Assembly: GCA_910574835.1 (NCBI GenBank)
Contig: CAJTDE010000015.1
Span: forward strand, 1 to 64,000
DNA length: 64,000 nucleotides
DNA from: Clostridia bacterium
GTDB taxonomy: Bacteria; Bacillota; Clostridia; Lachnospirales; Lachnospiraceae
Direction: 5' to 3'
Below are positions 1-64,000 of this stretch, in pieces. Position 1 is the stretch's first letter; every line of letters starts with the position of its first letter. The position numbers were made by a program, and so were the translations under genes. The notes beneath the pieces were generated by a model. It did no database searches. It worked only from the letters and a program-made list of their open reading frames with translations, and was not told where the DNA came from.

Positions 1-74
1 ACTAACCGTCCAAAAGTCAGTAATCTTATTTTACTCTGAGGTATCTTTTTATCAACCACCCTTCTTGGAATTCC

Positions 75-227
75 TTATATTTGAATTATACAGGAAGCTC
101 CAAAACGATTCAAAAAGGAGCATACGCTTTCATATACATCCGGCCCGATTCCATCCTTGCAGCGTTTAAATTCTACCGATACGGTTTCTCCGATTGTAAG
201 TATAGACTGAAATGTATTCAAATCCAT
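75..227 (-). pseudogene. AlbA_2-like (Schlafen-type) domain N-terminal fragment
   Basis: A 50-codon reading frame starts at an ATG preceded by a GGAGAGGGGCGG ribosome binding site. The motif ETVSVEFKRCKDG followed by ESVCSFLNRFG resembles the start of AlbA_2 (divergent AAA-4/Schlafen) domains, in which an E-x-EFK segment precedes an F-x-N-x-x-G segment. Members normally run to several hundred residues, and here the frame stops just after the FLNRFG motif. No continuation is seen in another frame up to the window edge, so I read it as a truncated remnant. A short intact gene is possible but less likely. Confidence 0.45.
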
Positions 228-371
228 TTTTCCGCCCCTCTCCTTTGCCCAAGCAGATTGTGTTATATGCCGCTGAGCAAATTTTACCACAGAAAAACAA
301 TGCCTGCAAAATTATTTTTTACATTCCGCTCCTTCTCCATACATCAATATTATTTTCGCTCTCGCAAATCC

Positions 372-1616
372 TCAAACCAATTCCCGGAACCGCCGCCCTG
401 CTGCGAGTGCAATCACCAGAGAAATTCCCCCGGCAAACAGAATCACCGCAAATTCAAAGCCCTGGCAAAGCTCAAATAACACTCCATACAAGGCATTTCC
501 CAGCGGCTGGGCGCACATAGCGATGGTGAGAATCACCGCAATGACTTTTCCGATAAGGTGCCCCGGCGTCTCTGCCTGGACAAAGGATACCATCTGCACG
601 GAAAACATGGTGGAAAGCACCATAATCACAAAGCAGCAGCCGGTAAGCACCAGATAGCTCCCCATAGCAAAGAGATTCAGAGCCAACGCGATTCCCATAG
701 GAAATACTGCTGCGGCCGCCAACGCAATCAAGCTCCCTGCCTTATGTATGGACAGCTTTTTCCCCAGAACGCCGGCCAGAATACCGCCTGTCAGACCGCC
801 TGCCGCCAATGCTCCCTGCGAAAAGCTGTAGAGGGTATTGGCCGTATTTTCCGTGCCGAGTTCCAGCACCTCCGTAACCAGATACGGTACCGCTACAATG
901 ATCATGGCTGATAAAAACAGATTGATCTCACAGACCACTAGCGTCACTCTCCCAATCTGAGGCTTTTCCTTTCGGATAAAATGAAAGCTCTCGCGAAAAT
1001 CTTCCTTTACCATTTTCAAAATCCCGCCTCCAAAAGACTGCCTGACAAATGGAATCCGAATAAAAATCTCCATCACCGCCGACAGGAAAAAGCACGTCAT
1101 GCAGAGCATCAGCACCATTTTCAGACCATAGGCGCTGTAAAGCATACCTCCGAGCACCGGTCCGATGAGATTGGCAAAGGAGCTGATGGTGTTGATGATG
1201 GAATTGGCCTCCATGAAATGCTCCGGATCTACCAGGGCCGGAATACTGGCCTGAACGGAAGGCTGATAGGCGCCGGCAATTCCGTAGAGCAGCATCATCG
1301 TCACGGTTAAAAGCACTACCAGATTCACATTTCCCATCAAAAGGGAAAAGCCAAGGATTACGGCCGCCGTGAAAAAGTCGAGAATCACCATAATATTTCG
1401 CTTATTAACCCGATCCGCCACGATGCCGCCAATGGGAGACAGCAGAATCGTCGGAATAAAGGCGCAGGCCATCACGGTTCCGTAGAGGGCCGAGGAGCCG
1501 GTCTGATTGAGAAGATAGAGGGGCAGCGCAAAGCGGATGGTTGCATTTCCAAAGAGGGAAATAATCTGTCCGATGACTACCAGGATAAAGTCTCTGGAAA
1601 ATAATCTCTGTTTCAT
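372..1616 (-). CDS. MFS efflux transporter
   Basis: The 414-residue protein is very hydrophobic with about 12 membrane segments, the usual size for a major facilitator. The loop motif GGIVADRVNKR around residues 63-73 fits MFS motif A (G-x-x-x-D-R). The overall type (FSRDFILVVIGQIISLFGN start) resembles the MefA/EntS-like drug or macrolide exporters. The substrate cannot be read from sequence. The start has GGAGG eight bases upstream. It lies downstream of a TetR regulator gene with operator-like palindromes, so it is probably the TetR-controlled efflux pump. Confidence 0.88.
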   Translation of the reverse strand: MKQRLFSRDFILVVIGQIISLFGNATIRFALPLYLLNQTGSSALYGTVMACAFIPTILLSPIGGIVADRVNKRNIMVILDFFTAAVILGFSLLMGNVNLVVLLTVTMMLLYGIAGAYQPSVQASIPALVDPEHFMEANSIINTISSFANLIGPVLGGMLYSAYGLKMVLMLCMTCFFLSAVMEIFIRIPFVRQSFGGGILKMVKEDFRESFHFIRKEKPQIGRVTLVVCEINLFLSAMIIVAVPYLVTEVLELGTENTANTLYSFSQGALAAGGLTGGILAGVLGKKLSIHKAGSLIALAAAAVFPMGIALALNLFAMGSYLVLTGCCFVIMVLSTMFSVQMVSFVQAETPGHLIGKVIAVILTIAMCAQPLGNALYGVLFELCQGFEFAVILFAGGISLVIALAAGRRFRELV

Positions 1617-1619
1617 GTT

Positions 1620-1748
1620 TTAAACCTCCATATTTTCGATACTATTTGCAGGCAGGCAGTATATCAGAACGCCGGCGGCAAACAGCGTACACATAGTTCC
1701 TATAACTCCCAACAAATATTGGGGAGAACAGTAATTATTGATTGTCAT
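1620..1748 (-). CDS. possible small membrane protein upstream of the MFS pump (42 aa)
   Basis: A 42-codon frame begins with MTINNYCSPQYLLGVIG and holds one hydrophobic stretch (LLGVIGTMCTLFAAGVLIYC) that could span the membrane. It overlaps the end of another small frame at 1735-1839. Its stop codon lies inside the ribosome binding region of the MFS gene, three bases before the MFS ATG, a typical translational coupling layout. There is no strong ribosome binding site of its own (AAGG lies too close to the ATG). I do not recognise a family. It could be chance. Confidence 0.35.
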   Translation of the reverse strand: MTINNYCSPQYLLGVIGTMCTLFAAGVLIYCLPANSIENMEV

Positions 1749-1839
1749 CCTTGCCTATCACCTCTGATCCTATGACGGCTGACCAAATGTCAAAACAGGC
1801 GCAGTCTAAGACTTCCGTAACTCTTTTCATTGCCTTCAT
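1735..1839 (-). CDS. possible small protein (34 aa) heading the MFS unit
   Basis: A 34-codon frame starting MKAMKRVTEVLDCACFDIW follows a good ribosome binding site (CCAGGAGGGCAACGC then ATG). It ends with its last codons overlapping the start of the next small frame (1620-1748). It lies after the tetR terminator and before the MFS gene, so it may be a leader peptide or a small regulator. No family recognised. The support is the ribosome binding site and the overlapping arrangement only. Confidence 0.35.
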   Translation of the reverse strand: MKAMKRVTEVLDCACFDIWSAVIGSEVIGKDDNQ

Positions 1840-1911
1840 GCGTTGCCCTCCTGGTTTCATTTTCCTTATACTTTCCAAATTTTACCATTACACGCCTGCG
1901 TATTGCTTCTA

Positions 1912-1934
1912 TACATACCGGACGTTGGTACGTA
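1912..1934. promoter_or_regulatory. operator-like palindrome before the MFS unit
   Basis: TACATACC and GGTACGTA form an inverted repeat with one mismatch and a 7-bp centre. The ACATACC half-site is shared with the two palindromes upstream of tetR, although their spacing is smaller. It lies just after the tetR terminator and before the small ORFs, a fitting place for repression of the pump. Confidence 0.4.
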
Positions 1935-1940
1935 TAAGAT

Positions 1941-1972
1941 TAAAAGAAAGAGCTGCTATAAAACAGCCTTTC
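1941..1972 (-). terminator. intrinsic terminator after tetR
   Basis: On the minus strand GAAAGGCTG and CAGCTCTTTC pair around an 8-base loop, followed by TTTTAAT. It lies about 100 bp after the tetR stop, implying that the MFS unit has its own promoter or relies on readthrough. Confidence 0.5.
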
Positions 1973-2071
1973 AATCACTATCCTTTGATGGCTTACGCTC
2001 TGCTAAGTGCCGCCATTCTTCCAACGGCAAGCATAATTACAGCATTCCAAGCTCTACGGATAACTCATTTC

Positions 2072-2725
2072 CTACTTTTTCTTCAGATAGATGTCCGTAA
2101 GCTCCTGCAGCCGCTCAAGCATCTGCTCATCCACAATATCCAGCCCAAAGCCCCGAAGCATCTGCTGAAATACCATAAATTTGCCGAAGGATTCCTCCTT
2201 GGTGTCTCCAAAATTCATCGGATTCATCCAGATATTCGCCACAAAAATAATCAGCTCCGCAAGCTGTGCCGGGTAATCGGTGACAATGGTTCCGTCAGCA
2301 ATTCCCTCCTCTATAATCGGGAGAATATAGTCAGGCGCTACCTGCTTCACGGTATCATTCACCATACTGAACATAAGCTTGGCATTGTTCTGAAAATTGG
2401 GAGCCATCGCAAAAATCTCATCCTGCACCGGCCGGTTAATGGATTCCTGAAAGATCGCCCTTAACTTTTCCCTTCCGTTTAAGTCCCTTCGATCCCGAAT
2501 CCCGGCAAGCATCCGGTTGGATTGCTCTGTTATCCGGTTCGTGACCGCTTCCAGGATATCCTCCTTGGACTTAAAGTGATGGTATATGGCTCCCTTGCTT
2601 AAGCCTCCCAGATGATTGATTATATCCTGAATGGAGGTCTGCTCATAGCCCTTCTCCAGAAATAAACGATATGCCGTATCCAGAATCCGATTTACGGTTT
2701 CTTCCGGGTTTTTGTTGCGCGCCAT
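2072..2725 (-). CDS. TetR/AcrR family transcriptional regulator
   Basis: The 217-residue protein has an N-terminal TetR helix-turn-helix (about residues 10-55: ILDTAYRLFLEKGYEQTSIQDII, then LSKGAIYHHFKSKEDIL). The remaining helical C-terminal part would be the ligand domain. I chose the ATG at 2725 because GGGGGAGG lies ten bases upstream and the protein then starts MARNKNPEETV as usual for the family. Two palindromes overlap its promoter, indicating autoregulation. The neighbouring MFS pump is the likely target. Confidence 0.9.
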   Translation of the reverse strand: MARNKNPEETVNRILDTAYRLFLEKGYEQTSIQDIINHLGGLSKGAIYHHFKSKEDILEAVTNRITEQSNRMLAGIRDRRDLNGREKLRAIFQESINRPVQDEIFAMAPNFQNNAKLMFSMVNDTVKQVAPDYILPIIEEGIADGTIVTDYPAQLAELIIFVANIWMNPMNFGDTKEESFGKFMVFQQMLRGFGLDIVDEQMLERLQELTDIYLKKK

Positions 2726-2788
2726 GATACATGTACCTCCCCCGTCTGCTTTTGACAAAACAATGTCTTTCGAGCGGTTGTCTGTCAA

Positions 2789-2835
2789 ACATACCGTTAG
2801 TATGTATATTAACATACCATCGGTATGTTTGTCAA
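2789..2835 (-). promoter_or_regulatory. tetR promoter with two operator palindromes
   Basis: Minus-strand TTGACA (2830-2835) and TAATAT (2806-2811) are 18 bp apart. Two palindromes occupy the spacer and the start region: ACATACC-GTT-AGTATGT (2789-2805, imperfect outside the CATAC/GTATG core) and AACATACC-ATC-GGTATGTT (2811-2829, perfect 8-bp arms). Their centres are 23 bp apart. This is the usual layout of a self-repressing TetR regulator. Confidence 0.75.
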
Positions 2836-3049
2836 TTTTCTTTTCTAACTTTTTTAACTATAACATAAATAAGCCCGAATTTGAAATCCCTTTTTTCTTG
2901 CGCTTCCCCGGCTTCTATGTTATTCTCAGACAAATGACAAACAATTTTAACAGCATATTCCCATAAAATACTCGCATAGATTTACAGCATATGTACTTGT
3001 GTCTGAAAATCCGGCTTATACGGGTATGCTGACCACTTGGAGGATTTCA

Positions 3050-3478
3050 ATGAGAACAAAAGAACAGATACTTGAATTTATTCGGAAGCAAAAGACTGCC
3101 TTTATTGCCTCCGTAGATGAAGATGGCTTTCCCAATATGAAGGCTATGTTTGCGCCGCGTAAAATTGAGGGGAATTGTTTTTATTTTACCACCAATACCT
3201 CCTCCATGCGTGCACAGCAATTTCTGAAAAATCCCAGAGCAAGCATTTATTTTTACAACCGGGGACGCTTTCGATATGAAGGGATTATGCTGACAGGCAG
3301 CATGGAAGTTTTGCTGGATGAAGAAATCAAGAAGGAAATCTGGCGTACTGGGGACAATATGTTCTACAAACAGGGCGTGACAGATCCCGATTACTGTGTA
3401 CTGAAATTCACAGCGATTAAGGGACGTCATTACTGTGATTTAAAATCGGAAAGCTTTTCTGTTGCGGATTTGAGCTGA
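3050..3478 (+). CDS. pyridoxamine 5'-phosphate oxidase-like flavin-binding protein
   Basis: The 142-residue protein has the small split-barrel pattern of PNPOx-like proteins: TAFIASVDEDGFPNMKAMFAPRK at the start, FYFTTNTSS in the middle, and a C-terminal VLKFTAIKGRHYCDL. These normally bind FMN or F420/haem-like cofactors; the substrate is unknown and true PNP oxidase activity is unlikely at this size. The ATG at 3050 is chosen because GGAGG lies eight bases upstream, whereas the upstream in-frame starts lack a ribosome binding site. It is a single gene between tetR and the IS remnants. Confidence 0.82.
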   Translation: MRTKEQILEFIRKQKTAFIASVDEDGFPNMKAMFAPRKIEGNCFYFTTNTSSMRAQQFLKNPRASIYFYNRGRFRYEGIMLTGSMEVLLDEEIKKEIWRTGDNMFYKQGVTDPDYCVLKFTAIKGRHYCDLKSESFSVADLS

Positions 3479-3542
3479 CGCCCGGAATCTGCCGCCTTAC
3501 TGTCCGCCCGGTAATCGGACGGCATAGGGGTTTTACTGGCAT

Positions 3543-3566
3543 CAACTCTTTAACTTAAGAGTTGAA
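3543..3566. repeat. inverted repeat next to the IS4-type transposase end
   Basis: CAACTCTT and AAGAGTTG flank a 6-base loop, just beyond the stop of the transposase remnant. It may be a terminator or part of the original IS end; the sequence does not decide. Confidence 0.35.
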
Positions 3567-3577
3567 AGTTTGTAACA

Positions 3578-4097
3578 CTAAGAAGCCAGGGAATCCCACT
3601 GTTCTTCTGGCTCTTCCTGCAATCCCTGAATTATCTGCGTTATGCATAATTCGGGCTTTTGTCCTAAAAGACGAAAAAAATGTTTCCGGAAATAGTGCAT
3701 AAGGGTTGCCTCGGACACCCTTCCCCTGGAGGGTGTCCTCTGGTAACGGATCCGGTCAGAACTAACCTTCCCCATAAAACGGATGGAAATGCTCTGCAGA
3801 ATTCCCATTGCGATACAGGATAGTGCCATATGCATTTCAATGGCACGGACCGCTTCCAGCACTTTTTTGCGTGGCATTTCGCCTTCCACCCGCTCCAGGG
3901 GTGTCGGCTCTCCCTTCTTCTGGTAATAGCTTAGCTTCGGCATATACTTTGACCAGAAGTGGTAGCAGGATGCGCCAATCTGTTGCTTCAGTTCCCGGAA
4001 CGTACACTCGATCCGAAAGCGGTAGCTGTAAAGCCGGATAATGGACAGTGGTTCCAGTGCCGGGCTGGTGCTTACCAAGATGCTCTGGATGCTAATC
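3578..4097 (-). pseudogene. IS4-type DDE transposase, C-terminal remnant
   Basis: About 170 C-terminal residues of a transposase are readable. YSYRFRIECTFRELK gives the IS4 signature Y(2)R(3)E(6)K, where the glutamate is the last catalytic acid. The two catalytic aspartates and the N-terminus are missing. Upstream the frame runs directly into the right-end hairpin of an IS200-type element, so the 5' part was cut off there. No matching N-terminal part is seen on the far side of that element, which suggests a deletion as well. The leftmost in-frame start is therefore artificial and no working protein is expected. Confidence 0.8.
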
Positions 4098-4760
4098 ACC
4101 AACCCCCACTTCAAGTGGGGGTTTGAAAAACGCCCCCAAGGGCTCTGTTACTGCTCGCCTGAAAGGCGGGTATCGCAAGCTTATATTACTTGCTGCCGCT
4201 AAAAAGCGGCTCCCTCACTTTCTTCTTTCCGAGACTCTTCTGACTGGTCCCGAATATATTTTTTTATAGCATCCTCTGTTACATTTCCTACCGTTGCTAC
4301 ATAATACCCTCTTGCCCAAAATGCTTTATTCCATTTGCTTTGCTGTTCCGGATGCCTGTCATATATCATTAGCGTACTTTTTCCCTTTAAGTATCCCATA
4401 AAATTTGAAACACTTAGCTTTGGCGGAATACTTACGCATATGTGTACATGGTCGGCACACACTGCTCCTTCTATTATTTCTACTCCTTTGTACCTGCATA
4501 ATGTACTTATTATTTCCCGTACATCGAGCTTCAACTGTCCGAATAATTTCTTTTTTCGGTATTTAGGTATAAATACAATATGGTACTGGCATTTCCATCT
4601 TGTATGTGATAAACTTTTACTGTCCATTTGGACCGCCTCCTATTCTTGAGATTGGCTTGCGACACCTTTCTCATATTAGCATAGGAGGCTTTTTTAAGGT
4701 ATCCTCTTTGCTACGGCTTACTCTATTCTCCCCAGCATAGCTGGGGGATTAGTGTTTTCA
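4097..4760 (-). mobile_element. IS200/IS605-family insertion sequence (tnpA only)
   Basis: A single Y1 transposase gene is flanked by subterminal hairpins, as in IS200-type elements. On the right-end side AACCCCCACTT/AAGTGGGGGTT lies at 4101-4123, and on the left-end side CCCCAGC-ATA-GCTGGGG lies at 4730-4746. There are no long terminal inverted repeats and no tnpB, both normal for this group. The ends given are approximate because the cleavage sites cannot be set by eye. It abuts the IS4-type transposase remnant. Confidence 0.8.
4199..4627 (-). CDS. tnpA: IS200-type Y1 transposase TnpA
   Basis: The 142-residue length is normal for TnpA. The HUH motif appears as CADHVHICVSIPPK near residues 58-71, and the YYVATVGNVTEDAIKKYI segment near residue 110 carries the region of the nucleophilic tyrosine. 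CQYHIVFIPKYRKK at the N-terminus is typical of the family. The enzyme moves single-stranded element copies by cutting at the hairpin ends. GGAGG lies nine bases before the ATG. Nothing suggests it is damaged, so the element may be active. Confidence 0.93.
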   Translation of the reverse strand: MDSKSLSHTRWKCQYHIVFIPKYRKKKLFGQLKLDVREIISTLCRYKGVEIIEGAVCADHVHICVSIPPKLSVSNFMGYLKGKSTLMIYDRHPEQQSKWNKAFWARGYYVATVGNVTEDAIKKYIRDQSEESRKEESEGAAF

Positions 4761-4904
4761 TTTAAGAATTCCTTAAATATACGGAAACGCCTCGCGGAAC
4801 AGCGGCGTGTGAGCCGTTACATCAAAGGCCCTTGTTTTATACAGGTTAGCATATAAGAGCATCATTTATGCATCACAAAAGTCTGCTTTTCTTCTGTACC
4901 GTAC
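4761..4904. other. intergenic stretch with one 30-codon frame
   Basis: This stretch lies between the insertion sequence and the terminator of the YdcF gene. The only frame of note is on the minus strand at 4773-4865, beginning MMLLYANLYKTRAFDVT. It lacks a convincing ribosome binding site and I do not recognise it. It may be the tail of a gene cut by the insertion or chance. I see nothing else. Confidence 0.3.
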
Positions 4905-4941
4905 CAAAAAAGAACTGCTTACAGCTTCCCGTAAACAGTTC
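4905..4941 (-). terminator. intrinsic terminator after the YdcF gene
   Basis: On the minus strand GAACTG-TTTAC and GTAAG-CAGTTC form a hairpin followed by TTTTTT. It lies about 30 bp after the ydcF-like stop codon. Confidence 0.75.
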
Positions 4942-4971
4942 CTTTCATACTTTTTACTTAACTTTTTGAGC

Positions 4972-5748
4972 TTAAAACACCATATTCCCCACTGCCAAGT
5001 CCTTCACAATGGCAAACGCCTCCCTCACCATATAATGAGGGTACATGCCAAGTGACGAGGGCGCCGGAATCGGTATGGCCCTAAGTCCCTGGGCCTTGGC
5101 AATGTGCGCTGCCCGGAATACATGAAAATCATTGGATACAATTCCCACCGGGGCTTCCGGGTTCTCCATCAGCTTCTTGCTGAAGCGAATATTCTGGCTG
5201 GTATTGACAGACTTGTCCTCTTCCAGTATCCGCTCTTCTTCAATTCCCTGATTCATCAGCCATGCCTTCATCGCCGCTGCCTCGGAAATATCTTCACCCG
5301 GTCCCTGACCTCCGGACACAATGACTATGGTATCCTCATGCTTCCGCAGATATTCGGCCGCACGGGAAAGGCGCTGGCTGAGAGCTTTGCTTACCCTCGT
5401 CCCTTTTACCTGAGCGCCAAGGACGATCAGATATTCTACCGGCTCCTTAGCGCTTCCGGTCATTCCGCTGATAATACAGCCTTCCACAAACAGAAAGCCT
5501 GCCAAACCCACAGCCAGGAATATACCGCCCAATATTTTTACCGCCGAGGGTATCCGCCCAAATGCCGCCCCCAAAACCGGAACCCGGCAAATAGCGCCGG
5601 CCAGGAACAAGGCTCCTCCCAGAAACAGCCAGAACCAGGAAAAGGAGGCCCGTATGCCCGCATACAGCACAATTCCTATATAATAGAGTACGCACAAAGC
5701 CCCAAGTAACAGGAATGCCATTCCCATCCGCTCTATCTTCCGCAACAT
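4972..5748 (-). CDS. YdcF/ElyC-family (DUF218) membrane-anchored protein
   Basis: The 258-residue protein has three hydrophobic N-terminal segments (residues about 10-95) and then a DUF218 domain. The domain shows [15 protein letters not shown], the [19 protein letters not shown] glycine-rich motif, and [12 protein letters not shown] (SNDFH core). Relatives include SanA and ElyC, linked to envelope integrity, but the reaction is not settled. The start overlaps the end of the SEC-C gene by 16 bp, so the two are translated from one message. Confidence 0.88.
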
Positions 5749-6233
5749 TTTTTATACTTCTTGCCGCTTCCGCAGGGGCAGGGATCATTTCTCCCAATCT
5801 TGGGTCCCTTTACAATGGTGCCGGACTTTTTCTGCTCCATGTAGAGCTCCTTCCGCTTCTCCTCCGAGAAAATCGGCTCCCACTGAGGAAGCTCATAGAG
5901 CCAGTCCGCCTTTGCCGCCACCATGTTCTTGTACAGCATTTCCTTGTCGAATTTCAGAGATACAACCGTATCCTCCTCCATATCGTCAATAGGATTCGGC
6001 TCCACCAGACTGTCGTTGATACCGTCCAGGAAACCGGTCATGGTCATAATATCCTGGCCGTACTTCTCCGCCAGCTCCTTTACTGTGCCCTTAACCTCCG
6101 TATCCGGGTCCGCCAAAAGCTGCTCGTAGATGCCCTTCTCTATGTCAAAATATTTTGCCCAAAATCTCTGAATGTCTCCCTTGTTTGCTTCCTGGTCATA
6201 GGCCATATCGCGCCACTGTTTCAGTAATGCCAT
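5733..6233 (-). CDS. SEC-C zinc-motif protein
   Basis: The 166-residue soluble protein ends in a SEC-C motif, [16 protein letters not shown], as found at the end of SecA and in many small proteins; the cysteines bind zinc. The first 135 residues are acidic and helical, and no enzyme motif is recognised. GGAGAAAAATT precedes the ATG. It follows the tRNA-Trp terminator and is coupled to the downstream YdcF gene. Confidence 0.82.
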
Positions 6234-6264
6234 AATTTTTCTCCATCCTTTGTTTTCTGGTTTT

Positions 6265-6312
6265 CAAAAAAAGCGCCGGAACTCACCATATTGAAGGCTT
6301 CCTGCGCTTTTC
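6265..6312 (-). terminator. terminator after tRNA-Trp
   Basis: On the minus strand AAAGCGC-A-GGAA and TTCC-G-GCGCTTT pair around a loop, followed by a run of T. It lies directly behind the tRNA 3' end. Confidence 0.6.
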
Positions 6313-6316
6313 TTAC

Positions 6317-6387
6317 AGGGGATGAGAGAATCGAACTCCCACTAAGGGTTTTGGAGACCCCTGTCATGCCATTTGACCAATCCCCTA
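6317..6387 (-). tRNA. tRNA-Trp (CCA anticodon)
   Basis: On the minus strand the 71-nt sequence folds as a cloverleaf. The acceptor stem is AGGGGAT/ATCCCCT with G as discriminator. The anticodon arm GGGGT-CTCCAAA-ACCCT has T33 followed by CCA, so it reads tryptophan. The T arm GGGAG-TTCGATT-CTCTC carries the invariant TTCGA. The D stem is short (GTC/GAC). The 3' CCA is not encoded and must be added. Confidence 0.92.
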
Positions 6388-6406
6388 GCTCAAACGTACT
6401 TATTAT

Positions 6407-6436
6407 TTATACCACAATGTTCTGCCTTCTGTCAAT
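6407..6436 (-). promoter_or_regulatory. promoter of tRNA-Trp
   Basis: Minus-strand TTGACA (6431-6436) and TATAAA (6407-6412), 18 bp apart, place the start about 10 bp before the tRNA 5' end. Confidence 0.7.
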
Positions 6437-6498
6437 CCCCAAATCAACTTTCTCACAAATGATTTTGCAAGAATTTTGTCAGTGATTTTGTCTACCGG

Positions 6499-7860
6499 TT
6501 ACTGCACCAACCTCACCGCATCCGCCACTGTCCGCACTCCGCAGAGACGCACGCCATCCACCGCGCCGATCTGCTCCCGGCAGACCTCCGGTAAAATGAT
6601 AGTGGTAAAGCCCAGCTTCTTTGCCTCCTGCACCCGCTGTCCGGCTTGACTGACCGCACGAACTTCCCCGCTTAAACCCACCTCGCCAAAGGCCAGAACC
6701 TTCTCGTCGATGGCCCGATCCTTATAGCTTGATATGACGGCCAGAACCACACCCAAGTCAACAGCCGGCTCACTAATTCGGATTCCCCCTGCGATATTCA
6801 CGTACACATCACTGCCCGACAGCCGCAGATTCAGCCGTTTTTCCAAAACCGCCAGCAGAAGATTCACCCGGTTATAATCCATGCCTGCCGCCGTCCGTCT
6901 GGGCACCGCCAGAGTACTGTGACAAACCAGAGCTTGTATCTCCAGTAAAATCGGCCGGGTTCCTTCCATCGAACAGGACACTACGGAACCGGAGGCATCC
7001 TCCGGCCTGCCGTCCAGCATGTACTCCGAAGGATTCTCCACCTCAGCAAGCCCTGTCTCACGCATCTCAAACACGCCTATCTCATTGGTGGAGCCAAAGC
7101 GGTTCTTCACTCCCCGAAGAATCCGGTAGGACGCATGACGGTCCCCCTCAAAATACAGCACCGTGTCCACCATATGCTCCAGCACTCTCGGACCGGCCAC
7201 AGTTCCCTCCTTGGTCACATGACCCACGATAAATACCGTTACCCCCAGTACCTTTGCCAGCTGCATCAATATGGCAGTCGCCTCCCGAACCTGTGACACG
7301 CTTCCCGGCGCTGAACTGATATCCTCATTGTACATAGTTTGAATGGAATCAATAATCACGACCTTCGGCTTTTCTTCCCGAATGGTTTCCCGGATCAAAT
7401 CCAGATTTGTCTCACAGAGCAGACGCAGACGATTGGAAAAGCTGCCGATTCGGGCCGCCCGAAGCTTAATCTGCTTTAATGACTCTTCCCCGGAAATATA
7501 CAGCACATCTCTGTCGTCCGCAGAAAGCTTCTGACATACCTGCAAAAGCAGCGTAGACTTTCCGATTCCCGGATCGCCCCCCACAAGAACCAAGGAGCCT
7601 GGCACAATGCCGCCTCCCAGCACACGGTTCAACTCCTCCATATGGGTAGTCATCCGCTCCTCTTTGTCCGTATCAATAGAAGAAAGGCAGACCGGACCTG
7701 CGGCTGCCCTCTCCTTTTGTATCTTTCGGACACTTGTCTTTTCAATGGTTTCCTCTACAAAGGTATTCCACTGTCTGCACCCCGGACACTGACCCATCCA
7801 TTTGGCCGATTCGTGCCCGCAGCTCTGACAGAAAAATACGGTGGTTTTTCCCTTTGCCAT
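6499..7860 (-). CDS. radA: DNA repair protein RadA (Sms)
   Basis: The 453-residue length is standard. A C4 zinc finger (CQSCGHESAKWMGQCPGC, residues 11-28) is followed by a RecA-like ATPase with Walker A GGDPGIGKST (about 94-103). Then come the RadA-specific KNRFG motif (GVKNRFGSTNE, about residue 250) and a Lon-like C-terminal domain. RadA drives branch migration of recombination intermediates. It sits downstream of clpC and a small conserved gene, the common Gram-positive clpC-radA neighbourhood. The ATG has AGGACAAAGGA before it. Confidence 0.97.
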   Translation of the reverse strand: MAKGKTTVFFCQSCGHESAKWMGQCPGCRQWNTFVEETIEKTSVRKIQKERAAAGPVCLSSIDTDKEERMTTHMEELNRVLGGGIVPGSLVLVGGDPGIGKSTLLLQVCQKLSADDRDVLYISGEESLKQIKLRAARIGSFSNRLRLLCETNLDLIRETIREEKPKVVIIDSIQTMYNEDISSAPGSVSQVREATAILMQLAKVLGVTVFIVGHVTKEGTVAGPRVLEHMVDTVLYFEGDRHASYRILRGVKNRFGSTNEIGVFEMRETGLAEVENPSEYMLDGRPEDASGSVVSCSMEGTRPILLEIQALVCHSTLAVPRRTAAGMDYNRVNLLLAVLEKRLNLRLSGSDVYVNIAGGIRISEPAVDLGVVLAVISSYKDRAIDEKVLAFGEVGLSGEVRAVSQAGQRVQEAKKLGFTTIILPEVCREQIGAVDGVRLCGVRTVADAVRLVQ

Positions 7861-7869
7861 TCCTTTGTC

Positions 7870-8283
7870 CTACGCTTTTACAACCTTTACTTTTACGCTT
7901 TCTTTGCCCTCAAGCTCCACGCTCAGCACTAGTTTTCCGCCCAGCCCTGTCTTGATCCGGCCGGACTCATGCCCATCTACCTGCGTCACATACTCCATGT
8001 CTTCTTCCATACCCAAGGTAATCTGTGCATCCTCCGGTCCGCTTACCTGAAATTCCACGCCGTCCGCCGATACCTGAAAATTCTCCACAGCCGTTCCCGG
8101 TACTGACTCATAGACAAACAGATCATTTCGCTCCAGTTTCGTGATTTCCTTAAAAGTCTTTACTTTATACAAATCACCCTGATGATTGAAGTCCTTAAGC
8201 TTGGTCTTCACTGCCAGCTCATAATCTCCAAAGCTGATGCTTCCTCCCGCTTCCACACGTATCAATTCTTTTACTGCTGCCAT
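7870..8283 (-). CDS. conserved small protein between clpC and radA
   Basis: The 137-residue soluble protein starts MAAVKELIRVEAGGSISFGDY and contains YKVKTFKEITKLERN and FVYESVPGTAVENF. Proteins of this type are, to my recollection, conserved in Lachnospiraceae next to radA/clpC and often carry the label 'endosialidase', which nothing here supports. The pattern looks beta-rich with no catalytic motif that I recognise. The ATG at 8283 was chosen because GGAGG lies nine bases upstream; the upstream in-frame start has none. It is nine bases from radA and probably co-transcribed with it. Confidence 0.75.
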   Translation of the reverse strand: MAAVKELIRVEAGGSISFGDYELAVKTKLKDFNHQGDLYKVKTFKEITKLERNDLFVYESVPGTAVENFQVSADGVEFQVSGPEDAQITLGMEEDMEYVTQVDGHESGRIKTGLGGKLVLSVELEGKESVKVKVVKA

Positions 8284-8323
8284 TTCTTTTGTCCTCCAAT
8301 TGGAATTCATTTCTGATACCTTA

Positions 8324-8352
8324 ATTATAAACGATCCCGCAGCTCATTTCCA
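8324..8352 (-). promoter_or_regulatory. probable promoter of the small gene and radA
   Basis: Minus-strand TATAAT (8324-8329) with TGGAAA 17 bp upstream (8347-8352). The -10 box is perfect and the -35 box is weak. It lies in the 74-bp gap after clpC. Confidence 0.5.
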
Positions 8353-8357
8353 GTTTT

Positions 8358-10793
8358 TTATGAAAAGATTATCTTCCCTTTTCGCATCGTAACTACTACC
8401 TCGCTGTCACGTTTCACTCTTCCGGCCAATATTTCATCTGCTAACACATCCTCAATCTTGGTCTGGATAGCCCGCTTCAGAGGACGCGCTCCGTATTTCA
8501 CATCATAAGAGGTCTCTACAATATGCATCTTAACACTATCACGAACCTTTAAATGAATCCCCAACTGCCGCTCACAGCGCCCGGAAAGCTCCTTAAACAG
8601 AATCGAGACAATCTTCTTCATCTGTTCTTTATTCAAAGCATGGAATACAATGATCTCATCAATTCTGTTTAAGAACTCCGGCTTAAACATCCGCTTGACC
8701 TCTTCCATAACACTGCTTTTCATAGCCTTATAATTCTGCTTTTCGTCATCCACCGAGGCAAAGCCCAAGCGCTTGGGAGATACGATAGAGCTTGCCCCCG
8801 CATTGGAGGTCATGATAATCACCGTATTTTTAAAGTCCACCGTTCTTCCCTGTGAGTCGGTAATACGCCCGTCGTCCAATACCTGCAGCAAGATATTAAA
8901 CACATCGGGATGTGCCTTCTCTATCTCATCAAATAAAATTACCGCATAAGGATTCCGACGTACCTTCTCTGAGAGCTGCCCGCCGTCGTCATGTCCTACA
9001 TATCCGGGAGGCGCTCCTATAAGCTTAGATACGCTGTGCTTTTCCATATACTCGGACATATCTACCCGAATCATGGATTCTTCCCGGCCAAAAAGCACCT
9101 CTGCCAAAGCCTTGGAAAGCTCCGTCTTTCCTACCCCCGTTGGTCCCAAAAACAGAAAAGAGCCTATCGGACGGCCGGGGTCCTGCAGACCTACCCGCCC
9201 TCTTCGCACAGCCCTGGCAACAGCTGTCACCGCTTCCTCCTGGGCGATGACACGCTTGTGCAAAATAGCTTCCAGCTTTTGAAGCCGCAAAGACTCGGAC
9301 TCCGCCAATTTACTCACCGGAATCTTCGTCCAGTCAGACACTACCTGGGCTACTTCATTTTCCCCGACGCTTAACGCCTTTCGAGACGAACTGCGGTCTG
9401 CTTTTTTCCGCTCCTTTTCCAAAAGAGAAAGCACCTGTGCGCGGCCCTTGCGAAGCTCGGCCGCCCTGCCAAAGTCCTGTGCCTTAACGGCAGCCTCTAT
9501 CTCTGCCAAAAGCTCGGTACTTTGATGATCCAGCTCTGCAATAGCTCCTGCCTTTTTATAACTGCCCAGCCGCACCTTTGCTGCCGCCTCGTCCATTAAA
9601 TCAATCGCCTTATCCGGCAAAAAGCGATCATTAATATAACGCCTGGAAAGCTTAACGGCAGCCTCCAATGCATCGTCTGTAATTGCTACCTGATGATGCT
9701 CCTCATATCCTCTGCGGATTCCCTTTAAAATAGCGACCGTCTGTTCCTCGTCCGGCTCCTCCACTGTAATAGGCTGAAATCTTCGTTCCAGCGCCGCATC
9801 TTTCTCAATATACTTTCGATACTCTTCCAGAGTTGTCGCTCCAATCATCTGAAGCTCTCCTCTGGAGAGGGCAGGCTTTAAAATATTGGAGGCATCCATA
9901 GCTCCTTCGGCTCCTCCTGCGCCTATCATGGTATGAAGCTCATCAACAAACAGCAAAATATTACCTGCCTGACTTACCTCCTCCATCACCTTTTTAATAC
10001 GTTCCTCAAATTCTCCCCGGTATTTCGTTCCAGCCACCATTCCGGACAAATCTAACATCAGAAGCCGGCGTCCCTTCACAGAATCGGGAACAATGTCCTC
10101 GGCTATCCTCTGTGCAAGCCCTTCTACAATCGCCGTCTTCCCCACTCCCGGCTCCCCGATCAGGCAGGGATTATTCTTTGTTCTGCGGCTTAGGGTCTGT
10201 ATCAGACGGCGTATCTCATCCTCTCTGCCAATGCAAGGCTCCAACCGCCTCTCTCTTGCAAGCTTCGTCAGATCACGGCTGTACTGCTCCAGTATCTGCT
10301 GTCCCTTTCCTTGATTCTTGCCGGTTCTGGCTAATTCCTCCCGATACTCCCGGCCGGTTCGCCCCATAGAATCCAGCAATGCCGTATAAAGTCCCTTTAC
10401 ATTAATATCCATCGTATTCAGAAGCCTGCTGCCGGCACATTCCCCGTCCTTTAACATGGCAATCAAGATATGCTCCGTACCCGTCTTTTCTTCTCTGAAT
10501 CTATCGGCTTCTTTCCCTGCTTCTTCCAAAACTCTCTGCGCCCTTGGTGTGAATCCGGGCCTCTCTTTTGTAAGAACGACTTCAGACGGAGAAATCAATT
10601 CCCGAATCAATCGAAGAATCGTCTCTTCCTCCGCCTTTCGCTCCGATAAGAGCTGAGAAGCCGCACAGCTCTTCTCACGTAGCAGCCCTATTAGTATGTG
10701 CTCCGTACCTATATATTTCTGATTCAAGTGCTTTGAAACCTTTTCCGCCTCTTTTAATACATTCCTAGCTTTGTCTGTAAATGTCTCAAACAT
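8358..10793 (-). CDS. clpC: ClpC, AAA+ unfoldase of the Clp protease
   Basis: The 811-residue class I Clp ATPase has two N-terminal repeats (FTDKARNVLKEAE and FTPRAQRVLEEAG), a first AAA+ module (GEPGVGKTAIVEGL), and a UVR-type middle region (about residues 420-460, DFGRAAELRKGRAQV). The second AAA+ module follows (GPTGVGKTELSKAL, then DEIEKAHPDVFN). It feeds unfolded proteins to ClpP. Usual partners ctsR, mcsA and mcsB are not adjacent; instead an SH3 membrane protein precedes it. I prefer the ATG at 10793; a TTG three bases earlier is also possible after GGAGG. Confidence 0.96.
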   Translation of the reverse strand: MFETFTDKARNVLKEAEKVSKHLNQKYIGTEHILIGLLREKSCAASQLLSERKAEEETILRLIRELISPSEVVLTKERPGFTPRAQRVLEEAGKEADRFREEKTGTEHILIAMLKDGECAGSRLLNTMDINVKGLYTALLDSMGRTGREYREELARTGKNQGKGQQILEQYSRDLTKLARERRLEPCIGREDEIRRLIQTLSRRTKNNPCLIGEPGVGKTAIVEGLAQRIAEDIVPDSVKGRRLLMLDLSGMVAGTKYRGEFEERIKKVMEEVSQAGNILLFVDELHTMIGAGGAEGAMDASNILKPALSRGELQMIGATTLEEYRKYIEKDAALERRFQPITVEEPDEEQTVAILKGIRRGYEEHHQVAITDDALEAAVKLSRRYINDRFLPDKAIDLMDEAAAKVRLGSYKKAGAIAELDHQSTELLAEIEAAVKAQDFGRAAELRKGRAQVLSLLEKERKKADRSSSRKALSVGENEVAQVVSDWTKIPVSKLAESESLRLQKLEAILHKRVIAQEEAVTAVARAVRRGRVGLQDPGRPIGSFLFLGPTGVGKTELSKALAEVLFGREESMIRVDMSEYMEKHSVSKLIGAPPGYVGHDDGGQLSEKVRRNPYAVILFDEIEKAHPDVFNILLQVLDDGRITDSQGRTVDFKNTVIIMTSNAGASSIVSPKRLGFASVDDEKQNYKAMKSSVMEEVKRMFKPEFLNRIDEIIVFHALNKEQMKKIVSILFKELSGRCERQLGIHLKVRDSVKMHIVETSYDVKYGARPLKRAIQTKIEDVLADEILAGRVKRDSEVVVTMRKGKIIFS

Positions 10794-10862
10794 CAATCAA
10801 AAACCTCCTGCTGCAACGGGCGAGGTATGCACCCCGCCCGCATCCGTCTCTTTCTTTTGTCT

Positions 10863-12062
10863 TTATAGATCCAGATCATCCAAATCCAAAATTTCAATAT
10901 CAAAATCTTCAATCTCATCTTCCGCAGAAGCACGAACCGCCGCTTCCTCGATCTCCGTAACCGCACTCATATCAATCTCCGGAAGCTCCTCGTCCGGCAA
11001 AAGCTCTTCTTCGTCGCTTATCTCCTCTTCGTCTTCATACATATCCTTTGCTTTGCCGCCATAGGCTTCCTGTTCTTCATCCTCCGCCCATTTCTTCCTC
11101 ACTGCCACTAAAAGGTCATCAAAATCGCTCTTTTCCTCTTCTTCGTCGTCCTCTTCATCCTCGTGACTTCTCCTGCGGAAAAGGCCGCCTCTCTTTTTTC
11201 TAGGCTCTTCTTCGTAATAATCGTCATCATCCTCTTCTTCGTCGTCATCTTCATCATCATAGTATTCGTACTCTGTTCCGCGAAGCTTTACGGCCAGCAC
11301 TATCACAAGAATCAAAAGAATCGCACTTAAAGCGCCCAGTCCGATTATCGCATATAACCGCTGGCTCAAACTCTTGGCGCTGTCGTCCTTAAGCTTCTCA
11401 AGCTCATTTTGAAGAGACTGTATCATACCTCCCGGTTCTCCGGAGCCGCCGGAGAACTGTCCCATCTCTCTTTGAAAAGTTCTGTCCTGGGGATCATAAT
11501 AGAACCATCCCTGATTTCCGCTTCCGTCAGAAGCCCAGACCAGATATAATTCCCGTCCTCCCGTCACTCCTGCATCTACTACCCATGCGGTAAAGCTCTC
11601 TTCGCCCACCTGCACACTTGTTCCGGACAATACATCTGAAGCCGGGTATTCTTCTACAGGCTCTTGTATAACATAACCGCCTGCCGGCGCGGGACTTTCT
11701 CCGCTCTCGGTTCCCCCTTCCGTCTCCTCCGTATCCTCTGTCTCGGTAACTGTTACCATATCGGAGCGAATCCATCCGGATTTTTCAGAACCCTCAAGCG
11801 TAAAAGTTACACTGTACCAGGTACTGCCATCGCTTCCCGTCGTCTCTTCCGCAATGGCAAGCTCCGTATTTTTCGGAACCTTACACACTCTTTCTGACTC
11901 CGCACTGGCTTCCGTACGCACATTGACATTGTCAACATTGACAGTTCCTTTCCGGGCTGCCTGACCGGTTATTCCGCATAATATCAGCATCATGCACGCC
12001 GCACACGCCGCTATCCATCCGGAAGCTCTATGGTATCTACGCTTCTGGGGCTGTTTCTTCAT
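10863..12062 (-). CDS. membrane protein with extracellular SH3 domain and acidic cytosolic tail
   Basis: The 399-residue protein has an N-terminal signal or anchor segment (about residues 15-35), then a bacterial SH3 domain (NVNVRTEASAESERVCKVPKN, about 43-105). A Thr/Glu-rich linker leads to a second small beta domain (about 145-200). A membrane helix (YAIIGLGALSAILLILVIVL, about 233-255) and a very acidic tail with DD/EE runs follow. It may sense or bind the wall. It is the first gene of the clpC unit and has an excellent promoter, so it may be linked to envelope stress, an inference from position. Confidence 0.8.
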   Translation of the reverse strand: MKKQPQKRRYHRASGWIAACAACMMLILCGITGQAARKGTVNVDNVNVRTEASAESERVCKVPKNTELAIAEETTGSDGSTWYSVTFTLEGSEKSGWIRSDMVTVTETEDTEETEGGTESGESPAPAGGYVIQEPVEEYPASDVLSGTSVQVGEESFTAWVVDAGVTGGRELYLVWASDGSGNQGWFYYDPQDRTFQREMGQFSGGSGEPGGMIQSLQNELEKLKDDSAKSLSQRLYAIIGLGALSAILLILVIVLAVKLRGTEYEYYDDEDDDEEEDDDDYYEEEPRKKRGGLFRRRSHEDEEDDEEEEKSDFDDLLVAVRKKWAEDEEQEAYGGKAKDMYEDEEEISDEEELLPDEELPEIDMSAVTEIEEAAVRASAEDEIEDFDIEILDLDDLDL

Positions 12063-12140
12063 TCCTTTTATCCTCCATATCAGGTATCTTTTTGGCTGTT
12101 TGTATCATCCGCCTGCCAATTTTACACGCATTATAGGGCT

Positions 12141-12169
12141 ATTATAAGCGCAAATAGATTCCTTGTCAA
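12141..12169 (-). promoter_or_regulatory. promoter of the SH3-clpC unit
   Basis: Consensus TTGACA (12164-12169) and TATAAT (12141-12146) on the minus strand, exactly 17 bp apart. No CtsR box was recognised around it. Confidence 0.85.
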
Positions 12170-12294
12170 ATAGCAGATTATGTAACCATCCTCCAAGATA
12201 ACATTCCGGAAACAGCCCGCGATCCATCGAACTGCGTACTGGCTGTCTGAATAGAATAATACATCAGGAATTATACAATAAGGAGATCACATCC

Positions 12295-14610
12295 ATGTCC
12301 GAATATTACTGCCTGAATGACATGAAACCGGGACAAACCGCTCAAATCCAAGCGCTTATATCCGATGGCTCCGCCCGCAGGCGGCTTCTGGATCTGGGGC
12401 TGGTGGAAAATACCCCTGTCCGCTGTGTCGGAAAAAGCCCTTCCGGAGATCCGTCCGCCTTTCTTATCCGCGGCGCAGTCATTGCCATCCGCGCCTTTGA
12501 AGGCGCACAGATTCAAATCACCGAACCCAGATCCTATCAAAAGCTCATTGCCTTCGCCGGAAATCCCAATGTAGGAAAAAGCACCCTGTTTAACGGCCTT
12601 ACCGGAATGAAGCAGCATACCGGAAACTGGCCCGGGAAAACCGTGGAGCACGCCCTTGGTACATGCAGGAGCAAACGCCATACCTACATACTTGCCGATC
12701 TTCCCGGAACTTATTCCTTGATGGCTCATTCTCCCGAAGAAGAAGCTGCCCGCGACTTTCTTTGTTCCGGAAAAGCCGATGCCGCCGTTGTCGTCTGCGA
12801 CGCCTCCTGTCTGGAGCGCAATTTGAATCTGGCGCTTCAAACCATAGAGTTGTTTCCAAAAGTGATTGTCTGTGTCAATCTCATGGACGAGGCGGCCAAG
12901 CGCCATATTCAAATTGATCTGCCCGCTCTGTCCCAAGCCTTGGGCGTCCCTGTCATCGGCACCACGGCCAGAAACCGCAAAAGCTTAGATGCGCTTTTAG
13001 ACGCTCTGGATTCCCTGACAGAAAGCGCCGATATGCCGCCGGCTAACCCTATTCCTTATCCCGCCTTGCTGGAAGCGGCTTTGACAATCTTGGAGCCTGC
13101 GGTCCACGGACAATCCGGAAGCACATTCCCCCCGCGCTGGCTCTCCCTGCGCCTGCTAGAACACAAAATGTCTCCCAAGCTTCCTATCCCTGCCGTCATT
13201 CCGGATAATCTTTTCTCCAATCCTTCTGTCCGCAAAGCCCTGGAAGAGTCCGAGCAGATACTAAATGCGGCCGGGATTTACAAAGACAGCTTATCGGATC
13301 TGATTATAACCGCCCTGTTTCAGCACGCGGAAGCTATATGTCAAGCCGTAGTTTCCAAAAAGAACACAAATCATCGCCTTAACAGAGAGAAGGTTGATGC
13401 TTTCCTTACAAGCAGAAATACCGCCTACCCCGTTATGCTCCTTTTACTGGCTTTCGTCTTCTGGCTGACCCTCATCGGCGCCAACTATCCGTCCCGTCTG
13501 CTCTCCGGCCTATTCCTCTCTCTGGAGGAGCAGATAAACAACCTCCTGGTATGGCTCCGCACTCCCCTATGGCTTCAAAGCCTTCTGGTTTCCGGGTCTT
13601 ATCGGGTCGCAGCCTGGGTTGTCTCCGTTATGCTGCCTCCTATGGCAATCTTCTTTCCTCTCTTTACGCTTTTGGAGGATGCCGGCTTCTTGCCCCGTAT
13701 CGCCTATAATCTCGATCACGCCTTCCAGCGCTGCCGTTCCTGCGGAAAGCAGGGACTAACCCTCTGTATGGGCTTCGGTTGCAACGCCGCCGGCGTGACA
13801 GGCTGTCGCATCATCGATTCCCCCAGAGAACGGCTGATTGCCATTCTAACCAACAGCTTTGTTCCCTGCAACGGACGTTTTCCGGCCATCATTGCCTTAA
13901 TCACCATGTTTTTCGCCGGTACTGCCAGCGGCTTTTCCTCAAACGCACTGTCTGCTTTTTTACTGACCTGCGTTGTTGTTCTTGGCATAGCCATGACCTT
14001 CCTGGCCTCCTGGCTTCTGTCACGAACCGTGCTGAAAGGTCTCCCCTCCTCTTTCACTCTGGAACTGCCGCCTTACCGCCGCCCTCAATTCGGCCGTGTC
14101 CTCATCCGCTCTCTCCTGGATCGCACCCTCTTTGTCCTTGGCCGAGCTGTCACTGCCGCCGCCCCCGCCGGTATTCTCATCTGGGTTATGGCCAATATCT
14201 CGCTTCATGAAAGCACCCTGCTAACCCTCTGCGCCTCCGCCCTCGATCCCTTTGCCTCCCTTTTCGGCCTGGACGGAGTCATACTTATGGCATTTCTCCT
14301 GGGTATACCCGCCAACGAAATTGTACTGCCTATCATCCTCATGACCTATTTAAACCAAGGCTCCCTCACGGAACCCGGCAGTCTCCTCACACTAAAAGCC
14401 CTTCTGATCTCCCAAGGCTGGACCGGAGTAACCGCTGCCTGCACCATCCTGTTTACCCTCCTTCACTGGCCCTGCGCCACTACCCTGCTTACCATATACA
14501 AAGAAACCGGCAGCCGAAAATGGACCCTGCTGGCCTTCCTCCTGCCAACAGCCTTCGGATTAACTCTCTGCTTTCTGACAGCTCAAGCTTCCGCCCTGTT
14601 TTTCGGATAA
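12295..14610 (+). CDS. feoB: FeoA-FeoB fusion, ferrous iron transporter
   Basis: The 771-residue protein begins with a FeoA-like SH3 domain (residues 1-78, MKPGQTAQIQAL then LLDLGLVENTPV). FeoB follows: G1 GNPNVGKST (89-97), the HTGNWPGKTVE switch I segment, G3 DLPGTYSL, G4 NLMDEA, then the membrane core with SFVPCNGRFPAII and GIPANEIVLP gate motifs. It takes up Fe(II) across the cytoplasmic membrane. GGAG precedes the ATG. It is divergent from the clpC unit, and no FeoC-like gene follows. No clear Fur box was found. Confidence 0.95.
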   Translation: MSEYYCLNDMKPGQTAQIQALISDGSARRRLLDLGLVENTPVRCVGKSPSGDPSAFLIRGAVIAIRAFEGAQIQITEPRSYQKLIAFAGNPNVGKSTLFNGLTGMKQHTGNWPGKTVEHALGTCRSKRHTYILADLPGTYSLMAHSPEEEAARDFLCSGKADAAVVVCDASCLERNLNLALQTIELFPKVIVCVNLMDEAAKRHIQIDLPALSQALGVPVIGTTARNRKSLDALLDALDSLTESADMPPANPIPYPALLEAALTILEPAVHGQSGSTFPPRWLSLRLLEHKMSPKLPIPAVIPDNLFSNPSVRKALEESEQILNAAGIYKDSLSDLIITALFQHAEAICQAVVSKKNTNHRLNREKVDAFLTSRNTAYPVMLLLLAFVFWLTLIGANYPSRLLSGLFLSLEEQINNLLVWLRTPLWLQSLLVSGSYRVAAWVVSVMLPPMAIFFPLFTLLEDAGFLPRIAYNLDHAFQRCRSCGKQGLTLCMGFGCNAAGVTGCRIIDSPRERLIAILTNSFVPCNGRFPAIIALITMFFAGTASGFSSNALSAFLLTCVVVLGIAMTFLASWLLSRTVLKGLPSSFTLELPPYRRPQFGRVLIRSLLDRTLFVLGRAVTAAAPAGILIWVMANISLHESTLLTLCASALDPFASLFGLDGVILMAFLLGIPANEIVLPIILMTYLNQGSLTEPGSLLTLKALLISQGWTGVTAACTILFTLLHWPCATTLLTIYKETGSRKWTLLAFLLPTAFGLTLCFLTAQASALFFG

Positions 14611-14631
14611 CCTCTGCTCCGCAAAGTCGGA

Positions 14632-14732
14632 AACTGCCGCAGAGCAAGACAGCAGGTGCTTCCCGTATCCTGTGTACATAAACTATGCAAACACAGATAG
14701 GAAAACGCCTGCTGTCTTATCTTACGGCAGTT
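14632..14732. terminator. nested inverted repeats between feoB and purD (bidirectional terminator?)
   Basis: An outer pair AACTGCCG (14632-14639)/CGGCAGTT (14725-14732) encloses AAGACAGCAGG/CCTGCTGTCTT, whose main arms lie at 14648-14656 and 14708-14716. An inner imperfect stem (CCTGTGT/ACACAG) is also present. It lies between convergent genes, so a two-way transcription stop is the simplest reading. No long U tract follows. Confidence 0.5.
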
Positions 14733-14739
14733 GCGTCCG

Positions 14740-16020
14740 TCACTCACTTACCTCATCAATAGCCTTCCCAATGTCCTTCCTGCAATAAGCCTTCTCAAAT
14801 CCCACCAGCTTCACCGCCTCATAAGCATTCGCCCGTGCCTCTTTCAGATCCGCACCTGTGGCTGTCACCCCAAGCACTCTTCCTCCATTGGTCACAAACT
14901 GTCCGTCTACCTTTTTCGTCCCTGCATGGAACACGTAGTATCCATCCTTATTCTCAAAGCGCTCAAGCCCTTCCACGGGATATCCCTTCTCATAAGCCAC
15001 CGGATATCCTCCGGACGCCAGAACCACACAAACCGCTGCATTCTCTTCAAACTGCAGATCAATCTGATCCAGGCTTCCGTCCACACAAGCCTCAAAGACT
15101 TCTACAATATCATTTTTCATTCTGGGAAGCACTACCTGGGCCTCCGGATCCCCGAACCTGGCATTATATTCCAACACCTTAGGCCCTTTCTTTGTCAGCA
15201 TCAGTCCAAAGAAAATAACCCCTTTAAATTCTCGTCCCTCTGCCGCCATAGCGTCCACCGTTGCTTGGTAAATATGCTCCTTGCAAAATGCATCCACTTC
15301 CTCCGTATAGAAGGGACTGGGAGAAAAGGTCCCCATGCCTCCGGTGTTCAAGCCTTGATCTCCGTCTAACGCACGCTTGTGATCCTGCGCCGACGTCATG
15401 CACTTAATTGTCTTACCATCCACAAAGCTTAAAACGGATACCTCCCGGCCTGTCATAAATTCCTCAATCACCATGCGGTTTCCGGCGGCGCCAAACTGCT
15501 TGTCCTCCATAATGGTTTTCACACCCTCTCTGGCCTCTTCAAAGGTATTGCAGATAAGAACCCCCTTGCCCAGAGCCAGGCCGTCGGCTTTCAGCACAAT
15601 GGGGAACTCTGCCTTCTCCTCTAAATATGCAAGCGCTTTTTCCGGATCATCAAAATTCTCATAGGCAGCGGTAGGAATCCCATATTTTTTCATCAGATCC
15701 TTTGAAAATGCTTTGGAGCCTTCCAGTATTGCCGCATTCCTGCGGGGTCCGAAGATCCGAAGCCCCTTTTCCTCAAACACGTCTACAATGCCGCCTACCA
15801 GCGGATCATCCATACCAACCACGGTCAAATCAATCTCTTTTTCCTCTGCAAAGGCCGCAAGCTTTTCAAATTCCATCGCTCCAATGGGCACACATTCCGC
15901 ATATTCTTCTATACCTGCGTTTCCCGGTGCGCAGTAAAGCTTCTCTGCTTTCGGACTCTGAGCTATCTTCCACGCAATGGCATGTTCCCGCCCGCCGGAG
16001 CCTACAATCAAAATTTTCAA
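14740..16020 (-). CDS. purD: phosphoribosylamine-glycine ligase
   Basis: PurD joins glycine to phosphoribosylamine with ATP, step two of purine synthesis. The 426-residue protein has the N-terminal MKILIVGSGGREHAIAWK motif and the ATP-grasp body (KADGLALGKGV, then EVLEYNARFGDPEAQVVLP-like segment). I choose the TTG at 16020: GGAGGG lies eight bases upstream and the protein then begins exactly as the family does. An ATG 15 bases earlier overlaps that ribosome binding site. It is last in the purE-purM-purN-purD unit. Confidence 0.95.
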   Translation of the reverse strand: MKILIVGSGGREHAIAWKIAQSPKAEKLYCAPGNAGIEEYAECVPIGAMEFEKLAAFAEEKEIDLTVVGMDDPLVGGIVDVFEEKGLRIFGPRRNAAILEGSKAFSKDLMKKYGIPTAAYENFDDPEKALAYLEEKAEFPIVLKADGLALGKGVLICNTFEEAREGVKTIMEDKQFGAAGNRMVIEEFMTGREVSVLSFVDGKTIKCMTSAQDHKRALDGDQGLNTGGMGTFSPSPFYTEEVDAFCKEHIYQATVDAMAAEGREFKGVIFFGLMLTKKGPKVLEYNARFGDPEAQVVLPRMKNDIVEVFEACVDGSLDQIDLQFEENAAVCVVLASGGYPVAYEKGYPVEGLERFENKDGYYVFHAGTKKVDGQFVTNGGRVLGVTATGADLKEARANAYEAVKLVGFEKAYCRKDIGKAIDEVSE

Positions 16021-16029
16021 TTCATGTCC

Positions 16030-16045
16030 CTCCATTCCAGTTCCG
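16030..16045 (-). promoter_or_regulatory. purD ribosome binding site within a recurring GGAACTGGAAT element
   Basis: The minus-strand sequence CGGAACTGGAATGGAG supplies the purD ribosome binding site. The same string, with A or G before GGAG, precedes pyrE and rfbA, and a degenerate form precedes the small gene at 21403-21555. Confidence 0.5.
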
Positions 16046-16070
16046 CAACATTCCCTCAATGCTTCCGCAT

Positions 16071-16673
16071 CTAGCATGCGCCTTTTCTTTCATTTGCAAT
16101 GATATCTATGGCTTTCGGAAGCAATATCCATTCCGCTTCCTCCATTACCCTTCTCTGAAGAACCTCCGGCGTGTCTCCTTCCTTTACCTCCACCGCTTTC
16201 TGTAAGAGAATGGGGCCTGTATCCGTACCCTCGTCCACAAAATGAACGGTAGCTCCCGTTACCTTTACTCCACGCTTTAAGGCTTCCTCATGAACCTTCA
16301 ATCCATAATAACCTGTCCCGCAGAAGGAAGGAATCAAAGAGGGGTGAATATTGATCATCCGTCCCTTATACTCCCGAATGATGCTCTCCGGAATCACCAC
16401 CAGACAGCCTGCCAGCACTACCAGATCTGCCATACTCTCCTTTAATGCCTGAAGAAGAGCCTCATGAAAGGCTTCCCTCGTCTCATACTCCTTGGGCGAA
16501 ATACTCAGAGCTTTAAGCCCTTTACGTCTGGCCCGTTCCAAAGCGTAGGAATTGGGATTGTTGCTGATAACTGCGGAAATCTCCACATTTTGAAGCTCCC
16601 CTCTATCAATGGCATCTAAAATGGCTTGAAGATTTGTTCCTCCTCCGGATACCAATACGGCTACTTTCAGCAT
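16071..16673 (-). CDS. purN: phosphoribosylglycinamide formyltransferase
   Basis: The 200-residue enzyme transfers a formyl group from 10-formyl-tetrahydrofolate to GAR. The GGGTNLQAI motif near the start, [10 protein letters not shown] around residue 107 (catalytic Asn and His) and [12 protein letters not shown] (catalytic Asp) are all present. Its start overlaps the purM stop by 7 bp (ATGCTGA), showing translational coupling. Confidence 0.96.
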
Positions 16674-17692
16674 AAGGTCACTCCTTTTTCACCGGCACCG
16701 ACTTCACCCAGCAGATAAGGCGTCTCCCCTGCTTCCCGGATCACCGCAATGCATGTATCAGCCTCAGAAGGATCTACAGCCATCACCATTCCAATTCCCA
16801 TATTAAAGGTATTGTACATCATCTGCTCTTCAATTCTTCCATCCTCGGCCAGCATCTTAAAAATCATCGGAATCGGATAGCTGTCCTTCTTCACAAGAGC
16901 CTTCGTACCCTCGGGAAGCATCCGCGGAATGTTTTCGTAAAAACCGCCGCCTGTAATATGGCTGCATCCCTTAATGGTTACTCCTGCATTTTTTACGCTC
17001 CGCAGAGCCTTCACATAGATCTTGGTCGGCTCAATAAGCGCCTGCCCAAGCGTCCTGCCAAGACTCTCAAAATAACTGTTCAAATATTCTTCCTTCATGG
17101 TAAATACCTTGCGAACCAACGAAAAACCATTGCTGTGTACACCGGAGGAAGCCATGCCTATCAGAACATCGCCTGCCTTAATATCTGCTCCTGTGATAAG
17201 ATCCTTCTGATCCACAACACCTACGGCAAAGCCGGCCAAATCATACTCGTCAACGGGATAAAAGCCCGGCATTTCCGCCGTTTCTCCGCCAATCAAAGCC
17301 GCGCCGGACTGACGGCAGCCCTCCGCCACACCGCTTACAATGGTTGCAATCTTTTCCGGAATATTCTTGCCGCAGGCAATATAGTCTAAGAAAAACAGCG
17401 GCTCGCCTCCGGCACAGGCAATATCGTTTACACACATGGCTACACAGTCAATGCCGACCGTATCATGCTTGTCCATAAGAAACGCCACCTTCAGCTTTGT
17501 TCCTACGCCGTCCGTACCGGATACAAGCGTGGGCTTCTCCATATTTTTGAAGGCTTCCATAGAAAAAGCTCCTGAAAAGCCTCCGATTCCTGTAAGTACC
17601 TCCGGACGCATAGTCTGTGCAATGTGCTTCTTCATCAGCTCCACGGACTTATATCCGGCTTCAATATCTACTCCCGCATTCTTATAATCCAT
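16667..17692 (-). CDS. purM: phosphoribosylformylglycinamidine cyclo-ligase (AIR synthetase)
   Basis: The 341-residue length is normal. [12 protein letters not shown] at the start, [14 protein letters not shown], and [11 protein letters not shown] are family hallmarks of the PurM ATP-binding fold. The enzyme closes the imidazole ring to make AIR. GGAGG lies 11 bases before the ATG, and a structured repeat with a possible 33-codon leader peptide lies immediately upstream. It overlaps purN. Confidence 0.96.
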
Positions 17693-17694
17693 CT

Positions 17695-17796
17695 TTATAA
17701 CCCTCCTATTTGTAGCCGCTGCGCGACGGCACTAAAGGGTAAAGTCACTTCGATGCACCTGTAATGAGAGAAACTTTTATTCGAAAGGGCACTCAT
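17695..17796 (-). CDS. possible 33-codon leader peptide before purM
   Basis: This short frame (starts [17 protein letters not shown]) begins after a GAGAGGAAC ribosome binding site and ends two bases before the purM ATG. A sister frame with nearly the same first 31 codons lies before glmS (27351 leftward). Five of the codon differences are silent, and three change D/N, T/A and K/Q. It is embedded in a long hairpin repeat, so the frame may be a by-product of the repeat rather than a translated peptide. Confidence 0.35.
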
Positions 17797-17830
17797 AAAA
17801 GTTCCTCTCGTGCATCTTTGCGACTTTACC
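17715..17830. repeat. structured intergenic repeat, copy A (before purM)
   Basis: This 116-bp unit starts with GCTGCGCGAC and holds a near-complete hairpin: GGTAAAGTC (17738-17746) pairs GACTTTACC (17822-17830), with inner stems GATGCAC/GTGCATC, GAGAG/CTCTC and AACTTTTAT/ATAAAAGTT. A second copy lies before glmS at 27270-27385 and a short copy at 17838-17883. Confidence 0.8.
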
Positions 17831-17837
17831 AGTTTGT

Positions 17838-17883
17838 AGTGCTGCGCGACAGCACTAAAGGGTAAAGCCTTTGCGTCTTTACC
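17838..17883. repeat. short, internally deleted copy of the same repeat
   Basis: It keeps AGTGCTG-CGCGA-CAGCACT and GGTAAAG...CTTTACC but lacks the middle of the full unit. It is adjacent to copy A, between purE and purM. Confidence 0.7.
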
Positions 17884-17894
17884 TTCTGCAGTTC

Positions 17895-18395
17895 CTAATA
17901 GTTTTTATACCCTACTTCTTTGAGGCGCTCCGCTTTCTTTTCCACCTGCTTTCCCAGCTCTTCCGAATATGCCTTCAGGCGGCCGAGAAGGGCTTCGTCT
18001 GAGGTGGCTAAAATCTTGGCTGCCAAAAGCCCTGCATTGGCTCCGCCGTTGATAGCTACCGTTGCCACCGGTATGCCGGAAGGCATCTGGACAATAGAAT
18101 ACAGGGAATCTCTTCCGCCTAAAGATGTTGTATGCATGGGAATACCGATGACCGGCATGGGAAAAATTGCCGCGCACATGCCCGGCAGATGTGCCGCCAT
18201 ACCTGCGCCTGCAATGATTACCTTAAAGCCCCTGCTCTCCGCCGTCTTTGCATACTCAAAGAATACGTCCGGTTCCCGATGAGCCGAGATGATTGTCATC
18301 TCATAATCCACGCCTAACTGCTCCAAAATATCCGCCGCTTTGCTCATAACAGGCATATCCGAATCGCTGCCCATTACAATTCCTACCTTTGCCAT
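17895..18395 (-). CDS. purE: N5-carboxyaminoimidazole ribonucleotide mutase
   Basis: The 166-residue class I PurE has MGSDSDMPVMSKA at the N-terminus, SAHREPD (catalytic His region) and AGAGMAAHLPGM. It converts N5-CAIR to CAIR, so a PurK is expected elsewhere. GGAGG lies eight bases before the ATG. It is the first gene of this purine unit, with its own promoter at 18454-18482. Confidence 0.96.
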   Translation of the reverse strand: MAKVGIVMGSDSDMPVMSKAADILEQLGVDYEMTIISAHREPDVFFEYAKTAESRGFKVIIAGAGMAAHLPGMCAAIFPMPVIGIPMHTTSLGGRDSLYSIVQMPSGIPVATVAINGGANAGLLAAKILATSDEALLGRLKAYSEELGKQVEKKAERLKEVGYKNY

Positions 18396-18453
18396 TCCAA
18401 AGTCCTCCCCTTTTTCATAAAGTCTTTTCTAATATTTTCCTGTGCTATAAGAA

Positions 18454-18482
18454 AGTTTAACTGTTCCCAGATCCCTTGTCAA
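18454..18482 (-). promoter_or_regulatory. promoter of the purE-purM-purN-purD unit
   Basis: Minus-strand TTGACA (18477-18482) and TAAACT (18454-18459), 17 bp apart, about 60 bp before purE. No purine riboswitch fold was seen in the short leader. Confidence 0.7.
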
Positions 18483-18529
18483 TCAAAAGTTATTGTCTGC
18501 TTTTATCAGGCCGGTATGTCCCTTTAACT

Positions 18530-20599
18530 TCACTCATCAAAAGGGCGGTTCAGTTCTTCTGTCCCCGGCAAAACAAAACGGCCGTTTTCTATGATAGAGC
18601 ATGAGCTGCTGTCCCTGCGGTTTACGCGGATATACCCCAGCTCATCATAAGGGATGGTTATATCTGTATGGCAGTTAAAATACGCCTTTGATACGTCCTC
18701 TTTTCGAAGTATGGAGCACTCATTGTCCTTGGCCGTAATTCTCTTCCCGTCCGAATTATAGGTGGATGTCTCCTCCGACCAGGAATAGCAGGTGTCTCCC
18801 ACGGCAAAATGCGGCCCCATTTTTTCCGCAATAAGAATGGGAAGCTTGGCGCCGATCCGGTATTTCTTTGCCATCATATATGCTGTCGTATTCGTTCCGA
18901 TTGCAAATTCTCCCAAGGGAAGCGTCTCATGGTTGAATAATATATTGGATTTGATATAGCTTCGGTTTTCCTCCTCCGAGTCAAAATTTTTACAAGAGTA
19001 ATCTGTCACCCTGCCATTTTCAAACCTCAGCTCCAGATCCAGATATTTTAATTCATTCAAATAAACCTCCGATACATGAAGAATCCCGTTAGTCCCCGTA
19101 AGCCTGGGAGATGTAAATACCTCTCCTACGGGAATATTCACATCTGCCACACAATTCTCAAACAAAGTTTCCTTTTCCGGATTCGAAAGTGTTCCAAGAC
19201 ATACGGTTAGGTCTGTCCGATTGCCGTTCTTCCCCCTGATCGACACGGATTCCCCCTGATCCAATGCATCAATCAGCTTCTGCTGAAGCTTTTGATATAA
19301 ATGATAATCCAGCGTATTGAGCTTTACTGTCTCCGCAAAAATCTCGGGGAACTTCTCACCAATCTCCGGGATGGGGTAAGCAATAATTGTAAAGCTCCGT
19401 TCATCTCCCGGAATATACGTATTGACAATCTGGCCGCTTCCGCTGTTATAACGCACATTTAACTCCTGCTGCTTCCTGCTGAGTTTTAAGGCTGCTTTCG
19501 AGTTCTTCGGTAAAAACGGCTGTTCCCCGAAAATTTCCATCACGGCGGGTCCGGCATGAACAGCCGCCAGCTCTTTGCACTCTTCATACGCCGCCTTCAG
19601 CAAAGAAAGTCTGCGCTCAACCAGCCTGCTGTCCAAATATAAGGCGCTGTCCTCTCTGTGATCAAACAAATACTGCTTGGAAAAAGCCGTACTTTGATAG
19701 CCGGCATTTCCCTGGGGCCTTCGATTGACGCTGTGTCTTGCCTCCCGATAAATAATGCTTTCAAGGCCCCTTTCGGCAAACTGCGCAACAGCGGCCCGGA
19801 CAATCCGCTCAAAACCCAGAGAATATCGGATATTCACTGTCTTTTTCTTACTCAGATCAATGCCTGCGTTCACAAACCCCATCCGATAGCCCTCCGTAAA
19901 GGTAAAAGCCATAGAATCAATCTCTTTTTGGGGAAGCCCGGCCAGGAAACGACTCATCTCAAGCTCATTTTCTGTGATATATTCTCCAAATCGATACAAA
20001 TAACGTACATCGTCTAAATCCGCCCCGCAAATAATATCCCTTGCGAACGACATGCCGGGGTCCAATTGTTCCCGGACACGATAAGGTATCCATATATCAC
20101 AATAATCACTGACATACCAGTAAACCATTTCCTTTAGACTTGAAAGCTCCGGCGTTCCCTCCTCAAAGGCATTGTAGATCTCTATAAACAGCTCCGTCAC
20201 TACGGTCAAATCCGTATATCGCTGCTCATAAGCCCAGACAATCATCCCCCGGATCTCCGTATACAAAAAGCTTAAGAGCTGTCCATAGCCCTCTCCAAGT
20301 CTCTCTGCGGCCGTCTCCGGGCAGGCATAGCTTTCTGCATAAGCATTTCCCGCCACATCACAGTAAAGCTCTTGGTTCAGTCTCTTTAACCGGTCTAAAT
20401 CAGCATGGGCAAACGCGTCCTCTCCTGCCTGCTTTGCAACACGCCCGATCTTCTCGATAAATTCCGCCGTTTTTCTGAAATAATCGTAAAAGGGAGCAGC
20501 CACAGACGTTTCTGACTTCATCGCCCGTACCCGCTCCATACTCAATTCATACCGCTCCTGAATTTCATCATTTTTCTGTTCCCACATTTTTTTGTTCAT
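18530..20599 (-). CDS. M29-family aminopeptidase with long N-terminal extension
   Basis: The C-terminal 300 residues fit M29 (AmpS/PepS) metallopeptidases. Likely metal ligands are seen in order: NIPVGEVFTSPR (Glu), LPLGEFAIGTN (Glu), MGPHFAVGDTCYSW (His) and NCHTDITIPYDEL (His, Asp). Typical members have about 410 residues; this has 689, with roughly 290 extra residues at the front that are mostly helical and charged. The ATG at 20599 follows GGAGG with eight bases. It is the last gene of a group with two small membrane proteins. Removal of N-terminal amino acids is the likely activity. Confidence 0.85.
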   Translation of the reverse strand: MNKKMWEQKNDEIQERYELSMERVRAMKSETSVAAPFYDYFRKTAEFIEKIGRVAKQAGEDAFAHADLDRLKRLNQELYCDVAGNAYAESYACPETAAERLGEGYGQLLSFLYTEIRGMIVWAYEQRYTDLTVVTELFIEIYNAFEEGTPELSSLKEMVYWYVSDYCDIWIPYRVREQLDPGMSFARDIICGADLDDVRYLYRFGEYITENELEMSRFLAGLPQKEIDSMAFTFTEGYRMGFVNAGIDLSKKKTVNIRYSLGFERIVRAAVAQFAERGLESIIYREARHSVNRRPQGNAGYQSTAFSKQYLFDHREDSALYLDSRLVERRLSLLKAAYEECKELAAVHAGPAVMEIFGEQPFLPKNSKAALKLSRKQQELNVRYNSGSGQIVNTYIPGDERSFTIIAYPIPEIGEKFPEIFAETVKLNTLDYHLYQKLQQKLIDALDQGESVSIRGKNGNRTDLTVCLGTLSNPEKETLFENCVADVNIPVGEVFTSPRLTGTNGILHVSEVYLNELKYLDLELRFENGRVTDYSCKNFDSEEENRSYIKSNILFNHETLPLGEFAIGTNTTAYMMAKKYRIGAKLPILIAEKMGPHFAVGDTCYSWSEETSTYNSDGKRITAKDNECSILRKEDVSKAYFNCHTDITIPYDELGYIRVNRRDSSSCSIIENGRFVLPGTEELNRPFDE

Positions 20600-20615
20600 T
20601 TCTATCGCCTCCGTC

Positions 20616-20927
20616 CTACATGCCTGCAACAAAAATCAGCATCCAAAGAATAAACAACATTCCGTTAAGCCCCACGCCAATCTTAGAGAATAAATAATAT
20701 ACTTCATCCTCCTGAAACCCCCGTATCCCAAGGATAAAGCCAATCACGGAAAATATCAGGGACAGAAGGCCCATAAGGCCAATCACGGGACCCGCCCCTC
20801 CAACCATACGGTAGGCCATCCAAAGGCCGGCACCCAGCAGAACCAGCGCTGTGAACCCCAAGAGAGATGAGGCGACTCCCTGCCTTGTATGCTTTTTATC
20901 TGTAAATTTATAGCTTCGCTTTGCCAT
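20616..20927 (-). CDS. small membrane protein (DUF6142-like)
   Basis: The 103-residue protein starts MAKRSYKFTDKKHTRQGVASS and has three hydrophobic segments, the last near the C-terminus. The N-terminal KFTDKKHTRQG pattern recalls DUF6142 proteins of clostridia, from memory. The start at 20927 is preferred because of the GAGGAAGAG just before it. It overlaps the VanZ gene by 20 bp and precedes the M29 peptidase by 16 bp, so all three are co-transcribed. Function unknown. Confidence 0.7.
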   Translation of the reverse strand: MAKRSYKFTDKKHTRQGVASSLLGFTALVLLGAGLWMAYRMVGGAGPVIGLMGLLSLIFSVIGFILGIRGFQEDEVYYLFSKIGVGLNGMLFILWMLIFVAGM

Positions 20928-21387
20928 CTCTTCCTCTTTTCCCAAAACAGCGGCGAAATGCAAAATAAATGAAATATCCCACACAGCCCCCTATGGTATT
21001 TAAAAGTAAATCATCCACATCAAAGCAGCCTACCTTAAGAACCAGCTGCATTGTCTCTGCCAGCAGGCTTATGGAAAAGGACAAAATCATCACCTGTAAA
21101 AAGCTTTTGATACGTTCAAACAGTACCGGCAGCGCAAATCCCAGAGGAACAAATACTGCCACATTTCCCGCCACATTGATAACAACCGCTGCCGTTCCCA
21201 AAATATGGCGGTATTTTATAAAACGACGGATTTCCTGAAACAGTATCAAATTATATTGATAATCCCGGTGAAGCTCCGTCCGGCCATAACTCTCCGAAAA
21301 AAACATAAAATAAATCAGGCACGCAAGATAAATACCCAACAATATCCGCCCGCCCCACCGCAGCTTTTCAATCCATTCTTTTTTCAT
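20908..21387 (-). CDS. VanZ-like membrane protein
   Basis: The 159-residue protein has four to five membrane segments. The pattern NVAGNVAVFVPLGFALP and SLLAETMQLVLKVGCFDVDDLLLNTIGG is the VanZ-like signature (E-x-x-Q followed by D-x-D-D-x-x-x-N-x-x-G). VanZ members have been tied to lipoglycopeptide resistance and surface properties, but the function is not fixed. AGGACAGA precedes the ATG. Confidence 0.88.
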   Translation of the reverse strand: MKKEWIEKLRWGGRILLGIYLACLIYFMFFSESYGRTELHRDYQYNLILFQEIRRFIKYRHILGTAAVVINVAGNVAVFVPLGFALPVLFERIKSFLQVMILSFSISLLAETMQLVLKVGCFDVDDLLLNTIGGCVGYFIYFAFRRCFGKRGRDGKAKL

Positions 21388-21402
21388 TCAATCTGTCCTA
21401 TT

Positions 21403-21555
21403 CTAAAACATCAGATCAGACTTTGCTCTTAAAAGTCTGCCGCCGTTTATAATAGTCAGAATCCCGGTTGTTAAGCCTACCACCAGGAGAATGATTCCAA
21501 TTGCCAAATTGCCTGCACCTATTACAGACATGGTTTTATATGCCTTTTCGTTCAT
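21403..21555 (-). CDS. small membrane protein, 50 aa
   Basis: A 50-codon frame starts MNEKAYKTMSVIGAGNLAIG, contains a hydrophobic stretch (IGIILLVVGLTTGILTII) and ends with the basic segment GGRLLRAKSD. TAGGAGTAGTGAAA precedes the ATG, giving a good ribosome binding site. It is 15 bp ahead of the VanZ gene and likely heads that unit. No named family, but codon use and the single membrane helix look real. Confidence 0.65.
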   Translation of the reverse strand: MNEKAYKTMSVIGAGNLAIGIILLVVGLTTGILTIINGGRLLRAKSDLMF

Positions 21556-21667
21556 TTTCACTACTCCTATTCCAGTTTTGCGGGACCTATACGGTGCACC
21601 TTATAAAGAAGAGTTTCCGTTTTGCAGTCCTCATATCATACACATTGTGTAAGATCTGCTGTTTTTA

Positions 21668-22342
21668 CTAATTTACTCCATACTTTAAGTAGTATGCATC
21701 AATTGCATTTTTTAATGTATCATCAATGATAATCTTTCCTTTATACGGACGGTTATAGAGGTGCTCCACTACCTCTGCCATTGTCACGATAGCCGTAGTT
21801 TTAAGTCCGTATTTCTCTTGGATCTCCTGAAGGGCGCTCTTTTCTCCCTGCCCCCGCTCCATGCGATCTACGGATACCACCAGACCTAACGGGTTTACCT
21901 CTCCCTGTGCCCGGATAATCGGCAGGGTTTCTTCAATGGAGGTTCCCGCTGTGGTCACATCCTCAATAATCACGACGCGATCCCCGTCCTGAATCGGGCT
22001 GCCAAGCAGAATCCCTTTGTCTCCGTGATCCTTGACCTCCTTGCGGTTGGAGCAGTAACGAATATCCGTATCATAAAGCTCGCTGAGCGCCATAGAAGCG
22101 GCCACAGTCAAGGGAATCCCTTTGTAGGCCGGTCCGAAAAGCACGTCAAAGTCCAATCCAAAGGCATCCTTTATGGCTCTGGCGTAATACTGCCCCAATC
22201 TGCGAAGCTGAGAACCCGTGCGGTAAAAGCCTGTGTTTACAAAAAAAGGGGTGTTTCTTCCGCTCTTTGTCACAAAATCGCCAAACTTCAGTACTTGACA
22301 GTCTATCATAAATTCAATAAATTCCTGCTTGTATTGTTCCAT
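21668..22342 (-). CDS. pyrE: orotate phosphoribosyltransferase
   Basis: The 224-residue enzyme makes OMP from orotate and PRPP. The PRPP-binding motif VVIIEDVTTAGTSIEE is clear, and FGPAYKGIPLTVA and YCSNRKEVKDHG (flexible loop lysines) match the clostridial type. The ATG at 22342 follows AGGAGAAACA; upstream frame extension runs through hairpin repeats and is not coding. It is the last gene of the pyrF-pyrK-pyrD-pyrE set, separated from pyrD by a duplicated structured leader. Confidence 0.96.
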   Translation of the reverse strand: MEQYKQEFIEFMIDCQVLKFGDFVTKSGRNTPFFVNTGFYRTGSQLRRLGQYYARAIKDAFGLDFDVLFGPAYKGIPLTVAASMALSELYDTDIRYCSNRKEVKDHGDKGILLGSPIQDGDRVVIIEDVTTAGTSIEETLPIIRAQGEVNPLGLVVSVDRMERGQGEKSALQEIQEKYGLKTTAIVTMAEVVEHLYNRPYKGKIIIDDTLKNAIDAYYLKYGVN

Positions 22343-22353
22343 TGTTTCTCCTA

Positions 22354-22584
22354 TTCCAGTTCCGTAATATCCCCCAAAGCACACCTCCGTGAAATCAATT
22401 TCCAGCCACAAATGCATGTGTCTGTAAATCGATTTGTGCGCTTTGCGGGATATTACTGTTTCCAGTTCCGTAATATCCCCCAAAGCACACCTCCGTGAAA
22501 TCAATTTCCAGCCACAAATGCATGTGTCTGTAAATCGATTTGTGCGCTTTGCGGGATATTACTGTTTCCAGTTCCGTAATATCC
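22354..22584 (-). repeat. two 106-bp direct repeats with hairpins in the pyrE leader
   Basis: Unit one starts at 22354, unit two at 22460 and a third partial unit at 22566, each beginning TTCCAGTTCCGTAATATCC on the plus strand. Inside each unit GTAATATCCCCCAAAGC pairs with GCTTTGCGGGATATTAC (one mismatch). On the minus strand the junctions read GGATATTA-CGGAA-CTG-GAAA-CAG-TAATATCC, a stem capped by a GAAA loop. The last element carries the pyrE ribosome binding site. Confidence 0.85.
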
Positions 22585-22611
22585 TGATTCTACCATATCC
22601 CGTCCGGCTTT

Positions 22612-23529
22612 TCAACAAATACATCCTACGGCGCCAATCAAATCCCGGACTTTCTCTATTTTGTACCTCTCCATATAGGCCCGGATCCCTTCTGCCGTTT
22701 CCTTCGCCGCATAGGGATTGGCGAAGTTCGCCGTTCCCACGGAAACTGCCGTTGCGCCCGCCAGAATGAACTCCAATGCATCTTCGCTGTTTTGGATTCC
22801 CCCCATTCCGATGATGGGAAGGGAAACTGCCTGCGCCGCCTCATACACCATGCGCACAGCCACCGGCTTTACTGCCGGTCCGGAGAGTCCTCCCGTACGA
22901 TTTGCTAAAACAAAGGCCCGTTTATGGATATCAATTTTCATACCTGTCAAGGTATTGATTAAAGACAGCACATCTGCGCCGCCTGCCTCTGCCGCCCGTG
23001 CCATTTCTCCAATACTTGTCACATTGGGACTAAGCTTCATAATCACCGGCTGCTTTGCATGCTTTTTTACCTCGCGTGTTACCTCCTCTAAGGCTTCCGG
23101 CTTCTGTCCAAAAGCAATCCCGCCTTCTTTCACATTCGGACAAGATACATTGATCTCCAAAAGATCTACCGGCTGATCCGAAAGCTTTTCCACTACCTCG
23201 CAGTAATCAGAGACAGTTTTTCCACAGACATTCACTATGATCTTTGTATCAAACTGACGCAGGAAGGGTATGTCCCGTTCAATGAACACATCTATTCCGG
23301 GATTCTGAAGCCCAATGGCATTGAGCATACCGCTGGCTGTCTCCGCTATTCTCGGAGTCGGATTTCCCGGCCAGGGAATGTTCGCCACTCCTTTCGTAAC
23401 GACGGCCCCCAGAGCGCTCAAATCATAAAATTCACTGTATTCCGCACCGGAGCCGAAAGTTCCGGAAGCTGTCATCACGGGGTTTTTCAGCTCCACTCCT
23501 GCCAGATTTACACTTGTCCTATATTCCAT
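22612..23529 (-). CDS. pyrD: dihydroorotate dehydrogenase, class 1B catalytic subunit
   Basis: The 305-residue protein begins MEYRTSVNLAGVELKNPVMTA as class 1B enzymes do. The catalytic cysteine lies in INVSCPNVKEGG, and the FMN-binding GMGGIQNSEDALEF motif is near the end. It works with PyrK to pass electrons to NAD. The ATG at 23529 gives the standard length; an upstream start at 23595 would add 22 residues and lacks a good ribosome binding site. Confidence 0.95.
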   Translation of the reverse strand: MEYRTSVNLAGVELKNPVMTASGTFGSGAEYSEFYDLSALGAVVTKGVANIPWPGNPTPRIAETASGMLNAIGLQNPGIDVFIERDIPFLRQFDTKIIVNVCGKTVSDYCEVVEKLSDQPVDLLEINVSCPNVKEGGIAFGQKPEALEEVTREVKKHAKQPVIMKLSPNVTSIGEMARAAEAGGADVLSLINTLTGMKIDIHKRAFVLANRTGGLSGPAVKPVAVRMVYEAAQAVSLPIIGMGGIQNSEDALEFILAGATAVSVGTANFANPYAAKETAEGIRAYMERYKIEKVRDLIGAVGCIC

Positions 23530-23600
23530 ATACCTTCTTTCCCTCCTTGGCAATATGTCCTCAAAGCTCTTTTGCCCATCCTGCCGGTCTGCCATACGCC

Positions 23601-24371
23601 TTAAAGCTCAATTTCTTCTGCCACAAATACAGGCCCGTCTTTGCAGATCCGCTTATTCTTAACATGCGTATGTGAATCTACATCCATTGATTTGCACACA
23701 CAGGCCAGGCAAGCGCCCACGCCGCAGGCCATTCGTTCCTCCAGAGAAAGATAACAGTCCATTCCCTGCTCCGCAGCATAAGTCTTTAATGCCCGTAGCA
23801 TAGGCGTGGGACCACAGGCAAAAACCGCCTCTGCCTTTAGGCCGTTTTCTTCAATGGCATTCAGCACATTTCCTTTTATTCCTGCGCTTCCATCCTCTGT
23901 TGCAATGTACATTCTGCCGCCTTGTTCCAGTTCTTCCTTCAAAAAAAGTTCACTGTTCCGATAACCGGCCACAATCAGCTTTTCTCCGGTTAGCTGCCTG
24001 GAAAGCTCTACCATAGGCGGTATTCCGATTCCGCCGCCGATAAGAAAGACCTTCTCATATCCTTTATCCAGAGGGAAGCCGTTTCCCAAGGGACCAACAA
24101 TCTCTAAAGTATCTCCCGGACGGCAGGCCGCAAATTCAGCCGTTCCCCTGCCTGCTATCCGGTATACCAAGCGGATTCTTCCCTGCCCCTTATCTATCTC
24201 GCAGATGCTGATAGGCCGGGGGAGCATCCGGCTTGCGTCCCTGCTGTAGACAGACAAAAACTGACCGGGTACAGCCTCCCTTGCTATTTCCTTCGTCTGA
24301 AGCCACATACCGTAGATGTCTGTGGCTATCTTCTTTTGCTCCGTAATTACTGCCGTTTCCCTATACTTCAT
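23601..24371 (-). CDS. pyrK: dihydroorotate dehydrogenase electron transfer subunit
   Basis: The 256-residue protein has the FAD domain (RPISICEID, then GPLGNGFPL), an NAD-binding GGGIGIPPM loop, and a [2Fe-2S] cysteine cluster: CGVGACLACVCKS followed by a fourth cysteine in KRICKDGP. It links PyrD to NAD+. AAGGA precedes the ATG. It lies between pyrF and pyrD in the same unit. Confidence 0.95.
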   Translation of the reverse strand: MKYRETAVITEQKKIATDIYGMWLQTKEIAREAVPGQFLSVYSRDASRMLPRPISICEIDKGQGRIRLVYRIAGRGTAEFAACRPGDTLEIVGPLGNGFPLDKGYEKVFLIGGGIGIPPMVELSRQLTGEKLIVAGYRNSELFLKEELEQGGRMYIATEDGSAGIKGNVLNAIEENGLKAEAVFACGPTPMLRALKTYAAEQGMDCYLSLEERMACGVGACLACVCKSMDVDSHTHVKNKRICKDGPVFVAEEIEL

Positions 24372-24403
24372 AAAAGTTCCTTCCCGTCGCTTTCCATCTG
24401 AGT

Positions 24404-25330
24404 CTATCTGTTCTCCAGCGCCTGACGAATGTCTGCTGCCATGTCCTCCACAGCCGCCCTGGATGCGTCTGCAAAATTCTCCGCTCCAAAGGATGCGTAT
24501 GCTTCCTGCTTATAGGCCGCAATAATTCCCCGTGAAGAATTTACAATAGCTCCCAAACCGTCAGAATTAAAGAAAGGAACCAAATCCTTTCCCTTTCCGC
24601 CCTGTGCGCCGTAGCCGGGAACTAATATAAAGGTCTTTGGCATCAGTTTTCTCAAAACCCTGCCCATCTCCGGATATGTAGCGCCTACAACAGCTCCAAT
24701 GTAGCTATAGCCGTCTCCCATGTGCTCCTCTCCCCACTGAGCAACCTTTTCTCCCACATGTTCATAGAGAGGGCGTCCCTCAATGATACGATCCTGAAAC
24801 TCCCCGCTGGATGGATTGGAGGTTTTCACCAGCACAAAGATGCCTTTGTTTTCCTCCTGGCATACCTCAATAAAGGGCCTAACTCCGTCACTCCCCAGAT
24901 AAGGATTCACTGTGGAAAAATCCTCGTTAAATACCGTATAGCATTTGCTTCCCACCTGAAGCTTCCCCAAGTGTGCCGTCGCATACGCCGCCGAGGTGGA
25001 GCCAATGTCCCCGCGCTTAATATCGCCAATCACCACCAAATCCTTTGTATGGCAATAGTCCACGGTTTTTTGGTATGCTATAAGGCCCGGGATGCCAAAC
25101 TGCTCATACATAGCAATCTGAGGTTTTACTGCCGGAACCAGGTCCCAGGTTTTGTCCACTATCTCCTTATTAAACTGCCAGATAGCCTCGGCAGCTCCTT
25201 CCAAGGTCTCGCCGTATTCCTCAAAAGCCTTTTTTTGAATATGCTCCGGAATATAGCCCAGCATGGGATCGAGTCCGATTACGATAGGCGCCTGTGTTTT
25301 TTGAATCTTTGCAATCAGCTTGTTAATCAT
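24404..25330 (-). CDS. pyrF: orotidine 5'-phosphate decarboxylase, type 2
   Basis: The 308-residue length and sequence fit the longer type 2 PyrF. The catalytic motif is VIGDIKRGDIGSTSAAYA, and the start KTQAPIVIGLDPML is typical. It decarboxylates OMP to UMP. AAAGGAG precedes the ATG, and a promoter with a 17-bp spacer lies 45-75 bp upstream. It heads the pyrF-pyrK-pyrD-pyrE unit. Confidence 0.95.
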   Translation of the reverse strand: MINKLIAKIQKTQAPIVIGLDPMLGYIPEHIQKKAFEEYGETLEGAAEAIWQFNKEIVDKTWDLVPAVKPQIAMYEQFGIPGLIAYQKTVDYCHTKDLVVIGDIKRGDIGSTSAAYATAHLGKLQVGSKCYTVFNEDFSTVNPYLGSDGVRPFIEVCQEENKGIFVLVKTSNPSSGEFQDRIIEGRPLYEHVGEKVAQWGEEHMGDGYSYIGAVVGATYPEMGRVLRKLMPKTFILVPGYGAQGGKGKDLVPFFNSDGLGAIVNSSRGIIAAYKQEAYASFGAENFADASRAAVEDMAADIRQALENR

Positions 25331-25374
25331 GGTAATTCTCCTTTATATCCGTAACCTTTTTCCTTGTTGTGTTT

Positions 25375-25403
25375 ATTCTATCGAAAATGTTGAAAGGGTG
25401 CAA
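25375..25403 (-). promoter_or_regulatory. promoter of the pyrF unit
   Basis: Minus-strand TTGCAC (25398-25403) and TAGAAT (25375-25380), 17 bp apart. The string ATCGAAAATGT occurs twice nearby, about 31 bp apart. No PyrR-type attenuator was recognised in the 45-bp leader. Confidence 0.6.
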
Positions 25404-25421
25404 GAGATTATCGAAAATGTC

Positions 25422-27248
25422 TTACTCCACAGTTACTGATTTTGCTAAATTCCGCGGTTTATCCACATCGCAGCCTCGCCCAATGGAAATATAATAAGCA
25501 AAAAGCTGCAGGGGAACAATGGCTAAGGAATTGGTAAAATAGGGATTTGTTCTGGGAATATAGATCACATAATCCGCATTTTTTTCAATCTCCACATTCC
25601 CCACATTGGTCACGGCCATCACAAAGGCCCCCCTGGTGCGTACCTCCACAATATTACTGTTCATCTTAGCCAGAAGCTGATCCTGGGTCGCCACTGCCGC
25701 CACCAGGGTTCCCTCCTCAATCAGAGAAATGGTTCCATGCTTCAGTTCTCCCGCCGCATATGCCTCCGAATGAATATAAGAAATTTCCTTCAGCTTCAGA
25801 GAACCTTCCATAGAGATTGCATAATCAAGCCCACGCCCAATAAAAAATACATCCCTTGCCGCCAGATATCGGTTGGCAAATCTCTGTATTCGCTCCTTAT
25901 TGCCCAAAAGCAGCTCTATCTGAGCAGGAAGGCGCTCCAGATCCGCAAGCATCCCGGCAAGCGTTTCCTCTGTTACCATTCCCCGGACCTTAGCCAGCTT
26001 CATTGCCAAAAGATATTGAGCAATCAATTGGGTACTGTAAGCCTTCGTAGTTGCTACCGCAATCTCGGGACCTGCCCAGGTATACATAACATAATCCGCT
26101 TCTCTTGCTATGGAGCTTCCCACTACATTTACAATAGCAAGAACCTTCCGTCCTCTGGCTCTCGCCTCCCGAAGAGCTGCCAAGGAATCTGCCGTTTCCC
26201 CGGACTGGCTGATAATGACTACCAGTGTTCCCTCCTCTAAAATCGGATTGCGGTAGCGAAATTCACTGGCCAGCTCTACTTCCACCGGAATCCTGGCCAA
26301 TCCTTCAAATACATATTTGCAGGTCATACCCGTATGGTAAGCGGAACCGCAGGCCACAATGCAAAGCTTTTTCACTGCCCGAAGCTCCTCATCTGTCATC
26401 CCAAGCTCTTCAATAACAATTTCCCCATTCTTTAACCGCGGACTAAAGGTATCCCGCACTGCTCCCGGCTGTTCATAAATCTCCTTTAGCATAAAATGCT
26501 CATAACCGCCTTTTTCCGCAGCATTGATATCCCACTCAATGGTTACCGGTTCTTTTTCAATCTCCTCCTCGTCAATGTTATAGAAGGTCATGGAGTCGGC
26601 TGTCAGCTTGGCAATCTCCTGATTCTGAATGTAATAGACGCTTCTTGTATACCGCAGTACGGCCGGAACATCCGAGGCAATCAGGTTTCCGCCCTCGGCT
26701 GCCCCTACAATCAAGGGACTGTCCTTGCGGGCCGCATAGATTTCACCCGGATGATCCGCAAACAGAATCCCAAAGGCATAAGAGCCTTCTACCCGGTGCA
26801 TCAGCTTTCCAATGGCCTCGAGGGGATCGCCTTTGTAATAATAGTCCAGAAGATGGGCCACTACCTCCGTATCCGTATCGGAGCGGAAGGTATATCCCCG
26901 GCCCTCCAGCTTTTTCTTAAGCTTGAGATAGTTTTCAATGATTCCGTTATGCACCACTACAATCGACTCATCCTTATTAAAATGGGGATGTGCGTTGGTG
27001 TCTGAAGGCGCCCCGTGGGTGGCCCAGCGGGTATGACCGATTCCGATTGTTCCTGGGAGCGATGCGCCGTCGTGTGTCATCTCGCTTAATACTTTTAACC
27101 GCCCCTTGGCCTTTACGACCTTGATCTCCTCGCCGTTATAAATCGCAACCCCTGCCGAGTCATAGCCCCGGTATTCCAGTTTGGACAGTCCGTCCAGCAA
27201 AATAGGCGCTGCCTGCTCTTTTCCAATGTAACCAACAATTCCACACAT
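25422..27248 (-). CDS. glmS: glucosamine-6-phosphate synthase (glutamine-hydrolysing)
   Basis: The 608-residue enzyme makes glucosamine-6-phosphate from fructose-6-phosphate and glutamine, the entry to UDP-GlcNAc. MCGIVGYIG gives the N-terminal Cys nucleophile, and HTRWATHG and two SIS domains (VACGSAYHTG, SQSGETADS) follow. The end PRNLAKSVTVE is the usual C-terminus. GGAGG lies nine bases before the ATG. A structured repeat, not a glmS ribozyme, lies directly upstream. Confidence 0.97.
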   Translation of the reverse strand: MCGIVGYIGKEQAAPILLDGLSKLEYRGYDSAGVAIYNGEEIKVVKAKGRLKVLSEMTHDGASLPGTIGIGHTRWATHGAPSDTNAHPHFNKDESIVVVHNGIIENYLKLKKKLEGRGYTFRSDTDTEVVAHLLDYYYKGDPLEAIGKLMHRVEGSYAFGILFADHPGEIYAARKDSPLIVGAAEGGNLIASDVPAVLRYTRSVYYIQNQEIAKLTADSMTFYNIDEEEIEKEPVTIEWDINAAEKGGYEHFMLKEIYEQPGAVRDTFSPRLKNGEIVIEELGMTDEELRAVKKLCIVACGSAYHTGMTCKYVFEGLARIPVEVELASEFRYRNPILEEGTLVVIISQSGETADSLAALREARARGRKVLAIVNVVGSSIAREADYVMYTWAGPEIAVATTKAYSTQLIAQYLLAMKLAKVRGMVTEETLAGMLADLERLPAQIELLLGNKERIQRFANRYLAARDVFFIGRGLDYAISMEGSLKLKEISYIHSEAYAAGELKHGTISLIEEGTLVAAVATQDQLLAKMNSNIVEVRTRGAFVMAVTNVGNVEIEKNADYVIYIPRTNPYFTNSLAIVPLQLFAYYISIGRGCDVDKPRNLAKSVTVE

Positions 27249-27351
27249 AAACTCGTCCTCCTATTTTAAGTCGCTGCGCGACAGTACTAAAGGGTAAAGT
27301 CACTTCGATGCACCTGTAATGAGAGAAGCTTTTATCCGAAAGAGCACTCAT
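27160..27351 (-). CDS. possible leader peptide overlapping glmS
   Basis: The frame starts [17 protein letters not shown] after GGGAGGAAC and matches the purM leader frame over its first 31 codons. It then runs out of frame into the first 89 bases of glmS, where it no longer resembles the sister copy. As with copy A it sits inside a hairpin repeat and may be only a by-product. Confidence 0.25.
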   Translation of the reverse strand: MSALSDKSFSHYRCIEVTLPFSTVAQRLKIGGRVYVWNCWLHWKRAGSAYFAGRTVQTGIPGL

Positions 27352-27385
27352 AAAAGTTCCTCCCGTGCATCTTTGCGGCTTTACC
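27270..27385. repeat. structured intergenic repeat, copy B (before glmS)
   Basis: This 116-bp unit matches copy A (17715-17830) at most positions. GGTAAAGTC (27293-27301) faces GGCTTTACC (27377-27385), with the same inner stems. Several substitutions give G-T pairs on one strand. In both copies the unit is followed by AAATAGGAGG and the next start codon. Confidence 0.8.
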
Positions 27386-27433
27386 GTCCAGCAGAAAATA
27401 TTTCTTATAAACACTTGACATTTCTTAGCCGGA

Positions 27434-28351
27434 CTATAAAATCTGTTTCCAATATCCTTTATTCATTGTGCATCTTAGCACAAGCCATTTGGGAAGATTT
27501 CGGTAATTTCTTCCCATTTTATAGCCAATATATTTGCATCCGCCGGAAAATACAAGGCTTGCTATCAGCCAGGGCTTTCTTATTTTTATACAGTAGGCCG
27601 CCGACTGCTTCACCAGCCGTATTCCCTCCTGCTCTGACGCAATTCCTTCAAAAACCTCCGGGTGCTCCGCCTGAGAAACGGCCAGATCGAAGTTTCTCTG
27701 AAACTGTTTTCGGCCGCTGTAATTGTGGGAATGCCAAACCTTTGCCTCCGCCACATAAGCAATCCCGTAACCTTTTTTAACAAGTCCTCCGGCGTAAATC
27801 ATATCCTCATTAAAAATGGTATGCTTTACAAATCCCCCAAGCTTCACAAAAGTCTCCCGATCATACATCGCACATACATTGGAACAGAAAAACGCCTTGA
27901 TTCCAAGGGTCTTAAGTTCTTCTTTTGTCTGAATACGGCTCTTGGGGGGATAATTAAAGCTCCTGGTATACCGCTCCAATTCCCCGCAGTCTTCCTTCGG
28001 AAGCTGTCTTGCATAGGCCGCTTTTACCATAGGATTTGCAAAGGCTGCCGCCAGATGCTCCACCAAACGGGTATCTGCCGGAACAGCGTCCTGGGTCATA
28101 AACAGGATATAATCCGCCTCCGAATGAGACGCCCCCGCATTCCGGGTCCCTCCGTGATCAAATTCTTCCTTTTCAAGATGCCGTACTTCTATATTATCAT
28201 AAGCTTTTACAAGCTCCTCGGGAAATGCTCCGCACCGGGTATTCATAATCACTATTTTATGAACAGCCAATGTCTGAGATTCCAGCCGCTTTAAAAGCTT
28301 TGCGAACTCCTTCCCCGGATGAAGGGTGGGGATAATTACATCAATCCTCAT
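27434..28351 (-). CDS. GT2 glycosyltransferase (rhamnosyltransferase-like)
   Basis: The 305-residue protein has a GT-A domain starting MRIDVIIPTLHPGKEFAK. EEFDHGGTRNAG, a motif common in bacterial rhamnosyltransferases, lies around residue 65, and FMTQDAVPAD provides the metal-binding acid. FNEDMIYAGGL supplies the likely catalytic acid region. Rhamnose as donor fits the rfb genes upstream, by inference. The ATG at 28351 follows GGGAGAATACC. It sits 25 bp after the main terminator of the polysaccharide locus, so it may need readthrough or a separate promoter. Confidence 0.85.
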   Translation of the reverse strand: MRIDVIIPTLHPGKEFAKLLKRLESQTLAVHKIVIMNTRCGAFPEELVKAYDNIEVRHLEKEEFDHGGTRNAGASHSEADYILFMTQDAVPADTRLVEHLAAAFANPMVKAAYARQLPKEDCGELERYTRSFNYPPKSRIQTKEELKTLGIKAFFCSNVCAMYDRETFVKLGGFVKHTIFNEDMIYAGGLVKKGYGIAYVAEAKVWHSHNYSGRKQFQRNFDLAVSQAEHPEVFEGIASEQEGIRLVKQSAAYCIKIRKPWLIASLVFSGGCKYIGYKMGRNYRNLPKWLVLRCTMNKGYWKQIL

Positions 28352-28375
28352 TTGGTATTCTCCCTGAAGTTTTTC

Positions 28376-28413
28376 CGAAAAAATGGACGAGGCTCCGACT
28401 TCCTCGTCCATTT
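28376..28413 (-). terminator. strong intrinsic terminator after the LCP gene
   Basis: Minus-strand AAATGGACGAGG and CCTCGTCCATTT form a perfect 12-bp stem with a 9-base loop followed by TTTTTT. It closes the long polysaccharide unit. Confidence 0.88.
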
Positions 28414-28422
28414 AGTTCCCAT

Positions 28423-29535
28423 CTACGTGCCGCTCTCTTCCTTCGCATACACGCCTGTTTGGTTGCAAATCTCCTCATTCAGCCGGATAACCGTAGGAGA
28501 GGGATAGTAATCCTCTTCATTAAAGAGGAACCTGTGAAGCTCTCTTACATTTGCCTCCAAATCTGCAGGGGCAACAATATCCGCCTTATTAATCTTGACG
28601 TCCTCTCTCAATGACGGGAATCCGCCTGTCTCTCCCATCTCATAGGACATCATGCTGGCTGCCATCTTGATCATTTCCGTCTTGGGAATATTCGTCGCAA
28701 TCAGAGGAAATACCTCATCAATAATCTGGTTGATGGTGCCAAGGCTCGCTGTTTTTGCCTTCTGTGCAATCAGCGAGATCACGGTTCTCTGTCTCTCGGT
28801 ACGGCCATAGTCATTTCCTACCGCACGGATTCGGCAATAGGCCGTAGCCTGCAGGCCGCCCAGGGTCTGAAGCCCCGGTCCCTCCACAAAGGCGCCGTAC
28901 TCTCCTGTGACTGCCGTAGTCTCGTACATATAATTGTTGATCCATTCCCACTCATTTTCTTGTACGTCTACGTCGATACCGCCCAGCAGATCAATTGTCT
29001 TAATAAGCGCCAAAAAGTCCACGCTGACAAAATACTTGATATTCAAGTCAAAGTTGGTATTCAGCATAGCCATAGCCTGATTCGGCCCGCCTGCCTTGTA
29101 TGCCGCGTTGCACTTTCCGTAAGTATCATCGGCGCGGTTCAAATACGTATCACGAAAAACAGAGGCCAGCTTTACTTCCTTTGTCTCATTATTGATACTG
29201 GCAATGATAATGGTATCGCTTCGGTTGCCCGCTCCCAAATCTCCCATTTCACGGGTATCAATACCAAAAAGCGCTATATTCGTATAGCCCTCCAGTACTT
29301 CCTCCGTCGCATCCTCCATATCATTCATCGCTACATCGCTTGGCGCCACATTCAGATCCTGGATCTTATCCAGCTTGCTAATCGCCCAGACACCGGCTCC
29401 TAACACAAGAAGCAGCACAAGCTCCGCCGCCAATATTCCAATCAGCTTTCTTCTGCGTCTTATTCTCTTCTGCTTCTTAGTCAGTCTATGCTCTTGTCTC
29501 CCTCTTGCTTTTTTTGATTTCGTATTGGATGCCAT
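28423..29535 (-). CDS. LytR-CpsA-Psr (LCP) glycopolymer ligase
   Basis: The 370-residue protein has a very basic cytosolic start (KKARGRQEHRLTKKQKRIRRRRK), one membrane helix (IGILAAELVLLLVLGAGVW, about residues 31-50) and an extracellular LCP domain. Conserved pieces are NIALFGIDTRE, GNRSDTIIIASINNETKEVKLASVFRDT and YCRIRAVGNDYGRTERQR with its catalytic arginines. LCP enzymes move undecaprenyl-linked polymers onto peptidoglycan. The ATG at 29535 has AAAGGG before it. It is placed next to the initiating sugar transferase, as in many capsule loci. Confidence 0.93.
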   Translation of the reverse strand: MASNTKSKKARGRQEHRLTKKQKRIRRRRKLIGILAAELVLLLVLGAGVWAISKLDKIQDLNVAPSDVAMNDMEDATEEVLEGYTNIALFGIDTREMGDLGAGNRSDTIIIASINNETKEVKLASVFRDTYLNRADDTYGKCNAAYKAGGPNQAMAMLNTNFDLNIKYFVSVDFLALIKTIDLLGGIDVDVQENEWEWINNYMYETTAVTGEYGAFVEGPGLQTLGGLQATAYCRIRAVGNDYGRTERQRTVISLIAQKAKTASLGTINQIIDEVFPLIATNIPKTEMIKMAASMMSYEMGETGGFPSLREDVKINKADIVAPADLEANVRELHRFLFNEEDYYPSPTVIRLNEEICNQTGVYAKEESGT

Positions 29536-29561
29536 AACATAACCCTTTCTGTTTTCTAACA

Positions 29562-30971
29562 TCAATAGGCATTTTTATTGATAAAGCCTTTAAAAATGGT
29601 CAGAAACAAAATTTTTATATCAAACCCAGGAGTCCAGTTCTCAATATAATATAAATCATATTCAATGCGCTTCCGAATAGAAGTATTTCCTCGGTAACCA
29701 TTGATCTGTGCCCAGCCTGTCATGCCCGGACGCACCTGGTGTTTAATCATGTATCTGGGAATCTCCTCCCGAAACTTTTCCACAAAGAACGGCCGCTCCG
29801 GCCGAGGCCCTACCAAGCTCATATCGCCTTTCAATATATTGAAAAGCTGAGGCAGTTCGTCAATGCTTGTCTTACGAATAATCTTTCCCACAGACGTAAC
29901 TCTGGGATCATCCGGTACCGTCCACGCCCCGCGCTCCTTTTTGGGCGACTGTACATCCATAGAGCGGAACTTGTACATACGAAAGTTTTTATTATGAAGC
30001 CCTACTCTCTCCTGCGTATAAATCAGCGGACCCGGAGAGGTGACCTTAATTGCAATGGCGGTAATCAGCATTATGGGTGAAAAAAGTATAATTGCCCCCA
30101 CGCCTCCTATAATGTCCATCGTTCGCTTTATTACGGCATTAAAGGTATTGGTTAAAGGTACATGACGGATATTGATTACCGGAAGGCCGTCTATATCCTC
30201 CGTATAAGGGCGCGTCGGAATAATATTATTATAATCCGGTACAAACTTGGTATGCACGCCGGACTTCTCACATACTGCGACAATATGCTCCAGCTTTGAA
30301 TACTCGCTCAAACCCAGTGTAATCGCAATCTCATCCGGCGAGGTACGGGCCAGCAGCTCTTCAATCTCCTCTGTCCTTCCTACCACCTGTACGCCGCGGT
30401 AGCGCATGCCGCACTCAACATTGTCATCCAGAATGCCCATAAGCTCATAGCCCCACTCCGGATTGGCCTTCATTCGATCTACATACTCCTCTGCCGCCCG
30501 GCTGTAACCCACCAACAGCATATGCTTCTGGTTAAAGCCCTTGCGCCGCAGTCTTTGAAGAGACAGCCGAATAAAATTGCGTACAAGACCTTCCGTCGCA
30601 ATGTTGATCACATAAAAGTAAAACAACATTCTTCTGGAGTAGTTATCCGTAATCTCTGACGAGGAACGCATAAGATACATAGCTGCCAAAAAGATCAGCA
30701 GTCCGACAGTATTTGCCTGCGCTATCTTTCCCAGCTCTACCTGCTTTCTGCGGACACTCTTCGTTGTATAAAGGCCGGACGCCATATAAAGTGTAATGAA
30801 AACAGGTACCAGGAAAGCCAATACAACCATATACTGCCAAAAGGTAAGCCCTGTAGTCCCGCCCAGAATTTTAAACTGTATCACCCAAGCCAGCATCCAG
30901 GATGCTATAACAACAAGGGCGTCTATCAATACATGCAGCCGGTTAAAGTGCCGCTGATTGTCTTTTATCAA
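29562..30971 (-). CDS. polyprenyl-phosphate sugar-1-P transferase (initiating enzyme)
   Basis: The 469-residue protein has about four N-terminal membrane helices, a Rossmann-like middle (LLVGYSRAAEEYVDRM), and the C-terminal bacterial sugar transferase domain. That domain shows KRTMDIIGGVGAIILFSPIML, YKFRSMDVQ, KTSIDELPQLFNILKGDMSLVGPRPE and VRPGMTGWAQINGY. It starts repeat synthesis by moving a sugar-1-phosphate to undecaprenyl phosphate, most like the WcaJ/CpsE type. The start is TTG with AGGTG seven bases upstream. Confidence 0.93.
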   Translation of the reverse strand: MIKDNQRHFNRLHVLIDALVVIASWMLAWVIQFKILGGTTGLTFWQYMVVLAFLVPVFITLYMASGLYTTKSVRRKQVELGKIAQANTVGLLIFLAAMYLMRSSSEITDNYSRRMLFYFYVINIATEGLVRNFIRLSLQRLRRKGFNQKHMLLVGYSRAAEEYVDRMKANPEWGYELMGILDDNVECGMRYRGVQVVGRTEEIEELLARTSPDEIAITLGLSEYSKLEHIVAVCEKSGVHTKFVPDYNNIIPTRPYTEDIDGLPVINIRHVPLTNTFNAVIKRTMDIIGGVGAIILFSPIMLITAIAIKVTSPGPLIYTQERVGLHNKNFRMYKFRSMDVQSPKKERGAWTVPDDPRVTSVGKIIRKTSIDELPQLFNILKGDMSLVGPRPERPFFVEKFREEIPRYMIKHQVRPGMTGWAQINGYRGNTSIRKRIEYDLYYIENWTPGFDIKILFLTIFKGFINKNAY

Positions 30972-30977
30972 TATCTT

Positions 30978-31937
30978 TCACCTAAATCTTTTCCCCATAT
31001 TTATCCACAGCTCTAATTGGATTCTACCATAACAGGGGATATTTTTCCAACAAAACTTTACCTTCTTCTCCCTGCGGCACATCAAAAGCCCTTCTTTCAA
31101 GCCTTTTCGATAAATTTTTCCAAGACCCTTTTTTACAAAAAACAGATATTTTATGCCAAAACCGATAAATAAGAAGGGTAAATTCAGTATAAGCTGAAAA
31201 GCCGGCATGTTCTTATAAGCCAAATAAACACTGTTCCTGGAGCTTAGATGCACTTTGAACTCATTGTATCTGGAACCGCTGGTCCCGCTTCCCACATGAA
31301 GCACCTTTGCCTCCGGCACATAAAGATTCTTCCAGCCTGCAATCTTTGCCCGCCAGCCGAGATCAATGTCCTCCAAATAGGCAAAATGGGATTCATCCAA
31401 ATAGCCAATCCGCTCCAGCGCCGCTTTCCGATAGATTACCGCACCGCCGCAGGCCGCAAAGATCTCGTCCGCCTTCTCATAGTATTCCACAGACTTATCT
31501 TTTCCTCTCGCAAAAGCCCAGCCAAAAGCACAGTAAAGATTACCAGCATCGTCAATTTTTTCCTGACAGTGAAGCTGAATCATCTTTGCCCCTGCGGAAA
31601 ATGCATACGGCTCCATCTGAAGCGCCGATACAAGGGCCTTTGTAAAGCCGGGAAGCACCTCCGTATCATTGTTCAGCAGAATGACATAGGGGGAGGCTGC
31701 CGCCCGCATTCCCTCATTGGCCGCCCTGCAGAATCCATAATTCTTATCCAGAGCGATCACCCTCACCTGAGGAAACTGAGTTTCCACAAGCTCCCTGCTG
31801 CCGTCAGTAGAGCCATTGTCCACCAAAAGAATCTCCGCCTCCGGCGCATCCTGAGTAAGCGCCTCCAGGCAGGCCTTCACAAACGCTATTCCGTTATAAT
31901 TCGGCACTACAATTGATACCCTGCTACCTGCTTTCAT
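30978..31937 (-). CDS. GT2 glycosyltransferase
   Basis: The 319-residue protein has a GT-A domain: VSIVVPNYNGIAFVKACLEAL, ILLVDNGSTDGSRE, VILLNNDTEVLPG and YLEDIDLGWRAKIAG. This resembles rhamnosyl/galactofuranosyl-type transferases such as WbbL. A short hydrophobic stretch near residue 265 may touch the membrane. The ATG used overlaps the preceding glycosyltransferase by 14 bp and has a weak ribosome binding site, so translation is probably coupled. Confidence 0.87.
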   Translation of the reverse strand: MKAGSRVSIVVPNYNGIAFVKACLEALTQDAPEAEILLVDNGSTDGSRELVETQFPQVRVIALDKNYGFCRAANEGMRAAASPYVILLNNDTEVLPGFTKALVSALQMEPYAFSAGAKMIQLHCQEKIDDAGNLYCAFGWAFARGKDKSVEYYEKADEIFAACGGAVIYRKAALERIGYLDESHFAYLEDIDLGWRAKIAGWKNLYVPEAKVLHVGSGTSGSRYNEFKVHLSSRNSVYLAYKNMPAFQLILNLPFLFIGFGIKYLFFVKKGLGKIYRKGLKEGLLMCRREKKVKFCWKNIPCYGRIQLELWINMGKRFR

Positions 31938-33381
31938 AGACAATTGCCCACGGATCATAAAGCATCCGATACCCCTGTTTTGTAATAGCTGTACACAGCT
32001 CTTCTATGGAAGGGCTTGCAAGCCCTTTCAAAAGCTCTCCCTTCACCAGAAAACAATCGGTAGGGACTTCCACTTCCTGATGAAGCTCCACCCGATGAAA
32101 ATACCCGGTGCAGCCTTCCTTCTGTCCCTCCATGCTCCCGCCAAATGGGTCCTGTACTCCCTTCATGCGGATATCGGAGGAAAGCCTTTTTCTCTTATCG
32201 TATACTCTGGCACACACAAGTCCGACTCCCGGACGCTCACAGCAGGAACAAAGCTCCTTCAAAAAGCCTTCGGACAGCCTTGCTTTTCGGACGCATGTAA
32301 AAAGCATATAATCACAATCCTGGAAAATTGTTACAGAATTATTACATGCTTTATCATAATATACAACTTTTACTCCCATTTGTCCATTTAAATTTGCAAA
32401 AGAATTTATTAAGATTTCCAAACCCTTCCCTGGAAAACGAATACGATGAAATCCGTAATTGGCTGTGCCAAGAACCTCTCCCGGGGTATTCATCCGCTCC
32501 AGGTGAGCCGCAACCGCCCGTTTTCCCGCCTCATAAGCATAGAGCTTACTCTCAGGATTGGCGGCCGTGGAGGATGCATGACAGCGCCAGGAATAGAGGA
32601 CCTTGGGGATATGCAGAACCTTACGTGCCTGTTCCGTACAGCGCAGTATAAAGTCATAATCCTGTGCTCCGTCAAATTCCTCCCGAAATCCTCCCACCCG
32701 AAAGGCCAGTTCCCGCCTTACCACAAAAAAATGGCAGATATAATTATTGCTGAGGAGATATTCCGCATTAAAATCCGGCTTAAAATGAGGCTGAAAGTGA
32801 CGGGTAAGCTCCATGTCCACCTTATCCTCGTCTGTGTAGACAGCGTCGGCGTCAGCTGTCTCGGACAGGGCCTTTGCCGCCTCATACACAGCTCCCGGCA
32901 GCAGCAGATCGTCGTGATCCAAAAGACCTACATACTTCCCCTTTGTCATGGAAAGAGCGGCGTTTGTATTTCCGGAGATTCCCAGGTTCCCGGCAAGCCT
33001 CTGATAGTGAACCCTGGAATCCTGCCGCTCATATTCCTCTGCTATCTTCTCTACCTTGTCGGAAGGGCTTCCATCCGCAATGCAAAGCTCCAGATTTCCA
33101 TAGCTCTGCTCCAGGACGGAATCTATCATTTGGCGCAGGAACAAAGGCGGCGTCTCATAAGCCGGCACAAGAATACTAATAAGAGGACCCTTCTCAGCCA
33201 GTTCAGCAGCCTTTTTTATGGCGTCGTCATCTTCTTTGAGCTGTTCCAAAAGCCATGCTTCATAGCCGGACTCCGCCCGGTTCCGCTCTGCCCGCTCTTT
33301 TATTTTATAATACAGCTTTGCGGACCCGTACTGCCTCACATAACGCAGTCCGCGCCCGCACAATTTTACCATTCGATTCAT
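31924..33381 (-). CDS. GT2 glycosyltransferase with degenerate second domain
   Basis: The 485-residue protein has a first GT-A domain (PLISILVPAYETPPLFL, LCIADGSPSDKVEK, VGLLDHDDLLLPGAV, FDGAQDYDFILR) very like the first domain of the protein at 51004-52965. The C-terminal half (from about residue 315) looks like a second GT2 fold that has lost the usual DxD motif, so one active site is expected. GGGAG precedes the ATG. It likely adds two kinds of linkage or has a non-catalytic partner domain; the donor is unknown. Confidence 0.85.
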   Translation of the reverse strand: MNRMVKLCGRGLRYVRQYGSAKLYYKIKERAERNRAESGYEAWLLEQLKEDDDAIKKAAELAEKGPLISILVPAYETPPLFLRQMIDSVLEQSYGNLELCIADGSPSDKVEKIAEEYERQDSRVHYQRLAGNLGISGNTNAALSMTKGKYVGLLDHDDLLLPGAVYEAAKALSETADADAVYTDEDKVDMELTRHFQPHFKPDFNAEYLLSNNYICHFFVVRRELAFRVGGFREEFDGAQDYDFILRCTEQARKVLHIPKVLYSWRCHASSTAANPESKLYAYEAGKRAVAAHLERMNTPGEVLGTANYGFHRIRFPGKGLEILINSFANLNGQMGVKVVYYDKACNNSVTIFQDCDYMLFTCVRKARLSEGFLKELCSCCERPGVGLVCARVYDKRKRLSSDIRMKGVQDPFGGSMEGQKEGCTGYFHRVELHQEVEVPTDCFLVKGELLKGLASPSIEELCTAITKQGYRMLYDPWAIVYESR

Positions 33382-33411
33382 ATGTCTCCCAAGGGAATTT
33401 CTCTCCCAAGT

Positions 33412-34086
33412 TTAAAAGGTTACTTCCCCATCATGAGAAATCAATGATACGGACCGCACCTTGGCAAGCCCGGACACCTCTTTTACAAAGGCGCTTTCTT
33501 CTTTTACCCGAACCTCCACAACCATATCCATATTGGACCCGGAAATATTTCTGGACTTTACCTTGTGGAAACGGCTGAACTTCTTCACAGTATCCAGAAC
33601 CGAAGCTTCTCCGTCCGCATCTGACAGGTTTACAACCAGCATCATAGGTGCTCTTGAGGAAGGAATATTTTCCAGAATCAAGACCAGCACGGTTACCACC
33701 AAGCAGGTCAAAAGCGCTACTTCAAAAAGCCCTGCGCCGCAGATGATGCCGATACTGATGGACCAGAACAGAAAAACCAGATCCATCGGGTCTTTAATCG
33801 CCGTCCGAAAACGTACAATGGAAAGAGCGCCGACCATACCGAGGGAAATTACCAGGTTTGACTGCATGGCCAGAATAATTGCTGCCGTAATTACGGACAG
33901 CGCCGCAAGCGACACGTTAAATCCCTTCGAATAAAATGATTTGCGTGTCATCAGGCGATATATTAAAAATACGTAACAAGCTAACATGCATGTGACTGCA
34001 AAGGTGGCCATAATCCGCCCGGCAGAAATGTCCATGCTTGTAAAGCCCTCCAGAAATGATTTTTTGAATACATCTTGAAATCCCAT
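33412..34086 (-). CDS. DUF4956 membrane protein
   Basis: The 224-residue protein has three to four membrane helices (from about residue 23 to 140), with the conserved ISLGMVGALSIVRFRTAIKDP segment between them. A cytosolic ferredoxin-like domain follows (from about residue 150). This is the DUF4956 pattern. Such genes are often found beside VTC and CotH genes, as here; a role in polyphosphate or surface polymer handling is guessed, not shown. AGGAGG precedes the ATG. Confidence 0.88.
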   Translation of the reverse strand: MGFQDVFKKSFLEGFTSMDISAGRIMATFAVTCMLACYVFLIYRLMTRKSFYSKGFNVSLAALSVITAAIILAMQSNLVISLGMVGALSIVRFRTAIKDPMDLVFLFWSISIGIICGAGLFEVALLTCLVVTVLVLILENIPSSRAPMMLVVNLSDADGEASVLDTVKKFSRFHKVKSRNISGSNMDMVVEVRVKEESAFVKEVSGLAKVRSVSLISHDGEVTF

Positions 34087-34142
34087 TGTTTGTCCCTCCT
34101 ATTGTTCTTTAAAAGAGCCTTCCCGCTCCCCTTTTCTTATCT

Positions 34143-34835
34143 TTAATTTTTACTGCTCAGCATATATCTTCTGCATAAATAATATTTAGAAAATGCCGTC
34201 TGCCGTAAATTTGTAAGCTGCAGATTTTGATAAATATAGTCCGGAAGAAATTCATCATACTTTACTTCCAGAATATGCTGTCCGGCCGGCATAATAGGCC
34301 GTCTTCGAATCCAAGGCTTCAAAAAGTCGTCAATCACATCAGAAGATGCAATATTTTGATCCAATGTAATACGAGTATTTCCTAAGCTGTCCACATAGGG
34401 GACGCGCTCATACTCCACAATTACTTTTGGCCTTAAAAGCCTGGTGCGCATAAGAAGATTCATTTTCTGAAGCACCGGATCATAGCTATTGTCCACCGGC
34501 AGCGGCCGGCCGGCCATCAGCTCCCTGCATTGTTCCTCACGAAGCAGGCATGATTTTTTCTGAGTCATCCCATGCTCTTTACGCTTTAGTTCAAGACTAA
34601 TCCGTCCGGCATCTCCATTATAGATACGTATACGAAACTTTTCTCTGGGGTCTGTCCCAATTTCATTTTCTAAATAGCAGCTATTGTAATAATCGTCAAA
34701 GTAGAGACTGCGAATCTGATATTTTTTTTCTTCTCCCACATGTGAATCAAGCGATATCAGTCCACGAATACGACTTTCTAAAACCGCAATCTGCGGCGCT
34801 GTCACTACGTACTTTAGTTCATGTCTGTACTCCAT
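34143..34835 (-). CDS. VTC-domain protein (polyphosphate polymerase-like)
   Basis: The 230-residue protein is a compact VTC domain of the triphosphate tunnel type. EYRHELKYVVT, SLYFDDYYNSCY, FRIRIYNGD, SLELKRKE, PKVIVEYER and ILEVKYDEFLPDY supply the alternating basic and acidic tunnel residues. Yeast Vtc4 makes polyphosphate with this fold; bacterial stand-alone members are less known. The ATG at 34835 has AGAGAGG upstream. It lies between CotH and DUF4956 genes. Confidence 0.9.
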   Translation of the reverse strand: MEYRHELKYVVTAPQIAVLESRIRGLISLDSHVGEEKKYQIRSLYFDDYYNSCYLENEIGTDPREKFRIRIYNGDAGRISLELKRKEHGMTQKKSCLLREEQCRELMAGRPLPVDNSYDPVLQKMNLLMRTRLLRPKVIVEYERVPYVDSLGNTRITLDQNIASSDVIDDFLKPWIRRRPIMPAGQHILEVKYDEFLPDYIYQNLQLTNLRQTAFSKYYLCRRYMLSSKN

Positions 34836-34888
34836 TCTTTGATTCCTCTCTGTCTCTCTCATAGCAGAATCCTGACTTATGTTTTATC

Positions 34889-36559
34889 CTACTCAAAACC
34901 AAGGCCCATATACGCCTCAAGATTTCCATCAAAATAATAATCCAAAATCTTCATCCGATAAAGAGCCATTCGCTTAAAAAGCTCATAATCCGCTCCAAAA
35001 TTGCTGTCCGGCCAACGCATCTTATCCCGCAAAAGCGCACCTGAATCCTGAACTTCATGGGTCAAATTATCCACTGCATCGGTCAAATTATCATCTGAGA
35101 GCAATCCCTCCCTCAATTGCTTCCATTTTATTTCAACCTGCTCTCTTGCATCTTCGACATCCAGTTCTATCAGACGATCACCAAAAGACCAGTTCACCCG
35201 CTCCGAATAAAGCCCTGTTCCCAGCTCCACGTCCCAAATAGCTTCTCCCGTGCCTTCCCTTAAGCAATCCCCCCAGGTCAGATCCATATCCCAGGGTGCA
35301 AAATAGATCCGGTATGATTTACCGTTACTTTTTGCCACATAATACATGTTTTTTCCCCGGTTGTCAATTCCAATCACCGCCTGAAGGTAAGTCCAAACGT
35401 TTAAGGCGCCATCCACATCTACAAAATCAGGCGCATTTTTAGAAAACTCTTCATCATTTTCCAAGTCCCTAAGCTTCAAGTAAGACAGTAAAGGCTCCCA
35501 AGCGGCCTTGTCGATCCTGCTATAGCTTCCCTTCAATTCATAACCTGCTAATTCCTCCCCAAATAAAGAGGTTTCAAGCAATTCTTCCGTAGGAAGCTCT
35601 TGCGGAATCACCGATTTGTAAGAGTATTCTACCTGAGCGCCATCGCCCTCCTTTGCCAAATCTAACTGCTTGGAATCTACCGGCTCCATAAGCCCATATA
35701 ATCCCCAATATTCCTGATTAAAGAAAACCTCCACATATACAAAATCCGTTCCAAACTTTGCATTTGGAAATTCCGGGATTTTCGCCCCGAACCCATTCCA
35801 CAAATCCGCCGAAAGCTTATCCCTGATTTTTGAGGCATCACTGTACATTGCATTCAAAATCCACTCATCATCTGTGCGCAGACCAAACAACGACTTTTTA
35901 TCGGAAACAACATTACCGCTTTTATCTTGGGTTTTCAATGTCAGCTTATACCCCTTCTTCGGATATGTGCGGCTTGTATTTCCCCGTATATGCGCTTCAA
36001 GTATATTCGCCCCGGTCCAGTCCCGCTTACTTTGAGAATCCCAGTAATAGACCATCCCTCCAAAAGCTCCTGTATCCGCCGTCTCTGTCGTCTCTATGGA
36101 AAGTATCGGAATGCCTGTTGCTACTAAATAACACTCCTGATATTCCTGACCTCGAATCGCATAGAAGCGAAATGCCGTCCCTTGACAAATCGCTTCCTGC
36201 TTAGACTCTTTTGTAAAATTATCCTCAAAAGCAAGCCGGATCTCCTTGGACATGGATGTAAGCTCTCCTGTCTCCCATGCCTCTACATTCATGTTCAGGG
36301 GAAGGTAAAAAGTTGATGTTGTCTTGTCAAAAGGAAGCTTTTCCCCTGAAAACGCCAATTCCGTGAAGAACGGCTCCTCTGCTCGTGTATACATTTTTTC
36401 TATAAGAGTCTTTTCCTCCTCATCCAAAACCTTATATTGAATAGGTCCCATAAATAATGGTTTTAAAAAGAAATATGACAGGCAGCCTACTAACAATATG
36501 CAGTTCAAAATAAGCGCTGTCTGTCTTTTCACTCCTTTTACCTCTCTAGCTCTTTCCAT
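34889..36559 (-). CDS. CotH kinase-family protein, membrane anchored
   Basis: The 556-residue protein has one N-terminal helix (about residues 14-35) and an outside-facing CotH domain: AHIRGNTSRTYPKKGYKLTLK, LNAMYSDASKIRDKLSADLW, VEVFFNQEYWGLYGLMEPVD and FAPWDMDLTWGD. These are the ATP and metal-binding motifs of CotH protein kinases. It may phosphorylate an exported protein or glycan-related target. The ATG has only CGGAA before it; a GTG at 36532 with GAGAGG is a good alternative start. Confidence 0.9.
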   Translation of the reverse strand: MERAREVKGVKRQTALILNCILLVGCLSYFFLKPLFMGPIQYKVLDEEEKTLIEKMYTRAEEPFFTELAFSGEKLPFDKTTSTFYLPLNMNVEAWETGELTSMSKEIRLAFEDNFTKESKQEAICQGTAFRFYAIRGQEYQECYLVATGIPILSIETTETADTGAFGGMVYYWDSQSKRDWTGANILEAHIRGNTSRTYPKKGYKLTLKTQDKSGNVVSDKKSLFGLRTDDEWILNAMYSDASKIRDKLSADLWNGFGAKIPEFPNAKFGTDFVYVEVFFNQEYWGLYGLMEPVDSKQLDLAKEGDGAQVEYSYKSVIPQELPTEELLETSLFGEELAGYELKGSYSRIDKAAWEPLLSYLKLRDLENDEEFSKNAPDFVDVDGALNVWTYLQAVIGIDNRGKNMYYVAKSNGKSYRIYFAPWDMDLTWGDCLREGTGEAIWDVELGTGLYSERVNWSFGDRLIELDVEDAREQVEIKWKQLREGLLSDDNLTDAVDNLTHEVQDSGALLRDKMRWPDSNFGADYELFKRMALYRMKILDYYFDGNLEAYMGLGFE

Positions 36560-36570
36560 TTTATTCCGTC

Positions 36571-36972
36571 TTAGGGCTTCTTTTCAATAAACATTTTGCG
36601 GGTAATAAAATTGTAAACCATCACAACTGCCGTGGCAAAAATCTTTACGACCATATAAGCGCGGTTCATATATTGTCCCAGCCATGCAATACCGGCCCGC
36701 ATAATGATTTGGTTAATACCCAGACCGATCAGGCTTAAGATGACAAATACCACAAATTGCTTTGTCTTATCTGCTCCCTTATCTGTGTCAAATACAACGG
36801 TAATGCTTAAGATATAATTCACAGTTACCGATACCGCAAAGGAACAGCCGCTCGCCACAAGCTCTCCAAAGCCTGCCAGCTCTACTAAAGCTACCATAAT
36901 GCCATAGTCGATGAAAAAGCATAAGAAGCCTACGGCGCCGAATTTGATGATTTGACTGAATAATTTTTTCAT
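36571..36972 (-). CDS. GtrA-family membrane protein
   Basis: The 133-residue protein has four helices and the typical FGAVGFLCFFIDYGIMVALVE start, VTVNYILSITVVFD in the middle and VYNFITRKMFI at the end. GtrA proteins are proposed to flip undecaprenyl-linked monosaccharides to the outside. Position next to tiny DMT-type transporters and a DPM-like GT2 fits lipid-linked sugar handling. CGGAG precedes the ATG. Confidence 0.9.
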   Translation of the reverse strand: MKKLFSQIIKFGAVGFLCFFIDYGIMVALVELAGFGELVASGCSFAVSVTVNYILSITVVFDTDKGADKTKQFVVFVILSLIGLGINQIIMRAGIAWLGQYMNRAYMVVKIFATAVVMVYNFITRKMFIEKKP

Positions 36973-37004
36973 ATGTGCGTCTCCGTTTCTTCAGCAATTA
37001 GATT

Positions 37005-37343
37005 TCAACTGTAAAACACAAAAATCCCCAAAAATATAAAAATATTTCCAATAACCTTTTTCTTTGTTAGCTGTTCTCTAAAAAATGTACGACTCAGTAT
37101 CATTACAAAAACGAAACCAAGAGACTCAATAATGGGTCCGTTTTTATAATCCAGTCCCTTATAAGCCACTACCGTAAGAAGTGTAGAGAGCACCATCAAA
37201 ACATATCCGCTGATTACCCATATATTTAAATATTCCCAAACCATGCTGCTGTAATGATTTTGTGCCGCTTTTTTTAGCAGAAGCTGAGAAAATGCAGCAA
37301 TTACCACTGACATAAGCATATATATATAAAATTCATTCATCAT
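37005..37343 (-). CDS. small 4-TM DMT/EamA-type transporter subunit
   Basis: The protein of about 112 residues has four helices, ending YKGLDYKNGPIIESLGFVFVMI and FREQLTKKKVIGNIFIFLGIF. This is the small-multidrug-resistance-like half-size DMT pattern, as in ArnE/ArnF lipid-sugar flippases. It overlaps the next half-size gene by 11 bp, so a heterodimer is likely. The start is uncertain by one or two codons (GTG 37346, ATG 37343, ATG 37340). Confidence 0.82.
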   Translation of the reverse strand: MMNEFYIYMLMSVVIAAFSQLLLKKAAQNHYSSMVWEYLNIWVISGYVLMVLSTLLTVVAYKGLDYKNGPIIESLGFVFVMILSRTFFREQLTKKKVIGNIFIFLGIFVFYS

Positions 37344-37683
37344 CACTGTTAATGATCATCGTACCTGCCAGTACGATGGCAACTCCTATCATATTTTTTA
37401 TAGTTATAATCTCACCAAAAAAGATAACTGCCCAAATCATGGACCAGAGAATTGCCATAGAACGGTTAGCATAAGCAATCGATAAATCAATTCTTTTAAT
37501 TAGCTGCTGCCAAATAAGTGCATAGATTCCTAAAATTATAATTTCCACGCCGTAATAAAACAAAAATCCCGGCGTCATTGCATCATACAATGCTGCCTGT
37601 TTTGCCGCTACTCCGGAAAGTGTATAAATAATTACTGCAAGTTGTAAAAATGCTATTTTTTTTAAATCAAGTATACCTTTCAT
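37333..37683 (-). CDS. small 4-TM DMT/EamA-type transporter subunit
   Basis: The 116-residue protein has four helices: LQLAVIIYTLSGVAAKQA, FYYGVEIIILGIYALIWQQLI, SIAYANRSMAILWSMIWAVIFF and MIGVAIVLAGTMIIN. The pattern W-Q-Q-L-I followed by A-Y-A-N-R/K-S recurs in the similar protein at 42077-42484. It overlaps the opine-dehydrogenase-like gene by 17 bp and its partner by 11 bp. A paired flippase for a lipid-linked sugar or a small exporter is the likely role. Confidence 0.82.
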   Translation of the reverse strand: MKGILDLKKIAFLQLAVIIYTLSGVAAKQAALYDAMTPGFLFYYGVEIIILGIYALIWQQLIKRIDLSIAYANRSMAILWSMIWAVIFFGEIITIKNMIGVAIVLAGTMIINSDDE

Positions 37684-38755
37684 GGCAATTTTTTTCGCTC
37701 CTTATATCTTCTATTAAAGCTTCAAGGGCTTCTTTCGTTATATGTCGTCCCATTCTCCGAAAGTCTGTCTTTATTACTGCACAGGCCAAATTAATAATCA
37801 ATGTTGTATAAGGTGTAGCTTCTCCTAAAAACTTTCCCAAAGACTCCAAAGGCACAAGTCCGCAGGGCACATCCTCCAGCAAATATCGATGATGAATTGT
37901 AGCCGGTGCATCTATTTCTTTATAATAATCGTTATTCCGAATACATTCATATAAAGTATTACCCTCAATCTGATAAGTCCGCCGCATCCAATCCGCCGTA
38001 CTTTCAACAAATACCCCCAGCTCCTCCGCCAGCATCTGCCTTTCCTTATCAACTTCTTCTATATAATCTGCGATTGTTTTGGAGATTCCTTCATAATAAT
38101 ATTTGAAATCTACGGTTTCATTTTCAATCCATCCAATATTCATCAATACAGGTGCGCAGTGCAGGATCATTCCTACATTTCCCAGAGATGTTACCGCCAT
38201 ATTATCTGCTTCTTTAAAATAAGGACGCATGCATTCCGGAATTCTCTCCATAATTTCGCCCATATCCGACTTTTTCATGGCAGCAATTAAAACATCCTTT
38301 TTAAAGGCATATATCCTGCAAGAATTTTTTGAATCTCGCCTGCAGGTATAGACAATAGTCTGAGTCTCGGCTATTTTGGGTCTATATTTACAACCTGCAT
38401 CCCGCAGATGCTTCATAAAATCAATTGCACCAAAAGTTCTGCCTGGGTTTAATATAATTACTGTGTCTTCATCCACATAAGAGGCCAGCATCTTTGCAAT
38501 ATCCCGATAAGCATTTGCCGGAACTGTCACAAAAATAGTTTTCTCATAAACCTCCCCTATTTTTGTTGACACGTGTTCCAATACAGCCGTTCCCTCCAGT
38601 ACTCCTCCGCAGTAGATTTGCTTTTTCTTTATAATTTCCGCAATATTTGCTTCGCTTCTGTTCCACAGGTTTACATACTCACCGGACAAGCTTAGATGAG
38701 CTGCCATTGCAAGCCCCTGATGTCCGCCCCCTATGATTAAATATTGTTTTTTCAT
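37667..38755 (-). CDS. opine/octopine dehydrogenase-family oxidoreductase
   Basis: The 362-residue protein starts with a Rossmann fold (YLIIGGGHQGLAMAAHLSLSG) and carries the C-terminal opine dehydrogenase helical domain. NVGMILHCAPVLMNIG around residue 190 matches the H-x-x-P-V-L-x-N motif that holds the catalytic histidine. Such enzymes reductively join an amino acid's amine to a 2-keto acid with NAD(P)H. Its ATG overlaps the B12 gene's TGA by 4 bp. In a glycan locus this is unusual; the product may be a substituent precursor. Confidence 0.85.
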   Translation of the reverse strand: MKKQYLIIGGGHQGLAMAAHLSLSGEYVNLWNRSEANIAEIIKKKQIYCGGVLEGTAVLEHVSTKIGEVYEKTIFVTVPANAYRDIAKMLASYVDEDTVIILNPGRTFGAIDFMKHLRDAGCKYRPKIAETQTIVYTCRRDSKNSCRIYAFKKDVLIAAMKKSDMGEIMERIPECMRPYFKEADNMAVTSLGNVGMILHCAPVLMNIGWIENETVDFKYYYEGISKTIADYIEEVDKERQMLAEELGVFVESTADWMRRTYQIEGNTLYECIRNNDYYKEIDAPATIHHRYLLEDVPCGLVPLESLGKFLGEATPYTTLIINLACAVIKTDFRRMGRHITKEALEALIEDIRSEKNCHERYT

Positions 38756-40383
38756 GTCGTCTTTACCAGCTGTTCCAACCGCATCTGTTCTGACAAAACT
38801 TCTCCTGTTTCCTTATTATAAGCAACGCACTTGCCGTTGAAAAACTTTGTATTTAAATTGCCTCTAAATTTTTCGTTTTTTACAATATGCACCGCATCCA
38901 TAAAACCTTTTTTTACACATTCACTCAGCACCTCCGGTGACATCAAAGGATCTTCGCAATCCGAAAAATAATCCCGTATAAAATTCAACAAAAATTTTGC
39001 TTCGGAAATAAGCTCTTCTTTTCTGTCCTTGATTTTTTTATCCTGCTGCATGGAAAACTCTTCTCCCATTGTATGGCGGATTACTCCTTTTACAATCTTA
39101 CAGCTTTCAATCACATCCTCCGCAGATGCCGCATGATCTGCTTCGCAAAAGCCTACCACATGAATAATATGAGGTTTTACCGCCATCTGCATAAATGTGG
39201 ACGCCGCAAGCTGACCTTTTGCCACATACGGATCTGCCGAAAATAACGGGAGTCCCGCACGTGTCTCTCTATAAGTTCGGAAGCCTTCATCCTCTAAGCT
39301 TTCCACCATCTCAATCATTGCCAATATTTTAGCAAAATCCATTGAGAAAGAAAGTCCATTTGGATTATTAAACATATACTGTGCAACATAATCCTTCACA
39401 CCTAACTTTTTGGCATTATAAGCGCTCAAATATGCTGCCACAACCGGAATAACATCATGTGCATCTCTAAGCCCCCAATGATGAGGCTCGTTGATCTCCA
39501 CCGGTATTCCTTGTTCCGCATGCCATTTAATCAGCTTCTGTGCCTCAGCAATGGACACTTCTATTGGCCTGGTGCCCCGCCCATCCAATTCACTGTACCA
39601 GTAGATGGGAATTGCCGTCCAAGCATTATCGATTGTCTTTAATAATATCTTCGCATATTGAAAAACATCCTCTGTTCCGCTATAGCATCTCATTAACGGA
39701 TAATTCCCTCTCTGAGAAGCCTGCTTTAAACGAATAAAATCTTCCTCACCGCGAATTGGAACTCCCCCGGCTCCATCAAACCGCTCCTCCATTTTATCCG
39801 GTTGAAACAAAAACTGCTGGGCATTTTGATCCGGTCCCAGTGAAATCACATCTAATACCTTTGCATCTGCAATTTTCTCAATCCCTTTTATGGTTTCTTC
39901 CAAATCCGGCAAACCAAAATGATGCCGCAATATGGGATAGGGATAGCTATTTTTAATCCTTTGATTTAATGTTTTCTCATAAGCCGCCGCAGTAGTGCCA
40001 AGCTGATCGCCCCGAAGAAATCGAATAGAATCATTGATATCATCAAATCCATCGGAAATAAAAGAAAACCTGTTATATTCTTTTGCTATATCGGCTACCG
40101 GTTTTGTTCCTCCAAAGATCCAGATTGGGGAATAGTCCAAAGCCTTTGCTTTAAGAAAAATTTCATCAAACAGCGGACGCACATTTTGGGGTGTTAATCG
40201 ATAACTAATCCCTACCATATCCGGTTTATATACCTGTATTTTTTCAAAAAGTTTTTCTGTAGTTACCGCTGGCCCTAAAAAAAGCGTATCATACCCTTCC
40301 TGCTCTGCCAAACTCAAAAAATGAACAACACCCGCTACATGAACACAATTTCCTATAGACGCGCCTAAAATTTTCTTTTTCAA
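38752..40383 (-). CDS. B12-binding, mutase-like enzyme
   Basis: The 543-residue protein starts with a cobalamin-binding Rossmann domain: ILGASIGNCVHVAGVVHFL resembles the D-x-H-x-x-G motif with Cys in place of Asp, and WIFGGTKP gives the GG. From about residue 140 a barrel follows that resembles glutamate mutase E subunits (IPVEINEPHHWGLRDAHD, GVKDYVAQYMFNNPNG, RETRAGLPLFSADPY). No radical-SAM cysteine motif is seen. I choose the TTG at 40383 since AGGAG lies eight bases upstream and the domain then begins MKKKILG. The substrate is unknown. Confidence 0.75.
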   Translation of the reverse strand: MKKKILGASIGNCVHVAGVVHFLSLAEQEGYDTLFLGPAVTTEKLFEKIQVYKPDMVGISYRLTPQNVRPLFDEIFLKAKALDYSPIWIFGGTKPVADIAKEYNRFSFISDGFDDINDSIRFLRGDQLGTTAAAYEKTLNQRIKNSYPYPILRHHFGLPDLEETIKGIEKIADAKVLDVISLGPDQNAQQFLFQPDKMEERFDGAGGVPIRGEEDFIRLKQASQRGNYPLMRCYSGTEDVFQYAKILLKTIDNAWTAIPIYWYSELDGRGTRPIEVSIAEAQKLIKWHAEQGIPVEINEPHHWGLRDAHDVIPVVAAYLSAYNAKKLGVKDYVAQYMFNNPNGLSFSMDFAKILAMIEMVESLEDEGFRTYRETRAGLPLFSADPYVAKGQLAASTFMQMAVKPHIIHVVGFCEADHAASAEDVIESCKIVKGVIRHTMGEEFSMQQDKKIKDRKEELISEAKFLLNFIRDYFSDCEDPLMSPEVLSECVKKGFMDAVHIVKNEKFRGNLNTKFFNGKCVAYNKETGEVLSEQMRLEQLVKTT

Positions 40384-40399
40384 AATATTCACTCCTGTC

Positions 40400-41686
40400 T
40401 CAAAAAACATCATATTGCCTCTCTAAGCTTTCGGGCCTTTGAGGATAACGCAGCTCTGTAATATTCTCACCTCTCACATTCGTTACCTGAATGCTTCGGG
40501 CAATCTCATCCAGAACTTCTTTATAGCTCTTCTTATCATTTTCCTTTTGGTAATAAAAAATTCTTATTACCTCTTTTCCTGCTTTTGAAACATGGGATAA
40601 TTCACTTCCATTTTCGTGGTAAAAAATTACTTTAACAGCATTCTCCATCTTATCCAAGAGTTCTGAAGCCGTAACATTATAATAGATTTTTCCGGCTTCT
40701 TTCACATAAACCTTTATATCATAAAAAAAACCTTTCCCGATTGGTTCAAATTCCTGCAAGTTTTCATAATCAACAGAATTGCCAGTCTGGTAATCAATTA
40801 GCATATTTGCAATGTTAGGTCCGCCCATAAGAATTGGATACAGATACGGGCTGCCGCCTGCCAAACGATATAAATACTCCCCTATCTTCAATCCTTTTTC
40901 TCCTATATAACACTGAACCGTAACAGGCCCCTCCTGTATTCCAAAGGAATCTGTCAATTCCTGCGTCAATTCCTGCAATTTCTGAAAATGCTTCTTCGTA
41001 TATTTAGAAGGGAATCGCACGCTTGACAACACGATCTCCTCACCAAAATTTCTATTCACATCATAAATGCATGTAACATATGCTTTTCCTGCTTTCACCC
41101 AAGCCGTAATTGAAATCTCGTCCACCGGATAAAACTCTTCTATTAATACTTTTCCATCATAGTTCAGAGATTCTCTGATTGTTTTCTCATAATTATCCCT
41201 TACCTCTTCTACACTTTTGCAGACAAAAATGCCTTTGCTTCCATAAGCGTCTATTGGCTTCATAATCACTGGAAAATCAAAACGTTCCAGTTCTTTATCA
41301 TCAAATCCGGCTTCCAAAACAGCATAAGGAATAATCGGGAAATTATGTGCCTGAAAATGTTCTTTCATTTGAACTTTATCCGTAAGCTTCTTTATAATCT
41401 CAGGAGTATAAAAAGTAGGCAGTTCTAAGCCTCTGGCAATTTCATATCCCGGCTGCAGATTGCGATCCGAAAATGCCGAAATAACCCCGCAAACCTCATG
41501 TTGCTTTGCAATCCTTCTTAATACGGGTATATCCATTGTACTGACATCATAAGCATATTCTACCATGCGTTTTGCCGGTGCATTTTCATAATAGTCACAT
41601 ACGACAGGCTCGAATCCCTTTTGCCTTATCTCCTTTATCAAATCACAGAATGGCTCAATCGCCCCTAACACCAATACTTTGTCCAT
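40400..41686 (-). CDS. ATP-grasp enzyme
   Basis: The 428-residue protein has a preATP-grasp start (KVLVLGAIEPFCDLIKEI), the nucleotide-binding FPVIMKPIDAYGSKGIF, VLIEEFYPVDEISITAW, and GEYLYRLAGGSPYL as the E-x-x-x-R-x-x-G-G metal site. An extra C-terminal domain follows from about residue 310. ATP-grasp enzymes link a carboxylate to an amine or other nucleophile via acyl phosphate. Its stop lies 17 bp before the B12 gene start. A ligase attaching an amino acid to an amino sugar would fit the locus, by inference. Confidence 0.87.
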   Translation of the reverse strand: MDKVLVLGAIEPFCDLIKEIRQKGFEPVVCDYYENAPAKRMVEYAYDVSTMDIPVLRRIAKQHEVCGVISAFSDRNLQPGYEIARGLELPTFYTPEIIKKLTDKVQMKEHFQAHNFPIIPYAVLEAGFDDKELERFDFPVIMKPIDAYGSKGIFVCKSVEEVRDNYEKTIRESLNYDGKVLIEEFYPVDEISITAWVKAGKAYVTCIYDVNRNFGEEIVLSSVRFPSKYTKKHFQKLQELTQELTDSFGIQEGPVTVQCYIGEKGLKIGEYLYRLAGGSPYLYPILMGGPNIANMLIDYQTGNSVDYENLQEFEPIGKGFFYDIKVYVKEAGKIYYNVTASELLDKMENAVKVIFYHENGSELSHVSKAGKEVIRIFYYQKENDKKSYKEVLDEIARSIQVTNVRGENITELRYPQRPESLERQYDVF

Positions 41687-41730
41687 AACTTTCCCCTTTA
41701 TTTAATTCTGCGGTCCCAAAACTCCCTGCC

Positions 41731-42084
41731 CTACAGAGAATAAAGTATAATTCCCGCAATAATAATTAAATTTCCGAATAATACATTCTTTTCTATCTTT
41801 TCTTTTAATATCAGCTTGGAAAGAACCATTAGAAATATGTAGGAAGTCACTCCTAATACAGATCCATATTTGTATGGGATTCCTTTATAGGCAAAGGAAT
41901 TTAAAAAAAGAACCGCCACAAAGATTCCATACGCTGTAATAACCCGAATATTTAAGTACTCATTCAATTGATTTTTATGCTTCACCAAAGTGCTTTTTTT
42001 TAATAAAATTTGTGAGAATGCTGAGAAAAATTGATTAACCAGCATCAATAATACGCATAATTGTGTAAACCCAATTTTACTCAT
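41731..42084 (-). CDS. small 4-TM DMT/EamA-type transporter subunit
   Basis: The 117-residue protein is closely similar in layout to the one at 37005-37343: MLVNQFFSAFSQILLKKS, EYLNIRVITAYGIFVAVLFLN, YKGIPYKYGSVLGVTSYIFLM and LKEKIEKNVLFGNLIIIAGIILYSL. It overlaps the next half-size gene by 8 bp. It belongs to the first of two such pairs flanking the ATP-grasp/B12/opine block. Confidence 0.82.
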   Translation of the reverse strand: MSKIGFTQLCVLLMLVNQFFSAFSQILLKKSTLVKHKNQLNEYLNIRVITAYGIFVAVLFLNSFAYKGIPYKYGSVLGVTSYIFLMVLSKLILKEKIEKNVLFGNLIIIAGIILYSL

Positions 42085-42484
42085 GCTTATTCACCACCAA
42101 AATTCCAATAAATATAACAACAATTCCAATAATATTAAATAAACTCAGTTTTTCGTGAAATAATGCAATTGCTGCCAACTGCGTCCAGAAAATATAAGAG
42201 CTTTTGTTTGCATACATAACTGATATATTCACATTTTTAATAAGCTTCTGCCATATTACCGCATAAAGCATTAAAATACTCATCATAAAAATGTAAATAG
42301 CTATCAGTTTTTTATTCAGCAGACAATCAACGATAAGTTCCCAAATACCTTCGCTGCCTGTCGGCAGCTCTTTGGATGCCAGCTTTGAACTGACTGATAC
42401 CAAACTATATAAAACCACGATTGGCTGCAGCTTCAAAGTAACACGCAGAGCATTTTTATATTTTGCCTTTGCTATTTCTTTCAT
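42077..42484 (-). CDS. small 4-TM DMT/EamA-type transporter subunit
   Basis: The 135-residue protein has four helices, with YAVIWQKLIKNVNISVMYANKSS matching the WQQLI...AYANRS pattern of 37333-37683. A longer loop after helix one distinguishes it. The ATG at 42484 sits one base after the stop of the upstream GT2, and GAAGAG precedes it. It probably pairs with the adjacent gene as a heterodimer. Confidence 0.8.
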   Translation of the reverse strand: MKEIAKAKYKNALRVTLKLQPIVVLYSLVSVSSKLASKELPTGSEGIWELIVDCLLNKKLIAIYIFMMSILMLYAVIWQKLIKNVNISVMYANKSSYIFWTQLAAIALFHEKLSLFNIIGIVVIFIGILVVNKHE

Positions 42485-42485
42485 T

Positions 42486-43427
42486 TCACTCTTCATCTTC
42501 CATTTCACATTGTCTTATTGCATAATTCGGTATCTTCTTCGCTTCCTTCAAAATTCGAATCAAATAATCACCGATAATTCCTATGGCTAATAAAATCAAT
42601 CCTGAGTAAGACAGAATCAAGAGCACCAGTGTAATCCACCCCTGAATAGATATACCATATAGCAAATATCTGTAAAGATAATAAATTCCCAAGAGAATGC
42701 TTATAATAAAACTAGCAATCCCAATATCTCTGACTACTATAAGCGGAAATGAGGAGTTGGTCAATATATTTGCAAAAAAATCTTTCACCAAACGTTTAAA
42801 TGTATATCCGCTTTTTCCATATTTTCTGCTGTCATGCTCAACAACAACATTACAGATACGATTGGAAACCATTAATAATAAATGACCGATCCTGGGGAAA
42901 TCTACATGCATCTCCAGCATAGCCTCTACTACAAACCGTTTCATAATTCGAAAACTGGTCAGCTGAAGTTTTGGATCCTTTTTAAAGATCGCCGAAGAAA
43001 CCCTATTGGCCAGATATGTCCCAAAATTCCGAATAGGGCCATGTTTCTTACTCTCATATCTTCCTATTACTACATCAATCTCCGGATCTCCGTTTAACAC
43101 TTGAATTAATTTGGGGATTTCCTCCGGAGGATGCTGCAGATCATCATCCATCGTAATAATATAATCCCCTTTTGCATATTTGAATCCACACAACAGCGCA
43201 CAATGCTGTCCGTAATTACGTGACAACTGTACAATTTTTACTCTCTTATCCTGCTGACGAAGCTGTTGCATTTTCGAAAAAGAGCCATCCCTGGAGGAAT
43301 CGTCCACCAGTACCAATTCAAAATCCAAAGAGAGCTTCTCATCAAACACTTTGCACAGCCTCTGATGCAATTCCACCAACGTTGCCTGTGAATTGTATAC
43401 AGGTACCACTACTGAATATAAGCTCAT
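42486..43427 (-). CDS. polyprenyl-phosphate GT2 (ArnC/GtrB-like)
   Basis: The 313-residue protein has a GT-A domain (YSVVVPVYNSQATLVEL, LVDDSSRDGS, LSRNYGQHCALLCGFKYAKGD, TMDDDLQHPPEEI) and two C-terminal membrane helices (from about residue 225). This is the layout of enzymes that put a sugar on undecaprenyl phosphate, such as ArnC, GtrB and YfdH. It would supply a lipid-linked sugar for the GtrA/DMT flippases and GT-C enzymes. The ATG at 43427 follows GAGGGAAATGTT. Confidence 0.92.
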   Translation of the reverse strand: MSLYSVVVPVYNSQATLVELHQRLCKVFDEKLSLDFELVLVDDSSRDGSFSKMQQLRQQDKRVKIVQLSRNYGQHCALLCGFKYAKGDYIITMDDDLQHPPEEIPKLIQVLNGDPEIDVVIGRYESKKHGPIRNFGTYLANRVSSAIFKKDPKLQLTSFRIMKRFVVEAMLEMHVDFPRIGHLLLMVSNRICNVVVEHDSRKYGKSGYTFKRLVKDFFANILTNSSFPLIVVRDIGIASFIISILLGIYYLYRYLLYGISIQGWITLVLLILSYSGLILLAIGIIGDYLIRILKEAKKIPNYAIRQCEMEDEE

Positions 43428-43443
43428 AACATTTCCCTCTTTT

Positions 43444-44571
43444 CTATGCATAAAATTCTTTGATGCAATCTGTAATATATGTTATTTGCTCTTTTTTCAA
43501 ACCAAAATACATAGGCAATCTTAATAAGCGCTCGCTTTCTCTTGTGGTAAAACAATCCTCGCCATGAAAACTGCCGTACCGCTTTCCCGCAGGTGCGGAA
43601 TGAAGCGGAATATAATGAAACACGGTAAGAATTTCTTTCTTTTTCAGATATTGGATCAACTCTGTTCTTTCCTGTATATTTTGCGCTTTTATATAAAACA
43701 TATGTCCGTTATGAGCACAATGCTCCGGAATAAACGGAAGCTCTATTTTCCCTGATTTTCCCAGCTTCTCCAACTCTTCGTAGTACTGATTCCAATTTCG
43801 GATTCTTTCATCATTAATCTTTTCGGCAATCCGAAGCTGTGCCCATAAATAAGCCGCATTCAATTCGCTGGGGAGATAAGAAGAACCTGCTTCCACCCAT
43901 GTGTACTTATCTATTTCTCCTCTGAAAAACTTACTTCTATCTGTCCCCTTTTCCCGAATGATTTCTGCCAATTCATTATCTTTTTTGTCTTTTATAAGAA
44001 TGGCACCGCCCTCGCCCATGCTGTAATTTTTCGTCTCATGAAAACTATAACAGCCGAAATCTCCGATTGCTCCCAACATTCTTCCTTTATAGGCAGACAT
44101 AATTCCCTGCGCCGCATCTTCAACAACCTTCAAATGATACGCCTGTGCAATTTCACAGATCTCATCCATTTCACAGCCGACACCTGCATAATGAACAGGT
44201 ACAATCACACGGGTATTCCTGGTAATTGCCTTTTCAATTAATTTTTCATTGATATTCATAGTATCCGGTCTGATATCAACAAATACAATCCTTGCTCCTC
44301 TTACAACAAAAGCATCTGCTGTAGATACGAAAGTGTAGGAAGGCATAATTACCTCGTCTCCCGGCCCGACATCTGACAAAATAGCTGCCATCTCCAATGC
44401 ATGTGTACAGGAAGTTGTCAATAATGCCTTTTGCGCTCCGGCTGTTTTTTCAATCCATCCATTACATAATTTTGTAAAATCACCATCACCGCATATTTTT
44501 CTCTTTTTTACCGCTTCTTCTATATAGGTAATTTCATCACCTGTATAGGGTGGTACATTAAATTTAATCAT
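43444..44571 (-). CDS. wecE: dTDP-4-keto-6-deoxysugar aminotransferase (WecE/RffA type)
   Basis: The 375-residue PLP enzyme follows WecE/RffA closely: FNVPPYTGDEITYIEEAV, KICGDGDFTKLCNGWIE, LTTSCTHALEMAA, GDEVIMPSYTFVSTADAFV and SFHETKNYSMGEGGA, the last with the PLP lysine. It would convert dTDP-4-keto-6-deoxy-glucose, the RfbB product, to the 4-amino sugar. GAGG precedes the ATG. It provides an amine that the ATP-grasp enzyme downstream could acylate. Confidence 0.9.
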   Translation of the reverse strand: MIKFNVPPYTGDEITYIEEAVKKRKICGDGDFTKLCNGWIEKTAGAQKALLTTSCTHALEMAAILSDVGPGDEVIMPSYTFVSTADAFVVRGARIVFVDIRPDTMNINEKLIEKAITRNTRVIVPVHYAGVGCEMDEICEIAQAYHLKVVEDAAQGIMSAYKGRMLGAIGDFGCYSFHETKNYSMGEGGAILIKDKKDNELAEIIREKGTDRSKFFRGEIDKYTWVEAGSSYLPSELNAAYLWAQLRIAEKINDERIRNWNQYYEELEKLGKSGKIELPFIPEHCAHNGHMFYIKAQNIQERTELIQYLKKKEILTVFHYIPLHSAPAGKRYGSFHGEDCFTTRESERLLRLPMYFGLKKEQITYITDCIKEFYA

Positions 44572-44667
44572 TCGCTTCGCCTCATTTTAGATCTATGTCA
44601 TCCACTTCTAACATTCTGTTTTGCTTTTTCAAACACTATAAATGCATCACATCTCAATATTTTGCTC

Positions 44668-44699
44668 TTTACCCGTTAAGTTGATTTTTAACAGGTAAA
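44668..44699. repeat. hairpin between wecE and the GT-C-like gene
   Basis: TTTACC and GGTAAA enclose GTTAA/TTAAC with an 8-base loop. On the plus strand it is followed by AATTTTT, but no plus-strand gene is known here. It may weaken readthrough into wecE. Confidence 0.4.
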
Positions 44700-44712
44700 A
44701 ATTTTTAAATGA

Positions 44713-46446
44713 TTATTCATCAATTTCTTGTACAAACTTTGTTACCTTTATATTTCCAATACTATCGACTATATCATATACAACATTATCATACCTATCA
44801 TTTAAATAATGACCTAAAATTGCAATCTTTTCATCATCCATAGCAAGATAATATACATTATCACGAAACCAATCTTGTGAATGTAATTCTGTCAAACCAT
44901 TTTTTTCAAGGTAGCTATAATACATATCAGAAAACATTGAGGTTCCGCCCCAGAAAAAACAATTATATGCCGTATTCTCTGTTGTTCTGTAAAAAATCGG
45001 CTCTCCTCCTGTCAGATCATCTCCGTAGATATAAATATTTTGCTTTTGGGCATTCACATATTGCTTCATATCTATTAATCTGTTTCGCTCTTGCTGCTGT
45101 TCATCCTGAACCGCCGGAATAAACAGCCCCTTCGCCATGCTTAAACAAAGAACTGCAATAACAATTCCGCTGACTGCCTGCCCTCCCCTTTTAACGATTT
45201 TATTTAAATTCTTCCATTTTGCGCTCGGCCAGTTTTGAATATTTATTACCGCCAGTATGAGATCCACCGGCATAAAAATCGTCATAAATACTCTCAAAGG
45301 AAGCCTCCCCCGCAAGCATAAATACAATATCATAACTACGCACCCGGCCAATACTCCCAGAATTACAAGATTGAAAATCCACCGATTATTCAAAATGCTC
45401 TTTTGGACCTCACTATACACCAAGCACAAAATCAATGTCAACACTAAAATACATTTTACCACAGTCGTTTCGGATAACTCTGACCAAATGCTTTTAACTT
45501 GTTCAGAAATATTAATATGCTCTTCCTCCACTTTATCAAAATGTGACAATATCTTCTCCAGATTTTCCGTGTTATACCTTTCGTCCATAAAATACCAGCA
45601 AGATACCATCACACATAATTTTTCGTCCCATCCTGCCTCTTTATATATCTGGGAGTTATCCCAATAGTTTCTATCGCCATAATCCATATACTGAACTCTC
45701 AAAGCACTGTATTCCTGAAATTCCTCAGATCCCTCATTTTGACTACGATAGTTTTCATCCATTCTTCCTAGTGCCAGTACCGATACAGGCAATAATAAAA
45801 ATATTAACAAATAAATACCTGACTCTTTTGACCATTTCTTTTTCATTAAAATAAGTATAAAATCTCCAACAATTAGCACCAGCAAAAAAGCCAAAATCAC
45901 ATATCCCACCATAGTTCTCTGAAAAAAGCCCAAAAGAACCAAAAGCCAAGTGAGCCAAAAACCGCTTTTCTTTTCCATACAGAGATAATTTACAATAGCT
46001 GCAGTCCCAATCACGCCGGCCGTAGTTGTAAACTGTACTTGCTGAATTGGTATGGAAAACAATATAATCTGCATGACTGACAATATGAAAACTGCAGAAA
46101 TTAAACCAATCCCTTTTTTATAACACTCTTTTATAACTGCTTTCCATATAATAATCAAGGACAATGCCACAATCAATACCGAATATAAATCATACCAAGG
46201 CACATTCCGTATATATTTATACAAAAGGCTTAAAGGTATTCCAAGCAAAAAATGTATATACATAAAGCTTTTCTCTCCAAGCCCTGATTGTTCTGATGAA
46301 TAAATAATAGAGTTTATAATTGTATTATCATCATTTGTAGCAAAGCGCACTGTCGAAAACTTATAAATGAGTATATAGATTAAGAGCACACCCAAGCCTG
46401 CTAATATCCAACGTCCAATTTCTTTTTCATAAAGAAACCGTTTCAC
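44713..46446 (-). CDS. polytopic GT-C-like membrane protein
   Basis: The 577-residue protein has about 12 helices and a C-terminal outside domain of about 130 residues. After the first helix it has RFATNDDNTIINSI, an acidic pair where GT-C glycosyltransferases keep their catalytic aspartate. It is a paralogue of the next gene. The GTG at 46446 follows GAGGAG with seven bases; earlier in-frame starts lie in the upstream gene and lack one. It likely uses a lipid-linked sugar to decorate the polymer outside the cell. Confidence 0.75.
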   Translation of the reverse strand: MKRFLYEKEIGRWILAGLGVLLIYILIYKFSTVRFATNDDNTIINSIIYSSEQSGLGEKSFMYIHFLLGIPLSLLYKYIRNVPWYDLYSVLIVALSLIIIWKAVIKECYKKGIGLISAVFILSVMQIILFSIPIQQVQFTTTAGVIGTAAIVNYLCMEKKSGFWLTWLLVLLGFFQRTMVGYVILAFLLVLIVGDFILILMKKKWSKESGIYLLIFLLLPVSVLALGRMDENYRSQNEGSEEFQEYSALRVQYMDYGDRNYWDNSQIYKEAGWDEKLCVMVSCWYFMDERYNTENLEKILSHFDKVEEEHINISEQVKSIWSELSETTVVKCILVLTLILCLVYSEVQKSILNNRWIFNLVILGVLAGCVVMILYLCLRGRLPLRVFMTIFMPVDLILAVINIQNWPSAKWKNLNKIVKRGGQAVSGIVIAVLCLSMAKGLFIPAVQDEQQQERNRLIDMKQYVNAQKQNIYIYGDDLTGGEPIFYRTTENTAYNCFFWGGTSMFSDMYYSYLEKNGLTELHSQDWFRDNVYYLAMDDEKIAILGHYLNDRYDNVVYDIVDSIGNIKVTKFVQEIDE

Positions 46447-46450
46447 TCTG

Positions 46451-48205
46451 TCACTCCTCTTTCGTAAAATCATACACCTCAAAAACCGCTCCTCCATATA
46501 CCAATGTATCCACCATCTCACGTCCCTGATATTTTTCTCCATACAAGCTTTCAAAATACCGGTCCATATACCCTAAGCTAACATTCTCCAAAGAAATCAA
46601 ATAAACATTCTCCATCTCCACAATATCCCGCTTAGGCTCGGAAATACCAAGCTTCTCTGCCTTCACATTTTCCAGAGGAGAAAAGGTGTGCCATCCTCCC
46701 ACAGACAGTAAATTACTAAAAGCAAAATCCCTGCCCACCGTAAAATTATCCGTATAAGTCTCTATGGAAAAGGTTGTCATAAAGTATACATTCTCCATAT
46801 GCTCTGCCATATAACGGTTCACATCCAAAAATTGAAGGTTATACTCACTCCTCCAGGTATTATTGGCCTTCACCTCATCCCATTTGATATAGGCCAGCAT
46901 TGCTAAAAATAAGCACACACCCACTGTCAGCCCGCTTACAAAAATCCGGCTCTGCCTCTCCTTGCGCTCAAGAATCAGTGTTCGATATCCAACCGCAAGC
47001 ATAGATAAGAACGTCAGAAGATACATGGAATAGCCTACCCGATCTACAATTCTCCCCTTGAAGCCCAGATACAGCCAAAATAACGCCAAGATACTGCAGA
47101 GTACAATCCCCAGCCAAAACTGCCTTTTATTCTTCCCAAAAGCCAGACCCAGAACCGCCGCTACAATAAAAAGACTTAGCATATGGACAGGGGCATAACT
47201 ATCCTTGTTCAAATGCTCATATACCTTTTCAATCCCCAGAAAGAGCCGGCCGGAAACCGAATATTGCTGTCGATGTGTTTCCGAAGCATTTTCAGCCAAA
47301 AGGTGCATTTTCTCACCATACACATCCTCTGCCAAATATAAAGAATAACGCTGAAGATTCTCCACCTCCTCCGGCGTCAATCCCAGGGAATCATAAAATG
47401 CGGACTGTTCCTCATAATTCTTTAATTCATAATAATCCATAATAGTAGAACGGTCCGTATTATAAGCCAAAAACTCCTTCCACTCTCCGGAGTGATATGC
47501 AATCCTCTCTACCCCCAGAATCAAAAGCATACCCGCCAAAAGCGCAGCCGGAACCGCCCAATGCTTTAGAGTTACCGGCCATTTTCCGTTTCTGGCAAAA
47601 GAACCATATCTCCACCAAAAACAGATCGCTGCCACAGGAAACATCATCAGAAAAACAGACTGGCGAATTGCCATACAAAGCAGTAAGAGAAAAACTGCCA
47701 TCCCCTCTTCAAAAATGTTCTGAAACCTATCTTGTATTTCTGAGGTATAGAACAAATAGATTCCGGCAGCTCCGGCCATAGCCGCCGTCACTGTCCACTG
47801 AAAAGCTGACAAATGCTGCAAACCAACACAGGTAAACAGCAGAAGTCCCATTACCGTATAACCAAGCTTCCACAAAGCCCCCTGCTCTGCCACGAGTCCC
47901 CGATAGAGAATCATCCCAAAGGAAAGCAGCATAATCCCAATCATCACCAGCCCATACCAATCAAATCCCGGAAGCAGACGATACAGGCCGCTGATCACAA
48001 GCCCCAGTATATATTTTACAAAAATCAAATGTGCATCCGGCTCCCCCGTAATCACACCGGCCGCCACATTTCGCATTGCCACATCATCATTGATATCATA
48101 GATAAATGGAATCTTTTGATACACCACAACAAAATACAGCGCCATTATCAAAAACGAAAGCAGGAACGCAATACCTACACGGGCTTTTTTCCCAAACTGC
48201 TTCAT
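46451..48205 (-). CDS. polytopic GT-C-like membrane protein
   Basis: The 584-residue protein has about 11 helices and a C-terminal outside domain. The first loop carries FIYDINDDVAMRNVAAG, again an N-D-D motif, and FVKYILGLVISGLYRLLPGFDWYGL parallels the same region of the gene that follows. The ATG at 48205 has GGAGG eight bases upstream. The family is not one I can name; the fold and context point to sugar transfer outside the membrane. Confidence 0.75.
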   Translation of the reverse strand: MKQFGKKARVGIAFLLSFLIMALYFVVVYQKIPFIYDINDDVAMRNVAAGVITGEPDAHLIFVKYILGLVISGLYRLLPGFDWYGLVMIGIMLLSFGMILYRGLVAEQGALWKLGYTVMGLLLFTCVGLQHLSAFQWTVTAAMAGAAGIYLFYTSEIQDRFQNIFEEGMAVFLLLLCMAIRQSVFLMMFPVAAICFWWRYGSFARNGKWPVTLKHWAVPAALLAGMLLILGVERIAYHSGEWKEFLAYNTDRSTIMDYYELKNYEEQSAFYDSLGLTPEEVENLQRYSLYLAEDVYGEKMHLLAENASETHRQQYSVSGRLFLGIEKVYEHLNKDSYAPVHMLSLFIVAAVLGLAFGKNKRQFWLGIVLCSILALFWLYLGFKGRIVDRVGYSMYLLTFLSMLAVGYRTLILERKERQSRIFVSGLTVGVCLFLAMLAYIKWDEVKANNTWRSEYNLQFLDVNRYMAEHMENVYFMTTFSIETYTDNFTVGRDFAFSNLLSVGGWHTFSPLENVKAEKLGISEPKRDIVEMENVYLISLENVSLGYMDRYFESLYGEKYQGREMVDTLVYGGAVFEVYDFTKEE

Positions 48206-48208
48206 CAC

Positions 48209-49150
48209 TTATTCCTCCTGCCGCCTCTCATACCGCTCCCGCACCTCAAGAAGCCGCATCTCGAAATCCTGCTTATTCTTCTGCTCCATACTCTGCAAAA
48301 CCAACCCTGCAAAAAAAGACTGCAAGGCCGCAATCAGCACAAAGCCGCATACAATCAAGGTAGGAAACTTCGGCACCAGACCTGTCCCTACATATTCCAC
48401 AATCACCGGAATCAAAAATCCAATGCCTAAAAGCGCCAGTACAAGCGACAGCATGGAAAAAAAGTTAAAAGGCTTATAATTTTTATACAAGGTCAATATC
48501 CGGGTCAAAACCTTAAAGCCGTCGGAATAGGTATTTAGCTTGGATATGCTGCCCTCCGGCCGATCACGGTATTCAATGATCACATTGTCCACCTGCATAT
48601 GCTTGTCCGCCGCATGAATACTCATCTCTGTTTCAATCTCAAATCCCCGTGAAAGCACCGGGAAGGTCTTGACAAAAGAATAGCTGAAAGCCCGGTATCC
48701 CGTCATAATATCCTGAATATTCGTATCAAAAAAACGGTTAATGCAGTTTTTCACAAAGGAATTGCCGAAATTGTGAAAGGGACGCTTGTTCTCCGTATAA
48801 TAGGTAGAGGAAAGGCGATCTCCCACCACCATATCCGCCTGCTCTTCCAGAACTCTGCGGACCATCTCCGAAGCCGCTTCGGCAGGATAAGTGTCATCTC
48901 CGTCTACGATTACATAAACATGGGCATCTATCTCCCGAAACATCCGGCGAATCACATTGCCCTTTCCCTGAAGGCGCTCTCGCCGCACCACAGCGCCGGC
49001 TTCTAAGGCCATCTCCGCCGTGCCGTCCGTAGAATTATTGTCATAGACATAGATGACCGCCTCCGGAAGCTCCCGGTGAAAGTCCTCCACAACCTTCTTT
49101 ACTGTTTTACTCTCATTATAACATGGAACCAGTACGGCTATTTTATCCAC
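48209..49150 (-). CDS. polyprenyl-phosphate GT2 with C-terminal membrane helices
   Basis: The 313-residue protein has a GT-A domain (IAVLVPCYNESKTVKKVV, VYDNNSTDGTAEM, GKGNVIRRMF, VIVDGDDTYPAE) and two helices from about residue 235. It is DPM1-like and probably makes a lipid-linked sugar for the two GT-C-like proteins downstream. The start is GTG with GGAGGAGGG before it. It overlaps the gene upstream by 13 bp. Confidence 0.9.
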   Translation of the reverse strand: MDKIAVLVPCYNESKTVKKVVEDFHRELPEAVIYVYDNNSTDGTAEMALEAGAVVRRERLQGKGNVIRRMFREIDAHVYVIVDGDDTYPAEAASEMVRRVLEEQADMVVGDRLSSTYYTENKRPFHNFGNSFVKNCINRFFDTNIQDIMTGYRAFSYSFVKTFPVLSRGFEIETEMSIHAADKHMQVDNVIIEYRDRPEGSISKLNTYSDGFKVLTRILTLYKNYKPFNFFSMLSLVLALLGIGFLIPVIVEYVGTGLVPKFPTLIVCGFVLIAALQSFFAGLVLQSMEQKNKQDFEMRLLEVRERYERRQEE

Positions 49151-50904
49151 TCTCTATCCCTCCTCCATATGAGAAAAATAAGCAGCGGCGCACAGGCAAT
49201 CAGCGGATAATGGTACCGCATCTTCACCACAGGACCCAGCAGTGTCGTCAAAAAATACATCAGCAAAGGAATCACAAGTATCAATTCCCCGTACTGCTGC
49301 CGATAAAGCAGCAATAAAAATGCAAACAGCAAAAGCCATGTATAAACGCCCAAATTAAAGCTGGCCGCCACCACAGGCACCTTCTGAAACGAGGCTTCAT
49401 TCCCGATGCTTCGGTAAAATTCAGACAAGGCCGGAAGCTTTGAATCCATCACCACATCAATATCCTCGCGAAACTCCTTGCAGTAATACTCAAAATAATC
49501 CCTTCCATGCTCCGTATCCTCAATGGAATTTCCCGGATACCAGTAGCCAAAAGTATTTGCCAGGAAGGAATCTATATAAATCTTTTTATGCCGCCAGCCG
49601 GCCGAAAACCATGCCTTTAAAAACGGCCCCGGATTTTGAACAAACTTTTTTCCGTTAAAATAAGCCTTTACCGGATCTGCAAATCTTGACATGTAGCTCC
49701 GCATCCCTTCCTCCTCTATAACAGAAAGGAAAGCCGTCTTCTCCTCCTCTGTCAGCCCTTGATAGTCCAGATTATATACCCTGGCCGCCGACTGCATCAA
49801 GACACTGCACATCTCCCTGGGATCTCCCTTTTCAATCCCCAGAACCTGATAAAACAGCCCCGCGTATAGTCCATAGAGGCTCAGACAAAGCAATAGCAAA
49901 ATTCCCATACGCTTCCAGTACTCCCGAAAGCTCCACAGGAAAAAGGGAATACACAGCACAAAAGTATGGATGCCGTTGTTTCGGAAGGCAAAGAAAAAAA
50001 ATGCCGTAATGCAAAACAGTGCCTGCCGCCAGACAGAATCAAAAAACTCCTCCCGCTTCTCTGCCATTTCAAAAAGCTGTACCAGAAGCACTGCAAACAA
50101 TGCCGAAAAAATCGAATCCTTCGTAGCGCACAGTGCCATCAGGCTATTGGTCGGATGAAATCCAAGAAACACAAATGTCCCTATCTGCAGCCATTCCGGC
50201 GCCCGTTTCTTTCTCAGATAATAACAGACACATGTATACATTCCCGACATCAATATCATCTGAATAAGCGAATAAAGAGCGGCTCCTCCATTGTTGCTTC
50301 CAAAAACAGCCCTTCCCGCCTGCCTGCATATTCCCAATAAAAAGGTGTGAAGTATGGGATGATGCCCCGTCACCTCTCCGTCTACAAAAGCCGTCAGCTG
50401 CCACCCGGAATCATAGGAAAAAATCCCCGGCCAAGAAGCGAGAAGCACCGGCGTCCAAGATAAAAATAACAGCAGCCAGCAAATAAGAAACCAGCGGCAT
50501 CCCGGCTTTTGTTCCTTCCAGGAAGCGCTTTTTCCTTCCTCCATAGCAAGAAGCGCCCACATCACACAGCCGCAGAAAAATGGGGTGAGACACAAAACCG
50601 CCCCCAGCACTTGGCCATGCCAAATGGTATCCGTATAGTTTAAGGAATATCCCATACAGGTCATAACCGCTGCCAGAAATCCCCCTGTTAACCCATACAC
50701 AAGAATCCTTCTGTCTGGGTTTTGATTTAAAATATGGAGAGTCAGGAGAGAAAATGCTCCAAAAGCCGCAATACAAAATACGCTGTTGGAGAACATAGCA
50801 TCCCCTTTGCGTATCTCATAAAGCAGACTGAAACCCGTCACAGCCAGAAATGCCGTGAACGCAGCTATCACTTTTTCTCTTGTCCCGTATGTCTTTCCTG
50901 TCAT
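49138..50904 (-). CDS. DUF6020-like polytopic membrane protein
   Basis: The 588-residue protein has 12 or more helices. LASWPGIFSYDSGWQLTAF carries an acidic residue in the first large loop, and GHHPILHTFLLG and ALCATKDSIFSALF are patterns I associate with DUF6020-type membrane glycosyltransferases of Firmicutes. A long outside loop follows in the middle. It fits GT-C-like decoration. It overlaps the following GT2 by 13 bp. Confidence 0.75.
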   Translation of the reverse strand: MTGKTYGTREKVIAAFTAFLAVTGFSLLYEIRKGDAMFSNSVFCIAAFGAFSLLTLHILNQNPDRRILVYGLTGGFLAAVMTCMGYSLNYTDTIWHGQVLGAVLCLTPFFCGCVMWALLAMEEGKSASWKEQKPGCRWFLICWLLLFLSWTPVLLASWPGIFSYDSGWQLTAFVDGEVTGHHPILHTFLLGICRQAGRAVFGSNNGGAALYSLIQMILMSGMYTCVCYYLRKKRAPEWLQIGTFVFLGFHPTNSLMALCATKDSIFSALFAVLLVQLFEMAEKREEFFDSVWRQALFCITAFFFFAFRNNGIHTFVLCIPFFLWSFREYWKRMGILLLLCLSLYGLYAGLFYQVLGIEKGDPREMCSVLMQSAARVYNLDYQGLTEEEKTAFLSVIEEEGMRSYMSRFADPVKAYFNGKKFVQNPGPFLKAWFSAGWRHKKIYIDSFLANTFGYWYPGNSIEDTEHGRDYFEYYCKEFREDIDVVMDSKLPALSEFYRSIGNEASFQKVPVVAASFNLGVYTWLLLFAFLLLLYRQQYGELILVIPLLMYFLTTLLGPVVKMRYHYPLIACAPLLIFLIWRRDREWIK

Positions 50905-51003
50905 AACCCCGATTTCCTAATCCTGTGTTTTGTCTGTCTCTAACCGCAGCCTTGTTTACATACAAGGGGTTGTTTTTATCCGTCTCTGTTTTTGAACGCC
51001 ATA

Positions 51004-52965
51004 TTATTTAATGGTATAATCCGAATAATCCAGCGAAAAATTAGGATTGAAGTAAGGATCACCGGCCTCCAACTCCGCCTTCCACTTCTCCCGGAACAGC
51101 GCCACCTCATTTTGGAACCGCTTAAGTTTCTCCCCTTCCTCCATCCCTCGGGTCTTGGACTCATAGTGGAACAGCTCACAGAAAGGAGTAAATACGTTCA
51201 GATACCCGGCCTTTCGAAGCTTCAGGCAGAAGTCCACATCATTGAAGGCCACGCTGAAGGTTTCGTCCAAGCCTCCCACCTCGTCGTACTGATCCTTTTC
51301 CACCAGCAGGCAGGCTCCCGTCACCGCCGTTACATCCTGAGCATAGCAGAGGCGTCCCATATAGCCCAGATGCATCTTGTCATCCTTGTAATGGGTATGT
51401 CCGGCCGCCCGGTGCGCTCCCAGTCCAATGACAATGCCCGCATGCTGGATGGAATTGTCCGCATAGTAAAGCTTGCCGCCCACAGCCGCCACATCAGGCC
51501 GCTGGGCATACATAAGAAGCTCCTCCATCCACTCCCGGGTGATAATCTTCATATCGTTATTCAGCAGAAGCACATACTTTCCATTGGCAAAGGATACGCC
51601 GAAATTGTTGATGCGGGAGTAGTTAAAGTCTCCCTCGTATTTCACAATGCGGATCCGCTCATTGTGCTCCAGTGCCTTATAATAGTCAAATATCTCCTTA
51701 GTCTCGCTGTTGTTTTCCACCACAATGATCTCATAATTGGGATAGGTGGACTTATTGACAATGGATTCCACACAACGTGACAAATCCTCCATGTGATCCT
51801 TGTTGGGAATCACAATGGAAATCAGCGGCTTTTCCAAAATCGGATAGCGAATCCGGAAAATCGTGGGGAATGCCCGGGTGCTCTCCACCTTGGCATCCAT
51901 TCCGTAAACCGCCTGAATATGATCATGAACGGCCCGCTTAGCCGCATCAATGGCATAAGTCTTTGCATTGATATCCTGGGCTACGGACGCTTTGTGAGAC
52001 CGCCAGTAATACAACGCCTTTGGTACATGGCATACTTTCTCAGCCTTTGTGGTAAGTCTGAGGATCATATCATGATCCTGGCTCCCGTCATATTCACTGC
52101 GGAACAATCCCGTCTCATCCAAAAGCTCCCTGGAAAATGCGGAAAAATGGCAGATATAATTATTTCCTCTCAGGTTATCAATGGCAAAGTCCGGCTTAAA
52201 GTGCAGGACAATCATATGATCGATGCTGTCGCCCTCAAAGGTAATCTCGTCACAGTAAATGTAATCTGCCCCCGTCTCATTGATTGCCTTCGTATATTCA
52301 AATAGCGTAGCCGGATGCAGGATATCGTCATGGTCGAAAAGGCCGATATAATCTCCTGTTGCCAGCTTCAGGCACTCATTAGTATTGCCGGAAATTCCAT
52401 AGTTGTGATCCAGCACATGATAAACAATGCGTTCATCCTCTTTTGCATACTTCTTGCAGATCTCTCCTACATAAGCATGTTCATGATCGCTTCCGTCCGC
52501 CAGGCACAGTTCCCAGTTCTCGTAGGTCTGATATTTTACGGAATCCAGCATATCTGTGAGGAACTTTTCCGGCGTATTGTAAAGAGGCACCAGGATACTG
52601 AACTTCACTTTATTTTCAAAAACTGTCTCCCGCTGCTTTTTCGCTTCCTCCGGTGTGGGGAAGCTGGCTGTCCCGTGGCGCTTCATGTTTTTGCGCTCCT
52701 GAAGCTTGCTGCGCACCTTGCGCATTAAGCCCGGAATGGAACCGTAGCGTGTAAGGCGATCCCGGGTTTTCTCATAAAAATGAAGGGCTTTGCGCAGGGG
52801 GATGGAAAGCTTCCAGGCAAAGCTGTTCTTAATGCGATCCAGCTTAAAGCGCAGCTCTTCAATCTCTTTCTCCGACTCCTCGATCTTACTTAAGAGAACC
52901 TCAGTTTTTTCCCGTTCAGCCTCATACAGCTTTTTATAGTCATTCTGTAATTCCTGGTTATCCAT
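51004..52965 (-). CDS. two-domain GT2 glycosyltransferase
   Basis: The 653-residue protein has an N-terminal coiled coil (about residues 8-50) and then two GT-A domains. The first has FSILVPLYNTPEKFLTD, LCLADGSDHEHAY and IGLFDHDDILHPATL. The second, from about residue 375, has LISIVIPNKDHMEDLSRCV, LLLNNDMKIITREWME and AFNDVDFCLKLRKAG. Both look active, so it may build an alternating backbone such as a rhamnan. It follows the ABC exporter genes, as in O-antigen-like ABC systems. AGAGG precedes the ATG. Confidence 0.9.
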   Translation of the reverse strand: MDNQELQNDYKKLYEAEREKTEVLLSKIEESEKEIEELRFKLDRIKNSFAWKLSIPLRKALHFYEKTRDRLTRYGSIPGLMRKVRSKLQERKNMKRHGTASFPTPEEAKKQRETVFENKVKFSILVPLYNTPEKFLTDMLDSVKYQTYENWELCLADGSDHEHAYVGEICKKYAKEDERIVYHVLDHNYGISGNTNECLKLATGDYIGLFDHDDILHPATLFEYTKAINETGADYIYCDEITFEGDSIDHMIVLHFKPDFAIDNLRGNNYICHFSAFSRELLDETGLFRSEYDGSQDHDMILRLTTKAEKVCHVPKALYYWRSHKASVAQDINAKTYAIDAAKRAVHDHIQAVYGMDAKVESTRAFPTIFRIRYPILEKPLISIVIPNKDHMEDLSRCVESIVNKSTYPNYEIIVVENNSETKEIFDYYKALEHNERIRIVKYEGDFNYSRINNFGVSFANGKYVLLLNNDMKIITREWMEELLMYAQRPDVAAVGGKLYYADNSIQHAGIVIGLGAHRAAGHTHYKDDKMHLGYMGRLCYAQDVTAVTGACLLVEKDQYDEVGGLDETFSVAFNDVDFCLKLRKAGYLNVFTPFCELFHYESKTRGMEEGEKLKRFQNEVALFREKWKAELEAGDPYFNPNFSLDYSDYTIK

Positions 52966-52978
52966 CTTTTACCTCTTG

Positions 52979-53029
52979 GCAGCTGTTCAGCGTCTTTCCA
53001 TGAGAAGGAAATACTTTCCAAACAGCTGC
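52979..53029. repeat. hairpin between the ABC ATPase and the two-domain GT2
   Basis: GCAGCTGTT and AACAGCTGC form a perfect 9-bp stem with a 33-base loop that itself holds CTTTCC/GGAAA. No U run follows, so it is a processing or partial termination site rather than a full terminator. Confidence 0.45.
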
Positions 53030-53095
53030 TATCTTATTTACTTTGCATCATTTGAAATATTTTTTGATTTTGAAGCACAGCCGGGAGACTTATAT

Positions 53096-53836
53096 TTATT
53101 CGCCGGGAGCTTCGTAGGCGTCACAGACCTCCTCGGCCTCTCCCATCATCCGAACATGGCCGTGATCAATCCAGATAGCCCGGTTGCAGATCTCTTTTAC
53201 CTGCTCAATGCTGTGGGACACAAATAATACGGTCGTATTCCGCTCCATCATTTCCCGGATGCGCTTTTTGCACTTGTTCTGGAACTGATAATCTCCTACG
53301 GCCAATATCTCATCCACAATCAAAATATCCGCATCTACAATGGTAGCAATCGAGAATCCCAGCCGCGCCAGCATACCGGAGGAAAAATTCTTGATGGGCA
53401 CATCCACAAAGCGCTCCAGACCGGCAAATGCTATGATATCGTCAAACCGCTCCTCCAGCATTTCCCTGGGGTAGCCAATCAAAGCGCCATTGAGAAATAT
53501 GTTCTCCCGCGCCGTCAGATCGTGGTCAAAGCCTGCTCCCAATTCAATCATGGGGGCGATTGTACCGGCAGTTTCCACGCTCCCCTTGGTGGGGCGGAGC
53601 ACTCCGGCTATGATTTTCAGCATGGTACTCTTTCCGGATCCGTTCATGCCCACAAGCCCTACGGAGTCGCCTTTTCGTATCTCAAAGCTTACATCATTTA
53701 AAGCCCAGAACTCTTCGTAAAAAAGCTGGCGCTTCAACGCTTTTATGACATACTCCTTGATGCTGTCTACCTTTTCTCTGGAGAGGTTGAAGCACATGGA
53801 TACATCCCTTACCTCTATGGCATTTTCTATCTTCAT
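53096..53836 (-). CDS. ABC exporter ATPase for polysaccharide (Wzt/TagH type)
   Basis: The 246-residue ATPase has Walker A GLVGMNGSGKSTMLKII, the signature NFSSGMLARLGFSIA, Walker B ADILIVDEIL, and the polysaccharide-type IELGAGFDHDLTARENIFLNG motif. It lacks the C-terminal carbohydrate-binding domain seen in some Wzt proteins. With the permease next door it exports the undecaprenyl-linked polymer. AGGAG precedes the ATG. Confidence 0.95.
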   Translation of the reverse strand: MKIENAIEVRDVSMCFNLSREKVDSIKEYVIKALKRQLFYEEFWALNDVSFEIRKGDSVGLVGMNGSGKSTMLKIIAGVLRPTKGSVETAGTIAPMIELGAGFDHDLTARENIFLNGALIGYPREMLEERFDDIIAFAGLERFVDVPIKNFSSGMLARLGFSIATIVDADILIVDEILAVGDYQFQNKCKKRIREMMERNTTVLFVSHSIEQVKEICNRAIWIDHGHVRMMGEAEEVCDAYEAPGE

Positions 53837-53880
53837 ATGTTGTCTCCTAATCCCTCTTCCGTCATTTACAAGCGTCTGCT

Positions 53881-54669
53881 CTATATTTTCAAAATAAAAG
53901 TATCCTGGGATTTCTTAAACACAAGGGAGCCTATCAGCAGGGCTATTGTGCACCACGCCAGGCTCTGAACGTGAAGAACAGCCGGCGCCGTCACTCCCTC
54001 AAGAACCACACAGCGGAATATTTTTATAAAACCCGTCATGGGATTCGCATTTACGATGAATACCACCCAGGCAGGGGCGTTTTCCAATATCTCCATCGGA
54101 TAGATGACCGGCGTCAAGTACATCCAGGCCGTAGTGATCACGCTGTACAGATGCATCAGATCCCGAAAGCTGACTGCCGCAGCGGATAAAAACAGACTGA
54201 CTCCTGTGGAAAAGAGCAGTACATACAAAAGGGGAAACACCGCCAAAAGAACCGTCGGCGTCACCCGCGCTCTTGTCACTATCATCACAATCACCAGGGC
54301 CACCATAGAGGAGAGAAGATTCACTCCGCTTGAAAGAACCTTGGACACAGGAAATAAATATTTCGGCACATACACCTTTTTAATCAACTCGCCGCTGTGA
54401 ACAATAGAACCCATAGCAATGCTGGTGGATTCGCTAAAAAAGTTGAAGATCAACTGTCCGCAGAGCAGATAGACGGGAAAGTTCTCAATATTTCCATACC
54501 GGGAAAAAAAGTAGGAAAATACGATGGAAAGTACGGTCATCATCAGCAGGGGATTGAGAACGGTCCACAAAAGGCCCAGAATGGAACGTCGGTATTTGGT
54601 TTTGATATCCCGGCTCACCAGCTGGCCGATGAGATTCCGGTATTTTACAAATACACTAAGTAAGCTCAC
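53881..54669 (-). CDS. ABC exporter permease for polysaccharide (Wzm/TagG type)
   Basis: The 262-residue protein has six helices and the ABC-2 pattern: RDIKTKYRRSILGLLWTVLNPLLMM, NFFSESTSIAMGSI, KKVYVPKYLFPVSKVLSS and YLTPVIYPMEILE. It pairs with the ATPase downstream. The start is GTG with AAAGGA before it. It overlaps the preceding gene by 14 bp. Confidence 0.95.
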   Translation of the reverse strand: MSLLSVFVKYRNLIGQLVSRDIKTKYRRSILGLLWTVLNPLLMMTVLSIVFSYFFSRYGNIENFPVYLLCGQLIFNFFSESTSIAMGSIVHSGELIKKVYVPKYLFPVSKVLSSGVNLLSSMVALVIVMIVTRARVTPTVLLAVFPLLYVLLFSTGVSLFLSAAAVSFRDLMHLYSVITTAWMYLTPVIYPMEILENAPAWVVFIVNANPMTGFIKIFRCVVLEGVTAPAVLHVQSLAWCTIALLIGSLVFKKSQDTFILKI

Positions 54670-55477
54670 GTCGGTATCCTTTCTGAATCATTCCGTTGAT
54701 CACCGCAATCAGCACAAAGGCCCCCAGCCATACCATGCCGAAGCGCAGGAAGCTGAAAACCAGCACTTGATCGTTGGGGCGCGGAGTTGAGTAGTAGGCG
54801 TTATTAAAGATAAACAGCTCAGAGCAAAGTGCCAGATAGACTGCCGCCAGGAAGGTCAAAATATTTCCTTTTCCGAAAATCACCTTCATGGGTCCTCTCG
54901 CATCATGCTGAAGCTTCCAGATACCGGTGGCGTAGATGTCTTCCTCCTCGATCTTAAGCCTGCGGTTTTCCTGCTCCAGTGTACGGTTCTGGTTCATAGC
55001 CAGCTCCAGTTTATTCAGAAGCTGTTCCTTTTCCTTTTCCGATACACTGTGCTTTTTGATCTCCTGCCAGTAGTCCTTTTCTCCCGGACCAAGCTCCAGA
55101 ACCTGGAAGCACACCTTTGCCTTTGCAAGCTTCAGACAGAGGGCTTCATCTACGAAGAACTTTGGATCCTTGTGAAGATAAACAAAGATTGGTTCAAAGT
55201 CTACATCACTGTTTGTTTTGATGCGGGATCGCTCTATAGTCTTGGATTCTCCGTCCTCATAGGTGAGCGTAAGTTCCAAAAGCTTGACCATACTGCTGTC
55301 CTCCAGAAGCGGATCAAAACGAAAGCCGCAGGTATGCTCAAATATGCTTAAATCAAATTCTAAGGTTATGGTTTCTCCGGAAGTACAGGTATATTCCGCC
55401 TGCAAGGAATCCTCCGGGCGAAAATCCTTTCCTGTGTCTATAAATACCTCGGCCGTAAGCCGTTTGCTGTCTTCCAT
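54656..55477 (-). CDS. beta-domain, coiled-coil membrane protein of the export unit
   Basis: The 273-residue protein has a beta-rich front (residues 1-130, with CGFRFDPLLEDSSMVKLLELTL, a pattern seen in front of some rhamnan-type glycosyltransferases). A coiled coil follows (about 150-185), then two helices (about 207-225 and 238-262). I know no named family. It overlaps the permease gene and could serve as the carbohydrate-binding part missing from the ATPase, by inference. Confidence 0.65.
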   Translation of the reverse strand: MEDSKRLTAEVFIDTGKDFRPEDSLQAEYTCTSGETITLEFDLSIFEHTCGFRFDPLLEDSSMVKLLELTLTYEDGESKTIERSRIKTNSDVDFEPIFVYLHKDPKFFVDEALCLKLAKAKVCFQVLELGPGEKDYWQEIKKHSVSEKEKEQLLNKLELAMNQNRTLEQENRRLKIEEEDIYATGIWKLQHDARGPMKVIFGKGNILTFLAAVYLALCSELFIFNNAYYSTPRPNDQVLVFSFLRFGMVWLGAFVLIAVINGMIQKGYRRELT

Positions 55478-55479
55478 GC

Positions 55480-56046
55480 TTATTTTTCCTCTTTTTCAGC
55501 CTTCCACGCTTTTATGCCGCCCCATTTCTGATCTTTCTCAGATATGGTTAATTCCATTCCTTCCGGTATGGGCCATGCCACGCCGATGTCCGGATCGTTC
55601 CAGGCCAGACCTCCCTCGTCATTGGCGTGATAGAAGTCGGTGCATTTGTAGGCAAATTCTGCATAATCGGATAATACCAGGAAGCCGTGGGCAAAGTTCT
55701 TTGGGATAAAGAACTGCTTTTTGTTTTCTGCCGATAAGATAACCCCGTACCATTGTCCGTAGGTTGGGGAGTCTTCCCGCAGATCTACGGCCACATCAAA
55801 GACTTCTCCGCTGATTACGCGGACGATTTTGTCCTGGGGGTGGTTGATCTGGAAATGGAGGCCGCGCAAAACGCCTTTTTTGGAGGCAGATTGATTGTCC
55901 TGGACAAATTCCATGTCTATTCCGGCTTCTTTGAAGTCATTATAGTTGTAGGTTTCCATAAAATAGCCCCGTTCGTCGCCGAATACGGAGGGGGTTATGA
56001 TTTTGAGGCCCGCGATGGGGCAGGTTTCTACGGTTATTTTTGACAT
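55480..56046 (-). CDS. rfbC: dTDP-4-dehydrorhamnose 3,5-epimerase
   Basis: The 188-residue cupin enzyme shows GLKIITPSVFGDERGYFMETYN, SKKGVLRGLHFQI (catalytic His), VISGEVFDVAVDLR and FAHGFLVLSDYAEFAYKCTDFY. It makes dTDP-4-keto-rhamnose from the RfbB product. GGGAG precedes the ATG. The final reductase RfbD is not in the window. Confidence 0.95.
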   Translation of the reverse strand: MSKITVETCPIAGLKIITPSVFGDERGYFMETYNYNDFKEAGIDMEFVQDNQSASKKGVLRGLHFQINHPQDKIVRVISGEVFDVAVDLREDSPTYGQWYGVILSAENKKQFFIPKNFAHGFLVLSDYAEFAYKCTDFYHANDEGGLAWNDPDIGVAWPIPEGMELTISEKDQKWGGIKAWKAEKEEK

Positions 56047-56083
56047 TTGTGGTATTCTCCCTTAGGATTTTATATAGGCGGAC

Positions 56084-56174
56084 GCAGGAGAACAAAAATA
56101 TTCTCCCTGCCGCTTCGATTGACTCGCTCCGCTCCGTACATAGGCGCTTAGGGAGAATATTTTTGTTCTCCTGC
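56084..56174. repeat. perfect 25-bp inverted repeat between rfbA and rfbC
   Basis: The arms at 56084-56108 and 56150-56174 are exact reverse complements (GCAGGAGAACAAA... against ...TTTGTTCTCCTGC) around a 41-base loop. It lies in the 191-bp gap between rfbA and rfbC. It could act as a terminator, a processing site or a small mobile repeat. Confidence 0.85.
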
Positions 56175-56237
56175 TGATATTCGGAAACGTGCGGTGTGGC
56201 CGCAAAATGTTTTTAGTTGGGATGGCTCCTGTAATGG

Positions 56238-57107
56238 TTATAGGCCGTTGGCTACGTCGGTCAGGTATTGGCCGTAGGCGGTTTTCATTAGGGGGGCGGC
56301 CAGCTTCAGGAGCTGGTCTTTGTTTATGAAGCCGCGTTTGTAGGCTATCTCCTCGATGCAGGAGATGTAGAGGCCCTGGCGCTTCTGGAAGGCGGCTACG
56401 AAATCAGCGGCGTCTAAAAGGGCGTCGTGGTTGCCGGTGTCCAGCCAGGCGAAGCCGCGGCCCAGGGTTTCTACATGGAGGGTACCCCGGCGGAGGTATT
56501 CGTTGTTGACGCTGGTGATCTCGATCTCGCCGCGGGTGGAGGGTTTTACGTTTTTGGCTATTTCTACGACATCGTTGTCATAGAAGTAGAGGCCCGGTAC
56601 GGCGTAGTTGGACTTGGGATTTACGGGCTTTTCCTCGATGGAGAGGGCTTTGCCGTCTTTGTCAAAGGCTACGACGCCGTATTCTCTGGGGTCTTTTACA
56701 TAGTAGCCGAAGATGGTGGCGCCCTCGGTGCGGGAGGCGGCATTTTTCAGAACTTGGGAAAAGCTTTGTCCGTAGAAGATATTATCTCCTAAAACTAAGG
56801 CTACCTGATCGGTTCCGATGAATTTTTCTCCTATGATAAATGCGTCGGCCAGTCCTCTTGGATATTCCTGTATGGCGTAGTGCATCTCCATGCCGAGCTG
56901 AGAGCCGTCGCCTAACAGCTCTTCAAATACGGGAAGATCCCGGGGGGTGGAAATAATAAGCACCTCGCGGATGCCGGCCAGCATCAGGGTGGACAGCGGG
57001 TAGTAGATCATGGGCTTGTCGTAGACGGGCATGAGCTGCTTGGATATTGCTTTTGTGAGAGGATAGAGCCTTGTTCCGGCTCCGCCTGCCAGGATAATTC
57101 CTTTCAT
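56238..57107 (-). CDS. rfbA: glucose-1-phosphate thymidylyltransferase
   Basis: The 289-residue enzyme makes dTDP-glucose. [49 protein letters not shown] and [14 protein letters not shown] are family hallmarks. GGAGG lies ten bases before the ATG and belongs to the recurring GGAACTGGAATGGAGG element. It lies between rfbB and rfbC. Confidence 0.96.
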
Positions 57108-57123
57108 ATTGTAAAGACCTCCA

Positions 57124-57260
57124 TTCCAGTTCCGTAAATTCTTATCCGGCGCCCTTTACCTGGAAGAATTTACGGCCGCAAAACCATGCGTCCGCAAATC
57201 CTTCCGGCACCGGATAAAAATTTACTGTTTCCAGTTCCGTTCCGTAAATTCTTATCCGGT
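57124..57260 (-). repeat. structured leader element before rfbA
   Basis: TTCCAGTTCCG occurs at 57124 and 57229. On the minus strand CCGGATAAGAATTTA and TAAATTTTTATCCGG (57209-57260) pair around GGAACGGAACTGGAAACAG, the same cap as in the pyrE leader but on a different stem. A second stem pairs GTAAATTCTT (57134-57143) with AAGAATTTAC (57164-57173). Confidence 0.75.
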
Positions 57261-57326
57261 ACAAAACTGCTGTTTTTAACGCGCGTGAGGGACAGGCACT
57301 TTTTCCAGCGTCTGCCCCTGTTCTTT

Positions 57327-58409
57327 TTATTTTACCTGATACATTTCTTCATAGTATTTCTGATAGCCGCCGCTTGTAACGTTTTTCATCCAATCCTCGT
57401 GTTCGAAGAACCATTGGATGGTGAGGCGGATGCCTTCTTTGAACATGGTCTCCGGATACCAGCCTATTTCTTCCTTTATCTTATCCGGTGCTATGGCATA
57501 GCGGCGATCATGGCCCTTGCGGTCTTCTACGTAAGTGATCAGGTCTTTGCTGACGAGGGCTTTTCTCGGATCATCCTCTGCCAGCATATCCTGAAGGGTT
57601 TCCAGGATAATATTAACAATCTCTATGTTTTGCTTTTCATTGTGTCCGCCGATGTTGTAGCGTTCTCCCAGGCGGCCCTTTTCCTGTACCATATCAATTG
57701 CTTTGGCATGATCGTCTACATAGAGCCAATCGCGGACGTTCTTGCCGTCGCCGTATACTGGAAGCTTTTTTCCCTGTAAAGCATTGTTGATAATTAGGGG
57801 AATCAGCTTTTCGGGGAACTGATACGGGCCGTAGTTGTTGCTGCAGCTTGTAATGTTGACGGGAAACTTGTAGGTATCCCAGTACGCCTTAGTCAGCATA
57901 TCCCCGGATGCCTTGCTGGCTGAGTAGGGGCTGTGAGGTGCAAACGGCGTTGTCTCATAGAAATAGGTATCCCCTTCTTCCAGTGATCCATACACTTCAT
58001 CCGTAGATACATACAGGAAACGCTTGTCCTCTTTGTAAGTCCCGTCGGGCAGCTCCCAGGCTTTCTTGGCTGCATTCAGCATCACCAGGGTACCGAGTAC
58101 ATTGGTCTCTACAAAGATCTCCGGGTTGCGGATGCTGCGGTCTACATGGCTTTCCGCCGCAAAATGCACTACTCTGTCGATATCATTTTCTTCAAATATC
58201 TTTTCAATTGCTTCTCTGTCGCGGATATCTGCCCGAACAAAGGTGTAGTTGTCCTGATTTTCCACATCCTTTAGGTTCTCCAAATTGCCTGCATAGGTGA
58301 GAGCATCTACATTGATAATGCGGATACTGTCGCCGTACTTGCGAAACATGTAATGAATATAGTTAGAGCCGATGAAGCCGGCTCCGCCGGTAACGAGATA
58401 GGTTCTCAT
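57327..58409 (-). CDS. rfbB: dTDP-glucose 4,6-dehydratase
   Basis: The 360-residue short-chain dehydrogenase has TYLVTGGAGFIGSNYIHY (NAD site), FAAESHVDRSI, VSTDEVYG, and YSASKASGDML with the catalytic Tyr and Lys. It makes dTDP-4-keto-6-deoxyglucose, used both for rhamnose and by the WecE-type aminotransferase. The ATG at 58409 follows GGAGG by 11 bases. It is the first gene of the long leftward locus. Confidence 0.96.
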   Translation of the reverse strand: MRTYLVTGGAGFIGSNYIHYMFRKYGDSIRIINVDALTYAGNLENLKDVENQDNYTFVRADIRDREAIEKIFEENDIDRVVHFAAESHVDRSIRNPEIFVETNVLGTLVMLNAAKKAWELPDGTYKEDKRFLYVSTDEVYGSLEEGDTYFYETTPFAPHSPYSASKASGDMLTKAYWDTYKFPVNITSCSNNYGPYQFPEKLIPLIINNALQGKKLPVYGDGKNVRDWLYVDDHAKAIDMVQEKGRLGERYNIGGHNEKQNIEIVNIILETLQDMLAEDDPRKALVSKDLITYVEDRKGHDRRYAIAPDKIKEEIGWYPETMFKEGIRLTIQWFFEHEDWMKNVTSGGYQKYYEEMYQVK

Positions 58410-58491
58410 TTGATAATTTTCCTCCAAAATATTTACTTTTTAGTATAGCTTAGACAGTAAAATATCCTCAGTCTTACTCATAGATATGGGT

Positions 58492-58520
58492 ATTATAGCA
58501 TTAAATGGAAGATAGGGCAA
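58492..58520 (-). promoter_or_regulatory. promoter of the polysaccharide locus
   Basis: Minus-strand TTGCCC (58515-58520) and TATAAT (58492-58497), 17 bp apart, about 80 bp before rfbB. Confidence 0.75.
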
Positions 58521-58537
58521 CTATAAGACTAATTTAT

Positions 58538-58566
58538 TTGACAAACTTTGCCTGATTAGATATAGT
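58538..58566 (+). promoter_or_regulatory. promoter of the divergent membrane-protein unit
   Basis: TTGACA (58538-58543) and TATAGT (58561-58566), 17 bp apart, about 90 bp before the first plus-strand gene. Confidence 0.75.
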
Positions 58567-58657
58567 TATTTCAAATAGAAGTAATTCAAAAGATTTTATA
58601 TATATCCGTCTCGGCTCATTGCTATTGTGGATAAAAATTTATACCAAGGATGAAATC

Positions 58658-60169
58658 ATGAAAAAATATATTCTACGTTTAAAAAATCTGTCATTTTATG
58701 AAAAACTATATGCTATCCTACTCTTTATCCTAATTGCCTGCATCTTGCCGCTTTTATACATGGGCCTTTTTTCCCATCCCATAGGAGATGATTACAATTA
58801 TGGGATGTATGGTCATCTTGCATGGGAAAACACCGGTTCATTGTTTGAAGTGTTCAAAGCAGCCCTTTTAACATCAAAAACAGATTGGCTGGGTTATCAG
58901 GGAACTTTTGCCTCTTCCTTTTTCATGGCTCTCCAGCCTGCTGTCATCAGTGAAAGATTATATGCTCTTACCCCTTTTATCATGCTTTTTATGCTGGTTT
59001 TTTCAACAAGTCTTTTTCTTTATATAGTATTGGTTAAATGTTTTAAAATTCCGGCAATTTATTGTAAGCTTACCACATGTGTCCTTCTAATTCTAAGTAT
59101 TGAACTTTTGGATACTCCCTCTGAAGCCTTTTTCTGGTATTGCGGAGCTGTGCATTACGAATTTATGCACTCTTGTATGCTGATTCTTTTTTCTGTTCTA
59201 CTTTATTCTTTTGTAGAAAAAAAAGGATTCTTGTATACATTTCTAACACTTCCATTTGCTGTTTGTTGCGGAGGCGCCAACCTTATAACTGCCTTATTTA
59301 CTACAATATTATTAACCTTTTGCCTCTGTTGTCTGGTATTCTTAAAAAAGAAGCGGGAACTTATTATCTTTCTACCAACATTCTTAACCGGAGCTGCCGC
59401 TTTTTCTCTAAACGTGGCTGCTCCCGGAAACCTTATAAGGGAGGCTGATATTGTCTCCAACCTACCTGCTATAGAAGCTATCTATTATGCATTTCAATTT
59501 GGGCTGGATTATATAGGAAAATGGACAAATATCTATATCCTTGCCGCATTTTTGTTTTTAATGCCTATAGTCTGGTCTGCAACCACACATTTACCAGTTA
59601 AGCTTCGCTTTCCTGGTCTCTTTTCATTCTTCAGTTTTTGCCTTTTATCTTCCATGTTCGCACCTGTAACATATGCTTTGGGGACTGCTGTTATTTGGGG
59701 ACGAACATTGAATATTATCATGCAGGCCTATTATCTTCTACTGTTTTTAAACCTTTTCTATTGGATTGGGTGGCTGCAGCAGACTCTTCAGGGGCTTTCT
59801 TCTGAATCATTCCAGCATGTCAGCCGGCTCTTCCAATCCCTATTTGGAAAATATCGCAATCAATTTGTGCTGTTCTTAAGTGCTTTTTTATTATTTTCTA
59901 TTCTTTGTACAGGAGAAAGGGAACTTACAACCAAATCTGCTATACATGATTTAAGAAAAGGGTATGCACAAACTTATCATCGTGAGACCTTACATCGCAT
60001 TGCCTTGCTCAGTATGGAAGGCGTTGATGAGGTCTGGGTTCCAAATTATACCGTAAGACCTTGGCTTCTTGACTTTGAAGATATCTCTACAGATCCCTCC
60101 CACTGGAGAAATCGAAATCTTGCTAACTGGTATCAGAAAAAGATTGTACATCTTTCTATCATTTATTAA
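58658..60169 (+). CDS. DUF6056-like polytopic membrane protein
   Basis: The 503-residue protein has about 11 helices. GLFSHPIGDDYNYGMYGHLAW follows helix one and places an acidic pair where GT-C enzymes have their catalytic residue; YWCGAVHYEFMHS-type motifs follow (read FFWYCGAVHYEF). The pattern recalls DUF6056 proteins. The ATG at 58658 follows AAGGATGAAATC; the in-frame start at 58619 lacks a site. It probably decorates glycan or lipid outside the cell. Confidence 0.75.
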   Translation: MKKYILRLKNLSFYEKLYAILLFILIACILPLLYMGLFSHPIGDDYNYGMYGHLAWENTGSLFEVFKAALLTSKTDWLGYQGTFASSFFMALQPAVISERLYALTPFIMLFMLVFSTSLFLYIVLVKCFKIPAIYCKLTTCVLLILSIELLDTPSEAFFWYCGAVHYEFMHSCMLILFSVLLYSFVEKKGFLYTFLTLPFAVCCGGANLITALFTTILLTFCLCCLVFLKKKRELIIFLPTFLTGAAAFSLNVAAPGNLIREADIVSNLPAIEAIYYAFQFGLDYIGKWTNIYILAAFLFLMPIVWSATTHLPVKLRFPGLFSFFSFCLLSSMFAPVTYALGTAVIWGRTLNIIMQAYYLLLFLNLFYWIGWLQQTLQGLSSESFQHVSRLFQSLFGKYRNQFVLFLSAFLLFSILCTGERELTTKSAIHDLRKGYAQTYHRETLHRIALLSMEGVDEVWVPNYTVRPWLLDFEDISTDPSHWRNRNLANWYQKKIVHLSIIY

Positions 60170-60187
60170 ACCATATGGAGTAACGCT

Positions 60188-61273
60188 ATGAATAGCATTG
60201 TTATAATTCCTGCACTGAATCCGCCTGAATATCTTATTTCCTATGCAGATGAACTGATTGACTCCGGCGCTAACGAGCTTCTAATTGTAGACGACGGAAG
60301 TTCTCCTGAAAAGCAGTTTATTTTCAAAGAGCTGTCCCTGCGTCCTCAATGTCATGTCCTGGTTCATAAGAATAACCTTGGAAAAGGGCGGGCTTTGAAG
60401 GATGCCTTCTCCTACATATTATCCGAAGAAAAATATTATGGAAAGAGTGTGATTACCGCCGACTCCGACGGTCAGCATCTTGTACGTGATATTCTCCGGC
60501 TGGATGCACAGATGCAGCTAACAAATCCTGCGGATACTTCCCATCTGTATCTCGGCTGCAGAAATTTTGATAAGGAAGATATCCCCTGGCGAAGCCGCTT
60601 TGGGAACCGGCTGACTTCGGCCTTATTTCGGCTGCTGTATAAAGAATCTGTTATGGATACGCAGACGGGACTGCGGGGGATTCCTTATGCGCTGCTGGAG
60701 CTTTTAACGCAATTAAAGGGAGAGCGATTTGAGTTTGAGATGAATATGCTGACGGAAATTGCCCTGAAGAAAATTCCCTTTGAGATTGTGGAGATTGAAA
60801 CGATTTATCTGGATAACAATTCGGAATCGCATTTTCGGCCTGTTGCAGATTCCTTCCGGATATATGGGATTCTTTTGGGGAATTTTTTTAAGTATTTTAT
60901 TTCGTCGGTGCTTTCGGCGTTGTTGGATCTGACCATTTTTATTCTTGGCGACCGGCTGCTTCCGGACAGTTCCTTTCATATCCTGGAAGCTACGGTGATT
61001 GCCCGCATGGTTTCATCCCTGTTTAATTACTGGTGCAATCGGAAGATCGTTTTTCAGGATAAAGGAAATACCAAGGACTCTCTCCTCAAATATTATTTTT
61101 TATGCATTCTTGTAATGCTGAGCTCCGCAGGACTGGTAAGCCTGTTCTCCTTTCTTCCGGTCCCCAATGCCGTAATCAAGGCTGTGGTAGATACCATTCT
61201 GTATCTTTTCAATTATTATATACAGAGACACTTTATCTTTTCCTATCAAGCAAATACGTCAGGAGGAATATAA
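60188..61273 (+). CDS. GT2-GtrA fusion
   Basis: The 361-residue protein joins a GT-A domain (SIVIIPALNPPEYLISYA, LLIVDDGSSPEKQ, NNLGKGRALKDAF, VITADSDGQH) to a C-terminal GtrA-like four-helix domain from about residue 232 (FFKYFISSVLSALLDLTIFI ... LFNYWCNRKIVF). One chain would thus load a sugar on undecaprenyl phosphate and help flip it. GGAG precedes the ATG, and it is followed one base later by another GT-C-like gene. Confidence 0.88.
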   Translation: MNSIVIIPALNPPEYLISYADELIDSGANELLIVDDGSSPEKQFIFKELSLRPQCHVLVHKNNLGKGRALKDAFSYILSEEKYYGKSVITADSDGQHLVRDILRLDAQMQLTNPADTSHLYLGCRNFDKEDIPWRSRFGNRLTSALFRLLYKESVMDTQTGLRGIPYALLELLTQLKGERFEFEMNMLTEIALKKIPFEIVEIETIYLDNNSESHFRPVADSFRIYGILLGNFFKYFISSVLSALLDLTIFILGDRLLPDSSFHILEATVIARMVSSLFNYWCNRKIVFQDKGNTKDSLLKYYFLCILVMLSSAGLVSLFSFLPVPNAVIKAVVDTILYLFNYYIQRHFIFSYQANTSGGI

Positions 61274-61274
61274 A

Positions 61275-63008
61275 ATGAATACTCTGCTTCTGGGCATCCG
61301 GGTACTGCTGTTTGTCTTTTCACTTTTAGGGTACCTAACTTTTTTACATCAAAATACCCGACTTAGAATAGAGTTTTTGCCAGCCGTCACCTTTACGGGA
61401 CAGATCTGTATTTTATTTGTTGGAGGAATCTTGAACCTACTGTCTTTGACTGTGGGTGCGCTTACTGCAGTTGGATTAGCGCTTTGTTTGTATGGTCTTA
61501 TTAAAAACCGCCGGGGATTTCGAGATTTTCTATGCCCGGCATATATCTTTTTTTCCATTAGCTGCCTGTATTTTTTACTCTTATTTAAAGGACAGGTTTT
61601 CAACTCTTATGACAACTTTTCTCATTGGGCGCTGGTAGTAAAGCAGATGCTTTTAACCAATCGCTTCCCGACCTTTCAGGATCGCATTATTCTCTTTCAG
61701 TCCTACCCTCTGGGAAGCTCCGTATTTGTTTACTATGTGTGCCGTATTATCTCTCCTGTTTCGGAAGGGTGCCAGATGTTTGCGCAGACTATGCTGAACT
61801 TAAGTATGATTCTTCCGCTTTTTTCTTATGCACGGAAACAGAAGGTAATCAATGTCCTTGTGGTCATTGGCGCATCCATCTTTCTCCTCAGCTATAATAT
61901 CTGGCCCACCGAACTTCTGGTTGATACGCTTCTTCCTCTTGTGGGAGCGGCAGGCTTTCTCCTCTTAGAAGAAATTCTCTCGAAAGAGAAAAAACTTACC
62001 TGGTCAGTTATCCCCTTCGCCGCCTGTGCAATCCTCATTAAAAACTCCGGAATCTTTTTTTGGGCTTTGATGGCCGGGAGAGTACTGCTATACCGGATTC
62101 TTCACAGGAAAACTGCCGAAAAATCCGAGAAGCTCTCATGGGCCGGGCTGTGCCTGCTTCCCTTATTCTTTTTGCTTCTTTGGAAAAAGCATGTGGAGTA
62201 TGTCTTTTCATCCGGTATGACTTCCCTGCACGCAATGTCTGTCCAGGCTTATGCTGCGAATATTCAGGAAAAGTCCGGTGAAATCCTCTCACAGATTGTC
62301 CATGCATTTGCCGGAAAACTCTTATCCTGCCATTCCCTGCTCTGCCTTTTCATAATTCTTCTCCTTTCCGCCATTCTGTCTTTCGTATGGAAGCAAGATC
62401 TTCTAACCTGGGGGAAAACTGCTTTCATTGTTGCGGGTGTTTACATACTCTATCAGATTGGCAATCTTTGCATGTATGCTTTTTCCATGCCGATTGGCGA
62501 AGCAGTCGTTATGGCCGGCTATGAGCGCTATTACCGTACAATTATTATATGGTGCTTTGTCTATGTGATAAGCCGGATTCTGCATTGGCTAGATACCCAA
62601 AAAACCATGCAGGCAGGCGTGATAGCTTTGACTCTTCTTCTATTCTTTCATCTGATGGGAAGCAGCCTGAGTATCCTGAAGCGGGAACCGAAAAACCAAT
62701 ATAGGGCAATGCTGGAGCAAATTATGGAGGCCTACCCCATGTCTCCCTCCCCCGCATGCCTTGTCTATATCCCTGAGGATGATTCCGGATATACTTATCA
62801 TTTAACTAAATTTCTTCTGTATACGCCTACGGTTGATGTACACATTACTTCGGATCAGGAGGAATTGGTAAACGCCATTGATATTGCCAAGGAATTAGGT
62901 TATAGCTATTTTATCAATCTGGATCAAACAAATGAGATGATACAAAATTATTGCGCGGAAACTTATGGTCTTCCTGTTGATGTACCTTTTATGGCACTGC
63001 AGGAGTAA
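61275..63008 (+). CDS. polytopic GT-C-like membrane protein
   Basis: The 577-residue protein has about 12 helices and an outside C-terminal tail of about 100 residues. FNSYDNFSHWALVVKQML in the first large loop is the usual GT-C style Asp motif. GGAGG lies eight bases before the ATG. It is the natural partner of the GT2-GtrA fusion just upstream. The acceptor is unknown. Confidence 0.78.
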   Translation: MNTLLLGIRVLLFVFSLLGYLTFLHQNTRLRIEFLPAVTFTGQICILFVGGILNLLSLTVGALTAVGLALCLYGLIKNRRGFRDFLCPAYIFFSISCLYFLLLFKGQVFNSYDNFSHWALVVKQMLLTNRFPTFQDRIILFQSYPLGSSVFVYYVCRIISPVSEGCQMFAQTMLNLSMILPLFSYARKQKVINVLVVIGASIFLLSYNIWPTELLVDTLLPLVGAAGFLLLEEILSKEKKLTWSVIPFAACAILIKNSGIFFWALMAGRVLLYRILHRKTAEKSEKLSWAGLCLLPLFFLLLWKKHVEYVFSSGMTSLHAMSVQAYAANIQEKSGEILSQIVHAFAGKLLSCHSLLCLFIILLLSAILSFVWKQDLLTWGKTAFIVAGVYILYQIGNLCMYAFSMPIGEAVVMAGYERYYRTIIIWCFVYVISRILHWLDTQKTMQAGVIALTLLLFFHLMGSSLSILKREPKNQYRAMLEQIMEAYPMSPSPACLVYIPEDDSGYTYHLTKFLLYTPTVDVHITSDQEELVNAIDIAKELGYSYFINLDQTNEMIQNYCAETYGLPVDVPFMALQE

Positions 63009-63024
63009 TTGCCCATAATAAATA

Positions 63025-63073
63025 ATACCCTCTGTGAACAGCTCGCTTTCTATTCACTGAGGGTATCTTTTTC
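63025..63073 (+). terminator. intrinsic terminator of the plus-strand unit
   Basis: ATACCCTC-TGTGAA and TTCAC-TGAGGGTAT form a stem followed by CTTTTTC, 16 bp after the stop codon. It may also serve the convergent acyltransferase gene. Confidence 0.8.
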
Positions 63074-64000
63074 TTATACAATCCAATTTCCAACATAAGG
63101 AATCTTTTTTAATAATTGTACCACCAACCAGCTTCCTATAAAAATTAAGAGTCCCAAGAGCGGTACCACAGGCCACAGACTCAGATTTTTTAAAACTCCT
63201 CCCTTGTCAAGCATGTCTATCCAAAATGGATGAATGATATAGATTCCCAATGTACAGTGCGAAATTTTCAGGATAAATCTTTTATAAGACTCTTTATTCC
63301 CCACCTGCACTTTCTTTTTAAAAAATAAAAATACCGCTGCTGCAAAAACACACGGAAAAACAGTAACACTATCATTGCAAAAATAATTCATTGCGGTTCC
63401 GTTTACCAAAGTTCTATGAGCATTTAAAAAAGCTGCCGCAATTACGCTTAAGCATCCCGCTAAATATAACCCTCTTTCTGCCTTCTTTGACCAATTATAT
63501 TGATCTATAAAATACCCAACAGAAAAAATCCGATACATCCTGTCAGCATTTCCGGCGATACGGCATTTAAAATAGGAGCAACCAAGTCTTTATGCGGAAA
63601 CTGAAAAAGCAGTACCGTACTTCTTAGCACACCAAAAACAAGAAACAGCAGCACACAATAAGCCAAAAGCTGCATGTTCCTTTTGTCCGTTATTAATTTT
63701 AGCAGCGGACAAATTGCCAAGATTCCTATAAATACCGGCAAATACCACATATGCATGCGAGGAGACAGTATAGCTGTTTTTAGGATTTCTTTTATAAGCG
63801 CACTGGCTTCCATTCTCATTTCATAATATACAATTACATCAAATGCCCCATAAATTACTCGCCAACACCAATAGCTTACAAACAATTTTCCTATGTATTT
63901 CTTATATAAATCACTAATTGATATCTTTTTTGATGGTTCCAGATACAGCAGCCCGCTGATCATAAAAAAGACCGGAACTGCAAATCTCGTCACGCTATTC
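63074..64000 (-). pseudogene. acyltransferase 3 family protein, incomplete and frameshifted
   Basis: Two adjoining frames make one protein. The right part (63505 to the window edge) has RFAVPVFFMISGLLYLEPS, typical of acyltransferase 3 membrane proteins, and PRMHMWYLPVF. The left part (63074-63538) continues GYFIDQYNWSKKAERG to HCTLGIYIIHPFW. The frame changes near a run of six T beside GTTGGG; one added base would restore GFFSVGYFIDQ or GFFLLGYFIDQ. The 5' end lies outside the window. Family members O-acetylate glycans. A sequencing error or phase variation could explain the shift. Confidence 0.75.

Follow-up and report, generated by a model that had tools for sequence, protein, structure and literature searches.

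Why should a locus for surface polysaccharide carry genes for an ATP-grasp ligase, a B12 mutase-like protein and an opine dehydrogenase (ODH), and what could such enzymes make there? The question is raised by a block of genes in a 64,000-nucleotide stretch of a Lachnospiraceae genome, the whole of which is called the window in the following. The initial annotation had read the block as one pathway, in which an acid is rearranged, coupled reductively and ligated to an amino sugar, with two pairs of small transporters for flipping the product. This reading stands in part: the B12 enzyme appears to be of the glutamate-mutase class, the ODH possesses the conserved histidine and aspartate of its family, and one clade of the pair is associated with ATP-grasp loci. 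What did not stand are the trio as a usual unit and the transporter pairs as its members.

The gene block and its sugar-supply neighbours

The block itself exists as annotated: an open reading frame check recovered seven frames on the minus strand at 37005..42508, in the annotated order and with the annotated family matches. It runs from SMR1 (42077..42508), a small, ArnE-like membrane protein of the EamA/SMR type, through SMR2 (41731..42084), a protein of the same type with four hydrophobic peaks, the ATP-grasp ligase (40400..41686), the B12 protein (38752..40413) and the ODH (37667..38755) to two further small EamA/SMR-type proteins, SMR3 (37333..37683) and SMR4 (37005..37346). The frames overlap by 4 to 17 bases at five of the six junctions, the sole non-overlapping one being the 44-base gap between SMR2 and the ATP-grasp gene. 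Family cut-offs are exceeded for Octopine_DH (152.5 bits, cut-off 30), ATP-grasp_4 (PF13535; 38.2 bits, cut-off 27) and the B12-binding domain (38.0 bits, cut-off 32.1). For EamA, with a cut-off of 28.2 bits, this applies to three of the four small proteins (SMR2, 31.6; SMR3, 29.9; SMR4, 37.6), SMR1 lying below it at 23.1 bits. A GtrA-type membrane protein is encoded at 36571..36972 (PF04138, 77.6 bits), likewise on the minus strand, as are the window genes described in the following.

Directly upstream of the block lie genes for an aminotransferase (43444..44571) and a family 2 glycosyltransferase (GT2; 42486..43451). The former is assigned as WecE, dTDP-4-amino-4,6-dideoxygalactose transaminase, by two NCBIfam models whose cut-offs it both exceeds (TIGR02379, 623.9 bits with a cut-off of 434.85; NF008687, 622.5 bits with a cut-off of 375). 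The window further encodes glucose-1-phosphate thymidylyltransferase, RmlA (56238..57107; TIGR01207, 494.4 bits, cut-off 360.65), and dTDP-glucose 4,6-dehydratase, RmlB (57327..58427; TIGR01181, 483.4 bits, cut-off 365.1). Together, RmlA, RmlB and WecE constitute a predicted route to dTDP-Fuc4N, in which the product of RmlB is the substrate of WecE. The GT2 (Glycos_transf_2, 108.7 bits) carries hydrophobic stretches at its C-terminus, as judged from hydrophobic peaks, and scores below the cut-offs of the PgfS and ArnC models. The ArnB-ArnC-ArnE/ArnF route to aminoarabinose combines an aminotransferase with a GT2 for the lipid-linked sugar and two small flippase-like proteins, and the same gene row is found in the window. 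Unlike in that route, the aminotransferase here is WecE, and the ArnE/ArnF and ArnC models remain far below cut-off (best score of a small protein with the ArnE/ArnF NCBIfam equivalogs 35.2 bits vs 92).

The B12 protein and the opine dehydrogenase

By its sequence, the B12 protein, referred to as the mutase below, appears to be a single-chain relative of glutamate mutase (GlmS/GlmE with MutL). It resembles this enzyme in that an N-terminal cobalamin domain is followed by a region related to the epsilon subunit, in the acidic residues at the positions of E171 and E330, and in the fusion of MutL, the partner protein of glutamate mutase, to the mutase in two relatives (L190 and L191); MutL is absent among the scanned neighbours in the window. 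It differs in that one open frame carries both the S-type and the E-type part instead of separate chains, in changed positions of the substrate-binding claw and in the almost constant company of an ODH. Comparison of the family with 20 GlmE sequences by hhalign gave an E-value of 1.4e-4 over 371 columns, with a probability of only 53%. The control against methylmalonyl-CoA mutase yielded 0.057 over 71 columns, and this enzyme was ruled out as the relative of the barrel. The epsilon subunit model PF06368 matched 8 of 25 mutase-bearing genomes, five of them above the cut-off of 26.6 bits (119 genomes searched); the window protein does not reach this cut-off, and its own genome contains no PF06368 match. 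A weak match to the same model was also seen in one methylmalonyl-CoA mutase gene (G106). An apparent gene fusion to the mutase in L052 was discarded, as its additional residues read like GC-rich DNA translated in a different frame, and a plasmid search for the mutase gave no match.

In the hhalign alignment, E330 of GlmE, a ribose contact of adenosylcobalamin, corresponds to E424 and E171 to D277, each conserved in all 45 sequences. The three arginines that form the claw binding glutamate in glutamate mutase (R66, R100 and R149 in solved-chain numbering) are not kept in place, their positions being occupied by H165, Q199 and Y244. Hence, the substrate of the mutase is probably not glutamate itself. 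Two other arginines, R163 and R242, are present in 45 of 45 sequences and are located two residues ahead of the first and the third claw position. Compared with glutamate mutase, these likely carboxylate-binding arginines are shifted by two residues towards the start of their strands, so that the opine itself may be the substrate, a kind of compound on which no B12 mutase is known to us to act. The displacement of the substrate arginines would also agree with the B12 protein being no carbon-skeleton mutase at all but another B12 enzyme, e.g. a methyltransferase or an aminomutase, as would the first residue of the DxHxxG cobalamin motif, which is a cysteine in 41 of 45 sequences (aspartate in three, a gap in one), and the presence of methyltransferase corrinoid proteins among the solved structures that match the N-terminal domain best. 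We nevertheless consider this quite unlikely, because the histidine of the motif, like its glycine, is retained in 45/45 sequences, a glutamate occupies the GlmE E330 position, and the epsilon similarity over 371 columns together with the MutL fusions points to an adenosylcobalamin mutase.

The ODH belongs to the opine dehydrogenases by its Octopine_DH domain and a conserved histidine and aspartate. Its nearest solved relative is N-(1-D-carboxyethyl)-L-norvaline dehydrogenase (1bg6, E 2.1e-58), whose H202 and D297 correspond to H199 and D295 of the window protein; these are the catalytic residues of the family. All 10 ODHs compared from eight clade loci (see below), L055 and the window retain both, and of 71 further ODHs 70 do so as well, the remaining one showing a gap. 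Sequence family and the conserved pair of residues are thus shared with this and other known opine dehydrogenases, whereas the ODH is set apart from them by its B12 mutase partner and, in many genomes, by a c-di-AMP riboswitch ahead of it. At three loci with a lone ODH (L192, L194 and L195), a neighbouring protein of about 455 aa was observed; the one in L192 is hydrophobic and matches no family, and this partner looked like a putative transporter.

The mutase-ODH pair in other genomes

Among 398 genomes of the phylum, 87 contain the B12 family; an ODH is present in 84 of these and lies within 1.5 kb in 79. Mutase and ODH are a conserved, widespread gene pair, and because the ODH accompanies a B12 relative in 79 of the 80 loci from other genomes, the block in the window is not a matter of chance. 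Glycan loci are a minority setting. Most pairs are found elsewhere, more commonly in a free-standing operon that is often under a c-di-AMP riboswitch. Within the 80 loci, a predicted riboswitch of this kind (RF00379-type) precedes 29 of the 41 operons with the order ODH-mutase, and it is also found ahead of each of the three unlinked ODHs inspected in genomes that possess the mutase; the window harbors none. Thermoanaerobacter and Tepidanaerobacter are examples of hosts with a riboswitch-controlled pair. Rfam searches of 10 mutase-first loci revealed no riboswitch at the pair, and hence none that might name the mutase substrate; one T-box lies about 4 kb from the mutase. Since a c-di-AMP riboswitch sits on the free-standing operon in many relatives, this operon probably makes an osmolyte, which suggests an osmolyte role of the riboswitch-linked pair and a hitherto undescribed compound. 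A search of open-licence papers found nothing on the pair or the gene set.

The opposite direction is conceivable, in which an opine is cleaved by the ODH and the resulting amino acid is channelled into fermentation by the mutase, and the L191 locus, where the ODH and the mutase-MutL fusion adjoin an oligopeptide-type ABC transporter and a C26 peptidase, is compatible with it. Breakdown is decidedly improbable, however, as synthesis agrees better with the riboswitch on many pairs and with the polysaccharide locus in the window, and neither MutL nor a known fermentation enzyme occurs among the scanned window neighbours. Some operons carry further genes at the pair: in L105, L107, L117 and L124, the mutase is directly followed by an amidotransferase of the asparagine-synthase type, and in L067, L081, L085 and L098 the ODH is directly preceded by a divergent D-Ala-D-Ala-ligase-like ATP-grasp that scores below cut-off.

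The ATP-grasp clade and a proposed sugar decoration

The window mutase falls into one clade with a support of 99, to which nine other loci belong (L057, L058, L059, L060, L061, L062, L063, L066 and L133); L063, which has the same trio, is from Selenomonas ruminantium ATCC 12561. A relative of the window ATP-grasp, a carboxylate-amine ligase by its ATP-grasp domain (PF13535), occurs in eight of these nine vs 0 of the 71 loci outside the clade at more than 60 bits. Counted over all 80 loci outside the window, the window-type ATP-grasp is thus present in only eight, and across the phylum genomes its matches coincide with the mutase about as often as random distribution predicts (6/30 vs 87/398 overall). 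As far as the ATP-grasp is concerned, the enzymes therefore occur apart in most genomes, which the initial annotation had named as a refuting outcome, and the trio does not represent the common arrangement. Nor do the SMR pairs appear to travel with it: a tblastn search of the nine other clade loci revealed no relatives, although such a search has little power for short membrane proteins. The two pairs are paralogous in the same order (SMR1/SMR3, 30% identity; SMR2/SMR4, 37%) and are apparently local to the window genome.

In L133, the related ATP-grasp domain carries an L-amino-acid-ligase C-terminal domain and is fused to a sugar-phosphate transferase. On the basis of this fusion and of the neighbouring genes, we propose an amino sugar as acceptor. 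DegT-family aminotransferases are encoded in the window, in L055 and in six of the eight ATP-grasp clade loci; among the NCBIfam models, those for 4-position sugar aminotransferases match them best (DesI; LegC-type in L133), always below cut-off outside the window. Sugar dehydratase/epimerase-family genes are found in L055, L057 and L133, and a 63% identical relative of the GT2 adjoins the trio in L060. No DegT aminotransferase is present in L060, the closest locus, or in L059, the ATP-grasp genes of L057 lie >4 kb from the mutase, and in L058 the pair has no window-type ATP-grasp within the 12 kb covered and no sugar gene is among the three scanned upstream of it. As the clade ATP-grasps, L060 excepted, are only 23-29% identical to that of the window, they may act on different acceptors. 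The ligase might also couple the acid with a different amine or a second amino acid, in which case the product would be soluble, a dipeptide-like compound or an osmolyte, and the polysaccharide locus a coincidence; other carboxyl-activating enzymes, of the asparagine-synthase and D-Ala-D-Ala-ligase-like types, do accompany the pair elsewhere. We regard a soluble product as unlikely, given the sugar-aminotransferase, dehydratase, glycosyltransferase and flippase genes among the scanned clade neighbours and the ATP-grasp fused to a sugar-phosphate transferase.

The reading we prefer, and hold to be moderately probable, is that the block is a sugar-decoration module, in which mutase and ODH provide an acid that the ATP-grasp enzyme joins to a 4-amino sugar. 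The joint product of mutase and ODH would be an unusual amino acid, either N-substituted (opine-type) or branched. Its carboxyl group would be activated by the ligase and coupled in amide linkage with the amino group at C-4 of a 4-amino-4,6-dideoxyhexose, presumably Fuc4N from RmlA, RmlB and WecE in the window. The GT2 may load the sugar onto undecaprenyl phosphate as lipid carrier, and GtrA or the small SMR-type proteins may flip the lipid-linked sugar outward. For the acid, a glutamate or 3-methylaspartate skeleton derivatized in the N-(1-carboxyethyl) manner is a guess and a doubtful one. The pair itself may have been recruited from the free-standing operon that is riboswitch-linked in many relatives.

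A mutase, an ATP-grasp ligase and an NAD dehydrogenase also form one small pathway in pyrrolysine synthesis (PylB-PylC-PylD), and the ATP-grasp relatives of L063 and L133 match a PylC-like N-terminal model below cut-off. The set of enzymes is alike, but PylB belongs to the radical-SAM enzymes and uses no B12, PylD is outside the opine dehydrogenases, and the block described here lies in a polysaccharide locus. A chemical precedent is the polysaccharide of Providencia alcalifaciens O35, which according to a title cited in PMC10609480 contains an alanopine derivative of 4-amino-4,6-dideoxyglucose. As far as this title tells, an opine is joined to a 4-amino-4,6-dideoxyhexose there as well. No B12 mutase is known to us in the Providencia system.

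In a wider, more tentative view that we hold possible but short of probable, many anaerobic Bacillota make an undescribed osmolyte via mutase and ODH under c-di-AMP control, the mutase perhaps acting on the opine, and one clade reuses the route to cap a surface-glycan 4-amino sugar with the same or a related acid. If so, salt or low c-di-AMP should increase the metabolite, and an amide-linked acid would be expected on Fuc4N in the glycan. The pair, adjacent in 79 of 398 sampled genomes, would then be the likely source of a c-di-AMP-controlled solute, the mutases would represent a new branch of glutamate-mutase-like enzymes with an altered substrate pocket, and a B12-dependent step would be added to surface-glycan synthesis.

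Gene block and wider locus of the window

The initial annotation had described seven genes at 37005..42508, in which two pairs of small EamA/SMR-type membrane proteins (SMR1 to SMR4) frame an ATP-grasp protein (40400..41686), a B12-binding mutase-like protein (38752..40413) and an opine dehydrogenase (ODH, 37667..38755). Both the genes and their order were borne out, with all frames on the minus strand. Read from upstream, the order is WecE (43444..44571), GT2 (42486..43451), SMR1, SMR2, ATP-grasp, B12 protein, ODH, SMR3, SMR4, GtrA, CotH, VTC and DUF4956, and adjacent frames from WecE to DUF4956 overlap by 4-23 bases or are separated by 11-56 bases. Family scans matched the block to ATP-grasp, B12-binding, Octopine_DH, EamA-type small proteins, GtrA and GT2, gave WecE its full score, and assigned the genes past the block end (33412-36559) to CotH, VTC and DUF4956. 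The wider locus, also scanned, encodes RmlA, RmlB and RmlC, a WcaJ-type initiating transferase, an LCP transferase and an ABC exporter whose Wzm/Wzt- and TagH-type matches stay below cut-off. Three genes encode what by their look are large putative membrane glycosyltransferases; the one at 49138-50904 matches DUF6020, and those at 44713-46554 and 46451-48208 have no match to Pfam at 0.001. Since RmlA, RmlB and WecE are present, the predicted enzymes can make dTDP-4-keto-6-deoxyglucose and, via WecE, dTDP-Fuc4N. One mutase match was obtained in the window's own genome and none in the 15 same-genus genomes searched, so the locus is probably a recent one in this lineage.

Class and predicted substrate pocket of the B12 protein

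Searches against solved structures found the N-terminal cobalamin domain of the B12 protein, and no convincing solved-structure match was obtained for the rest of the chain. We searched 119 genomes, of which 25 carry the mutase (hand count), with the glutamate mutase epsilon model PF06368. It matches this mutase in 8 genomes, in 5 of them above the curated cut-off; the window's own genome gave no PF06368 match. As a weak match in genome G106 falls within a methylmalonyl-CoA mutase gene, weak PF06368 matches alone are no proof. We further compared a profile of 45 relatives with one of 20 glutamate mutase epsilon subunits (GlmE), which aligned over 371 columns (E 1.4e-4, probability 53, without secondary structure). 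A methylmalonyl-CoA mutase control profile aligned with the same 45 relatives over 71 columns (0.057), and three unrelated control profiles over 15 to 37 columns (0.053 to 0.2). The divergent loci L190 (1739-5383) and L191 (4306-8007) each encode the mutase and the glutamate mutase partner protein MutL as one fused chain, of 1214 or 1233 residues (MutL scores of 273 and 276 bits, cut-off 27), next to an ODH; the MutL part of L190 has, in addition, a below-cut-off match to the GlmL accessory model. The L191 fusion neighbours an oligopeptide-type ABC transporter and a C26 peptidase, and these two fusions are perhaps a catabolic version. From the PF06368 matches, the GlmE profile alignment and the MutL fusions, we conclude that the B12 protein is a predicted adenosylcobalamin mutase of the glutamate mutase class.

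The profile alignment also allowed positions to be transferred from the solved GlmE chain, whose numbering is used for GlmE residues. R66, R100 and R149 of GlmE, which we take to be the glutamate-binding claw, align with H165, Q199 and Y244 of the mutase, and two residues ahead of the first and third claw positions lie R163 and R242. All five mutase residues are invariant in 45/45 sequences, and the patterns R-x-H-x-G and R-x-Y-S-x-T are kept even in the divergent L055, L190 and L191. D277 and E424, the counterparts of GlmE E171 and E330, are each present in 45/45. Should this alignment hold, R163 and R242 would lie a layer further into the barrel, a placement that would favour a longer substrate.

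The mutase-ODH unit and a predicted c-di-AMP riboswitch in many of its operons

The mutase and the ODH belong together as a unit. Among 398 genomes of the phylum, the mutase query matched 87 (E 1e-8 or better) and the ODH query 106 (E 1e-25), the 95 stronger of which were used in the comparison. The co-occurrence check that the initial annotation had proposed for the whole trio bore out its mutase and ODH part, with an ODH in 84 of the 87 mutase genomes and within 1.5 kb of the mutase in 79; matches to the ATP-grasp, a broad family, coincided with the mutase at no more than chance in the 398 genomes. Both genes are present and not adjacent in G121, G370, G406, G416 and G449. The mutase genomes lacking an ODH match are G177, in which a divergent ODH adjoins the mutase, G263, whose mutase match is a fragment, and G317. 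Since 11 genomes have the ODH and no mutase, the mutase appears to depend more on the ODH than the reverse. A scan of 84,980 species yielded 530 mutase relatives, and in 79 of the best 80 the mutase is accompanied by an ODH; in the sole exception (L134) the contig ends 119 bases past the mutase match. A first set of 20 loci, some repeating genomes of this second set, had an ODH in 17. In L188 (5007-6818) and L189 (8466-10369) the mutase is divided over two frames, by sequencing error or decay. Our searches of the openly available literature turned up no paper on the pair; most subscription papers and apparently the original riboswitch surveys lay outside their reach.

The best solved relative of the ODH is N-(1-D-carboxyethyl)-L-norvaline dehydrogenase (E 2.1e-58), whose H202 and D297 are presumably catalytic. 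Their equivalents are kept in 10/10 ODHs from the window, L055 and eight loci of the window's clade, and in 70/71 others, the last having a gap. Next downstream of ODHs without a mutase, a protein of ~455 residues is encoded in L192 (7351-8718), L194 (7624-8991) and L195 (5655-6995); the L192 protein is hydrophobic and matched no family.

Many operons with the ODH ahead of the mutase carry a leader of several hundred bases. Of 11 such loci, nine have a c-di-AMP riboswitch according to Rfam. A model built from these nine sequences, which it matches by construction, gave 40 matches over 100 sources, and all 40 map by their coordinates to the 5′ end of the operon that holds the pair. Among the best 80 of the 530 loci, 41 have the ODH first; the riboswitch was found in 29 of these and, at the same threshold, in neither the other 12 nor the 38 mutase-first loci. 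It lies 13 to 258 bases ahead of the ODH frame in 28/29, a ligase gene intervening in L081. The unlinked ODHs of the mutase-bearing G370, G406 and G449 have it directly upstream (3/3); it was not found at the four ODHs of L192-L195, whose genomes lack the mutase, at two unlinked mutases (L038, L054) or in the window. Locus L042 has a tandem pair of these riboswitches (10549-10938) ahead of its operon. According to the introduction of PMC9960051, genes for ion, osmoprotectant or amino acid transporters seem to make up more than half of those located downstream of such riboswitches in Bacillales and Clostridia, and by this analogy an osmolyte would be the natural guess for the pair's product.

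Carboxyl-activating partners and the glycan branch

An asparagine-synthase-type amidotransferase follows 53 to 82 bases past the mutase in the Thermoanaerobacter-type loci L105, L107, L117 and L124, though not L114, and these four operons carry the riboswitch. Directly ahead of the ODH, a divergent D-Ala-D-Ala-ligase-like ATP-grasp (below cut-off) is found in L067 (6686-7687), L081 (7844-8857), L085 (6427-7422) and L098 (7874-8875), of which only L081 has the riboswitch. These partners suggest that the pair's product repeatedly encounters enzymes that activate a carboxyl group.

In a quick tree of 95 mutases, the window and nine others from Lachnospiraceae, Selenomonas, Christensenellaceae, Adlercreutzia and unspecified Bacillota form one clade (SH-aLRT support 99). 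Among the nine clade loci besides the window, a window-type ATP-grasp profile, which finds the clade loci that seeded it by construction, scored >470 bits in eight, L058 being the exception; it had no match >60 bits in the 71 loci outside the clade (best 80 of 530); eight of these reached 35 to 51 bits and are loci with D-Ala-D-Ala-ligase-like genes. DegT-type aminotransferases occur in 6 of the 8 clade loci with the ATP-grasp, their best NCBIfam model, below cut-off, being DesI (dTDP-4-dehydro-6-deoxyglucose aminotransferase) in L057, L061, L062, L063 and L066 and the LegC type in L133. L057 also has sugar dehydratase/epimerase-family genes. Directly after the ODH, L133 encodes a bacterial sugar transferase, an ATP-grasp and an L-amino-acid-ligase C-terminal domain in one protein (12750-14612), followed by a glycosyltransferase and an FnlA-like gene (below cut-off). 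The closest whole locus is L060 (identity to the window: GT2 63%, ATP-grasp 52%, mutase 67%, ODH 50%), in which VTC and DUF4956 likewise follow the trio (15463-16868).

Outside this clade, L055, whose mutase is very divergent, has a row of dTDP-glucose-4,6-dehydratase-like (below cut-off), glycosyltransferase, DegT, ATP-grasp, ODH and mutase genes, and L189 combines a different ATP-grasp, the ODH, its split mutase and glycosyltransferases. Thus the link may have arisen more than once. In L187, of the same divergent type, DNA-repair genes flank the pair and there is no ATP-grasp.

The observed facts would agree with an order in which the mutase and the ODH produce an opine-type acid, the ATP-grasp couples this acid to the 4-amino group of a sugar, and a lipid-linked stage and export come after. 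As the mutase is hardly found without the ODH and its pocket is possibly deeper, it is possible that the mutase acts on the opine itself. A reference title in PMC10609480 records an alanopine derivative of 4-amino-4,6-dideoxyglucose in Providencia alcalifaciens O35, that is, an opine joined to this amino sugar as in the final linkage proposed here, which would thus have a precedent.
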